Assembly: GCA_021432635.1 (NCBI GenBank)
Contig: MU270091.1
Coordinates: 186,001-250,000 of the forward strand
Source: Thozetella sp. PMI_491
Taxonomy: Eukaryota; Ascomycota; Sordariomycetes; Chaetosphaeriales; Chaetosphaeriaceae
DNA: 64,000 bases
Direction of reading: 5' to 3'
Below are positions 1 to 64,000 of this stretch, piece after piece. Numbering within the stretch: the first letter of the stretch is position 1; each line of letters opens with the position of its first letter. A program made the position numbers and the translations under genes. Under the pieces are notes generated by a model. The model was not told the DNA's origin and did not search any database. It saw only the letters and a list, made by a program, of their open reading frames with translations.

Positions 1-1
1 G

Positions 2-1351
2 GATGATGCTCTCCTCTTCCAAACATCAATTCATCCCGACTGTCGTGGGGCTCTCCCGGTCCGTATATCGCCCAAAGTGATAGCTGGGGACCTAGCAGGT
101 GCTTACTTCTCACAGGCCACTGTCGTCCTTAAGGAGTATTACGGCGACGAGTTAGGCACAAGCGCAATTTTCTTGAACGAAGTGGCAGTCTACTCTAATC
201 TAAGAGAGGAGTCATTTGACGAAATTGTCAAATATTACGGTTCCTTCCGTCAAGTCGGAGTGAACACACTCATCCTAGAACAAGCAGACGGGGGCACCCT
301 AGCAAATTTCTTCGAGCGAACAAAGCCTATTGAACGTCCCGAAGATCGACTCTACTTTTGGAGAGAATTTCTAGGCCTCCTGAGAGGGCTTGACTATATT
401 CATAATTTCCAACCTCTCGACGGAGACTCGGCCGGTTCATCTGATGCGGTGTCAGTACAGCGCCAAAACCATCTGAACACAACTGAATGGCTCTAACTTG
501 TCTTTAGGATCCATCAGAACATCCGGCCGCAGAACATTCTTGTCTTTAAGGGCGAGAGCCAGAACCCATATGATGTACGCTTCAAGTGGACTGACTTTAG
601 AAGCGCTCAGGTTCCCCGGTATTCGACCAAAAAGTTAGAGTTGGAGGGCAATGTTATGTACAGTGCGCGCAGCTAAGTGAAATATCCTCGGAGCCTTCGA
701 GCAGTGCTAATCGCGATTTCTCTAGGTGCTCCTGAATGGGTCACCAGAGACGTGGTTATTCCCATTCGAGATCTTGCTCTAGGGCCGAGCGACATCTGGT
801 CTTTTGGAGCGGTCGCTAGTGAAACGCTCATATGGTCGATCTTCGGGGAAAGAAAACGAGGCGAATACCAAGATCTACGCTCTGAAGAGCACAGCCGCAG
901 TTCATTCCGCAATGATCGTTACGAAGGCTGCTTTCACGACGGGCACCTCCTACTTAAGATTGTCGAACAGATGCACGCCACCGCACTTAACAGCACACTC
1001 CAGGGTGACAATCTTTCCCCGATAATTAGCTCCTTGATCTTGGATAAAATGCTTGTCGTAGACCCGAAAAAAAGGCCAGACGCGATTGAGATCTACAATC
1101 TATGGTTAACGTTATGCCCTTCGGGATCCGCTATCGTGGAGACAGACAGCCCTAGCACTTCGTCCGACCCGCCCCCCAAGGCTAGAACGACGAATATGGA
1201 ATACTCTATTGTCGAAGGCTACCATATTGCAAAGAGAGATTTGCTGAAGTGGTTAGAGTGGCGGTTCAGGTCCTGGGATAATTCCTCCCAGATAAAGGTA
1301 AAAGTGAGTGATACGCTGCAGGGCGTCTTGCCCAAGGGTTTCGACGAATAG
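2..1351 (+). CDS. Protein kinase-like (pseudokinase) protein, 5' end outside the window
   Basis: Three exons fit one frame: <2-450, 508-671 and 726-1351 (412 residues to the stop). Intron 1 is GT-AG (donor gtcagt at 451). Intron 2 appears to use a GC donor (gctaag at 672) with a normal AG at 724-725. Kinase landmarks occur in order: VLKEY with the beta3 lysine, an NEVAVY helix-C glutamate, the hinge LILEQADGGTL, HQNIRPQNIL in place of HRDxKxxN, TDFR in place of DFG, SAPEW, and SDIWSFGAV, followed by DPKKRP. Because the catalytic Asp of HRD is Asn and DFG reads DFR, I infer weak or no phosphotransfer. The gene runs off the left edge, so any N-terminal domain is unseen. Further 3' exons are possible, but none is convincing. 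Alternatively the gene is decaying. Confidence 0.65.
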
Positions 1352-2760
1352 CTGCTAACCGCGGTAGGCTAGAGATGGTGATTGGATTGTGGTTGCACCG
1401 GAAGCGCTTACTGTTGTAAGTAATGGTCCCATTGAGTGTCCCGAGCCCTCAACAAGGCATGCCTGCTTTGCTATTGTTATTGTTTTCTTTTTAGGTGTTT
1501 CTTTTCTCTTTTTTTAGACAAAATAATTAAAACCAGGTTGGGGGCTGACAATATCTTGAAGAGCGATTTAAGGACAATCAAGAAGCAGCTGGCAAGGGGA
1601 GTTGACTGGCAGGCGCCAGAGGAAGAAATGGACAAATAGATGAAGAATATATCCAATTGACTCAGTGCTCTAGCTGCCCCGGCCCGCGGACACTTTACCA
1701 GTTATCCTCGGTCACTATCCTAGGCAGCTCGCCATCCTAGTATTAGAAGCGAGATTTCCTTAGCTCACTCCCGTCCGGGTCCCCCGGATCACAGAAGCTT
1801 GTTAACCGACCCAATACCCGGTTCTGGTACTCTCCCAATTCATGGCTGCAATGTGCTTTGTAGGCTGTGACATGGCAGTGTTCAACCCGCAAGAATTGGT
1901 CAGATTATCGGAGTCTACTCTTTGCGGGCCCAAACCTAAGGCAATTGGTCGCGGGCCAAGAGCCGAGAGCTTCGGTTGTTCTCTACTACTTCGAGAAGCA
2001 TAGGGAGGAATCAATAGCCCTCGCTGAAGATTATTCTTGCCAATCTGGTAACAACGGCGTACACTCTCAGGTGAGATTTTGGAACCCCCCAAGCAAAATT
2101 CGGTCGAGCTGGCCCTTGAGCACAAGGAGAATGGCTGAGATATCATCTAGACTATGAGATATGGTTAGTTCGGCCAGACATTGCCAAGTCGTATAGCCTG
2201 GAGCTTCCCCATTGCAGTGATGGGTCCAGTAAAAAAACCAATATTCCCGGTTAAAACGATAAACTAATCGGTAAAACATAGCGGGTGTCCCCTAAAGGTT
2301 CCCATAATCGTGTGGGACACGCACAACACAACTGTAGTGGCGATTGAATCCGATGTATTATCCCTGGCCAGGCGATAAGTGACACTCTTCACGGTTATGT
2401 TAATACTTTACTCAGGAATAGTACAGCGCAAGTATCTAGATAACCTCAAGCTTTGTAGTGCTCTACTAACTGGTCAATTTGAAACCAGCTTCCAGCTGTT
2501 TCGATCTCCCGTGGCGACGTCGCCGGGGCCTATATGTAGTTCGCGTGCCGGACGTATTAGTGGACTCACGCTCGTATGCCCACCGGTCTGCGTGAAGTTT
2601 CCTTGATATGGATGATGCGTAGATCCCTCCGCGTGGAAACGGCAAGCGTCATGAGTTGCAGATAATAGCCACGAGGCATTGCCATTTGCCAACCGTAATA
2701 AGTCAAATCTTGTTGGCCCACAACAAAATGCCAATAGCAGGTAGCAGAAGTGTGGTGGCC
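1352..2760. other. Intergenic, no supported gene
   Basis: Only short overlapping ORFs in several frames without recognisable motifs. A pyrimidine-rich tract near 1470-1510 is the only compositional feature seen. Confidence 0.5.
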
Positions 2761-3339
2761 TTATTTTGCGGTGGGAGTCGGGCGAGCCGCCATTTCAGTG
2801 CTTGCTGTAGAGATTAGACTTAAGTTGGACACATCAACATCTGCTACTGCCACATCGTACCCACTCGGCACGAGGAAGGCGGCCTCGATTAAAGAGCTAT
2901 TTGTATTTGGAGTTGGCTGAGATCCATTCATCGCGGTATCGAAAATCGCGACATTTCCAGTCCAGCCCGTTGGGACAACCACGGCTGCCGCCCCTCCCTG
3001 GCTGATGGTGCCAGGTTCATTGTCACACCAGATTGGGGATGGCCCGCCAATGTTGGAGGCATGTGAGGTGATGCTCGGCCCGCTCTGGCGGTTAATGATA
3101 GCGATTGTTAAGTACTCAGGGCTTGGGTCGATACGGGGCTTCAGGGCTCTTTCAGTCCGTGCGGGGGCTGTGGTCACTGTGTGAGCATAAGCGATGGCTG
3201 AGTGTACTGTGTGGTGTACTGCGGATTCGAAAAGTACATATATCCCGCCAAAAATGTACTTGACGGGGTTGGTTTGGGTATCCAAAAACGGTGGGTCTGG
3301 GCTTCCATTTTCGGAAGGCCCAAATACTAAGAGTGTAGT
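2761..3339 (-). pseudogene. Relic of a small secreted-type fungal protein
   Basis: The minus frame reads through a stretch (about 3130-2800) with the look of a widespread fungal extracellular protein: NRQSGPSITSHASNIGGPSP, then VVVPTGWTGNVAIFD, then SLIEAAFLVPSGYDVAVADVDVS. In relatives I remember, the DVDVS segment runs on into a cysteine-containing tail. Here it ends in an unrelated low-complexity sequence and a stop. No in-frame ATG with a signal peptide is visible upstream; the open frame begins at a non-ATG codon. I therefore read it as a truncated or frame-shifted copy. The family assignment is from memory of sequence flavour, not from a search. Confidence 0.4.
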
Positions 3340-3342
3340 CAA

Positions 3343-3817
3343 GATTTAGTGGCCTTATATTCCGTACTCCGTACTTTGAGCTTTTAATTGCTTGACAAGG
3401 TGGGTCAAGATAGATAGGGTTTGATTGGCTGATAAAGGTGGGCCATGTCAGTCATGTAGGGCCAAAAGAAATCGGAACCCTCAACTTCGACACAAACATT
3501 ACAAGACTGAGGTAACGCTAGAGTTATTTGTTTTTTTTTAGTTGCTGTAGTGGGAATTTTATACTTTCGGCAAGCATGTGGGACTCATCCTGCATATGGG
3601 CTTTGGATAAGACCCCGACAAGGCTGAGAGTGAATGTACCTGGCAGCGTGGCTTAGAGAGCGCGTCCACGCCAAGAGTGACGTCGTGTTGGTGTGGCACG
3701 GACTTCTCACGCCACAGCCCCAACATCGAACCTGTAAGAACGCAGATCTCGGACGCGTCGTGAACCATCTCACTAGTTCATCTTACTCTGGCGAGCTGGC
3801 CACACCGCAGCATCAGA
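3343..3817. other. Promoter-side intergenic region
   Basis: Lies between the secreted-protein relic and the start of the Zn2Cys6 regulator. It has a short T-rich run near 3530-3540. No gene is supported; ORFs here overlap in both strands and lack motifs. Confidence 0.4.
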
Positions 3818-5489
3818 ATGCCGAAACGGCCAAGTCTAGGGTGCATCACTTGCAAGTAGGCAGGCTCGCCGCACCGTAGACGCTGGGACTGGCTGATCGT
3901 CTCGTAGGGTCCGTCGCGTTAAATGCGACCAGACTAAGCCGGCCTGTCGGCGGTGCCAGGTCACAGGACGACAGTGCGACGGCTATCTAGACGGCAATGC
4001 AAATCTCTCAGGCCGCGCCTTGGCCGCTGCGGCCCGCAATCAATCTTCGGTCGCCCCCTTGTCACAAGTTCTAACGTCAGTCTCCGCCCGTCGCCGGCCT
4101 GGCGACAGCATGCTATTCGACCTCTTCCGCATTCGCACCGCGCCGACCTCGGCCAAGTTTATGCCCTCACAATTCTGGACACACGAACTGCTGCGGCTCG
4201 CCCACTCTGAGCCCGCGATATGGCATGCGACACTCGCGCTGGCTGCGTTGCATCAGCGCTGGGAGACAGCAGAAGCCTGGAGAATTCCACACAGCAGCCC
4301 AGCTCGCGATGGTGGAGAGGATGGGCCTGGAGCCTTGACGCGCTTAGCCGAGGAGCACTATGCACGCTCCATCTCACTGACGCGCGGCATGACCTCCTCA
4401 ATTCCCGTACTAACTCTCAGTCTGGCCCTGAGCACGGCCGCCAACTTGATGGGGCGTCTGGACCAGAGCCGCATGCATCTCATGGCAGGGCGCCGAATCC
4501 TGGTCCAAGAAGGAAAGACAGAACGGACACAGCGTGCAGCTGAGATGATGCTGAGGCTCGACTTTGAAGCTATGACCTTTAGCGAGCAAACTGCGCCGTA
4601 TCAGTATGAGGACACTGAACCGCTCAGGCGTCTAGGATTCAGCGACTACGGCAGCCTAGAAAATTACGAGGACGCTGCTGCGGCTCTCTTCTCTTTGATG
4701 CGCATCATGATGCTCGTTGGTGAGATACCGACGATGGAAGCTGGGGTGATCACGGAAAGCTTTCTCTTAGACATTCAACTGTGGGAGCAGGGCATGGCAC
4801 GCCTCGAGGCCATGACGCCTCCGACAGATGAGAACCTTTTGCCAAGGATGTCGCTGCGCATGTACCATACACTCTTCCGCCTCTTTTCTCGTGGAGACAT
4901 GGACTCGTTTCCCCAGACGAGGCTTGACGCCCACCTCGGTCTTTTTACGCGGACCCTGACGCTTACGGAAGGGATTGTGCGAAGGCAGAAGCTAGGCGCG
5001 GCAACACTAACGCTAGAGCCGGGCGTAACCATGGTTTTGTGGATGGTAGGTTCAAAATGCAGACATTCTAGGGTTCGACGACGCGCCCTCAGCCTTCTGC
5101 AGAGTCTAAGGAGACAAGAAGGGCTCTGGAGGAGCGATGCTGTTGCGGCGATCCTTTCAAGGGTGATTGACATAGAAGAGAGCGGGGGCGGGGGCAGTGT
5201 TTCCGTCCCGAGCTATGACTTTGACTGGACCAGTGAGGAGACCGAGGAGGAAGTCAGAAGGCTGGAAGAAGAGATAGCCAGGCCGTGGGACGCCTGGTCT
5301 AGCCCAGAACTAAATATCCCCTCATACGAAACCTGGGAGGATGTCAGTATCCCGCCAGAAGGATGCAGGATCAGAGAATTCGGTGCGACATTGTCGACGG
5401 AGAGGGGCTGCCTAACCTCAAAGTTTTACATGTCGTCGGAAGATGTGTCGAAGCCGGGGCCTGTGAGGGAAGAAGTAGCTTGGTTCTAA
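3818..5489 (+). CDS. Zn2Cys6 (C6 zinc cluster) transcription factor
   Basis: Two exons, 3818-3855 and 3908-5489, encode 539 residues. The 52-nt intron interrupts the zinc cluster after CITCK, which is why the long open frame alone seems to lack a DNA-binding domain. The spliced N-terminus has six cysteines at residues 9, 12, 19, 26, 29 and 36 (C-x2-C-x6-C-x6-C-x2-C-x6-C), with basic residues VRRVK between Cys 2 and Cys 3, as in Gal4-type binuclear clusters. The rest is mostly alpha-helical with a WHATLALAALH segment, as in fungal-specific TF domains that act as regulatory middle regions. A nuclear regulator is expected; its target is unknown. It stands alone, with no adjacent pathway genes. 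The start ATG at 3818 is only nine residues before the first cysteine, normal for this class. Confidence 0.85.
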
Positions 5490-5941
5490 AGCGATTCGGC
5501 TTGCGGGCCTAGTTGCGTATTATGCTAATAACCGTCCCCCAATCTTAATGCCTCTACGCCTCCTTTGAACCCCCTCTCAAGCAGTGCCTGAGTGTCCAAT
5601 GTCGTTCTTTGCTCTAGTGCCATTCTAGGAGGCGATTATCCTCCGGTCACTTGAGTAAAAAAACGCGTCATCGGGCAAGGATATTCAGTTAGGAGCAAAG
5701 TGGCTTCGAGGAAGCCTTGCATTGGCAAGTGCATAGCTTTCAAGGTATTGTTTATGTAAACATGGCATGGTATCATAAACAGACTCTGACTATCCATCCA
5801 TTCATGTCCCAGGACAGACAGGGCAAATCAAAGCTCGCAGTTCGCTTAACAATAGCAATCCAGTGGCACGACACGCCGGCGTGCCTCCTCAGATGGCTTC
5901 AACGCTACTTGGGTATCGTTATCGCGGCGCCTGTAATAATC
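5490..5941. other. 3' intergenic region
   Basis: Shared 3' flank of two convergent genes (the C6 regulator on plus, the 70-aa protein on minus). No additional gene is supported. Confidence 0.4.
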
Positions 5942-6236
5942 TTAATAGAGTCCCACGAGAATGTCACCACGGACTCGGGCCGTCAAATGAACTTCAGCCT
6001 CAAGGTCCAACTTAATGCCCACGGTCAGGACTGCAGGCCTCAGACGGCCCTGGTCGTCGACTGCGCCTTTGAGAAGGTTGCCTGCATTGGGGGTGACACG
6101 CGTTAATCCGTTGCCCAGAAGGCTGACGACAGCACACACGAGTGTCGGCGAGGGATATCTTACCAACAGCTCCGTTTGGTCTCCCTGAGAGGTTGGGCAT
6201 GGGAAGACTCCTGCCAGAAGGACCCTCGGCGGTCAT
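5942..6236 (-). CDS. Small 70-residue conserved-looking protein
   Basis: Two exons on the minus strand, 6164-6236 and 5942-6081, split by an 82-nt intron (gtaaga...atgcag), give a 70-residue protein starting MTAEGPSGRSLPMPN. The N-terminal half is polar, Gly/Pro-rich and probably disordered. The C-terminal half, after a GRLRP turn, is an alternating hydrophobic/charged stretch (VGIKLDLEAEVHLTARVRGD) that should form beta strands. I recall similar short endings in uncharacterised fungal proteins, but no function is known to me. Support comes from clean splice sites, frame continuity and a codon-like composition. The upstream region (6240-6660) is CT-rich on the coding strand, as in fungal promoters. 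Confidence 0.6.
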
Positions 6237-9200
6237 GGTGGTCGGGTAGTTGGCACTGGAGCTTCACTTAGCGGAGTGATCCACAGATAGTAACAAGCGA
6301 GAGCAATCAAGTGCTTACGGGGCAGACATGTTTTTTTCGCTGGTTTGTTCTTAGAGTGGGACGTGTAGGACGTGGTCTTATTGCGCGGGAATGACGATGA
6401 TCTGCTGGTCGTCTTTGCTTGTCTGATTCGTATTAAGTTGAGGAAGAAATTGTGGAGGAGTGGGAAGAAGGCTCTGCTGAAAAAGAAACGAGGAATGCTG
6501 GATAGCGGACGTGTCGCTTCTTTATGTCTTCTCGAGTCTGCTTGCCAGGAACATGAGACGAATCCGACCATAGCCTGGTATGAAACCCGGCGGATTACCT
6601 CGTGGTCTTCTGGGGGCACCAAACGAATGTTACACTGGAGGCCGTGCACACATCTGCTCTAGGCGGCTACAAGGAATAAGGCACTTCAGACGATTTAGTG
6701 GGCTTTCAGACCCGTAGAGTTGGATTCACGCGTGTAGTTTGATAACTTCTTTTATGGCGCCATGATGGGTGGTGGGGCAGGAGTCAAACGGGTGCGTGCA
6801 CGTAGCAGGTCTTTACCAGCATCTTACCTGTCCCGGTCCTATGTAGATCGATTGTGTAGAAAAGAACAAGAGTCGCTACGATAATAATATTTGTCAGCCG
6901 TTACATCAAAGAAAGCATTGAGAATGGCTTCAAGATTGCCTACCAGTAAAGAGCGCAAGGCATGCACGGCAACAGCACAATCTTGGATCACGATAATAAC
7001 GTCGGTAGGTAATCAGCAAGCTCCTGAGGTCGAATTTGATGGTCAGTGAGTGGTGCCATAAGCTTGGCCGTCAGTGGTGCCGAGTCCTAGACGCGCTCCC
7101 GATAAGGTTAGTGTAATGCCGTTGTATCACCCCTGCGGATCATCGCACGATTCGCCCGCTAGTGAAACCCACAGGATATGGAGGTGCATCGATGCTAAGC
7201 CCACTGACACCCTCGAAGCCAGCCACGGCCGAGCCGCGACTCCTTCGGATTTTTGAGCTGCGTGCTGCAGCCCGATCCCTGATCCCTGGTGACACCTATG
7301 CGTAGATCTCCCGCCGAAAGCTCGAGAAAACATCAGGCAGAAGGAGGGAGGAGGGGGAAGGGGCTGTCGGAGGTAGCATCAAACCAGCCAAAATTAACGT
7401 ACGATGCCAATTCGCACAGCACTTTATCAGTCCATGTTACTTAGCCACAGGGGACTTCCCAGCACCTGTAGCCCCGCATCAGCCCACAGCGCGTTACGCA
7501 ATGAGGCCTAGAATACCTCACTGCCACTGCAACGTAGATGGATTCGAGTATCTGGTAAATCATGACATAGAATATAGAATATAATTATGTTTTTCGATTA
7601 GATATGTGACTACGAACTTTACCTGTAGCTTCTCTAGTTCCCGAGGTGGTATGTAACAGAGTGTTTACAGCCAAGTGAACAAGCACAATTGTCTCGCACG
7701 GCGGACACCATACCCAGCACCTTCGGCACAATTAATAAATCAAGCAAATCACACGGCAAAAAGATTGATGGGGTGTGTGCACGGAAGCGCGCGGAGGCGT
7801 ACGGAGCCGGCCATCTGGTGGGCCCACGCCGGCCGTATAACGTTGCCCGGATCGCCGGTTCGGCGCACATCTGCACTGGACAAACCAGCACCACGGCAAA
7901 CCTTTGGCGCCGGGAGCCACGAACTACTTTCTGCCTTGCTTAAGGATACCTAAGTGATGTTCTCTATACACTTAAACTCTTTTACGCTCCCTTGCATTAA
8001 AGCTAAAATGCATTAGGGGTATATATCACCCTTCAACATGAGAGAAAATTTTCAAACCCTACTTTGCCTAGCAACGTCACACGCGGATCCTCAGCGCGTT
8101 ACTATGAAGATTGTCAAATTAAGGGCTCAACTTCGACGAATAGATGTTCGAGTTGGCGTGTGGCGGCTAGGCAGCTGTCGCAAATCCACTTACATGTCTC
8201 AAAGACCCATCTATCCATCACACAAGGCTACCAGTGCAGCCTAAGGACGAGGAGTGGTTCGAGGACTGGGCTTTACATCATGTAGTCTAGTAAAACTTAC
8301 TAGGATTTAGTCCATCCGTACAAGATGGCAACAATACTCCCCGAGATACACCTGGCAAGGCCAGGAAGACCACCGAAGTGTTTTCCGACAAAGCCTGACT
8401 CGTCGCAGGCGGACTTGCAGGACCGCGAGCACTGTACTAGGGTGCTTGAGCATCTTTGGCGCCATTCGAATCGTCGATACTGGGGAAGAGGTGCTACATC
8501 GTGAGATCAAAGGATGGGAGGGGTAACGGCGACTCGCGACACGAAACTACACCTGCATTCTCCAACAAGCACAAGATGGATGAGCGCATACTTACCGGCT
8601 CAACGCAGACGATGCTAACAAGTTCTTCTCGGCGGACGATCGAGCACAGCAACACTGCACCAGAAGCAGCCCAGCCCTCAAACATAGAAAGCAGCGGACT
8701 GAGTATCTGCCATTATTGCCGAAATAACCAGAACCTTTATCAAGGATCCGATATGGGGAACGGAAACTGTCAGTCGCCGCGACTACAATCGTCAATCGTC
8801 GCATCCCAGGCGGAGCCGTCTCAATTCGCAGGAGTGGCGGAAGTAGCGGCGTGTGTGGCTATAAGACCGTGACCCTCACCAAGCTTTACAAAGCAATCAC
8901 GCATATTCATCGAAATAGGGGATAACACAGACACGCCGAAATAAGGCTTGACGCACGCTCTCTAGATCAGAATCAAGCCAACAGCCAGGCGTGCCAAGAT
9001 CGACAGTGACAAAAACACAAGAACAGCCGTAACCTGTTCCTGCTAGCTTATCTGAGAATCTCAACTGGTGCCATTCTATCGACTGTGGGCATCCCTGGAG
9101 GTCGAATCCCGAAGGTTGGATCCCAAAGGTATTCAAATCACGCTGGCTAAAAGGAGGGGGTGTAGAAAACCTAGATGCTCGTCTTCAAAAAAGTAGCACA

Positions 9201-9614
9201 GGAATTGCAACTGCGCAGTATCGTCTTTAGGCACCTTAATCATTAGTAGCAAAGGGTATAGCAACAGTAATTTGTGAGCACGCTTGCAAAATTGCACCTG
9301 GCTTTATAAATTGTCTGTCTTAAGCTGATGCTCGGGATGCGCGGGGTAAACCCCGCCCACAGCTGTGTTGGGAGGCCTGCAGGCCGCATTCCGACGCGTC
9401 GATGTTTTCGCTACAGAAAACGGCTCTCGCCCGGTCCCGAAAATCTCTGCAGTCCCAGCCGAGATGCAACGGTGTGGCATTCCTGTCCTTTGGGTTGTAA
9501 AAGACGCGGTCCATCTGTGCGAGGACTGCGGAAAGGTGCTAGTCGATTTAGGCGTTCGGCTCGCTGGGAGCGCTGAAGCTACGCTGCCGCCCGCGCTTGG
9601 CGAGAGACGGCGAC

Positions 9615-9919
9615 CACGTGCAGGGAGCTTGGCGATGTGGGTGGTAGGTAGCAGCCGACGTCTAGCGTGCTCGGCAAGGTACCCCGGATGGCTGCCTACC
9701 ACCTTCTGGCGTCATAGCTAGTACGGTAGGCCTAGCTGCCGCACTAGGATCTATCAGCCAAGGAAAGCCAAGTCCAACTCCCATGGCCCGCCGGCGCGCC
9801 AGCGTCGGGGGTGCTGCTAGTAGTATGAAGCACACATACCTAGGTGACGATTGAGAGAGCGCAGCCGGCCCGAGAGATGCGTGACGAGGCCGCGGTCGCC
9901 GCAGTCTTGTGCGCACGTG
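9615..9919. promoter_or_regulatory. Two CACGTG motifs upstream of the acid phosphatase gene
   Basis: CACGTG occurs at 9615-9620 and 9914-9919. The second lies in GCACGTGGG, which matches the known high-affinity site of the bHLH phosphate regulators Pho4 (yeast) and NUC-1 (Neurospora). The distance to the ATG is 0.75-1.06 kb. Phosphate control is inference from motif plus gene type. Confidence 0.3.
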
Positions 9920-10485
9920 GGCCCTTCGCCCCAACGAGGCAGGATCGCCGGCAGACTGCCGGGCCATCCGTTCCTAGGCCCGCGCGGAGGGCAGTATTCC
10001 GGGAAACAGTTGGGTCGCCCTGCACCTGCATTGCTTTTGCGGGCACTGGGTGGGCGGGAGACGAGTGGCCGCGAAGCAGGGCGAACGATCCCCCGCGCCG
10101 CCCCTCCATCTTTCGCCTGCGGATCCTTCGGTGAGCGGATTTTGAACTGTGCCTCCGCGCTATAGCCGATATGAGACGACTCAATGCAGGTCTTGTCCTC
10201 GGCCGTGGGCTGGTTCCAGCTAAGGCTCCGCCGGGGCAGCCTGTCGATCGCGGAACCGGCACCCTGGACCTGTGGTATTCTCACGCAAGTCGCACGCGAG
10301 GCCCGGCTCGGTCCCAGCTGGGTAGCTAGGTGGCTTGGTTTCCCAGGCACATGGGGTGAGCTGCAAGCTTGATTGACCCGTTGCTCGACGCCCGCGAGCT
10401 GATGCGTCATTCCGCCTGTAGCTCTCGACCTACCCCTCCTCCGTGGCTGGGGAGCTCGGGCAGCTCGCTTACCTTCCTTTTCGGC

Positions 10486-10492
10486 TATAAAA
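10486..10492 (+). promoter_or_regulatory. TATA box of the acid phosphatase gene
   Basis: TATAAAA in a GGC-TATAAAAG context, 179 bp before the ATG at 10671, in otherwise GC-rich DNA. Confidence 0.45.
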
Positions 10493-10670
10493 GCTTGCTT
10501 TACTCTAGCGGCCCTCGGAAGCAAGGGGGGACGCGTGTTGATTTTGGTCCCCGTCGCGGTTCCGTAAATTGCCAATTGTCGTGCTTGCAGCCGGGTATCA
10601 AGCTAGCTATTCACTTGCCTCTCGCTCCTAGCATACTGATCCGCCTCGACACCGTAGTGCCCGACGAAAG

Positions 10671-12600
10671 ATGCGCACCATGGCCCTGCGTTCTGCGGCC
10701 GTCCTGGCCCTCATGGCCCAGGTCAGCGTTGCCCAGGACACAACCATAAAGGCGGGGACCAACGTCGGAGCTCCGCAGACGAACACGTACCCTGAAGGAG
10801 GTGGTGAGCAGTCTCTCCACTCATGCGGCGTTTCCCAACGGCCGCCAGTTGCTTTCCCTCCCCGTAGCACTAACACAGGCTCTAGCAACCGCCGATGCCG
10901 GCAAGTTCCCTCCCGAGTCCAAGGTCGGCTTCCCCGGCCCAACGCCGACGGGCCAGGAACCTGCCGCCATCCAGACTGCGCCAGAATATCCCTACAACAA
11001 TGGCCCGTCGCACCAGTTCCCGCTGGTGGCGCCCCAGCCGTGGGGCAAGGGCGAGTTCGGCGACAGGTTTGACATCACCAAGTACTGGGGTAACCTGTCG
11101 CCCTGGTACTCGGTGTCGTCTGCTGACTACGGCCTGCCCCATGCCAGCCCGCAGGTCCCCGACAACTGCAGCATTGTTCAAGTGCACCTGTTGTATCGCC
11201 ACGGCGCCCGCTACCCTACAAGCGGTGCCGCCCCCGCCACTTTCGCGCAGAAGCTGTTCAACGCAACGCGGGGCGCCGGCTTCAGCGTTAAAGGGGAGCT
11301 TGCATTCTTGTCCGACTGGACTTACAAGCTCGGTGCCGAGCTGCTGACCCCCTTCGGCCGAAGCCAGAACTTCAACCTCGGCATCGCTTACCGCCAGCTG
11401 TACGGCCATCTGCTCAACAACTTCACTGCCGCCGGCACCATCCCGGTCTTCCGCACCCAGTCGCAGGACCGCATGGTCAAGACGGCCCAGAACTTCGCTG
11501 CCGGCTTCTTCGGCGTGCCCGAGTTCTTGGACCAGGTCAACATTGAGATCCTGGTTGAAACTCCCGGCCTCAACAACTCGGGTGCCCCGTACGAGATCTG
11601 CACCAACTCCAACGTCGGCAGCCGTGGTAGCATCGGCTCCACTGCCGCCAATGCCTTTGCCAACAATGCCTTCAACAGCACCATTGCTCGTCTGCAGTCG
11701 CAGGTAAGACGTCGGAGATAAACAAAACAGCAAAGTGGCTGTTGATAAAAGTCAAATTGCTAACCTGCGGCTAGATCTTTGGCGTGAACATTACCTCCAC
11801 CGACATCATCGCGATGCTCCAACTCTGTTCGTACGAAACCCATGCGCTCGGCTACTCCGCGTTCTGCGCTATTTTCAGCGAGGAGGATTTCATCAACTAC
11901 GAGTACTACTATGACTTGGTACGTTCACTATACATTGGCCGCCTTATCCAAATGAGGCGCGAGCTAACCTAATGTAGACGTTTTACTATAACAACGGTCC
12001 CGGCTCCCCCGTGTCTGCTGCCCAGGGCAAGGGCTACCTCCAGGAATTCGTTGCCCGCTTCACGCACTCTTTCCCCACGGCCTCGTCTGCCCTGAACCTC
12101 ACCTTTGATAACACCACAACATATTTCCCGCTCAACCAGTCCATTTATGCCGATGCTACCCACGAGGTCGTCGTCCTAGATACCTTAACCGCTTTCAACC
12201 TAACGGCCCTCTTCAGCGGCCCACCCCTGAGCACGTCCGGCAACCAAAAGCGCAGCAAGTTCGTCGCTAGCAAGGTCGTGCCATTCGCTACCCACTTCAC
12301 GACGCAGGTACTGGAGTGCTCTGCCTACAAGCCCACCCGGCAGATTCGCTTCCTTGTGTAAGAGCCCCTCGCTTACGGATCTTCAGTCACAGACTAATGT
12401 GATATAGCAACGACGCGGTGGTCCCAATCTCTGGCTCGCACCCGGGCTGCCCCGTCGACCCCAACGGTCTCTGCTCGTTCGACAATGTTGTCTCGGTGCT
12501 CCAGAAGCGCATTGCTGAGATTAACTTCGACTACGATTGCTTCGGCAACTACACGGCCAAAGCCGGCGTCGACTACAACGGCAGGGCCCCTAAATCTTAG
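10671..12600 (+). CDS. Secreted histidine acid phosphatase (phytase-like)
   Basis: Five exons, 10671-10803, 10886-11703, 11775-11918, 11978-12357 and 12408-12600, encode 555 residues. A signal peptide (MRTMALRSAAVLALMAQVSVAQ) opens the protein. The histidine acid phosphatase signature LLYRHGARYP places the nucleophilic His at residue 150. The family uses a phospho-His intermediate with an acid/base residue in a C-terminal His-Asp motif. Here the matching site reads ATHEVVVLD (H427-E428), so Glu replaces the usual Asp. About ten Asn-x-Ser/Thr sequons and paired cysteines fit an extracellular glycoprotein. Likely substrates are phytate or other phosphomonoesters, released for phosphate uptake. 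All exon junctions keep frame. ATG 10671 is preferred because it gives a complete signal peptide; the ATG three codons later is possible. Confidence 0.88.
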
Positions 12601-12788
12601 ATAGACCCTTGTGTATTCAGACTACCTTGCTGGAATAGGAGGCCTCGTGTGGTATGCAGAGACGAGGTAGTGTACCACCATAATTACCCTATTTTTAATG
12701 ATAAATTCATGGTTTTAGTAGAGCGGCATTCCTCGCTTCTGCTGCCCTCAGTTTCGTTGCTCGTGCACGAAAAAAAAAACCCCCGCGA

Positions 12789-14889
12789 TTAACCCGTAAG
12801 GCCCCATTCCTGCCGCAACTTCTGAACCAAACCGTCGATATGCCAGCCTGCCGCCTTCACGCGGCCCAGACACGCGAGTATATCCTCTTGCTGAGACATA
12901 TGGGTCAACCGCCGCGCCACAAACCAGCATGCTGCTATCATGCACGGATCCCAGCACTTCGATTGCTCTGGGTCACTGTGCAGGAGAATGCCGCATAGCC
13001 GCCGTGCATGCCAAATTGGTGACATCCGTACTGCCTCTAACTTCGGTTTACCTACCCAATCTTCGGCGAGAGATATCGATTGTGGTCTGTTGCTAAGTAA
13101 CAACATCATGGCCGCGTGATACAGAGAATTGCACGAAATGGCTGCACCACCAGCACATATAACAGTAGGAAAAGATGCGTCGGGGCTCTCGGTTTCCATC
13201 AGGCACTGTAGCTCTGGAGGGCGGTTTGTATGCCATGTTGATAGCTCGCCTAGGAGTCTCTTCCAGTGGGAAGGACGAGACTCACTCCCTGAGGTGGGAG
13301 CAGCATCCTGTGGCAGAGGGGACTCGATTCCGATATCGGATTGGGAATAGCATAATGTCATAACATCTGCTAGTAGTCCAAGACAGGAAAGGGACGCATT
13401 AAGAATTGCCCGAGGTTGATCGAGGCTGGCCTCCCGAGTCTCCAGTGGAGTTGATATCTGTCGCAGAAGCTTGGAGATCATGACCGGGGCTGTTTCACAC
13501 ATTAACGAACACGCGAGCTCTATACGTAGAACATATTAGCAAAGTATTGTTGTATGATAAAACGTTCGGTACAGTAATGCTGCAAAGGGGAAGACGGAAT
13601 TAGATGCGGCAGTACAGTACCTAGCCTTGCGATCAGCGCAACGAAGGCGAACCACATGCGCCGTTCGGCTGCATCTTTGGAGGTGACGTCGTTAAAACCA
13701 GGGAAGACCCCGCCCTTCTGAAAGCTAAGTTGCCATGTTCCCGGCACCTCCTGTACTAAATAGTGTGTTCTGGTGAATACGAAGCCGGCTATAAGGCGAA
13801 GCGAGGAAGATGGGGAGTTGTCGCTGAGGGGAAGTGACATAGCGCGAAGGTGGAGTAGGCCGGCACCACGGCGTTGTACTAAGTCGGTGGAGCGGCCGGA
13901 GCAGTTTGCCGAAAGCTCCAGGAGTCCCTCCATGACGCAGGGAGAGGTAAAGGCAAGCTGAGAGACTAGGTGGCGAAATGTCTGTAGCTGGTCATACACG
14001 TCTAACTATAGAGGACGCGGGCGGGTGGTGAGTAAGAGGATGCTGAAGTAGGTAAAGATGATCACCAAGAGAAACTTACCCAAGGGGTGACGTGTTGAAT
14101 AAAGTAAGTTAAGAGACCAGTCTCGTCCCCAGATAGGGAACAGCGTCCATATAGAGCCCAGCTGAAGTCACCCTCACAGGTGCTTGATCTCTGGCGCAGT
14201 ATAGAAGATAGGACCTGGCGGTTCAATTCCTCGGACTTTTCTAGCTCGACTGCCTCAAGACTACCGCTCTTATTCCTTTGGGATAGATGACTCTGGTCTC
14301 CGATGATGTGATGGCGCGTATCGCTATTTCGGGCTGTAGGTGATGCGCTCGGGATTGCGCCTGGGGTCTCCTCCCGGTCTAGAAGCCGAATAACACTCCC
14401 TGTCACTTGGGAAGCAGAGGCGGATATAGATGGAGTTTCTCGAGAATGAGAGCTGCGGTCTTCAATGAACTAAAGAAGGGGACGGTTACGTGAGTCGAGA
14501 GGACAATAGCTTCGCAGAGCCGATGGAGGTACGAGTGACCGACATACTTCCAAGGTAGAATACTCAACTGTCTCCAACTCGGACGTTGCTGTCGAAGCGT
14601 GATCATTCGAGACGGTCCGGGAGTTCTTGTCCAGGAAGGAAATGTGGGCGAGGTATTTGCAGTCGGCACCCGCAACTGTACAGCGTCTACAGCGCGGTTT
14701 TCCTTCGTCACCTAGTATCCAGCGTGTCAAATACTCGTCATTGAATACGGGCTTAATCCCTGTCTCCTCGAAGTTTAGCTTACATTTGCGGTGTTGCAAG
14801 CGGCACCGTTCGCAGCCGGTGCGGGTCCGCCTGTTCCTCAGCTTCGCAAGGGTAGGAAGCCCAGCCGGCCCTGCAGCGGCATCAGACAT
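12789..14889 (-). CDS. Zn2Cys6 transcription factor with an enlarged zinc-cluster loop
   Basis: Four exons on minus, 14548-14889, 14080-14469, 13621-14005 and 12789-13519, give 615 residues. The N-terminus has RRTRTGCERC and then CRRCTVAGADC. The cysteines lie at residues 26, 29, 36, 67, 70 and 77, so spacing is C-x2-C-x6-C-x30-C-x2-C-x6-C. The loop between Cys 3 and Cys 4 is 30 residues; most family members have about 5-12. The remainder carries a fungal-specific TF middle region (WFAFVALIARLELACSLM across the exon 3/4 join). A nuclear regulator is expected. It is divergent from the oxidoreductase gene at 15427 with 537 bp between them, which suggests co-regulation. Removing a putative 37-nt intron in the loop would break the frame, so the loop is taken as real coding sequence. 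Confidence 0.82.
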
Positions 14890-15141
14890 CTGTAGCGTTG
14901 TTTGGGGGATGGATTAAAAAAAAAAGAAAACAAGAAAAAAGAGACGAAATCTAGAGACACATATCACCCGAGGCTATCCTGCCAATGTGGACATTCTCGA
15001 TGGTCAGCGTGCTTTGTAGTGTGAGATCTAGATGCGCTTATGATGACCTGAGTAGAACGAGCGGCTGTTCTGTCGGGTAGAATCAGTGCTTCATAAGCCA
15101 GGTGCGGATGCGATGCGGGTGTGACTGCCTTTTTCTGCTGG

Positions 15142-15157
15142 CGGGGTCGAGTAGCCG
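15142..15157. promoter_or_regulatory. CGG-N10-CCG inverted triplets in a divergent promoter
   Basis: CGG at 15142-15144 and CCG at 15155-15157 with ten bases between. This is the type of site bound by Zn2Cys6 dimers (Put3 uses N10). It sits between the regulator starting at 14889 and the oxidoreductase starting at 15427. Binding is inferred; one such match can occur by chance. Confidence 0.3.
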
Positions 15158-15426
15158 CACTGGACCCACTCACCGCCACCAAAAAGGCACCAGATGACAA
15201 AAGAAAGTGCGCGTAGAGTGTGGGGCTTCGTGAATTGTTCTAGCCAATCTCCACCAAAGCACCCAGAATGGCAGCCTTTCCCGACTGTTTATGTAAGAGT
15301 AGTCCTGAGGATATAAGAGATGCACAAGGGCAGCAAGGCTTCTCCCGTGGGACACTATGTATCTCGAGTCTACAGTCTCATATCCTCCGCACGAAATTTG
15401 ACTATTTCTCCATTTCAGATTGTACA

Positions 15427-16594
15427 ATGGCAGAAATCCCGGCCACAATGAAGGCATGGGTGGCCCTTCGCGCTGGGGAGCCCAAAGATGTCCTCGAGCT
15501 CAAGACCGGCTACCCGACTCCGGCAGCGCCCCGGGCCGGAGAGATCATTGTGAGAGTCTCCTACGTGGCACTGAACCCCGGTGATCTTCACATGATTCGC
15601 ATGAAGATTCCATGGAAGGGCCAGACGGTGCCGGGCATGGATTTCATTGGCGAAGTCATCCAAGTCGGGCCGCCCAGCGCTAAGCTTTCGCAAATCCGCG
15701 TCGGCGCGACAGTCACCGGGACCACATCTATGGCGAACGTCTTTCGTGGCGTCGGCGTGCTAGCAGAGTACGTGCTGGTTGCCGCAGACCTGGTTGTGGA
15801 GAAGCCGGACGGACTGGACGAGCCTGTGGCGGCAGGGCTCTTTGGCGTGGCCGGGCAGACCAGTATGGTGATGTTGCACGCTGGAGGCCTGAAGGACGGA
15901 GATCACGCTCTTATAAATGGTGCTAGCGGTGGCGTGGGCTCCATTCTTCTCCAACTCCTTTGCGCGTCTGGTGTGCGCGTCACCGCCATCTGCTCAGCGA
16001 AGAACGAGGCCTTGGTTCGGAAGCTAGGTGCGGAAGAGGTACTTCCATTTTTTTAGCCCACAAGACACATAACCAAAGCTGTCGAAGATAATGCTGGCTA
16101 ATACACATGATTCTCTCCCATAGGTCATAGACTATACCGCCTACAAATCTCTCTCCGACCACCTCACCTCCATCTCTACCTTGCCCGGAAACGAACCATT
16201 CGATGCCATTTTCGACTGCATAGGCAACAACCCACTTTATCAACACTGTGCCGGATATATGAAGCGAAGCGGAAAATACCTATGCATTGAAGGCGGCCCC
16301 TTTGGTCGCTTTAAACTTTACCATTTGCTTTCGCTAATTGGAGTAACATCTCGGACTTTTCAAAGCGTCTTCAGCACACCGAGCGGCCTTTCAGCTAGCG
16401 AAATTCGGTCTTGGTACGAAAAGGGAGCGATAGTTGAGATCCCAATAGATGGCATCTACAATATGGACGAGGTTCCGCAGGTACTGTTCCTACGAAAGGT
16501 GGAGTGAGACTGGCTGTGCTAACATTATTCTAAGGCTTTAGAAAAGCTTGCAACAGGAAGAACAGTTGGGAAGATCTTTGTAAAGGTGAAGTAG
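15427..16594 (+). CDS. MDR-family NAD(P)H quinone oxidoreductase / zinc-less alcohol dehydrogenase-like
   Basis: Three exons, 15427-16038, 16124-16480 and 16535-16594, encode 342 residues, normal for the medium-chain dehydrogenase family. The N-terminal catalytic half has the GroES-like pattern VALNPGDLHM and VPGMDFIGEV. The nucleotide-binding half has GASGGVGS at residues 165-172 for NADPH. The four structural-zinc cysteines of classical alcohol dehydrogenases are absent, pointing to the quinone-reductase/enoyl-reductase branch. It is probably a soluble reductase of quinones or alpha,beta-unsaturated carbonyls; the exact substrate cannot be told. A divergent C6 regulator lies upstream. The start ATG at 15427 is preferred, although ATG 15448 (MKAWVAL) would remove only seven residues. 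Confidence 0.85.
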
Positions 16595-17042
16595 GACCAC
16601 TGTGCGACTAGCTCTTATACTCATGCTTAGAGTGCCATTACTATTGGCGGCGTACTGTGTGAGGAGTAAGAGAAAAGCCGATGTGGTTATCAGAGATTTA
16701 CTCTGCTGTAACCGCGGCGTAATGCTTACCGAATGGCGCGACCGTGCTCTGTTCCTATTGCTTAACTATGATAAATCGTATGGAGAAATGAGTCTGATGA
16801 ATATCGATATGTCTGATACATTACATCTTAGAGCCAGTGACATTCATGTTTCCAACAACTGGGACAGATGTTCTCCGCGAGGCTAGGCTATAGGCTACCT
16901 GACCCAAATTATAGAACCACGCTAAACCGAGATCGCGACCTGACACCTGTGCTCCACTGTGCTTTGCCATAAATTACCCTACGGATTCCTGAAATCCCGA
17001 TGAATACAACTTTGTATGTGGGTATAATATTGTTGCCGGCCT
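16595..17042. other. Convergent 3' intergenic region
   Basis: Lies between the 3' ends of the oxidoreductase (plus) and the cation exchanger (minus). No gene is supported. Confidence 0.4.
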
Positions 17043-18538
17043 TCAATGGTGAGAGGGGTTAGGGTAGTAAAAAGCAGCAACCGCGATGGCGACATATACG
17101 ATGACACATAGGAATCCCTCCAAATAATTCGATTTTTGGTCTCGCAGGAAGTTTCCAACCGTGACGATGGCCAGCAACAGCATTGCCATGTCAAAGATCT
17201 CGAAGTTGAGGCTCATTTCCAGGCCGAGGCCCCACCCAACGATGACGACCAGGGGCGCGTTCAACATAGCCGTTTGTAAGGTGGTGCCGATGCAGTGCGA
17301 AAGAGCAAAATTCATTTGGTTATCCCAAGCTTCGTCGATGGAAGTCAGATGCTCGGCGGCCTTCTCCACGAGGGGCACTAGGATGAGACCCATGAACGGC
17401 TCCGAGAGGTGGTGGTCGTCCACGATGAATTCGATCTCGTGCACCAAGCAGTAGGCAACGAGGGTGACTAGCCCAACAGAGATGACTAGCGAAACAATGC
17501 ATTCCGTCAAAGTCAGCTTGTCCTTGGCCAAATCCTTGTGTCGGTCGTGGTCGCGCTCCTCGTCGCGCTCAAAAATGGCGTTGAAGATTCCGTGGTGCGT
17601 TCGCGTCTGAAAGATGACGAAGAGCACGTAGGCAACGAGCAGTAAGATAGCGACGGCATGCGAAAGGTCCAATACGTTGAGATCCAACTGCTCCTGTGTC
17701 GGCACTTCTTCTCCTTCGCTGCCCTTGGCATTGATGGAGCTTTCGTAGATAGCGGGAACTGCCAAGGCAAGGCCACTACGAATATCCTGTCAGTATTACG
17801 CTTGTTCCCCAGAAGTTCAGGTCACTCACGCCGTGAGAAGCAATCCACTGCCTGCCTCGGAGATTGCTTCGTCAAATTCGGCATCATCACGTCGGATGCC
17901 AGAAGCGATGAAGCACAGGCCGAGGCTGAGAAGCATGGTAGCTAGAATCGAGCCCAAGATGGCATGTTGAATGACGACATATGAATGCTTCGTCAACAAA
18001 ATGATGAACAGGATGATTTCAACAACGGAAGATATCCTATTGTCATGGTCAGGACCAGCAGGCATTGCAACTTCTGAAGAGCCGGAAATGGCCGCAGCAC
18101 GTACGTCGTTTCGGTCAAGACACCCAGCGTATGTGGCATCTTCCTCGCAAGCTCCTGCCCAGCGAACCCAATGAGATTTGCGCAAGGGATCATGGCGAGA
18201 TAGGCTAAGATGAACTTCAGTGTGTGGTGCTCCTCCATTGTAAAGTACACGGCGATGGCGGCGGGCACGATGGGCCACAGGATATTGACACATCGAGAGA
18301 GCCAGCTGGTGGACCGCCAGATAATTCGGAAGAAGTGTACTGGGTTTATCCCCGACCGACCGCTTTCTCCCTCTGCCCTGACCTTCGGCCGGTGTCGCCT
18401 CCGCGACCGGTGGCCGTGGTACCCGTTCATGATGTCTTGGCGGTTCCGTGGGAGGGCGGCGTCACTGGGACCATCGTGAGAGAAGTTGGGGCTTTTCTCC
18501 CGGTGACGATGCCTTCCCGAAGTCGAATGCCTCGCCAT
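17043..18538 (-). CDS. Cation/H+ exchanger of the CaCA (CAX / VNX1-like) family
   Basis: Three exons on minus, 18105-18538, 17830-18036 and 17043-17775, encode 457 residues. The first about 70 residues are polar, His/Arg-rich and cytosolic. Around ten hydrophobic segments follow. The first alpha-repeat reads TETTISSVVEIILF and the second PLVEKAAEHLTSIDEAW, which correspond to the ion-binding GNxxE repeats of CAX proteins. In both, the glutamate is kept but the leading GNA is not. That variation fits the vacuolar monovalent-cation/H+ subgroup (yeast Vnx1) better than the Ca2+-specific Vcx1 type, but this is inference. An acidic/His-rich loop (residues about 280-300, ERDEERDHDRHKD) lies between halves. 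It is likely in the vacuolar or endosomal membrane. Confidence 0.8.
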
Positions 18539-20030
18539 AGCGATTTATGCTTCTCTCTGTCAATTTCAAACAGCTCTTTTCTGTGGCAGGTCTAAGCTGG
18601 AGGGTAAAAGTACGCATACGAACAAAGTTAGGAGAAAATATAGCTGGAGGTTGGGCTGTCGGAAGCTCCTCTAGGGCTTGTCCAACCAAAAAGCATCCAT
18701 GGCTTGGCTGACGATGCTGACCTTGTATTCGCAGCCAAGCAAAACAAGGCAATAGGGTGCGCTGTGGCACATTGATAGGCGGTCTTGGCGCTGTCATGAC
18801 CATGGGTAATGCCGGTTTTAGCGCTGCCAAAACCCTGTGGGGTTATCTTCACCCCTAGGCCTTTCTTATGCAGTTATGCAGCCAGTGAGTTGTGCAGTCC
18901 CATTACGTCACGAAACAATCGAATAAGTGCAATTTAGATCAGCGCAACAAAGCAAGGGCACACGCCCTACCTGAGTATCAGAAGGACCCAAATACCGTAC
19001 CACCCATTCTCACGCTTCTTTTTGCCAACATCTAACACTGTAGCTGGTGACACCCACTGGCAGGCTTGCTCTGTTTCACTAATATATATATTGGTACGGC
19101 TTTTTAACGCTTCTATTATATTTTACTTGCTTTTAACCTGTTAGACGTTAGACCTCAGTTACGACACTGTCAAACTTCTTTCATCAGTAAAGACACACCT
19201 CCTATGGGTAACAGGTACAGGGTAAGCATTACAAAGGTACATTACTCTAGACATAGAGTCTAAGTCATTGTTTTCTCGCTCTGTTTTCGGTGCATGACTT
19301 CGATAACTGATCCATTACGACAACATATGACGTGCTATTGCCATGTATTTAGCGTTAGATATGCTCTATTGCACACTTTGTGGTGAGGAAAAGGTCCTAA
19401 TCCTTGAGGCCGATTTATAACCAAGGGCGCGAACCACGTGTTCTTACTGTATTAAGGATGTGTGCTAAATGAAAGGCTCCCTGTGAAACTGAAGTCACCA
19501 ACTTTATTTATTTGATGAAAAAAAGCCTAACATTCTAGCCTTAGACTGCATGGAGAACTCATGTATTCCCATTAGTAGGCGGAATCTCCGGTGTGGCCAT
19601 TTTCAGTGTTCAAAAAGATGAACACATTTACCCTGCACCAACAAACCCTTTACCCGGCACCAACAGCACCTTAGTACAGGAACTGTGCCACAATCTAATC
19701 GTGACCCGGCCGGCACTTACACGCACCCTAAGTATCTAAGACAAGCGACTGTTTAGCCGAGGCCGAGAAGATGAGTTTGCTGTCCCAAGAGGAGAAGGGA
19801 TTATATATATCTTAGCAACGCTTTTCACTGTTCCCCCTTGGCTCAGCTCATTATATTACCCCTACTTCTATTGCAGTTCAGTACTGCTACTCCTTGTGAA
19901 GCTTGTCCTATCAGAATTCTGTCCTTCTTGCTGTACAAACTCCTCTGCAAACCTTCACAGGTACTACTCGGGAGCACCTGTCCAAGGCTTTGGTGGCTCA
20001 TCTCATTCTATTAAGCGCTAAAAAAAAGCC
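18539..20030. other. Intergenic region with promoters of two divergent genes
   Basis: No ORF is supported. Around 19595-19670 there is a repeated ACCC-GCACCAACA phrase and a small palindrome (TGTTCA-n6-TGAACA). A TATATATAT run at 19802-19810 lies about 220 bp before the next ATG and could be its TATA region. Confidence 0.4.
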
Positions 20031-22296
20031 ATGTCAAGCAACTCGGCCTACGACATCCAATTAGGAGCCTGGACTGACTGGTCAAGAGGCCCTGTTTTTG
20101 GTGCAACCCTTACGCTCACTCGCCAAGACGGCAACGTACTTATTGCCTTTCTCGCTTTCTTTGTGGCTCTTGTTGGCACTCGTTTTTGGAGGCTCATCTG
20201 CCTAGCTCTTCATTATGTCTTTTCAACAGATAGCCCCAGCGATGGCATTTATCACCAGCGCCAAGATTTCTTGCGTAATACACCTAATCCTGAGGCTGCG
20301 CTTGGAACACTTGCAGATATGGGGTTTTCTTGGAAACGCAACGCAGAAAAAATCTGGAGTCGACTGATTCCATTGTTTGGGTTAGCTACCGCCTGCTTCG
20401 TCGGCTTTATCCTTGCTGGTGGTTTCTCATCTCGCGTTGCTACTCTCGTTAGCAGCGAAGTGCTGCTCTCGGGGACAAACTGCGGGTTCCTCGGAGACAA
20501 CAGTGATATCAGCACATTCGGCGACACTAATGGCCCGCTGGTCTCCGAGTCTGCAATAGCGGCAGAAAATTATGCTCGCCAATGCTACGCGTCTACCTCT
20601 GCCAGTAAATCTGCCCCCCTCGGTTTAAGCTGTGGTACCTACATCAAAAAGCACCTGGCCCCGGCTATGGTAAACACCAACGCGAGCTGCCCTTTCGATA
20701 CGAAGATTTGCAAGAGTACGACTGGAAACCTGTTCATAGATACAGGGCTTCTTGATAGCCACAAGGATTTTGGTCGTAACACACCAACCAATCAGAGACT
20801 GCAATTTAGACGAACGGTTCACTGCGCACCTTTGGCTACGGATGGTTACCGATTTCACACAGACGATAAGATGATAAACCAGTCATATACCACTTATTAC
20901 TACGGCCCCTTGACAAATGTCAACGGATCTACCACTGTCAATTACACTACACAGTTCCTAGATAATGGTTATCCTGATATTGAGGACTTAACACGCAGCG
21001 GCGAAGATACTGTGCGTGACTTCAGCGTTCGGTATGTAATATATTTCTCTTTAAACATGTTTTATTTTCCTATCCGACTCACCCTATAGGCCACTAACAG
21101 CAATATAGCTCACACTACTCTCTCCATTGGAACGGAAGTGTCGATCCCGGCCTTTCCAGCTTTTCCCCTATTCCAGAGCTTCTACCTCAAAATTCTAGTC
21201 TCTTTATCTTGTTTTTAACTTCGGATCATATCCTATTTACACATATATCCAATGATGGCTGGTATGGTGAAACTAGCAACACTGCCGAAGTCCACAAACT
21301 TAAAACAAGCAGCTGGGGTAACAGAACCATGTTCAGACAAAATGAACCTGGGTCTCCCTTAGCCTGTAAAGAACTAGAGCAATATTGTTTTACTGGAATA
21401 AAACAGCAGCATCCATGTACCCCACTCGAAAGCCCCGGCAATGCATTATTTGATCTATATCATTTAATCGACAACAAAGAAGACGAAGACTGGATTACTT
21501 GGCTACACACGACAACCTTTGAAGTCAGCCTCGGAACAAGGCATCCCCTCTCGCTACTAGGCAGCCATGCTTTAACAGCCAGGGACAAACTTAACGGACC
21601 GCTGTTAGGGCCTCTGCCTGACAATCAGTGGCAACTTGAAGTACAACATTGGCATGCAACAGCCATGGCTCATACGCAATCAACCTTCTTAGCATCAGTT
21701 ATTGGCTACAACAGTACAGAGTTGTCAGGTCTTATTATCTATCCAAATAATACCGCCGAGAAGCAGTTATGTGCAAATCAAGTAAGATGATGTATTTTCC
21801 TCAAAACTCTCCACAAGTCTTACCACCTTCCATGCGAGTGTCGTATGACTACTACAGAGAGTGGTATCTTTGCTAACAAAAGATGAAGAAAATTATTGTC
21901 GAAGGCTTTATCTCGGTGAGTATTTTTGGCTTTTCCTGTATTTTAGTTGGAGGTGGTCTTATTATTGTATTGTCGTTCATTCTGGGCCCGATGATATCAT
22001 GGTATTCGACTCGAACAGGTCGCCATCAGTATGCGAAGTTGGAATGGTCAATCAACGAGGCCTTTCAGCTGCAAAGGCTGGCTCATGAGGCATCCGGGAT
22101 GGGTACGTGGTCCCGCGGGACGGAATGGATACCTGTGACCAGACCGGGAGATCTCCTGGCGGTTCTTGATGTCGTCAATCCCGCTCATCCCAAGTTACAA
22201 GCGATTGTGGTTAATCATAGTCAGCAAACAGGTCAACTCAGGGACGACGTCCTTGGCACTGAGGATGACAACCACGACACCGAGGAGAAACCTTAG
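20031..22296 (+). CDS. Large fungal membrane protein of unknown function
   Basis: Three exons, 20031-21031, 21109-21781 and 21883-22296, keep frame and encode 695 residues. A short N-terminus is followed by hydrophobic helices at about residues 36-70 and 113-135. A long extracytoplasmic region of about 400 residues follows, with many cysteines and Asn-x-Ser/Thr sequons. A strong helix (ISVSIFGFSCILVGGGLIIVLSFIL) lies near residue 570, then a hydrophilic, acidic C-terminal tail. The layout, two membrane helices, a large loop and one more helix, resembles uncharacterised conserved fungal plasma-membrane proteins I have seen; no enzymatic motif is visible. Exon 3 must start exactly at 21883 because an in-frame TAA lies just before it. 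Confidence 0.72.
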
Positions 22297-22819
22297 GAGA
22301 TCTTACGCAGGGCTGGAGTTAAAGCGCAATGTCGCCTTATAATGTGGCCGATAGAGCAAGAAAGGGCGTGGAAGAAAATGCGGATGTAATTAGGGCCTAT
22401 GTTGATCGGTGTAACCAATAGGCCCAAAGCTTTAACTTGGCTGATTTTAGGGGACTTCAATCTATATTAGATGGCTTAAGGTAAACGATCTTACCAAGAA
22501 ATTCGCGTTTGGACCATAATTTTAGTACTTGTATCACCTATTTCTGACTTCGTCCCTTCCGACTCGCGGTTCCTAGGTTGACCGAAAACAGCTGTTTATT
22601 CGGTATCTCGCGGGACTTTCTAAAGCTAAGACTACAAGAAAAGCATTCTGAAGTCAAGAGGGGTTAAGAGAAGTAAAATAAATGACAAGAGCAAGGAGGG
22701 TAAATGCGGAGCCCACTTCTAGTACCAAAGTAAACCTTGGAGGGAACGGTATGAGAATATAACAACTGATATCTTGCAAGATACAATGTCTGCCTCAAAC
22801 GCGGACGCCAAAATAAGAT
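22297..22819. other. Convergent 3' intergenic region
   Basis: Between two convergent genes. No supported gene, repeat or RNA feature seen. Confidence 0.4.
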
Positions 22820-23532
22820 CTAACAGTGAGTTAAAGGATCGTTGAACGCGTCACCACAGAAGTCGACACCATCATAATATTGCATGTAGCCGAGCTGAGG
22901 AAACAGGTAGTTGGTGGGGAATAGGTCGTAATATACCAAAGAGCCGGCGACGTACCAGCCGCACTGGCCGGTAATGTACGAATACGCGGCGGTCAGCTGG
23001 TCAGCACTGGCCAAACCAGAATCAGAGTCGTTGGGGTCCGTATCTGCTTCGTAGCTATCGTCGTTGCAGGCAAAAGCTACCACGGCTCCGCGGATAGAGT
23101 AACTGCAGGGACACGCGCTTTAGTAGCTGCCGTACTTGTGGCATGTACTTCGGGGTGGTTTGCCCCAAAATACAGACATGGTGTTAGAACGGATACGCAC
23201 TATGCAGCCGTCCAGCCTATGACGGTCCCACCCCCAACCTGGTTTTTCAGGTCCTGGACCGCGGCATCACAATCGCCATGAACCAGGTTGTATCCGCAGC
23301 CGCATGAAGTGGTTATAACTCCAACTCCGAACGGAGTATTTTCTTGGCGTTCTTGAATGTATGGTCCCGCCTGAGGATCGACAGTGGTGTTCAGGCCGAG
23401 ATATTCGTGGAATTCTACTCCGGCGCTGTCACGGAAGACACGGTAGAGTCCCTCTGCTTTCCCGGCGGGAACAGAGATTGCAACAGCAGAGATGGCAAAG
23501 GCCACCATAGGGAGTAATTTGGCTGCAAACAT
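22820..23532 (-). CDS. Small secreted cysteine-containing protein, function unknown
   Basis: Two exons on minus, 23201-23532 and 22820-23102, with a 98-nt intron, give 204 residues. The start MFAAKLLPMVAFAISAVAIS is a classical signal peptide. The mature part has CGCGYNLVHGDCDAAVQDLK and, after the splice, YYSIRGAVVAFACNDD and TGQCGWYVAG. The DCDAAV..L...VVAF.C...GQCG pattern is shared by a family of small extracellular ascomycete proteins of unknown role, as I recall it. A candidate effector or cell-wall protein; no enzymatic signature is visible. The minus-strand region upstream is CT-rich, as in an expressed fungal gene. Confidence 0.72.
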
Positions 23533-24806
23533 GTCGGAGGCTGTTCTAGATTAGAGCGATAGGTTGGCGATGCTTTTGGGTGAGGTAGGGAGAATATGAG
23601 TGTTGAGAGTGAGTACGTCAAGTCAACTTGGTTGTAATGGCGAGCTCCTTATATACAAATGTTGTGTCATACGGTTGTAGCGCCAAATAGGAGCAAACTA
23701 GCATGGCTAAACAAAGGAATGCCTGAAGTTTTACTACAGCAGGTAATAACGATGACAAACAAACATTCGAAAGTGACGAGTGAACTGCCAGCGACATTGC
23801 ACGTGCCTATTTCCCAAGGGTTGATGCCCTTTCAATGGATTGTCGATATATTGAGGCTTCTAGGCTTCCACATAATACTCACCTTTTCTGTTGCACAGGA
23901 ACTTTTGTTTCCGTATTCAAAATCCCTCACACAGTAGGAAAGGACTCACTTCACCTGTTAGCAGTAGGCTTTTCAAGCGAGCAAATTCTGGCTTCGGTGG
24001 AACCGCATTCCGTTGTCTCCGAGATAGTTTCGCCGAGCATAGGAAGCCGGTAAGCTCCGAACTAAAAAGTATTACGCAGCTAATGTCTAATATACCCCCA
24101 GTATATGTTACGTTGGAAAATGGCACAGGCTTACGGAAGCTAATGCCCAATGAAATGCCCTCGTTTCACATTATGCGAAAAATGGCACGGGCTTAGCTGG
24201 ACTAGAGAAGACGCGTTATCGCCGAGCTTCATGCTACATCGAAGTCTGCTGAAATTTATGAGCATGAAACGAAGCGTGGGCATCGTGAATGGTGCGTATT
24301 CACTTTTGACTGCCTAGTGAAAGAAGGGAGTGCTTCATGGTCTGGACATGTAGTTGGTTGCGCTGACCACGCACAAACTAACACACAAACCGCACGCGTC
24401 TGGCCCGATCTTATTTCTATGCTATCTTATTACTATGGTACGATATGACGATGAGATCGATTCTATTTCGTTGCGACTCGGTCAAACTAGTGTGGCTTAC
24501 TCCTCATTCCTATTCCGTCTAGTCCTCGGCGATAGCTTTGTGTCACAGATGAATGTGATCACATCCCCGGACAGAAATTCCATTCAGTTTATGGTGGTCT
24601 CAGCCTTGAAATTCGTCACCGTCCAGTTCGCTGCTTTCGCTTCCCCAGTTGATCTCACTACCAACTGGCTAGCACACGGCTAGGGCAGATCTGGGCGCTA
24701 CGATATGCCCCTCCAAACTTTTTAAATTCATTCTACTATGGTTAAACTGAGACTTGAGCGTAGAATGTCTATGCTGCCACTCTCCAAATGATCAGTACCT
24801 GCTCAT
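23533..24806. other. Intergenic region, no supported gene
   Basis: Several short ORFs on both strands without motifs. Nothing convincing. Confidence 0.4.
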
Positions 24807-25290
24807 TTACCTCCTACTCCGGCTCCTCCGGCTGGCCCTACCCTGCCAACTTCCCGCGACTTCCTCCAATGCCAACGCATCCCCTTCGCATGTATACTTC
24901 ACGTACACCCCCTTCGTGCAGTCCATGATATCCTCATCTGACAATCCTCTCAGCCCAGCCACCTTCGCCGCTTGCAAGCCGGTTACACTATCGATCAGCA
25001 GCCTCATCCTGTCGACCATCCGGAAGTACCGCCAACTCAGCGAGTGCATTAAAAAAAACCACCGTGACGCCCGTCAGAACGGTTGTCCGAGCCGTGGCGA
25101 GCAGGCCGATAAATAACACAGGCGACACGTAGTAGTGCGGTGGAACTGTGTGGGTGTCGTGCTGTTGACAGTGTAGTAGCATGTCGAGCTGTCTAGTGTG
25201 GTATTCGCGGCCACGAGGTCATAGACGATCCGCATTAGCTGGCCAGTCGCGTAAACAAAGCTGTGAACACAGTGCCTAGGTCAAGATATA
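24807..25290 (-). pseudogene. Probable frameshifted relic of a membrane protein
   Basis: Two minus-strand frames read protein-like text in sequence. One is YVSPVLFIGLLATARTTVL plus TGVTVVFF, a likely membrane helix. The other is LMHSLSWRYFRMVDRMRLL, continuing through TGLQAAKVAGLRGLSDEDI and VYVKYTCEGDALALEEV. They meet at a T8 homopolymer near 25048-25057, so a one-base slip would explain the break. An upstream frame (VYDLVAANTTLDSSTCYYT) may be the preceding portion. I do not recognise the family. Confidence 0.35.
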
Positions 25291-25551
25291 GGCAGAGGGA
25301 GGATGTTATTCATTGAAAGCATCGACGGCGGACACGTAGGTGCGGCCTGAGGCCTGGCAAGATGCATCAATCAAGGACCCGAGCTGGCCAACGAAAGCGG
25401 GTTCTGTCCCATCTTCGGCGCTGTTGGGACCCGGTATATCCTCCTACTTAGGACCACCCACACCCTAATCCTCTGATTAAGAGTAAGTAGGAAACCTCTC
25501 CAGAAAATCCAAAAAGATATCGCATAAGGAATTATTCAGAAGGAAAAAAGA

Positions 25552-25623
25552 TGGACGATGCCGGATTCGAACCGGCGACCTTTCGCATGCGAAGCGAACA
25601 TCATACCCCTAGACCAAACGCCC
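25552..25623 (-). tRNA. tRNA-Ala (anticodon CGC)
   Basis: The reverse complement folds as a 72-nt cloverleaf without intron. The acceptor stem is GGGCGTT against ATCGTCC, with discriminator A. The anticodon stem is TTCGC/GCGAA with loop TTCGCAT, and the T arm is GCCGG-TTCGAAT-CCGGC. The anticodon CGC reads GCG (Ala). The G3:U70 pair, the main alanine identity element, is present. There is one U:U mismatch at the 6:67 acceptor position. It lies directly at the edge of the AT-rich transposon block. Confidence 0.9.
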
Positions 25624-26860
25624 TGATGAATTGTTGTGAGATATGGATTGAAAATTACATATAAACGCTAGCTTACGCAAAGAATCCACTTCTTCGCTAC
25701 TGTATCCATAGGTAAGCAGCCTATCGCCCTTTTAGTGGGGAGCTCTCCCCTGTAAGTTAAGGCTTTTCAGCTTTTGGAATAGTTAGCCAGCTGTTAAGCT
25801 CTTGGCATCAGACCGAAGCTTGACACTAACTAACTACTAATCTGACCGAAGGTTATTATTACGGTGCTTAAAAACGCTAAGCTATGGCGAAATTGCTTAA
25901 AACTTATGACGAAATCGCTTAAAACTTATGGCGAAATCGCTCTCTTTATGGATTAGCTCACGAGCTTTTTACTCTATTAAAAAGTGGCTCATTGCGCTGT
26001 AATTAGGTTGAAAAACAGCTTCCCTACGCTACAGCCAACGTGGATTGGCTTAAAAAATCAACCCCTAAGCAAAACAGGATACGATACAACTTACAGTCTC
26101 TAGGGACTGGCTTACAAGTAGTTTTATCCACTAAATAATAGATCTTAGCGCTATATATAGCTAGCTTAAACCATTATCCTAGAGTATATCTAGCAGCTAG
26201 ATTTTGCTCCAACCTTATTTTTTACTCTAGGCTAGATTATATCTCTTAATACTTCCTTACTTTACATACCAGCTGTTTAGTAAATATAGATCTTTAAAAT
26301 CTACTCCCTAAGCAGCTTTAATACAGGGATTACAGTCTGTTTTTCGTTACTAATCAGTTTCTTAACTTAAAAAGACCCTCTGCCCCCCTGACTAAATCCT
26401 GTTTAGATTGCCGGTGATCTAAGGCTATTAGAGTATATTATAAGCGCCTTTATATTACTTATTAGCTAATATTTACCAGTATAACTAGTCTAATACTATG
26501 CCTATAACTATTTACTTAATACAAATTACTTAACCCTTACTTGAAAAATAATCGATTAACAAGGCTAACCTCTTACTGCTACAGCTATAAATCCCAATAC
26601 ACGCTTTTTTTAACTGTATAAACAAGCTCATAACGCAACAACTAGCTGCTAGTATCCTAGAAAACAAGGCTAAAACTCATGCTTACACTACGTATTAACA
26701 GTAGTATATCTAACACAAGCACTACGCGCTACACCAAGGCAGTAAAATTATCTCTTAGACTCCTACTCTAACTACTCTTTAAGCTATTTTTAAAGGGTTA
26801 AACACTGAAAATAAGAACAGACCTATAATTATATTAGGATCCCCTTTAACGCCTAGAGGA

Positions 26861-27380
26861 GGTTGTCTAAGAACATAACTACTTACTTCTCCTATAACAT
26901 ATAGAAAAGGTTAGCTAAAAGGGTACTTACACACTTCTAGCCCTAATAAGGATAGCACTAAAGCATTTTAAGAGCTCCCTCTAATACTAGCACATAGATA
27001 AGGTTGTCTAAAAACACAACTACCTACTCCTCCGCTAACACATAGAAACAGCTGGCTAAAAAGGTACTTATACACTCCTAGCCCTAGTAAAGATAGCACT
27101 AGAGTATTTCAGGAGCTCCCTCTAGTACTAGTATATAGACAAGGTCAAGCTAAAACACAGCTGCCTATTCCTCTACTAACACGTAGAAACAGCCAGCTAA
27201 AAAGACACTCACACACTCCTAGCCCTAGTAAAGATAGTGCCAAAGCATTTCAGGAGCTCCCTCTAATACTAGCACACAGACAAGGTTAAGCCAGAACAAG
27301 GCTGCTAACTCTACCGCTAGTATACAGAGTTAACTAGCTAGGAGTATGCCCACATACTCTTAGCCTTATTAAATATAATA
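26861..27380 (+). repeat. 141-bp tandem repeat, about 3.7 copies
   Basis: Copies start at 26861, 27002, 27143 and 27284, each opening GGTTGTCTAA or a derivative. Each contains a conserved CCTAGCCCTA-n2-AAAGATAG phrase and an AGGAGCTCCCTCTA phrase. The period is exactly 141 bp, or 47 codons, so it would have been an in-frame amino-acid repeat upstream of the Helitron protein before RIP. Confidence 0.75.
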
Positions 27381-27399
27381 TTTAAGTATTTTAAAAGCT

Positions 27400-30300
27400 T
27401 ATTCCCTTATTCTCTAGTAATCTAGATGCCCTAGCTCTTAATAAAGCTAATAACACGTTATTATAAGAGTTTAACAATACGTTAAACATAGAAAAACATA
27501 AGCTTTATATATATTATAAGTAAAAATAGTTTAATATAAAGCTAAATCAAAATAATATATATAAGAAGTGCCTCGCTATAGATTTGTAAAAATATATAGA
27601 TAAGCCCTTTTTTTACTTAGCTAAGAATCAGCTTAATTTTAAAGACGTACCAAACAAGCTCCTAATGCTAAATATAGTTAAAGAAATACTTATCGCACAA
27701 GTTTATGTTTTTATCTAGGTCTACTAGGTATATAGTTAGCAGTATAAATATTATAGCTATATCATCCACTTCCTACATAATATAGGTAAGATATACCATA
27801 AGCTTTTACTATACCCAGAGCACCTTGATATCATTCTCTTATAGTTACTAGATTAAAATCAGTAGTAAGAAGCATAGTTTTAAAAGTAATTTACTATATA
27901 TAAGTACTATATTAAGTAATAGCTAAAGTATCTCTATCGCTATTATCTAATATATTATAATTTCATATAAAATAAACACATGTTAAAAAGCCTTCTAAAA
28001 AACAGCTTTATATTTAATTATATCTATATAAAAACAATTACAAGTAAAATCAGTCTTAGCGCTACTAAGGGCCCTATATCTAACCCTAACAACAAGCCTA
28101 ACCCTAATAACTACAATAAAATCACTATACTAAATATTACTACTATATAGACTAAGCTAGAATAATTAAAGGCAGATATTAATCAAGAGTACCTTAAGGA
28201 GCCCCTTATAGAGATACCTCTAGCTATACAGCAGCTAGAGAGTGCCTATCAACTTCTAATGCCCTTTATACAGAGAACGCTGCTCAACAAGCTAAAACAA
28301 ATATATCTAATCTTTTCGTGCGCCTTTCCAACGTTATTTCCACATAGAAGCGCTGATTTTAACCTCCCTAGGAAGCATAAGATCAAATTTATAAACTAGA
28401 TTAAGCATATAATACACTAGAACAATAACTACTTTACTTAGCACCCTACCTTCTGCTTTATTACGTTAAATATATTAATATAGTAGCAGGTATAATTAGG
28501 GAGCTATTATTATATAAGTAAAAACAGCTCTAAGCAGATCTTACTTAAAAAGCTCTAAGTAGCTCTAACTAACCTAGATAGGCCAGTAGGGAGCGCTCTC
28601 CTTACTTCTATCCAGCAAGCTTCTGCCCAGCTCAAGGGTACACACACTTTCTAAGGCTATTAAAGGCATAAATATAAAGCTTTTACCTATTATTTAAGCG
28701 TTTTAAGCGCTTTTATTATATTAAGCCCAGCTAATAACTATTAGTATAGCTTATATTATTATATGCCTTGTTTTAATAAGTAGTGCTAGTATGCTAAAGC
28801 CAATCAGATATAACTCTTAAGAAAGCTTCTTAAGAAGAACCCCTATATTATAGCTTAGCACTTTTACATGTAAAACAAGCTCTTCTATAATATTATACTA
28901 AAGAAAAAGTTTAGCTTATACAATTTTTAATACTAGTATAAGTAGCAGGGAAAGGGCAGCTCTTACTCCTACAGTCTATACTAGTTTAGTCACGCCCCTC
29001 TACTAGATATAAAAAGTAAGAAGTAACAAGTAGATTTTACTTGTAAATAGGGCTTTTAGATCACTACTATAAACCTAGAACCACATAAGCACTAGGAACA
29101 AGATAAGGGCAACCCTCTCTTAGTAAGACCATAAGACCAACTAATAACATTTAGATATCTTTCCCGTATAATCAACCATTACTAGTATTATTCCTACTCT
29201 ATAATATATTATCTACACATAAAAAAACACAAAGCACTAGCTATATAGGGTAAAACTACACCAGCACCTACCCCTAAGTACTGGTTCTACTTCCCCTATC
29301 TAAAGCACCCAGAGCTATAGGTAGATAAGGTACCCGGCTCGCAATACTATAGGTTTTATACTTAGCATAATAATCTATACTTAAACCAGCTCTGCCCTAC
29401 GATAAGTTTAGTATAGCTAGTAAATACTAACTTCTCTCTCTATACTAATATATAAGCAGTAGTTAATTATATAGCTAAATACTACTTTAAGATAAAGTAG
29501 AAAACCGCTAGCTATACTAATCTAGCTAAGTAGATACTGCTATATATTACTCCTAAGTATTCTCTATTCTCTTTTACCATTAAATTAATAAATAAATTAG
29601 TCGCTAAATATAATTACTTAGCCTAAAAGGTAAGCTATATCTTACTCAGCTTACCCTTATAAGAAGATTTACAGGTTATATAGATTATAGATTACTAAGC
29701 ACTAAGTAAATAGTCTCAAGCCCTTAATCTAAGTATAGACAATACTTTAAAGCACTAATCTCCCTATAAAAAGTATCTCAGGTGTAATATCTCATGCCTA
29801 AGGGCTATAGAGCTCTTATACCTCTAATTTCTTACCTTATAAAAGTAGAATTATACTCCTACATAGTAAGGGCTATTAAGTAGCTACGCATAGGAGCGAG
29901 TTCTATACTATATACCCCATTACAAACTAGATCTATAATCCCTATAATTTAAAGATTTTTACAGGGTAAAGCTTATACTTAGCTATCCTTATACTAACAA
30001 GAAATAGCTTTTTTATATTAATAATATAATATTTAATATATTTAAAGAGATATATATATAATACTAGCAGGTCTATAGTTATAAGGATAACTAGTATAAC
30101 TCACTAAAGGTAGAGAAAGATAAGTTTAAGGAGTAGCTAGAAGTGATAGAAGAGCTACAGGAGAAAGACTAGCTTAAACTTACTTAGATACTTCCAGATC
30201 ACACACCCACACAGGAACTATATAATCTAATTAAGCACAAAGATCTAAATCTTACTTACAGATAGGAAGACTATATTAGCCACTATATATATAACTATTT

Positions 30301-31780
30301 CCCTAACAGCACTTACTAAAGGGAGATTAAAGCAATATATTCTACTCTAGACACTAATTTTATTCCCCTAGAAGCATATAATACACTAAATACAAAGTAG
30401 CATCTAATATACAATACTATAATAAGCTATTCCAAGCAAAATTAGCCCATATAAATACTACTTTAAATCAATAGTAATAGGGGTATTAGTAAATCATACC
30501 TAATTAAGATCTTAGCCAGCCACCTCTAACAGGCTCTAAGGGAGAGCACAGTCAAGCTAACAGCTCTAACTAATACTATAAGCTATAATATCAACATAAA
30601 TACAATCTTTTTACTGTTATAACTACCCATAAATCATACATATAAGCCACTTACCCTAACTACCCTAGCTAATACCTAAAAACAACTAAAACACTTACAA
30701 TATCTCTTTCTTAACGAGAAAAGCATACTTAGTCTATACACTTTTTACTATATAGATCTATATTTACAGTAGATCTTTCCAGTATAGGATTAAGTCTTTA
30801 ATAGTATAAGTATTCTCTTAATAAGAGACTTCTTCTAGCTTCTACCAGTAGATAGTAAAGCTTTATTTACTCTTACTCCTACACTTTCTTTAAAGGAAGA
30901 GTATACAAGCAGATCTATTTATAACGCGTTTTCTCACTCTGTTTTCCTTAATATAGTAGAATATTAGTAGGGTAAGAGGTAGCTAGTGTTCTATTAAGCA
31001 CTAGAAGAGCTACACTAAGTATATATTTCGCTAGACTTATTCCAGCTCTTTTCCACCAGAGTAGCTATAGTTTTAACAGATTATAAACACATAGCATTTA
31101 AAAATACACTCTAAATCTATACTATACATAAAGAAATACGTTATTTTAACTATATCTAGCTTATAAAGCTAGATTTACTAGCTATCTAGTATATAACTAC
31201 TTATATTAGTACTAGTACAGAGAAAATAGATTCACAATATACTAGCAATCTCTCAGTAAAACTACCCCTTTACTTAGAGTTATAAGTAATACTCCTACAT
31301 AATATTACTATAGAATTTAAGCTTGTAAACAACGCTTAAGGCAGTATTTTTAATCTTAGATAGGCAGAGAACACTAATCTAGCATAAGATCCTCCCTTAG
31401 TAGTAATAGTTGCTTTTAACTCTTATACTAGCCCTGCCTTTACATTACCAGATAAGACCAAAATATATACTTCTAAGGGTAAAAAAGTAATACTAATACT
31501 ATAAGAAAAGTATAAGTTTATACTTAAAAGTATTTCCTACACCTAAGAATAATTTCTTCTTATCCTAGTATATATTATTACAGTCTATAAAGTATAAGGT
31601 ATAACTATAAACCACATAGTAACAAATCTAACAGTATAAGAATTTATATCTAGGCTGTTTTACATAGCCTATTCACGCATTACCACCCTAAAAAGGCTTA
31701 TATTTAAAGAGCTATTTAATCACAGTCTGCTCTAAAAGGAGAAGCTAGGTCTTAGTACATTTCTCTATACCAGTACAATT
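27400..31780 (+). pseudogene. RIP-mutated Helitron Rep/helicase gene
   Basis: One + frame, ignoring stops, shows the order of a fungal Helitron protein. An N-terminal block has VPNKLLMLNIVKEILIAQV (about 27645). Helitron-like Rep N-domain text lies around 28.66-29.1 kb. AVVNYIAKYYFKIK (about 29457) matches the YxAKY motif that precedes the replicase. The Pif1-type helicase follows. Its Walker A is degraded to NRGISKSYLIKIL (about 30478), Walker B to YLFLNEKSIL, then RDFFQLLPVDSKALF, and a C-terminal VYKV-stop-GITIN (about 31577) where HKSQGIT is expected. Dozens of internal stops make it inactive. It should once have driven rolling-circle transposition. Confidence 0.8.
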
Positions 31781-32911
31781 CTACTATCCTAATTTACTAA
31801 TAATATATATATAATTACTAAATTATAGTTAGCTAACTAGGATTACTGTTTTACAATATAATTATATACACCTCTCTTTATACTATAAAGCTAAGTATAA
31901 TACTCTTTATCTTTAACAGCTTTTACTTAGTATAGGCTTTATTTTAACATACTCTTTATAGCGCTTAACTCTTTATTATATACTAAGATATATACTCATA
32001 CGTTAGAACTAAGGAGAAGAAGTATAAAAAGTAATAGATCTATTAATCCCTTAACTATAAACCAAGCAAGATACCTCCTAAAACACACGCTAAGACAACA
32101 TCTACACAAGCAGCTATAACAGCAGTAAGTACTCTCAAGCAAATACTTTATATATAAATCGCTAATCTAACTAGCTATTACCCTACAAGATATATATAAG
32201 CTATATAAAGCATAATATTATAAAAAGCTATATTTAGTCAGCCAATAAGTATTAGACTAGCTTCCATACAGTATTCCACTAACGCTTTTTACTAAATATA
32301 CATATTAAACACTATAATACCTACCATACAAGCAACCACAAATACCTAAGCATTCCTTCCACTACTAGCCCTATTATACAGGCTTTTATAATCAAAGTAG
32401 CTAATAAAAGAGCTAAAACAAGCACATAAAAAACAGGTTTCCTCCTATAAAATTACTCACAAGCTATTACTAATTACAGTATTAGGTGTTTAATAAAGCA
32501 TATAAAACTACCTACAAGGCTATTAAAGATATAAAAAACACAGCAGAGCAAAACAACCCTATAAATATAAACCAAGAACAGCTCTTACACACTATTTTAC
32601 ATACTATAAAGGAGATTCACAATTCACTCAAGGGCTAGATTTACTTTATAGCTAACATAAGCAGTACTAGCACTAGATTAAATAATACTAGTGGTTTTAC
32701 AGTAGAATAATAGTTAACTATACGTTTTTAAAGCTATTCAAGCTATTCAGCTATTAAACATATTATTCACACCACAATAGTATTATTAAATAACTATTAT
32801 CCACACTTATACAATAGCGTTTCAAAATACTCTCAAGCTAGTTCTAGATATATATTTCCACACTAAGCCCTTACAAAACAGCTTTTTTCCTTAGGCTATA
32901 CACAAGTTAAG

Positions 32912-32934
32912 TTTTTTTTTTTTTTAAAAAAAAA
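32912..32934. repeat. T14-A9 homopolymer junction
   Basis: A run of fourteen T followed by nine A, self-complementary over nine bases, inside the AT-rich block. A possible hairpin or a relic of element ends. Confidence 0.5.
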
Positions 32935-33690
32935 GCAATTTTTACTATACATTTTAAGAGCTTTCACTACTCTAACACTTTTAACTTACACTTTTCAGAT
33001 TAAGACCATAACTACTATTACTACACCACCACAAATAAGTTACTCTCTACATATATTTTACATTATAAAATCGCTAATTACATTATTTATAATAACTACC
33101 TCTAGCCATATTAACAAGGGCAACAAAAAGGCCATCCGCCACTCCCACCAGGGTTTTAACCCTATTAATAATCCACAGATTAGTTTAACTCCCAAGCATT
33201 TTCTATCTAGTTAATTTTACATCAACACTAACTTTCTTTAGGATCCCCCCTAAGAGGAAGAGGCCCCTATAGCCAAGCAAGAGGTAAGTTAATCCCTATC
33301 TATTTATACATTTATTATTCTACGTTTAACACTAGTTTAGTATTAGTATAAGCTAATTAGTATATAGAATAATATTCCCTGTATTACTTGTATTAGCTAT
33401 ATTAACTATAACAAGACAGTCTATTATATACTAAACCCTAGTAAGTAGCTCTTTTAGTACAGTTGTTTTATACTCTAGTATAGAGTTTTACAGGTGATAT
33501 TAATATAATAGCTAGATTTGTATAAGGATAGATACACCAAGTACTTAACTAGCAACTATAACTGCCCCAAAGTGCCCACTATAGCAAAGGGTGCTATACA
33601 CACCTTTATAGAGGTAGTTTCTACTCGCCACGCCAGCAAGGTAAAGGATAAGATAACTAGATCATACTCAAGCGCTAAAACTATAACTAA

Positions 33691-33857
33691 CTAACTGTAT
33701 TAGGCCTATAAGAAGGCCTACAAACTGGCCAGAAAGGCCATTAAGAACGCCAAGGAGGCGCCGGCCAAGGAGGAGCTGGACAAGCGCACGCTTTTACGCG
33801 CTATCTTAGGAGAAGTGCACGCTCTGCGCGCAGATCTCGCTGCCGCCCGCGCTTAAG
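33691..33857 (+). pseudogene. Unidentified transposon-like coding tail, undamaged
   Basis: The frame reads AYKKAYKLARKAIKNAKEAP, then a Lys/Glu/Ala-rich coiled-coil-like helix, ending VHALRADLAAARA and a stop at 33855-33857. The same frame upstream (TRHASKVKDK, 33.63 kb) carries stops in AT-rich sequence. It looks like the 3' end of an element gene whose 5' part was RIP-mutated. The family is not recognised. Confidence 0.4.
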
Positions 33858-33922
33858 CGCAAAATTTGATAGGGTTTTAGTCGTTTTATGAAAGTAGATA
33901 CCCCTGGTCTGCCCCCCGCGTT

Positions 33923-33945
33923 TTTGCGCCGGGAAATGGCGCAAA
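33923..33945. repeat. Short GC-rich hairpin
   Basis: TTTGCGCC and GGCGCAAA flank a 7-base spacer, just 3' of the unidentified coding tail. Possibly a transposon-end hairpin or a terminator-like structure. Confidence 0.35.
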
Positions 33946-35216
33946 GCGCCAAATAAAACTTGCTTTTCCCACGCCCAATCTATTTTGCTCTCTACGTGAC
34001 CTTTGGGCAGACATATACCTATAAGCCCCGCAGGGCCGTGACATAGGTATCGCCGGAGCGTAGCGGAGACTATTTTACCTACAAAGCAAGGTCGGTTCAA
34101 CAGCTACCTCACGGCTTTAGCTATAGCTACGAGGCCCTGACAACCCTTTCTTAAGGGCTTGAGTGAGGTTTTAAGAGTTTTCCCTTACTAAACAAGAGCA
34201 CCCGACCCCGATCAAAGCCGACTATACTGGTGTGTAGCCTTAGCTACACACAGTACGTGTCCTGAAACCATCAACTGGGTGGCCAGCGCCGGCCAATGAG
34301 AGCCCCCCTGATCAATAGGTATTGTCGTACGGCAAAGTATTAGTGTACAAATAACTATTGTGGTAAGATAGCAACAGAGTATTGGCCAATGCTTGGTGGC
34401 CACCCTAATCGTTGCCGTTCCCTACATACTTCTGGCATGGTATACATTAAGGATGTGTATCTGACCAGTATTGTATCTGAAGGAGATATCCGACTTTCCC
34501 TCTTTTTGGGCAGAGTATTTCTCGGCTTTTGATGCTAGCTAGACCTTTTGATGAAACCACGAAGTTTGCTGGATTCTGCCCAGGGTGAGCAACAACTTTA
34601 CAGTCAGTTGTCAGCACTACTCTACACGAACTTTTGGATCTCTGTATCTGCACCAAAACAACGGACCCAGTCATTTATTAGTGACTGCTGGCAACGATGA
34701 TCTCCAAACCTAGCTTTTCCTTCGTTTGAGAACTAACGGGACTCTTCCCCTAGACCTGGTTTCAACTCCTCCTGTGTCACATCCGAATAGCATCAAATAG
34801 CCGGATGATGGTGCTATAGGAGGTTTATACTATGTATAAACTTCCTAAGATATCTACCTAAGATGCTGAAATGTCATGTACAAACGACACATGAAAGGTC
34901 AGGAAGTGAAGGTGACGTGCTAGTGAAGTTGTACTTTGTAACTCCAAGCTTCCAGATACTTGCCTACAAGTAAACCAGCATTATGATGTGCAAAGAGCCC
35001 CAACCCTTCCAGGGGCGATTGAACCCGCCTTTGGATAGGCCTGGGCTTTCAGAATTGTTCCAGTTGAAGAAGAATTCAACCTCAGCATCCAACTTTGGCC
35101 GGAGTATATGAGAGATGGGCCTTGAATAATAACTTCTGTGCTGTCTAGCTAGCTGTTGTGCAATTGGAAGAGTTTACTCCTTTGGGTGATTCGTTAGCAT
35201 GTGATAAGTCCTGATG
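33946..35216. other. Intergenic region between transposon block and RiPP precursor
   Basis: Composition is normal again. Short ORFs only, none with motifs. Includes a small inverted repeat (ATACCTAT / ATAGGTAT at about 34014-34050). The last few hundred bases are the 3' flank of the precursor gene. Confidence 0.4.
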
Positions 35217-36054
35217 TTAGAAGAGTGAAGGTCTTACCTTCTTCTCGCGCCAATAATGGGCCGGGCCGAACAGAACATCAACATGCTCATCGTCAGCCCC
35301 AACCTCACCATCTCTCTTTTCGTTAGAATCCCGGCGCCAGTAGTGGGCCGGACCGAACAAAACATCAACATGTGCGTCATCGGCTGAAACCCCACCATCC
35401 CTCTTTTCGTTAGAATCCCGACGCCAGTAGTGAGCTGGGCCGAACAGAACATCGACGTGTTCATCATCAGCCACAGTCTCGCCCTCTGCGGCCTCGGCCC
35501 TCTTTTCGTTAGAGTCCCGGCGCCAGTAATGGGCCGGGCCGAACAAAACGTCCACGTGCTCATCATCAGCTGCAGCCCCATCATCTCTCTTTTTGGAAGA
35601 GCCCCGACGCCAATAATGAGCTGGGCCGAACAGAACATCAACATGCTCGTTGTCAGCCACAACCTCACCATCCCTCTTATCCTTAGAGTTCCGGCGCCAG
35701 TAGTGGGCTGGGCCGAACAGTACATCAACATGCTCATCAGCAGTCGCAGCCTATAAATCACGCCGTTAGGGCTTCTGCAGGGCTTAATTGTGTTGACGGT
35801 TAGACAAAAGGGAACAGACGGGAGTTACATATGTAACTTGTCCTTGACGGAAGACGACCCTGCCGTTTCGCCGGTAGTAGTATGCTTTATCAACCACAGG
35901 ACCATCCGCCTTGCACCCGACAGTGTGAGGGTTGTGGGTTGGCTGTTTCGCTTAGGAACAGTACACTTACCACCGCAGAATCTACCGGTGCTGCACAGAC
36001 GATGGAACAGGCTGCCAAGCCGAGCAAAGCAATGCTACGGAGAGTTGCTCCCAT
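35217..36054 (-). CDS. Dikaritin-type RiPP precursor with six core repeats
   Basis: Two exons on minus: 35971-36054 (28 codons) and 35217-35750 (177 codons plus stop), 205 residues. The 220-nt intron has donor GTAAGT at 35970 and acceptor TAG ending at 35751 with CTAAC upstream; phase is 0. Exon 1 encodes a signal peptide (MGATLRSIALLGLAACSIVC, then AAP). Exon 2 is six tandem units of about 29-33 residues. Every unit holds the invariant HVDVLFGPAHYWR inside a variable acidic/Ala/Gly spacer. Units 1-5 end in a Lys-Arg Kex2 site (for example RRDSNEKR); unit 6 ends REKK and then six residues. This is the known layout of ustiloxin-, phomopsin- and asperipin-type precursors: secretory leader, repeated core, Kex2 sites. 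Two UstYa oxidase genes lie 1.6-4.2 kb away. The core is not one I recognise, so product and bioactivity are unknown. Confidence 0.88.
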
Positions 36055-36590
36055 GTTGACTCTACCAAACGCTCTTAATGTAGGGGTTAAGTTTCGATAT
36101 TTGGCTTAAATATTTGAGCTCAGCGATCGCTGAAAACCCAAGGGATCTCTTACTTGTGGCGAAGGGCAAGCTACCTTTATACCTGCCACACTGCCACACT
36201 GCCTAGATACATGAACCTCCTCTACTAGAATCGAAGGGAACAATAGGGAATAGCTATAGAGAGGCTCCGTGTCCCTTCCCCTTGATCCCCGTATTGCCTT
36301 CGATACAAATACTAATTAGACGCCCTGGGGCCGAGCTATAGTAGGCGCCGATTTCATTGCGTTGCAATGCATAGTACTTTGTGCATTTCGCATTAGTCAT
36401 TGAGCACATAGCTATACTGCTTTTTCAATATGTATCTTATATGTACTTTCTGTACTTTCACCCGACTCGAGCATCGACGCAAGATACTCATCGTCTCCTT
36501 CCGAGACGGGGTTAGCATTCTTTCGTCTCGGTTAAGTCTACCCGCAAGCTACGGTGTGGCACAGTGATCATAGGAACAGTAACTACGGAG

Positions 36591-36857
36591 GTCGATTTCA
36601 AAAGTTTTGCGTAACACGCTAGAACGTTTTAGGATAGACATGGTCTATATATTGACATTTTACCTCGCATCCTCCGCTTAGCGATCAAGCCACTGTATTA
36701 CAGTGAGTAAGCACTAGAACCCAGCAGGATATCTCTTGTGCTGGGGAGAAGTTAGTGATGCATATAGGCAAGGGTACTATTATGATAATAAATACTGTGA
36801 CTAACCTTTCTAGGGTATTGTTATTTATCGTCTCGACGCAAAACTTTTGAAATGGAC
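36591..36857. mobile_element. Candidate MITE, 267 bp with inverted termini
   Basis: Left end GTCGATTTCAAAAGTTTTGC and right end GACGCAAAACTTTTGAAATG(GAC) are inverted copies over about 23 bp with two mismatches. The interior is non-coding. Target-site duplication is not clear. Confidence 0.5.
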
Positions 36858-36936
36858 ATCTGTACTCATGTTATCATACTAAGATCGGTTAAGCAGCTAT
36901 GACAGTTATGGCAGGTGAAACGAAGCGATATCGTTA

Positions 36937-37083
36937 AAATCCCGCAGTAGGCACGAACAGGCCAATAGGAACAAGTCCCATTGTCGGCTTTAGGTCAAGT
37001 AAGTCTATCCCCTGTGCTATAATGTTTAAATCCCGCAGTAAACACGAACCGACCAATGGGAGCAAGTTCCATCGTCGGCTTTA
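36937..37083. repeat. 56-bp direct repeat pair
   Basis: Copies at 36937-36992 and 37028-37083, start to start 91 bp, 48 of 56 positions identical by eye. Seven of the eight differences are transitions. Both contain AAATCCCGCAGTA and end GTCGGCTTTA. Confidence 0.7.
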
Positions 37084-37667
37084 TGTAAATCGATCCCAAA
37101 CACAAGGGCTCGCTTGGGTAGGTATCTAAGAGGTATTGCAAACACGATCTTTGCATCAAACTCGCATAAGCTAGGGATTCAAAGTTCTCCCCAGCCAATT
37201 AATCTTAGACTCTTACGCGAGAACACCGGAAATACAAACTGGAAAAGGAAAGTAAAGGTACAACGGAGTCATAGCGTGATCTACTGACCCGAGGAGTCTT
37301 GATTCTTTCTTGGCCTCCGGATGTAAGTGGGCACCTGGTGCATGAGCATGAAGTATATCCTTCCTCCTGGATGCAGCTGAGGAAACGAAAGGATCGAAAC
37401 ACGCGTACACTAGCGGGATGTTCTTTGTGGGATTTCGCTAGGGAAAGCTTGTTCGTCGGTTCATCCGCTTCTGTAAGCGTACCCGTAGCCATGGTGAATG
37501 GGGCTCAGACTTGGTTTCGTCTCGGTATAATTTTTTCAGGCCGATCAACCGTAAACCGTTGCTACTCAAGGGCCATTCGGGGGCTAGACACGAATTTGTT
37601 ATTTATTTGAGGTGCTACGCCGAAAGAATAGCTCTACAGTCTGAGTACTATTTTATACATGGCATTA

Positions 37668-38702
37668 TTACGGATTGGAGGACGTGTAATGTGAAGGTAT
37701 CCAGCGGACACTGGTGTCAAACTCGTCTAAAGAGAAAAAGTGATCCCTGGCCCACTCGTTGACGCGATCAAAATTCCTGCACTTTTGCGGTGTTTCCATG
37801 TTAATCATCCAGCGAGGAATCTCCTTGCCAGTGTCCCAGGTATAAAATAGGGGGCTGATGTTGCTATGACACATGACATTTTGTCGGAGTCTATCGATGC
37901 AATGAACTATTCTCGATGAGAAGGATGCTTATAGAGCGCATTGGAGCCCAAAGGAGCAAAGCAAACTCACGATGATGTGTGGTTAGAAAATCATCCCGAA
38001 CTCCGTCCTGGAATACTGCCTTATCTGGGTATCGATCAGGCCAGAGACCCTTGCGAAGAAGGTTCTATAAAGAGTTTTATCAGCTGTTGAAGTGCTGAGG
38101 GGTGCATGAAAGGGCCTTACCAAGCAATGAAGGAGATGAAAAACTTCTAGAGTGACCATGCCTTCGCCATCAGTTCCGGGAATCACCACAGTGGCATTAG
38201 GCAACTTCTTGGCGGACTCAGAGTCGATTTTCATGCCATCTCCATCTACAGACCAATTATCAGTAAGATATAAGTCAAAGAAGAGCTGTTGGTATCATAC
38301 ATTGATATAACCTATTCCAGATCATATCTACGTCGTCGCTGGGCGGCATTTGATACGGTGAAAAATTGCGTATATTGTCGTAGAACACGACGTCCTCATA
38401 TTCAATGGCATGATTGGCAGGAGCTATCGATGGGATATTTCGTCAATATAGGGCAACGAAGGCGGCATCATAAACTCACAATATATATCCATGAAAGGAT
38501 CGCGTACAGTAGCGCGAGAGAGAGGCCCAAAAGCCGCGAGGCTCAAGGAAAAGATAATGGTATACAGGAAAACGAGATGGGCTCTCACGGCGAATGATAG
38601 TTTGTTCAAAGGCCGGTCTGCGGACTGCTGGGAGATATCAATGTCCTTCTCCTCATCTCTAAGAAGACTTTCCTGATCTTGATGTCCCATTTCTCCTTTC
38701 AT
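37668..38702 (-). CDS. UstYa-family (DUF3328) oxidase, RiPP cyclisation
   Basis: Five exons on minus, 38480-38702, 38301-38423, 38121-38245, 37971-38064 and 37668-37906, all with 55-64 nt GT-AG introns, encode 267 residues. After a polar cytosolic start there is one membrane helix (AHLVFLYTIIFSLSLAAF, residues about 42-60). The lumenal part has the family pattern SPANHAIEYEDVVFYDNIRN, then DDVDMIWNRLYQYG. Two HxxHC motifs follow, FHLLHCL and HHLHCID, each interrupted or bordered by an intron. UstYa proteins are metal-dependent oxidases that build macrocycles in ustiloxin and related RiPPs; the His/Cys motifs are thought to bind copper. It sits between the precursor gene and a second UstYa gene, with which it shares a 644-bp divergent promoter. 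Confidence 0.9.
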
Positions 38703-39346
38703 TCAGGATAATTGGGCAAGAACAACAAAGTCTTCCAGAGAATCTCTCAGGTGCGACACCGAACGCATTTCTTTGATGGGGGAAGAAGAGTAACCATGGT
38801 GGCTCCCGCTATAGGTCCCATTTTGCTAGAACCAGCGCCTCGTGGAGGTTGGCCACCATCCCCGCCCCCAGTGTGTGGTCAATGGCCTAATGACCACCTT
38901 CCTATTGCATGATAGGAAAGGGTTGTCTCCGGTTTTAAGTACATCGCTGAATCTGGTTGTCAGCCCCGCCTTGTACCGAGAAAGAAGGTAAAGCATGTCA
39001 GGTCGCGGCGAAGTCGTCGTCGCATACACAGTATTTGCGTGGCGTTGCTAGATCCACGCCTCCAATGGAACTTTTGTTTATCTTGGTTTCATCCCTAGCC
39101 TTTTACGCGAACTTTGCAGGCAGGTATTGGAAGGATAATCCACTCCTCCCCAAAATTAATTCAACGCATTACTGGAACAACAGGCTTTTTCTCGGCTTCT
39201 ATTGTTTACCTCCCGTACTCTGCTAACCGCGCACCGGCTCAACTTCTACTCCACTTGTAAATCGCAAAGGACGAGGAGAGTCCAAGATCTCCAGACCTTC
39301 GGCCATTCTGTATCCACAGCCCTCTGACCGCACAGGCTCGATAGCG
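38703..39346. promoter_or_regulatory. Bidirectional promoter of the two UstYa genes
   Basis: 644 bp between the start codons of two divergently transcribed UstYa genes. No ORF in it has family motifs. No single regulator site could be named with confidence. Shared control of both oxidases is inferred from the layout. Confidence 0.5.
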
Positions 39347-40281
39347 ATGCCTAAGCTCGATTCAGTGAAGTATGCGCCGATATCCCAAGATGAGGAAAAT
39401 AACAGTGGAACTGCATCGCACTCGGAAATAGCGACACGGCGGGCATCGTCCAGGTTGACACACGCTCTGGCAGCTCTCCTGGCCTTCTTTTTAGGAATGG
39501 TTGCACAGTACTATATTATGAAGAATTCTTTTCAGAGCCTCCCAGATTCCAGCGAGACACACGAGCTGTCCTGGCATCCGGACCTTCATCCTGATACAGA
39601 ATGGGTCAAATTCGATGGCGGCCTGTACACATCCAGTGACTATCGTGGGACGCCACAGAAGAGTATCGACGATGCATGGGCCCGATATACAAAGAATCCT
39701 TGGTTTGATGGTGGAGCTGTCATCCTTGGTGTCACTGAGGAGCACATCCGAAATTCTAGAAAGGCCGGCGAGGACGAGTGGTTCAACTCAACAGTGCGAT
39801 TAGACAAAATGAATGGTGGGAAATACATGGGAACTTTGGAAATGTTCCATCAGCTTCACTGTTTGGTATGTGCTGGCGAGCTACGGCTTATTCGTGTTAC
39901 TTTCTCACGCTTGAATCAGGATGAGATTAGGAGGTACACCTACCCGGAATACTACGAGCGTGACACGATCCACCACTTGAGAGAACATGTTGGTAAGCTC
40001 TTCTCAGGGACTTAATCAAAAGCGACACGGGACGGATGGTGCTAATTTGGGCAGATCATTGCATTGATATGATCCGACAGGTACTCATGTGTCACGCGGA
40101 TACCGGGCTCGTCACGTTCCACTGGACGGAGGAGAAGGTTGTGCCTACCCCTGACTTTAGCACCTGGCATCGGTGTAGAAAACCGGAGCAAATTTTGCAA
40201 TGGGCGCGCGATCATGAAGCCCCGGTCACGCACAGGATCCTAAAACCAAGCGGCGCAATCGCGATCCCGAATCTCAACTAG
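39347..40281 (+). CDS. Second UstYa-family (DUF3328) oxidase
   Basis: Three exons, 39347-39865, 39920-39992 and 40055-40281, encode 272 residues. A membrane helix (ALAALLAFFLGMVAQYYI) follows a 40-residue polar start. The lumenal half has SIDDAWARYTKNPWFDGGAV, then the first HxxHC in LEMFHQLHCL and the second in EHVDHCIDMIRQ, which is completed only across intron 2. The first intron is 54 nt and lacks a stop, so unspliced RNA would stay open. Sequence differs clearly from the neighbouring UstYa: it lacks the SPANHAxEYE block and has WVKFDGGLYTSSDYRGTP. Two different UstYa proteins beside one precursor suggest two ring-forming steps or a heteromer, as described for ustiloxin biosynthesis (UstYa/UstYb). 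Confidence 0.9.
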
Positions 40282-41963
40282 GTTAAATGCCCAGGTACCT
40301 TTTTACTAGCCCTTAATTACCAATCTTCAACTCGACCTGTGTCGACCAACCGACATTTCTCGTACCAGATATCGAAAGACACTGTGATCTTTGTTCAATG
40401 TGATAAATACAATTTTCGGGCTAGATTGCTCAAGAAGGTTAATTAATTACTCTCGCCTTTCGACCTCGGACAAGTCGATTTCTCCAAATTAAGGTCCTGG
40501 AACATCACCCTCGGCAACAACAACGCCCACTAGCAACTCTGCCCCGACGAGTATGCAGCTCGGTCGAAGTAAAATAATTTTGTCAACGCTAACCATCATT
40601 CTAGCCAGCAGCATTTTGTGACCGGATTTAATAGTACAAGAAGACTATCAAAACATTTAGCAGTGTCATCCGCGCTTAGTGGCGTTTATACAGTGATTGT
40701 ATGTGAGAATAGACAGTATAGAGGCACTACAGCGCCTTAGAAACACGAGCGGGCGGTGTTTCTATGATAGGCTGAGGAATGATATCATCTCAATGCTTAC
40801 CGGGGTCCTGCAGGGACAACAGTATTTAAAACGCATGCGAGCTGATTGTATCTAGGACAGACTTACCAATAGCGCCGAGCAAACAGCTCGAATCGGGATA
40901 GATTGCCGAGTACAGCTGTACTTGAGATATTACGGAGTCTAGTATTGGAAGCGAAAACCTAAGAGGTATATAGAGCGATTGTGGTGATACCAGAAGTCCG
41001 ACGGATGATGCCCTGATTATTCACTAAATATCGTCGTTTTGCATCACGGCATTACGCTACAACGAACTTGTTATAAACGACGCCCTGAAGGTCGTAACCC
41101 AAGCGGGCTCGTCTATATCCTCATGCTCGTTCGCTACCACAAGACAGCCAAGTATTGCGACGATGCGCCTCAGGAGTACCGGGACCTCCCAGCCTGCACT
41201 GGCCCCGAGGCCATGACATCGCGCTACCCCCCCGCTGTTGTTGCCACTCAGACAGCATTTGGTTTCGGCCAGACAATTATTCACTTGGGTCCAATACTTG
41301 GGACACTTTACTCGAACCCGGAGGAGCACCGGGATGACATGGCACATGGCACTTGTGTTGATGGATAAATTCCAAAATTGGGCAAACATGATTGAAAGTG
41401 ACGAGTTTAAAAACAAAGCTTGGCATCACTTTAGGGTAGCTTGTGAGGGCGCTAAGGCTTTTCTAGCTGATACATACCCCCTTGGTCCCCAATAAGGGAA
41501 CAGGGCACTGAAGTACTATTTGTGGTCGGATTCGTCTAGAGAATTGAACGTCTAAGCCCGCTCGCTACTGAGTCAAGCTGGAGACCGCATCACGCAACAT
41601 TCAGCACTACAAAATCGAGCTTTATCCTAGTTCCCAAGCTATCTTAATGATCGTCCTCAAGTACTGGGGTTGGCCTTGCGAACGTTAACCCCAACGCGGC
41701 AGCTCACATAGGCGCTTCACTTCTGCCATCAACCACTGTTATGAGCCATAAAGCACACGCTCATCCTTGACAATATCTGAGAATCCAATTCTCAGAGAGT
41801 TCTACCATCGGTGCCAATAATCTAGACACGCCGACCTCGACGCTATTGCCTCGACATATACACTAAAGATAACCTCCACAACAAACCTTCCACGCATTTC
41901 ATAGCACGTTACATCGCCAGCACCGTTGCATCAAGCGTTAGCGGCGCCTGCATGACGGCTAGA
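40282..41963. other. Intergenic region with a possible gene relic
   Basis: Mostly without features. At about 41200-41495 two + frames read protein-like text, TQTAFGFGQTIIHLGPILGT followed by SNPEEHRDD, then in another frame MALVLMDKFQNWANMIESDE and ACEGAKAFLADTYPLGPQ. They join near 41335-41350, consistent with a frameshifted relic of an unrecognised gene. Confidence 0.35.
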
Positions 41964-43829
41964 TCACCAAATCCAGGACCATTTCTTGACAGGCTCCTCC
42001 TGGCGGCTGTCCAGTGCGTGATCCGCCACTGTAACAGCCGATGTTTCAACTTCCCTTCCCAGCGCTTTGTTGCTGAAAAAGTACCATGAGCTCTGGAAGA
42101 TGACCTCAACGACAACCGCTGCAGAGAGTGCCAGGCACGCAGTGAACGCGTTGAGGTATAGAGGCGCATCCTGTGTCTGAAATACATAGCTGCCCGCTAT
42201 ACCAGCAGAGTTTGCACTCATTATCATGATGCTGTGGTTCTGTATTAGTGTGATCATCCATACAACGAGAAAGGTTATAGCAGGGCTTTGTGTTAGTATA
42301 GACGTACGCCATAGCAACGCTGCGCTCTTGAGGGCGCCGGCAATTCACAGAGATCCACCCCACGTTGAGAATGTGCGTAATTGAGTTGGTCGCCATCGAG
42401 AAGACGACGGCCGCGTAGCGACTACCGGAGCTCCAGGTGCTGCTATTCCTGAGGCATGAATACGCAATGAGACTCCAAAGGGCCTCAAGAAGGATCCACG
42501 GGCCTCGGATCTGGGTCTTGTCGCACAGAAAGCCCAGAAGGACCACGACCACAACGGCAGTGAAGGCGCCAACGCTTGCCATTGCATTAGCACGCGCCGT
42601 TTCGTAACCCAAACTCTTGATGACCTATGCAATTGGTAAAATTAGCAGCTACTCCTCTTTTGGTCTTGGCTATGGCCACCCCATATTCACATACCGACGG
42701 GCCGTAGGTGTTGATCGCATTTACAGGTATAGTCCCAGTCAGCGTGATCAGGGCGTGCACCAGTATTCTGGGGTTCGTGACTGTAGCCCACACGTCGCTG
42801 CCCGTGATTCGGAGTTGATTCGTCTTTTTCGTAGGGTCGTCGAGCAGTACGCGCCGGACGAGGACGTAGGACTCTCGCCGCGTGAAATACGACCAGCGAC
42901 CAAAGCTCACGAATGGGGAGCCATTACCAACCCGAGGAGGAAGCAAAAGGCCAAAGATGATGCCGATCCCAATTGTCATCGCTCCTTCAACTGTTATCGG
43001 AGGGGAGTGTTAGTCAATGGTCGCATCACCCCGCTATTTTCGTACTGAAGCGTGACATAAAAACGCACCTATGAACAGCCATCTCCACCCAGGAACACCA
43101 TATCGGTTCCCCATGCTCAGAATACCTGCTCCAATGAGCGAGGTCGTCGCAGAAGCGAGTAGGTTGCCAAGGAAGAATATGGAGATGCGAAGGCTTGTCT
43201 CCGACTTCTTATACCACGTCGACATAGTGTAGAGCGCCCCGGGTATGAACCCAGATTCGCACAGACCAAGGAGGATACGCGTGACTAGGAAGCCGGCGTA
43301 GTTGGTGATGAAGTTTTGAAAGGTGGCGACCAAGCCCCAGGCAATGATCTGGCAAGTGAGCCAGCGCTGAGGGCCAACGCGCTGTAGTAAGATATTGGAG
43401 GGGATCTCGAGAAGGACGATGCCAGCCGAGAGGAGACTATTGCCGATGTTGATCTGGTTTGTAATCACGCCCAAGTCCGTAGTCAGCGTGCTTGTCAGCG
43501 CATTCGCGATGTTTCCGCGGTCCATCTGTAAGGCAAAGAATGCCAGGCCGAGGATGGGCAGCAGGATAAAGTCGAGCCTGGGAAGTTAGTCAAGGCTCTC
43601 CTTTCCGTAGATGATTACTCCATGAGCTAATCACCTACTTGGTTCGAACGCGACGTTCTTCCTCTTCGGACCACTGGAGATTCTAGGTTAATGATTGCCT
43701 AATGCCGCTGAATAGCATCCCCAAGGGCCTCGGGAAACGTACGTCGGCCGTTGTGGACTCATCAATGTTGGCGGCGATGACCTCCTCATCGCCAAAGCCT
43801 TCTTTAGCATATGTCTCGGTGGCTCCCAT
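41964..43829 (-). CDS. MFS transporter, Dal5 (allantoate permease)-like
   Basis: Six exons on minus, 43743-43829, 43639-43673, 43577-43069, 42990-42695, 42624-42304 and 42239-41964, encode 507 residues; all joins keep frame. One donor (gtctat at 42303) is weak. Features are WSEEEERRVRTKLDFILLPI, then DRGNIANA after TM1, GLCESGFIPGALYTMSTWYK at TM4-5, and around twelve hydrophobic segments. This is the anion:cation symporter/Dal5 branch of the major facilitator superfamily, which moves small organic acids, vitamins or peptides-like solutes across the plasma membrane. It lies between the RiPP genes and the NRPS gene and could serve either, or neither. The substrate cannot be predicted from the sequence. 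Confidence 0.82.
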
Positions 43830-44529
43830 ATTTCAGTATTACCGGCATCTGGCGCCAGAGCATGTAATGAAGGGGAAGATTGAGTCGGAGCTGGTCGCCA
43901 ATATATACGTGCTGGCGTGGCCTGTCCCTTATTGACCGCCTCGGATACCGGTGAATGTGCTAAAAACGGCGAAGTGCTATACTATACTGAGTTTAAATAC
44001 ATGACCGACAGCCGGCGTCTCGGGAGGGCGGACGAAAATGCTGTCACTGACGTGCTTTTGCTCAGTTATTTCGTGACAGGCGATAAAGCCCCACTACTGG
44101 ATCCCCTGCTTTAAATGGTCAGTCGACTGCGGGCTCCCCAACAGCGATTTGCTTTACCATAGTAGGATATACAACCCAGTGCGAGGATCGTGAGTGCCTT
44201 GAACAGGTAGTTTCCATGGCACTCCCTGCTTATTGTTAACGTAGGTAGCGATAGGCTGTTCGCCGAGGCTCTGTTCTATTACACTAGAAACTTTCGACTA
44301 GGTCGGCCGAAGCGAATGCAAGTAGCAGGATCCGATACGCGCTAGTCCGATTTGGACAGAGCACCCGTATATCACTAGGGAAGAGGGCGGTCGCAAGAAA
44401 GTGAGATTCAAAGGACTGGATTAGGACAAATGGAATTTCTAGCTAGCTCGAGGACTTGGAAGTCTATCGAGCGAACGAGCGACTAGACAGACAAAAGGCA
44501 AGATGAAATACAAGACAGTAAGTATATCC
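43830..44529. other. Intergenic, transporter promoter and NRPS 3' flank
   Basis: About 700 bp upstream of the MFS start and downstream of the NRPS stop. ORFs present are composition artefacts. Confidence 0.4.
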
Positions 44530-47500
44530 TCACGAAAAGGCCAGGCCCCTTGCCTTCAAACCAGAAAACACACTAGCACAGGTCAAATGCCTGTCACGAC
44601 CTTCTAACATCATGTCTATCACCGCTTCGATACACGCAGTAGCCATCGCGGCGTGGCGCTCCTGCACCTCGGAATCCCACCATGAAAGAGTCACATGAAG
44701 TCCCTCTTCCAGCTCCGACAAGGCGACGACAACATCATATGGCATGGGATCACGGATGCTGATCGGCTTGAAGCCCAAGCCGGCGTTCTGTGGCCCCTCT
44801 GTGTCGCCGTCACGGCCCTTGTCGTGGGCCGAAACGTCAAACTTGCGGAAGTTTATTAGAGTGTTAAAGAGCTCCCCAGGCGGCGGAAGGCCAAGTGCTT
44901 TGCAGGCCTCGGATGGTGCGACGTGCTGGTGGGGCAGACCTTCGAGCACCTGCTCTTGCACCCGGCTTAGAAGATCCGCGATTGTCATGGCTGCCACCCC
45001 CTTGGCGGCCCCTCCATATGTAGCGAGCGGTAGAACTGGTCGGCTCATCACTGTGTCGACGAGGAAGCCTACCATTTCGTTGGGGCGAAGATTCCGGGTG
45101 GACGGGACGGTATGGCGGGCGTTGGCTAGGTAGCCAAAGAGAGGCGTCGAGTCGCGCGCTTGGCCGCCCGTGGCATACTGGAGCACGAGAGCCCATGCGG
45201 CGTAAGCCAGGGATGGCATTGTTACTTCGTATGCTGCACAGAGAGCGCGAAGTTCGGCGCCGCGTCCTAGCTGCTTCTCGATGGAGCGGAGGCCGGAACG
45301 GGATGGAAGCGCAATGGAGGAGGTCCCTCGGCGGTTAGGAAACAGGCACGGCTTGGCTGTCCCGAGAGTACGGCGATAGTGCGCATAGCCCGCGGAATTG
45401 TCGAGCGCTTCGACGTGGTTGACGTAGAGACTCATTCCCGGCGCTGAGCCATGAGGGAGTTGGCCGGCATATGCACGCGCGAGGTCAGAAAAGATGATCA
45501 GGGTAGACGGGCCGTCTGTGATAGCGTGGTGGACTGTGGTTGTGCCGTGTGTCAGTATAATGTCTAGCATCTCAGAGAGGGGCATTTAAGCCAGTCGACT
45601 TACTGTCAAACTTGCAAACCAGGCGGCCTCGAGAAGTGCGGCAGATCGTCAGCCTGTGGAGGGGCTGGCGGTAGTCGAACTGGAACGGCTGCTGGTAGGC
45701 TAGAGTCGCCATCAAGTTTTCCTCTTTGCATTCGATGTGAACGACATTGGCTTGTGATTGCGCAAGGAGGATCTGGTGGAACTTGGCCGATGAGGAGTGT
45801 CCCCTAATGAAAGCGGTGCGCAGTGATGGGTGACGGCTGACGACTTGCCGCCATGCAGTCTCTAGATGCCTAGCATCGAGCATCGTAGAGTCTGTTGGGG
45901 GAGTCAACTCGAGAATTTGCTGCACGTGGTAATATTCAGAAGCAGGATCGTCTGCGCTGATTTGTAGGACCTCCTGCTGCGAGGGAGAGCACGGGTATAC
46001 GGCCTCGATCTCAGTTAGATCGGAGTAGCCCATCCTCCCTAGGTCGAAAGCAACTGCCGCTGGAATAGACCGCTGGTCCTTGCGTGATGAACCGGTTGGC
46101 TTTGAGCAGTCGCTTCCGTAGTCGGTCATGGACTCTTCGGTGACGCTGCTCGGGGTAGAAGCGCCAGAAGAGGAACTGCTGAAGTAGTTGGTCTTGCCCG
46201 TGCTGTTCGAGGACGTGAATGGCTGGCTGCCGGCCTCGAAAGTCTTCTCTTCGCCCGTTTTTTCGGATTCGATAAGAGCTGCTTGTCTGGAGATCGTCTT
46301 CGCAGTCAATATATCGGCGACGGATATTGAGATGTCCTTTTCCTCGGCGGCAGCGGATAGTCGCATGGACAAGACCGAGTCGCCTCCCAGTCGGAAGAAG
46401 CTGTCATCCATGCCAATTGTTTCTTCTTCCAAGTCGAGAACCTCTGCCCAGATAGAACGCAGCGTGGTCTTCAGATCGGAGGTGGGCTCGTCATTCTCGT
46501 CGCTAGTCAGTGTGTATACTCGGAGTTGTGCGCCACTCAACTTCGAGACGATCCGGCTCAGCTCGCCCCTGTCGGTCTTCCCGGAAGCCGTCGTTGGCAA
46601 GCAGGATAGTGGCACATAAGCCGAAGGCACCATATGAGAAGGCAGGTCATTGAAAAGATTACTCCGGAGGTCTCGGAGGTGCGCACGCATGTGGTGGTCC
46701 ATCTCGCACACAACCGGCCGGCCGGTGCCGACCACGAAGTCCACTGCCAGAAAAGCAACAAGTATGGCTTCAGATTCTTGGCCAGGGACATACACAGCGT
46801 TCACAGCTGCGTGCTTAATGATGGGCCCAGCGTGGAGCTGCACCTGGTGCTCGATCTCGCCCAGGTCAATGCGCTGGCCAAGGACCTCCACTTGTGCATC
46901 TTTGCGTCCAAGATAGTCGAGTGTTCCGTCCGAGGCGTAGCGGACCAGATCCCCGGTCTTGAAGAATCTCCGGGGGATGCGTGACTTGTCGTTGATTTTG
47001 GCCCATGTCGGATCCCAGATGAAAGAGTCATTGGTCTCGTCTCGATTATTGAGGTAGCCACGGGCTAGGAGGGGACCTTCAATTAGAAGATCTCCTACAC
47101 AGCCGATGGGGAGAAGGCGGTTAGGATCGGCTGCGTCGACCACCCACATCATGCTTGCGAGCCCATAGCCCAGGTTGGAAGCCCTGTGGCCGGTGCCACC
47201 CACGTCAGACTTCCAAGCAGCGATTGACGTTTCAGAAGAGCCATAGGCGTTGTAAAGATCGATTGCGTTCTTCCAAGTGTCGCTCACAACGGTGGGGATG
47301 ACTTCGTCGACCAGCACCAACGTCTTCAGTGTGGGAATGTCGGTGGGGTGTAGGCGGTTGGCGATGGTTGGCGTGAGACAAGCCCAGTTGGCTCGTGTCT
47401 TCTTGATGGCACCCGCGAGGTTATGGAGACGGTCGTGCTCTGAAGGAATGCATACACAGCCGCCACGCTGCAGGGTGGTAAGCACCTCGACGATAGCTAT

Positions 47501-50500
47501 GTTGCTTGCGAGCGACGAGAAATGCAAAACTCGGGTGGACTGTCCGATGCCAAAAGCGGAGCCATGGGCTCGCGCACCCGTGCAGATGGTGCCATGCTCT
47601 AGGACAGTGCCTCGCAGCCGCTCGGTGTTACGGGAAGTGTAGATAACAAAGGCTGTGTTTCCCGAATAGACTGGCGTATCGGGGGCGTAAGTGTGCTTAA
47701 CCACCTGGTCGCTCTCGAAGAAAGCCTGATCGACAGTGATGACTGTCTCACAGAGCCCTTGGAATAACTTGCTAGGTTGGGGTCCGGCAAGAACCACGTT
47801 TGCTTGGCAGTCGCCCAGAATCCTACGAAGCTGGTCAAGAGGGTGGGAGGGATCGAGCGCAACACATGCGGCGCCGGCCTTCATCACGGCTAGCACGGCG
47901 ATCACAGCCCACAGTGATTTGTCGAAGCAGCAAGGGACAATCTCCTCAGGCTCAATGCCCATACTAATCAAGTGATGTGCCAGGACGTTGGATATTTCAT
48001 CAAGCTGGTCGTACGTCAGCTGTCCATCCCAAGCTTCGACGGCCGGCGCGCGGGGCCGTAGAGCCACCTGCTGCTGGATGACATGATGCACACAGGCGTC
48101 AAAGTAGTCAGGCTGGTGCTTATTCCATGATGCAATTTCGAAGCGATCTTGCACGCTGATCCAGTCCAGGCCTTCCAGTGTCTGTGCCTTGGACTCGGAG
48201 TTGAGTTGGCGCAGTAGATGTTCGAAAAGACCGACGATGCGCTGCATCTGCTGAGAATCAATGACGCTCTGGTCGTAGTCTACAGAGACCATGACCCCTG
48301 TCCCGCTTGGTGCACACTCGAGGATCAGGGGGTATGTGTGGAAGTTGTCTGCCTCGCGCGTCTTGACCTGCTCCAAGTCGAACCCGGGTCCTCCAGACCC
48401 CTCATCGTTGGCGGGGTGAATCACGAGGAGGTTCTTGAAGTTGCAGGCAGTATCAGCATCAGGGCTTACTCTCTTGATGTTCTGAAGCCCTGTGTTCTCA
48501 TACGGCATCATGGCGCTGCTTTGTTCCTGGATGTCCTCGAGGAATTGATGGATCGAGGTGCTGGGGTTGATCGCGACCCGGACGGGGATTGTCGTGATGG
48601 TCGGACCGGCAATCTGCGCGATTCCCGGGACTGGTGCACTCCGCCCTGAGAGCGTGACGCCGAACACAACGTCGGCACTATTCGAGTACCTAGAGACCAG
48701 CATGGCCCAGGCACCACGGACAAGACTTGGCATGGTGAACTGAGATGCCTGTTTCCGAGAGAGTTTGACAAATTTAGTTATTTTGCCATCCCTCCTTGTA
48801 GTTGGGGAAATGGGAACTGTAGGGAAGTCGGTTGGGCGGCTTCCTGCAAGCTGTGTTTGCCAATACTTGGTCATCTCGGCGGGGCTCGTTGCGTTTAGGT
48901 GGCGAATATAACAGTTAAAAGGCGTCAGCGTTGGGACATCACGTCCCTGGTAGAGGTTCCAGGCCCTGTCTAGCATCATCGGGGCGGACCAGCCATCGTA
49001 GATGGCATGGTGGAGGGTCCACACGAAGTATCTGCGATGATACTGTGCGATGTGCTTTTCCTCGATGATGGCAAACCGAGCTAGCGGCGTTCCATAGCTC
49101 ATGAGCTCCTGAGAGTCTTGGCGCAAATATTCGTCGAGGGAGGCCGCCGCGAACCAGGCGATGGGCTCCTTAACGACCACCTGGAGGGATCCGGAAGTTC
49201 CACCAGGGACGATCCTAGTCCGGAGGGTTTCGACGCTGTCGGCCGTAGCTTGCCAGGCCGCTTTGAACTTGGTAACGTCGACAGCCTCGGGCAGAACGAA
49301 TGCTTGTTGCTGGATATATGCACCCTTCTGCTTTGCGGTCAGGGCAACCATCCCTTCCTGGAGGGGGGTCGTCGGGTAGATGTCCTGGATCCCGTGCATC
49401 GGGATGTTGAGCGAGGAAGTTACTTGCTGGAGAAGAATCTTCTTGTCTATCTCCGGCCCAAGTAGAGAGAAGGGCGGCGGAACCAAATTCGCAGCCCTGA
49501 TTGTCTCCTCCGTCCTGGCGAGCAACTTGGCTAGGCTGCCTAGAACCGGAGTGCTGAAGATATCCGCGACGTTGATAGTCATGCCAAGTGATTGGGCCGA
49601 AGATGCTAGCTCCATTGCCTTCAGAGAATCCCCGCCGGCTCGGAAGAAGTGCTCTTCGACACCTAGAGATTCCGCTGGCACAGAAAGGATCTTTGCCCAT
49701 AGTTCCAACATTGCCACCTCGGCATCGGTCGATGGCGGTGTTTTCGTAGTTTTAGCAGCTAGGGCGTACATTGCCAGCTGATCCTCATCAAATTTTGCAC
49801 CTAGTGACTTGAGCATCTTGCGATCAAGCTTCCCAGAGCGGTTCAGGGGCAACTCCCGAACGGGCACGATGATAGATGGGATCATGTAGGCAGGTAGCGA
49901 CTTGGTGAGTGACGAGAGTACGTGCCCCAGGTCGCTCTGGAGATCCAAAGTCATGCTCAGAGCGAGCTCCTGGTCCTGTTCGGTATTGCTGTTGGATTGA
50001 TGGGGCACGCAGATGAAGGCTGCCAGCATCTTAGTGCCCATCTGAGTCGCAATAAGCTCCACAGCGAGGTCGGTAGCGGCCGGCATGGCTTTCTTGAAGT
50101 TGTGCTCTATCTCTCCAAGCTCAAGTCGCTGCCCACGAAGCTTGACCTGGGAGTCTTTGCGGCCCAGGAAAGTCATAGTGCCATCGACGTTGTACTTGAC
50201 GAGATCGCCAGTGCGATAATATCTCTTGCAGGCTTCGATTTCAGCGGCCCAAGCTGGGCTTTCAACAAATGTCTCGGCTGTCTTCTGCTCATTCTTGAGG
50301 TAGTGCCTAGCAAGCATGTGACCTTCAACCAGAAGCTCGCCAACACAGCCCACGGGAACCAGGCGGTGGTAGTTGTCCTTGTCGACGATCCAGTTCCGTC
50401 CACCCACCGCCTGCCCGATGTTGGCGGGGTCCGTCTGCGGCGTCATTAAGTTGGCAGCTACACAGACGGCGCACTCGCTAGGTCCATAGCCGTTGACGAG

Positions 50501-53500
50501 CTCGATGTGCGACCAGTCGACTAAGTCATCCTTGGACATGGCCTCTCCGGCAAGTACCAGGGTGCGGAGGCTGGGCACCATCTCAGGCGGGATGATTCTG
50601 GCGAGAGAAGGTGTGATAATGGCCTGGTTAACGTGGAAGCGATCGATGAAGCCCACGATGTCGTTGGACCGGTCGTCCTCGCTCGGGATACATACGCAAC
50701 CACCGACGATCAGGGTGGTCATGATTTCCACTAGCGATGCATCAAAACTGAAGGTGGCAAACTGCAGTACGCGAGAGTTTGGCCGAATGCACAGTGCTTT
50801 GCTGTGGTCGAGGGCGCTGGTGCAGAATGCTGAGTGCTCGAGAACGCTACCCTTCGGTCGTCCCGTCGTACCCGAGGTGAAGATGACATATGCTGCATTT
50901 GATGGGGTAACGGCCGACCTTGGGCACGAGAATGTGCGACGCGACGATGCCTTGAAGGTGTGGGCGTTGAGTCGGAGCCCCTTGGGTCCGAGAGCCTCGC
51001 ACATCTTAGCCTGCTCGTCCGAGGAAATTAGGTATTCAGCCTCGATGTCTCCGATGATGCCCTGGAGGCGGTCGACCGGGTGCGAGGGATCGAGGAGCAC
51101 GAAGGCAGCACCTGCCTTCAGGATGCCAAAGATGGCTACGACAGCCCATAGGCTCTTCTCGAAGCAAATCGGGATGTAAGTCTCAGGACGAACACTGTAT
51201 CGCGAAATGAGATGCTCCGCAAGCTGGGAGGAGAGGTTGTCCAGGTCGCGGTAGGTGAGATTCCCGTTCCACGCGGCGACAGCTGGCGAGTTGGGCTGGC
51301 GTATGGCTTGTTTGCGAAAGAGTTCATGGATGCAAGATTCTTCCTTGCGGGGCAGATCGCTGTTCCAACTGAGAATTTGTTGACGATCGAGAGAGCTGGA
51401 GGCGTCGATATCGCCAACTTTTGTCTCAGCCGTTGCCTCGTTGAGCTGGCGGGCGACATGCTCGAGTTGGTGGAGAATTCGATTCATCTGGCCTGGTAGG
51501 AGGATCCGCGGATCGTAGAGTGCTTCCAGGGTGACTTCTTCCTTGCCAAGGCGGCACTCCACTGTGAGAGGGAAGTCGTGGAACTCCAAGTTCTGGCGGG
51601 ATACGGGCTTCATTCCCAACATGCAGTCCATGCCGCCGCTGCGCTCGGGCTGCACCACCAGGAGGTTCTTGAACTTGCACGCTTCCCGGTTGTCTTCTCC
51701 GAGTTTCTGGATGTGTTGCAGTCCGAGATACTCGTGGGGAATCATGGAAGTGGATTGCGCCGTGAGCCTTGCAAGATATTCTGCCACCGTCTCGTTAGGA
51801 GCAATGTAAATGCGTGCTGGCACCGTAGCCATAGTAGGACCAACGATGGATGTGACGCCAGATACTGGGACGTTTCGGCCGGCTAGGGTAAGACCAAACA
51901 CGACCTCGTCTGAGTCAGTGTACTTGGAAAGGAGGAAAGCCCAAGCAGCGCGCAGCAAAGTCGATGTGGTGATGTCGGAGTCGGCGGGCCTTTCTAGTTG
52001 GATCTTGTACTCAAGTCGAGTGTCGGCGCGGGCCACCTGGGACTGTTCGGAAAGCTGCGGAAACTGGGGGCTCGCAAACCCGGCAAGCTCGCGCCTCCAG
52101 TACTCCTCGGACTCGGTAGTGGATATACTGGCAAGATAGGCGATATAGTGGTTGAATGGTGTTGTCCCCAACAGCGGCCGCCCCTCGTAGGCGCGCATAA
52201 CTTGATCCCACACCATGGGCATGCTCCATCCGTCGTATAGGGCATGATGGACAGACCAGAAGAAGTACTTGTCGGAGGTCTTCCTGTCATTTAGAATTGC
52301 ATACCTTGCAAGAGGCTTGCCGTACTCAGTAGGCAAGGTAGCATCCCGGTGGAGGTATTGCTCGCGCGTCTGGCTGTTGGTGTCCTCCCATTTGAGGCCA
52401 CTGGAAAGAACAACCTGAAGATGCCCGTAGTTCTTGGTCTTGATGATGCGGGTTCGGAGAATCGGCAAGGACTGTACTGTGTGCTCCCAGGCCGTTCTAA
52501 ATCTCGCCACATCAAGAGACCGCGGCAGCAAGAACTGGTTGTCGCGCGACATATAAGAGCCCGGCTGGCGGATAGAAGACACAACCAGCCCCTCTTGTAA
52601 GGGGGTGCATGGATAGATATCTTCCACCTCGTTCTGCGAAACGCCGGACAGCGACTCTACCTCTCGCAGTAGCTCAGTCTTTCCAATACCGGAACCCAGT
52701 AGGCTGAATGGCGGGACAGACACTGCTTCTGCAGGCCCCTCTGTGCCAACGACTGTGGCAGCCCTGGCCATGTCATGGAGTACAGGAGCCCGGAAGATGT
52801 CTGCAACTGCCAATGACACGCCGACGTCGTCGGCTGCCGCCACGAGCTGCATGGCTGCAACTGAGTCGCCTCCAAGCCCAAAGAAATTATCGTCGGCGCC
52901 GATGAGATCAGGACTCATGTTCAATACTTCGGCCCAAAGGTCTCGGAGGGTGCTTTCAGTGGGCGACTGTAGCTCTGCCTTGTGCTTGAGTTCTTGTAAC
53001 GAGTAGTCCGCATGACGCGATTCAGGAATTGCCTGGGCAAGTTGGCAGAGGCGTACACGGTCTATGGTTCCTGTTTTGTCGGTAGGGGCTCGAGAGATTG
53101 GGAGGAACATGGACGGTACCATGTGGGACGGTAGAGCGTGGGTGAGTCGGGGTTCCGCATCGGCAATCAACACTCGGAAACTGTCGGTCATATCCAAGAC
53201 GCGGTTGTCCGCATTATTTCTTGCCCCTGAGACGGATTCAACGACAAAGACTGCCAGAACCTTGTTGTTCGAGGACGGTGAAAGCTGAATTGGCTCGACA
53301 ATGACGGCTGCCACGGAAGGGAGCGTCTCTTGGATGCAGGCTTCGACTTCGTTGACGGCGATGTGCTGGCCACGTAGCTTCACCATGGAGTCTTTTCTCC
53401 CGACATAACTAAGAGTACCATCTGTGTTCAACCGTACAAGGTCGCCGGTTTTGAATAGCCGTTGAACACTTGTACCAGCAGAGACCTCCCAAGGTCGGCG

Positions 53501-56500
53501 GTCGAGGAAGGCGTTAGAAGTCTCCCGAGGGTCATTGAGGTAGCCCCGAGCCAGACCGGGGCCTTCAAGAAGCAACTCTCCCATAGCCCCGATCGGCACA
53601 AGCTTGTTGTGGTTATCTGATTCCACAACCCAGGTCAAAGCGCCTAACCCAGCACCGATATTTGCAGCAGATTGCGCCCCACGATGGGCGCGGTTGATGC
53701 ACAACAGGCTCGATTCTGCAGGGCCATAGGCGTGTATCAAGCTCCCTGAGTCCTCCCAAGAAGGTACCGTCTCGCCGTCCGAGACAATAACAGCCTTGAG
53801 GCATGACACCTGGTCCGGAGTGATGGCAGAAGCTGTGAATGCAGGTAGGTGCGCCACGTTGACGTTCATCCGATTTATAAAGCCGGCGAGATCACTCTGT
53901 TTCTCCTGTTCGGACGGAACACAGATGCAGGCTCCATGGGTTAGTGAGGTGAATATCTCCCCTAGTGAAGTGTTTGAGCTGTAAGGGGCAAACTGTAGGA
54001 CCCTTGTCCCGCGAGTGATCCCGAACGCCTTGGCTTGATTGGGAAGGCTCGAGGCTAGGGCACGATGCTCTAGCATGACGCCTCGTAGGTTGCTATCCGG
54101 AGTGAAGATGATAAAAGCGAGATTGTGAGGTTGAACAGGGACGGGAGACTTGGCTGCCACTACTTGCAGGGAGAGTTGGTGGAGCTGAAGTTGGTCTGGT
54201 CCAAGAGGCACGAGACGGGCTAGGCCGGCATAGCGATCGGAATATGTAGCCTGCGCAATGACCACACTGATGCGAGACTCGGAAATGATAGCCTTCGCCG
54301 TATCCAGGGGTTGCTTAGGATCGAGAGCTACGCAAGCGCCGCCAGCCTTGAGAATTGCCAGCATCGCTAAGATGGCCCATGGAGAAGGTTCAAAGGCGTA
54401 ACCCACAATCGTTTCGGGACCGACGCCGAGCTCGCCAAGCTGAGAAGCCAAATGTTCCGCAAGGAGATTGAGCTCGAAGTAGGTCCAGCAAATCCCGTCC
54501 GCCGAAACTGCGGGAGAAAACGGCTGAGCAGATACGCGAGCCTCAAAGAGTTCATGGAGACAATCAGAGAGAGTAATAGGCGGCTCAGCGTTCCAAGATT
54601 GTATCTGTGCCATGCTCTGCTCGCTCAAGACGCTCAAATCAGTGGCCAAGGCACTGGGCATGCCAACTATGGCACGTATAGCAGCAGTCAAGCAAGACGC
54701 AATGTTCTCGGCTTGGGCATCTTCAAAGGTGTCAGACCAGTAGGTCAGAGCTGTCTCCAAGCTGCTGTCGGAAGACGCGACACCGATAGAAATGGTATGC
54801 TGGTAACCGGGTTAGTAGATGCTCTTTCGCTTTCGGCATACAAGGGTTTTTTGGGGGGTTTTTTTTTTCTTACCTCAGTTGGGTCATGGCCGCCGAGTGG
54901 CTTGACTGCGAGGCCGCTTTCTTCGAAGCCATCCGCGCCGTCGGAAGACCCGGAGACTGTCTGGAAGGACATAGTCGTATTGAACAAGGGCTTTCCTCCT
55001 GTGTCTAGGCGATGCTGTATCTCAGCCAATGAGCAGGACTGGTGCGGAATGCTGCCAATGTAGTCGGATCGCATTTGCTTGACCAGCTCTAGTGCCGTGC
55101 AATCGGGATCGATGTGCGCATGGCAGACCAACATGTTGACAAAAAGACCCACGGCCTCTTGAATTCCGTCAATTTCGGCATCGCGACCCGCGTTGAGGTA
55201 ACCGAAGCAGACATTGTTGGAGCCGGCGAAACTGCGCAGTACCAAAAGCCAAGCAGCCTGGACAACGTTGGCCGGCGTGACCAGGTTCTTGCGGCAGAAA
55301 GCGCGTAGTGGAGCGAAGCCATCGAAGGTTGTCTCGATTCTGCGCAGCTCTCGTGTAATCCCCTTGGTTTCACACAGCGCCGGGAACAGGCAAGGTTCAG
55401 CGTGATGCAAATATTCGCTCCAGTAGTTCAGCGACTCGGCCGGGGCGGTACGCTGGAGATGGGACACAAAATCGCTGTATCGTGGTCCCGGTGATTGGGT
55501 AATATGACCGTCGTAGAACATACCCAAGTCGCGGATAAGGACATTGAGAGAGAAGGCGTCACAGATGGCGTGCGTAATATCGAGGCGGCAGAATGTCTCG
55601 CCCGAAGCGGCCGTGCAGACCGTGAGTCGATGCGGGCTTCGGCGCATGTAGCCGCGCACTGGAGGTTGGTCTCTCAGGAACCGCACGGTATCTTTGTCAG
55701 ATTTGTCGCTCTTCAGGATTGTCACCTCGGGTGCCAGCTCCTTGAGTACGATCTGGACCACTCCCCCGTTGCGGGACACGCTGTCTGTAAACAGAGTGCG
55801 GAGGACCGGGTGGCGGCGCACAACATCATTCCATGCCCGCTTCAGACGAGCCACATCTATGCCTCTAGCAGTATCAGATGGAATGACTTCGAAGACGGAC
55901 TGTACGGCGTAGACTTCGGGGTCTTGTTCTTGGCTGAGCAGGATCGCATGCTGCATGGGCGTGGTGGGATAAATGTCCTCAACATCGGAGATGTCAGAGA
56001 CACCGATTTCTGGCAGACGCTCTTGTGCAAGAGCCTCGAATTCATTGTCATCGAGATCCATGAGAGTAAAGCTCCGAGATGTTAGACGAGCTTCTGTGTT
56101 GCCAGCGTGGAGGTTCAACGGAAGCTCGGTGGCGAGATCTTGACAGAGCCGAGCCCACTCGTGGATCTGGGTTTTGCGAGCGATGGCGTTGCTGTATATG
56201 AAAGAGACCTGAAAGCAGCCTTGAAGGACAGAAACCGAGATCTCAATCAGAGCCGGTCGCTCTACATCATCTCCGACGTCCGATGCGTACCTCTCATCTC
56301 GAGGCTGGAGGGCGAGCAGAGCGTCTTGAGTCTCGAGCTGCTGGTATTGACCTGTGTAGTTGAAGATAATCTCTACCGGCTCCGTGCTTCGTAGGTTTTT
56401 AGATCCCAGGAATTTGCTGGAGAAGAAGGAGAACCCGTTGTCGGGCACAGCCTGTCGTGAATCGTGAATCTTGCGAATTGCCTCAAGCACATTGTCTCCG

Positions 56501-59500
56501 GCTGTTGCTGGGAGGGGAAGCATGGTGGTGAACCAGCCCACGGTGGACGCCAAGTTGATTCGTTCAGTCCATGGCTCGCGGCCGTGGCTCTCAGTGTAGA
56601 AAGCTGGCGCACTTCTGTCTGTAAAGGTCCTTGAGAACGCAGTAGAGACAACCCCAAGCAGGATGTCCAGCGGCTCTGTCCGCAAGACGTTCACGCAATC
56701 CCCGAGGATCGCCTTTGTGATGCGTTCGTCGAGAGAGAAATTAATTTCCGCAGTGCTTCCGTAGTGGTTTTGAGCACCCTCCATGTTCCAATACACAAGG
56801 TTTGACTCGGGTACGGAGAATGGAAGGGAGTTCGCCAGAGGCAATTCCCTCACATGGTCGGCCTGTAGAGAAAGCCAGGTTTGGAATGGCAAAGGCTCTG
56901 GATCGGAGAGAGATCCTCGCTCCAGAAGCTCTTCCAGGTTTCCCAGTATCTCACGCCACGAAACCAGATCGACGACATGATGGTGAGCCACGAGGAAGAG
57001 GACCTGTCCACTATGAGACATGTGGCACAGGTCGGCGGCAAAGACGGGACCCTGTATCATATTGAGGCTCTCCTGGCTCCTTTCGACGATGCTGAGGAGT
57101 TGGTTGTCCGTGCATGATGAATGCGCCTCGTAGCGGAAAGATCCACGCGCCGTGGCCGCGACCGACTGTGTCCAGGCGCCGTCATGAGATCGATGGAACC
57201 GAGCTCTCAGCATGGAATGGCGCTTGACGACTGTGGCGACTGCCTGCGAGATCTTGGCTGGATCCACGTATCGCGAAAGTCGCAGGAGAAAACTCTGGTT
57301 GAAACGCTTCCCCGCAACCTTGTCGATGAACATTTGCTGAATTGGGGAAAGGGGGAAGGGAGTGCCCACAAGCTCGCGGCTGGGAATAGCTGGCTGTTGC
57401 TGTTGTTGCTGATCGGTAGGCACGGCCAAGCCGGCCAGCTCGCTGATGGACTCGCTTCGCAAAACCTGCTGAGATGTGATGCGAAGTCCCTGGGCGCGGC
57501 AGCGAGCAACGAGCTGCATGGCAGTGATGGAATCGCCGCCGAGGCCCATAAACGATGCATCCGGGCATGCCTTGTCTACCGGAATATTGAGCACCTTCCG
57601 GATAATTTCTTGGAGTAGACTCACGACTGACTCAGTCGTGACCTGTGGGCGCACTGCGACCCCCTTGCTCTGGATCGGCTCTGCACTATGGACCAGTTCA
57701 CTCTGATTGTACAGATGTGACGCCTTGCGATCTTGCCCAAGCGACGGCTGGCTGGTTTGGTGATTGTCGTCCTCCCTAGTTGAAGCCAGCCGCTTTGGCT
57801 TTACAACATTGGCGTGGCCCTCTGTGGTATTGAGAGATATTTCTCCAAGTCGCATTCCAGGATTCTGGCATAGCTGGTCTGCCACACTCGCAAGCTGCGA
57901 GAGGAGTCGACGGATGGCCATCTCGGATAGCACCTTAGGATCATACAAGGCGGTCATTTCAACCCGAGCGCCGTCCTGGACAGAACATTCCACTACTAAC
58001 GCAGAGTCAAGGAAACTGGCGTTGGTATTTTGGGAAGGCTCCAAGCTGAGAGCAGTGCCGGTCGGCGGCCCATGGGATGACGTTTGGATGACCAAGATGT
58101 TCTGGAATTCGCATGCGTCCCTTGCACAGGAGCTCAGCTGCTTCATCTGCCCGAAGCCAGCGTGCGCGAACGGAATCACGTCGGCGGCCATTCGATGAAC
58201 AGTCTGCAAGAACACTTCGGCGGTCTCTCCAGGGTCAATTCTGATGCGTGCGGGCACCGTCGTGATGGTAGGACCAGGGAGCTGGTTAATACCCTCCGCA
58301 GCCGCATTCCGCCCAGACTGTACGTCACCAAATACCACGTCCTGGGTTTCTGATGCTGAAGAGACAACCATAGCCCACGCAGCTTTCAGTACTGTGGGAA
58401 CGGTTGTTCCCGTTGTCGAATCGTGCTGTATTACCCCATGCTGGCTCAGTTGTTTGGAGGCGTGCGGCTGGTAACGAGGAGACGGCAGGCGAGGAAAATC
58501 GACGCGTGTGTACCCATCCAACTGGGCTAGCCAGTATTTTTCGATCTGCTGCGGATCCATAGATCGTAGATAGCGGATGAAGTTGGAGTAGGGAGGGACC
58601 TTCTCGACTTGGTGACCTTCGTACAGCTGGGAAGCCATGTCGAGCAGCATGTTCATCGTCCACCCGTCATAGACGGCATGGTGCAGAGTCCAAACAAACC
58701 AAGATGTCTGACCGTCCTCGACGATGCCAAACCGCGTTAGAATGCGGCAGTGCTCGAAAGGTTCCTGGCGTTCCGATTCCATGTAATCTTCGAGAGAGGT
58801 TCCCGCCTTCCACTCCAGTGTTTTCCCGAATACAACCTGGAACGTCCCGGAATCTTCGACTTCTATGATAGCGGTACGCAGAATAGGAATTTTGGAAACG
58901 ACTTCTTCCCATGCTCTACGGAAGCGTGGCATGTTGATATGATCCGGCAGACGGTACGTCTGTCGGAGCACATATGCCTCCGGGTCGCTGAGAGTGACGC
59001 CAAAGAGGGTCTCTTGCAGTGGGCTGCACGGATAGATGTCCTCAACAGTGGTAGAAGAAAGGTCTCCTCTCGTCCGCGATACCATGTCAAGAATTTCTTC
59101 CTTGGCTTCAGGACTGACGAGCTCAAACGGTTTGACATTGTTGTCAACCTCAACTTCGGCCCGGGGGCTATCGGGTTTCGATTGATTCAGCAAGAGCTTC
59201 GCCGACCTGGCCAGGTCCCCGAGAGTGGTATTGTTGAAGAGGTTGGCAACAGTGATACTGACTCCCGCCTGTTTGGCTTTCAGGACAACTCTCATGGCGG
59301 AAAGGGAGTTCCCTCCGAGTCTGATAAAGCTGTCGTCGGAGCTGATCGATTCAGGTGAGCGCTTCAGCTCCTCGGCCCAGAGAGACCTGAGCTTGGCTTC
59401 CGCTTGGCTTTCGACTGAAACCATTTCTGTTGAAGCGCCGACAGGAGCCTGGAGATCCAAGGAGTAGATACCCGCATCCTCTGGGGAGAGACGCGAAACA

Positions 59501-62500
59501 ATGTGGCTCAACTGGTCCCGATCCACTTCCCCGTTAGCACCCTTAGGTAAGGATGTCAGGGGCAGGTATAGCGATGGAACCATGCTGGGTTGGAAGGTCT
59601 CTGCCATTGTTTCCCGGACGAAGAGGAACATGGACTTCATGGCGCTCGTCAAAGGAACGATGGTGACCCCACCTGACCTGGACTTGCCGCTGGCCTTGGG
59701 AGTTCGCAGACAGATGCAAGCTGCCAGTATGCTCATGCCTGTCTCAGACGCGATAGAGACCACAGTCGCCTCACTGCGGCCTGGCAATAGTGCCAGAAGT
59801 TCGTCTTCGATCTCGTCTGTGGTTATCTCGTCGTTCACATCGGAGTCTTGAAGGTTGGTCTTCCATTCCGCAACCACATTAGTATTCTCACCCAGTATGC
59901 ATGCGCTGGAGACTAGCTGCGTCGGGTCATCCATGACCATCTCCAGAGTCTCCTTTAGCAACCCCGCCACGGCAGCGACTATTTTGTCTGGAATCTCATG
60001 AGCCCGGTATCGAAGGACCACTTCTAGGTCGCTGGCCGAATGGCTCGCGTTAAGTGTGATAGCAAACTAGCATTAATCAGAAAGTTGCACTATGGAGAAC
60101 TTTGAGTGGGAATTCACATACCTCGGAGGGATCATATGCGTCGAGAATCTTCAGCTCCATACCACGATCACTGCTGGCTATCGATATTGAGGCCGACTTC
60201 TGGATTGAAACCGCTGTATTGAACAGTTTTCCGCTGCTGGCTGCGGCCGAAGTCTCCTGAAGGTCGGCCAGCGAATAGTGCTGGTGCGGTAATGCGGACA
60301 AGAAGTCGTCCTGGATAGCGGCAGCGATGCTCTCAGGCGTTGACTTGTCGGAAAAGTTGACCTTGCATGTCAAAACGTTAATGAACGCCCCAACCGCCTC
60401 CTGGATTCCTTCAACTTCAACATCTCTACCAGAGACGGCGTATCCAAATGACACCTGGTCTGAGCCAGTGGAAAGTCTCAGGACCAAAGACCATGCGGTT
60501 TGGAGGACCGTCGCAGGCGTAAGACCGGACGTTTCGCAGAAGTGGGCGAGGCGGCTGGCAAGCTCTGGTGTCGCCCAGCCAGCTTTCCACGAAAGCACCT
60601 GTCCAGGATCGGAAGACAAGTATTCCTGGGACGCGGTTGGAAAGATGCATGGGTTCACATTACCCAAGTACTCGGCCCAATATTCCCCGGCCACCTCTTT
60701 ATCCTGGCTCCGGACATAGTCGATATAGTCTCGGTAGAGGAAGCCAGGGTCTGAAGAGAGTGTTCCGTCGAATGCAGCGCACAAGTCACCAAATAGAGTC
60801 CCCGCTGAGCCTCCATCCATCAGAGCATGGCTCATCTCGAGCTTGGCATACACTCCCGTCGGCGTCGCGCAGATGGCGAGTTGGTGTGCAGCGACTCCAA
60901 AGACTTCGAGAGTCGCGTGCGCCCCAAGGATCGCCAAAGCATCCTGCTCATTCTTGGCTTGGACGTGGACTACGCGGGGTGCCAGGTCGTTATACACAAC
61001 CTGACTATAGATCTCTGATGATGAGAGACCCTCCACAAAAACAGTTCTTAGGGTCGCGTGTCGGTTGACGACGCGACTCCATGACTTTTCCAGTTGGACA
61101 GCGCTAAGCCCCTTTGAAGACGTGGCCTCGAAGATGGTACTGACGAAGTAGTTGTCCGATGTGGCCACAGAGTGGTTGAGAAGGATTGCAGTCTGCAGTG
61201 GAGAGCAAGGATAGATGTCTTCCACATTGGCACGGTTTCCATGGCCAAACTCGGAAAGCTTCTGGGGGAGGGTCTCAAGGAGTTCATCATATGTGAACTG
61301 CATCAGCGGGAAATCGCTCATAGTGAGTTGAGGGTGATCGAGGCGAGCAAGGCTAGTGATTGTGTTCGTCAAGATGCTTTTAGAAGTTCGGATCCAGGTT
61401 TTAATTCGATTCAGATAGTTCGAGTCGGTGTTGTAATTGAAAGACAGACTCAAGCACCCGTTCGTAATGATGGCGGACACCTCGAAAAGTGCAAATCGAA
61501 GTGTGTCCTTGCCAACGTCCTGGGCGGAGGGAGGGAGTGGGTAGTCGACTTGTCGGAATAGTCCGTCCTCGCGCTCAAGGTTTTGGTAGAGTCCCTGATA
61601 GTTAAACATAATTTCGGCCGGCCCATGGTGGGCAAACGCATCTCGTCCCAAACCATTAGCATATCGTGAGACAAAATATGACCAGCCGTTGGCTGGGATC
61701 TTTCTGCGGACATCCTTTGTCTGGCGCACGCAGTGCACCAAGTCACCGCAGTGATCCAGCTCAACGTGGACTGGGCTAACAGTGGTGAACCACCCAACCG
61801 TAGAGGCAATGTCGAGTTGTGGTTCCCACGGCTCGCGTCCGTGTGCCTCAACGAAGATTGTTGGTGATTCTCGATCTGGGAATGCTTTGCGGAATGCACA
61901 CAGTACAGAAGCGATTAAGACATCCGAGATATCCGTCTGCATTGCTTCATGGCATCGGCCAACCAACAAGTCTGTAAGTTTTGCGTCGAATGTGATACAT
62001 TCTTCAGAAGTGTTGCCATATGTGTTGGAAGCGATGGCGCGAGGTCCCCAGTATTGTATATTCGGAGTAGGAATGTCGATGGGAAGTGCAACTTCGGGTG
62101 CCAGGTTCTCACGACCGTGTGCTTCCTGGAGGTTGACCCACTCGCTGAATGACAGCGATCCGGTGGCGCTCAGGCTTGCCCCTGTCAAGATGCTCTCGAG
62201 GTCGTCAACGATGATACGCCAAGAGACTAGGTCAATCACCAAGTGATGCGCAACAAGAAACAGGAGCTGGCCTTGGTTGTCGACAGAATTGTCGAAAAAC
62301 ACGGCCTTGAATACAGGCCCACGGAGAGGATCGATGGTTTGAGCGGCTGCCAAGATGGGAATGACGGCATCCATAGTCTCAGTAGCATACACCTCGAAGC
62401 CAAAGACGCCAGGGCGGTCAGGGAGATAATGCTGGGTCCATTCACCGCGTTCCGTTGTGCTGAACCGAGCTCGAAGCATCGCGTGTCGCTGAACAAGAGT

Positions 62501-64000
62501 TCGGAGTGCTCCCTTGAGGTCGAAGGTTGACACCTGACGGTTGATGCGTAGGAAAAAACTCTGGTTGAAGCGATGCGAGTTGTCGAACCATGTCGAGGGA
62601 GTTGCGGAAGACTTGGCGAGGGTGTCGAGATACATGGTCTGGACCGGAGCAAGCACGAACGGCTTATCGGACTCAACAGCACTAACAGAGGCAGAGACTA
62701 GCTGCTGGGATGGCTTCACGGTTAAAGCAAGTTGGGAGAGAGTCTTAGGGCTCATGATATCGCTGACGCGGATCGCTAAACCCTCTGCCCGGCATTTCGA
62801 TGTGAACTGGATCGCCGAGATGGAGTCGCCGCCGACATTGACAAATGATCGGGCCATGTTGACGCGCTCTGATGGAAGGTTGAGTACTTGGCAGCAAATT
62901 GCGCGGAGCTGCGCTTCAATGCCTGTTTCTGGCTCCTGCTCGCTCTCTGCGCCATTGAGGCTGTCGATCTGTTCTTGCACCTCTTTGGTCCATCCTTCCA
63001 CCCACTTCTGAATCGCACCGCGGTTCGTCCTGCCGGCAGGAGACAGGGGTATGGCGGTGGCTGGGACCACGACGTCCGGCAACATATAGGTAGGGAGCTT
63101 CTCGGCAAGCGATTGTTGGATACTGGCAATAACCGAGGAGACAGCGCTTCGGGGCTCGCTTTGGACTAGCTCCAGAGGAGTCTCGGCTTCGGAGATGTAG
63201 TCGCGAAGAACAACAACTGCGACGAGCTTCTCGGCATGTGGGCCGAACTGGGGGCAAACCACGGCGGCATGCTTAACTGCGGACTGGAGTGCAAGATCCT
63301 TGTCAATCTCGCCGAGTGTGATCTTGTGGCCACGGAGCATGACTTGAGTCTCTTTCCGCCCAATGTAACGGACCATGCCGGCCGAGTCGAAGTATGCAAG
63401 GTCGCCAGTCCGATAGAAGCGCCGGGCGGTCGAATCGGGTGCCCATTTGAGATTCTCTAGGAAGGCAGCCGAGTTGGGGTCCGTGTGGTCGAGATATCCG
63501 CGAGCGAGATGGTGGCCTTCAAGTAGAAGCTCTCCGGGACATCCAACTGGAACTAAGCAATTCGATTCGTCGACATCAACTATCCAAGCCCTCCCTCCTG
63601 AGGGGGTGCCGATGTTGGAGGCTTCAGTGGACGATGTGACATGAGAGTTGATGACAGAGAGGATGGAGGACTCGCTGGTGCCATATCCGTTGATAAGTTG
63701 GAGGGACGAGGCCCAAGTCTTGACATTCTCGCTGTCGAGTGCTTCGCCGCCGAGGACAAGCGTGCGCAATGTTGGTACATCTCGCGGCTGCATAGACTTG
63801 ACGGTTGACGGCGTCATGAACGCCCAGTTGGCCTTTGATGCCTGGATCATGGCTGCCGCGCCATGCCGGCGCGGTTCGCTGTCGGGGATACAAATGCAGG
63901 CACCAACGGTCAGAGAGCCGAGAGTCTCCAGGAGGCTTGCATCGGATGAATACGACGTGGACTGGAGGATCCTCTTGGTGTGATCCATGTCCATTCGTTT
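44530..64000 (-). CDS. Multimodular nonribosomal peptide synthetase, N-terminus outside the window
   Basis: Four exons on minus: 60122->64000, 54874-60066, 45604-54799 and 44530-45533. They give 6423 residues. Introns are 55, 74 and 70 nt. Domain order: A1 (partial, NGYGTSES, FYRTGDL), T1 (Ser at about 62823), E1 (HHLVIDLVSW), C1 (SHALMDGGS); A remnant, T2 (59306), C2 (HHAVYDG); T3 (57530), E2 (HHHVVDLVSW), C3 (THAICDAFS); A2, T4, C4 (HHALYDG); A3, T5, C5 (HHAIYDG); A4, T6, Ser-rich linker, terminal C (IHHAITDGPS across the last intron). The terminal C fits the fungal cyclising CT type. All six T domains keep GG(D/N)S. A3 has a normal ATP loop (FTSGTTGRPKG) and SGKLDR. A2 and A4 loops are degenerate. 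Two E domains imply D residues at positions 1 and 3 of the visible chain. Product is likely a cyclic peptide of six or fewer residues, unidentified. Confidence 0.93.
46050..46260 (-). other. Ser/Thr-rich linker before the terminal condensation domain
   Basis: Encodes a low-complexity stretch (for example YFSSSSSGASTPSSV) between T6 and the CT domain of the NRPS. Probably a flexible tether that lets the last carrier reach the cyclising domain. Confidence 0.6.
59518..59850 (-). other. Truncated adenylation domain in the NRPS
   Basis: The C1 domain ends EWKTNLQ (about 59850). Only about ten residues later the protein reads TDEIEDELLALLPG, which matches the region just after motif A8/A9 of an A domain, and runs to an A10-like GANGEVDRDQ with Glu for the catalytic Lys. 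Motifs A1 to A8, about 400 residues, are absent without a frame break. Confidence 0.8.

Follow-up and report, generated by a model that had tools for sequence, protein, structure and literature searches.

A predicted cluster of three genes for a ribosomal peptide modified by UstYa enzymes in Thozetella sp. PMI_491, with a leader-like exon conserved in two paralogous clusters

In this work, we describe a cluster of three genes, one precursor gene and two UstYa genes (UstYa A and UstYa B), which, judged from the sequence, very probably specifies a ribosomal, UstYa-modified peptide. It was found in the genome of Thozetella sp. PMI_491, placed in Chaetosphaeriales, Sordariomycetes (72.3 Mb in 157 contigs), within a stretch of 64,000 nucleotides that was analysed as a whole and is called the window below (G000:C77:186001-250000). 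The initial annotation had assigned the architecture to the ustiloxin/phomopsin class; at the sequence level this holds good, with a repeat precursor, Kex2 sites and two UstYa genes all in place, and the assignment to the class of Kex2-processed repeat precursors with UstYa enzymes is thereby supported. The precursor contains, in addition, a conserved unrepeated exon (exon 2) that is shared with two other clusters of the same genome. The features are collected in Table 1.

Table 1. Predicted features of the cluster (positions in the window); all splice sites are predictions from the comparison of paralogues
Feature	Position	Strand	Basis
Exon 1, signal-peptide-like, MGATLRSIALLGLAACSIVCAAPVDSAV	35971..36054	-	C67 comparison; hydropathy
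Exon 2, candidate leader, ADGPVVDKAYYYRRNGRVVFRQGQVTYVTP	35820..35909, alternative end 35829	-	Paralogue conservation
Exon 3, repeat exon, six HVDVLFGPAHYWR	35238..35750	-	ORF and C67 comparison
HVDVLFGPAHYWR copies 1-3	35732-35694, 35645-35607, 35558-35520	-	From ORF residue numbers
HVDVLFGPAHYWR copies 4-6	35459-35421, 35372-35334, 35285-35247	-	From ORF residue numbers
Predicted last exon (Glu, stop)	35174..35179	-	After 58-nt intron 35237-35180; same phase 0 in C67
UstYa B, 5 exons, 267 aa	37668..38702	-	PF11807, E 4.9e-46
UstYa A, 3 exons, 272 aa	39347..40281	+	PF11807, E 5.9e-48

The gene model of the precursor was derived largely from a paralogous three-gene cluster on contig C67, which has the same exon numbers and phases as the cluster of the window and whose precursor carries seven copies of VDAAFG(A/S)PKYWR. 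Aligned with each other, the two precursor genes show the same four exons, each in phase 0. The signal-like exon comes first, and the second exon measures 81 or 90 nt; the repeat exon follows, and an exon of two codons closes the gene behind a 58-nt intron. A signal-peptide exon had been placed upstream of the repeat, and exon 1 agrees with this, as its hydrophobic stretch of 12 residues (mean Kyte-Doolittle value 2.61) looks signal-like by hydropathy. By contrast, the two-exon model with a 220-nt intron was not supported, since exon 2, which is in phase at both ends, lies within this intron and is conserved in two paralogues. In the comparison of the window with C67, 18 of the 30 residues of exon 2 are identical (pS 0.797, pN 0.251 over 27 codons), and its alignment gave a z of 7.7, the adjoining introns giving 0.9 and 0.2. 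The donor GTCYGT stands at the matching end of exon 2 in all three paralogues, and the 90-nt form is preferred on this ground; GTC is an unusual intron start. With the 90-nt exon, the window precursor would have a length of 230 aa and its C67 counterpart one of 209 aa. Likewise, the stop at 35217 is probably not the 3′ end of the gene, because in both the window gene and C67 a 58-nt GT-AG stretch directly follows the last copy and leads to the two-codon exon. The repeat exon thus probably leaves the ORF at this intron, so that VRPSLF would be missing from the protein. A genome search with a first exon-2 pattern returned four matches; the two located elsewhere, on C12 and C107, lie on contigs with no UstYa match among the matches listed.

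The third cluster, on contig C32, was reached through P0002, a protein of Thozetella sp. PMI_491 that matches C32 exons; the UstYa A protein of C32 is present in public databases. Here, homologues of UstYa A and UstYa B, both encoded on the minus strand, adjoin a precursor gene model on the plus strand. Its first exon is signal-like, its second reads VIEPYYYRRFGRVTYEQRRTSYLNN, and its third contains a single core-like stretch, TLQWWHPDYWDR. This core, recognised by eye only from P-x-YW or x-YW plus the following Arg, is encoded by an exon with no basic pair. When the 10-kb C32 stretch was searched with the precursors by tblastn, exon 2 was matched (E 0.004 and 0.012) and the core exon was not found. 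Exon 2 of C32 shares 11 of 25 residues with that of the window, and none of 20,000 shuffles was as good; similarity at the DNA level is weak (z 2.2 and 1.9). Intron 2 gave a z of 3.7 between C67 and C32, for which we have no explanation. A DNA pattern built from the three versions of exon 2, run over the genome with at most one mismatch, hit exactly the three known places (two hits with the reversed control), and this shows only the absence of a close fourth, as these copies were themselves the source of the pattern. A gene on C7, at an unrelated locus, outscores every single short C32 exon in comparison with UstYa B, and the C32 copy is therefore named “B” on the strength of where it lies and of its exon identity (62% and 44%). 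Taken as it stands, the C32 precursor candidate may be either a gene in use or a shrunken remnant.

The conservation of exon 2 is close to that of the enzymes (60% vs. 65%) and exceeds that of the core, and we read the exon as a leader for this reason; a leader better conserved than the core is the usual pattern (PMC6514808). On balance, we lean towards the view that the exon-2 segment is the leader recognised by the UstYa pair. A less plausible reading, to which we give perhaps one chance in several, is that exon 2 is itself a further core, tyrosine-rich and present in one copy (AYYY), and that each type of core has its own UstYa enzyme. Such a reading would accommodate the presence of YYYR in all three paralogues, the RR after YYY in C77 and C32, the two UstYa enzymes of every cluster and the tyrosine-rich core of asperipin-2a (PMC6514808). 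In C67, however, YYY is followed by RQ rather than by a basic pair, so Kex2 would not release it, and the conservation extends well past YYY, as in a leader. Returning to the leader, we tentatively propose, as a broader idea that may well prove wrong, that exon 2 (YYYR-x-x-G-(R/K)-V) serves as a conserved leader outside the repeats and brings in a constant pair of UstYa enzymes, the number of cores being free to vary, from one in C32 to seven in C67. If this is true, single-core UstYa precursors without Kex2 repeats escape repeat-based mining, and the leader motif offers a means of finding this class; the literature surveys covered detect precursors through tandem repeats. The choice of substrate by UstYa enzymes is not settled in the literature covered, and three clusters that share an enzyme pair and a leader-like exon within a single genome, and carry six, seven and one cores, make both leader recognition and single-core precursors testable.

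Two adjacent UstYa genes had been noted beside the precursor, and both were confirmed as complete models with PF11807 above the Pfam cut-off. UstYa A is identical to its C67 counterpart at 178 of 272 residues (pN/pS 0.30) and UstYa B at 173 of 266 (pN/pS 0.29), with equal exon numbers in the window and C67; the pair is under purifying selection. By eye, each enzyme has two HxxHC motifs (HQLHC and HVDHC in A, HLLHC and HHLHC in B), a feature of UstYa enzymes (PMC12048977). A predicted splice site falls within the second motif, where the public C67 model P0001 (GQ53DRAFT_664950, Thozetella sp. PMI_491), a relative of UstYa A, is spliced differently; P0002 has HVDHC at this motif. For UstYa B, a search by sequence revealed no relative of solved structure (two matches, E 0.37 or worse). 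Two environmental fragments of UstYa A, P0003 and P0004, come from metagenome contigs with lengths of 1.4 and 1.9 kb, which leaves no room for a precursor to be seen, and are 76% and 55% identical to UstYa A of the window, respectively. By eye, P0004 is closer to the C67 gene, so the C77/C67 duplication may predate a species split. In the genome as a whole, at least 149 UstYa (PF11807) exon matches were counted (150 of 203 candidates scored), and this unusually rich set may conceal more precursors.

Between the window (19.0-45.6 kb) and the compared stretches of C67 (30 kb) and C32 (10 kb), matches at E ≤ 1e-6 were confined to the precursor and the pair of UstYa genes. The search for related precursors beside UstYa genes, suggested at the outset as a check and made in this genome only, gave a positive answer. 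The recurrence of the precursor with the same two enzymes in three clusters, while other neighbours differ in the compared stretches, speaks against the idea that the precursor yields peptides secreted in linear form and without modification, in the manner of pheromones or effectors, beside UstYa genes with another role, and so does the retention of F, Y and W in the core. We consider this idea improbable, even with 6120 of the 7878 surveyed repeat precursors lacking DUF3328 within 15 genes (PMC7329392) and with UstYa enzymes being active in other pathways too (PMC12048977).

As for the surroundings, minus-strand exon(s) of an MFS transporter at 42109-43585 separate the UstYa genes from a group of NRPS frames (43037-43585 matches PF07690, E 3.1e-20); the transporter found no match within the compared C67 and C32 stretches. 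The large NRPS frames (44533-64000, minus strand; 3079, 1773 and 1307 aa) carry condensation, AMP-binding and carrier domains and extend past the end of the window. Their membership in the pathway of the precursor was considered and set aside for want of support. An AT-rich island spans 26001-34000 (GC 27-39%, composite RIP index about +0.9 to +1.4), and the index falls to −0.5 to +0.1 in the two 1-kb segments that start at 35001 and 36001. This places repeat-induced point mutation beside the cluster and not within it.

The repeat exon contains, just as the initial annotation stated, six identical copies of HVDVLFGPAHYWR in a minus-strand ORF (35750-35217), starting at ORF residues 7, 36, 65, 98, 127 and 156; Tandem Repeats Finder scored the array at 487 and 507. 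When the six cores were compared in all 15 pairs, no non-synonymous difference was seen and the synonymous ones averaged 5.47, which indicates that the repeat is kept by selection and not by chance; the seven C67 cores differ by 0.57 non-synonymous and 5.0 synonymous changes per pair. The codon pattern and the paralogue largely refute the reading as a chance open frame or as a protein with structural or low-complexity repeats, which is also hardly credible given the basic cutting sites between the copies, the lack of any Pfam family above the curated cut-off and a single weak PDB match (E 0.037), for all that tandem repeats arise easily and a few Pfam matches fall below the cut-off.

In aligned units of the two genes (9 of the 13 window and C67 units; both final copies, which lack RR, and one near-duplicate per gene were excluded), V, D, F, G, Y, W, R and R are invariant, and by eye 6 of 12 core positions are conserved between the window and C67. 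The residue preceding V varies in the C67 copies (Q, S, N or G), so the core probably does not start before V. We infer that the core is VDVLFGPAHYW or a part of it, probably 11-12 residues at most. The calculated [M+H]+ is 1303.647 for VDVLFGPAHYW and 1440.706 for HVDVLFGPAHYW, and each cross-link would lower it by 2.016. The core had been thought unusually long for a dikaritin; this view was not supported, as the repeat unit is not the core. The repeat units of the ustiloxin, phomopsin and asperipin precursors, 13, 14 and 8 aa long (Umemura 2020, PMC7329392), hold shorter cores of 4 to 6 residues (PMC7329392, PMC6514808), and the epichloecyclins are nonapeptides (PMC9233826).

Judged by its sequence, the core corresponds to no named product known to us. 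The core strings did not occur in the open-licence PubMed Central literature, and none of the listed papers that name Thozetella has a title on such peptides. The protein collection, which does contain Thozetella UstYa proteins, yielded no precursor homologue at E ≤ 1, either with the two-exon protein or with the C77 and C67 repeat-exon alignment as a query (for the latter, best 8000 candidates scored). Plasmid records gave no match, as expected. A genome scan with a core pattern produced 16 matches, five in the window gene, six in C67 and five elsewhere; the last were rejected as chance, being single copies in short frames, including one on C6 that lies 3.7 kb from a UstYa match but is immediately followed by a stop.

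The Lys-Arg pairs reported after copies 1-5 are present, shortly beyond each copy, but the RR directly after the same copies, itself a Kex2 site, had gone unmentioned; copy 6 is followed by REKK. In C67, RR follows copies 1-6 and RK copy 7, and KR is absent. KR as the key cutting site is therefore not supported: RR immediately 3′ of YW is found in five of six window copies and six of seven C67 copies, and the conserved predicted cutting site is the basic pair immediately after Tyr-Trp. The 230-aa model of the window has 12 basic stretches in all. The Kex2-type domain PF01483 has one match in the genome, on contig C4.

In the ustiloxin-type route, as described in the literature (PMC7329392, PMC6514808, PMC4740483, PMC9233826), a precursor with a signal peptide enters the Golgi, is oxidatively linked by UstYa enzymes, cut by Kex2 and trimmed. 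By analogy, the signal peptide would take the precursor of the window into the secretory path, where the UstYa pair would recognise the exon-2 leader and UstYa A and UstYa B would join side chains of the aromatic core by oxidation, most likely at the conserved Tyr-Trp pair. Kex2 would cut after the RR that follows YW, as well as after KR, and a carboxypeptidase, to judge from known precursors, would trim the peptide back to ...HYW. The product would presumably be cyclic.

Genes of this kind are already known in many fungi; nine dikaritin clusters are described for Venturia inaequalis alone (PMC9632046). Kex2-processed repeat proteins (KEPs) are defined by an N-terminal signal peptide and by three or more repeats, each 8 aa or longer, set between KR, KK, RK or RR, and 1758 of 7878 surveyed KEPs lie near DUF3328 genes (Umemura 2020, PMC7329392). 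The window precursor, with six copies and basic pairs between them, resembles these in its signal-like exon, its repeats and the adjoining UstYa genes, and differs in the conserved unrepeated exon 2 and in a core not found in print; a relative of it may stand in the supplementary list of that survey. In having a DUF3328/UstYa enzyme in the cluster, here two with PF11807, it agrees with the dikaritins. The older definition of these called for five genes, including a tyrosinase and a methyltransferase (PMC12048977). On C77, no tyrosinase (PF00264) appears among the 80 matches listed, and the nearest on C67, among the matches listed, is about 146 kb away. The Pfam scan of ten window ORFs, a partial annotation in which spliced genes could be missed, showed no methyltransferase and no recognisable reductase.

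As in the ustiloxin and phomopsin precursors, an acidic stretch precedes the repeated core of the window gene and a basic pair follows it (PMC6514808), and the clusters of those precursors also have two or more UstYa genes. The core differs in lacking the Tyr-x-Ile-x motif of the ustiloxin type (PMC7329392), since its Tyr is followed by Trp and it has no Ile, and those clusters have a tyrosinase. Asperipin-2a, whose small cluster lacks a tyrosinase and combines a tyrosine-containing core with a UstY enzyme, is similar in these respects, but it has one such enzyme, as opposed to two here, and a reductase in addition (PMC6514808). Finally, lichen UstYa clusters with no recognised repeat precursor share the UstYa genes, and a single-core precursor is raised there as one possibility (PMC12048977); on C32, by comparison, a candidate single-core precursor is flagged by the shared exon 2. 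Thus, while the kind of gene is familiar, this peptide, the leader-like exon 2 and the single-core sister gene look new, and the last two are the parts that deserve tests.
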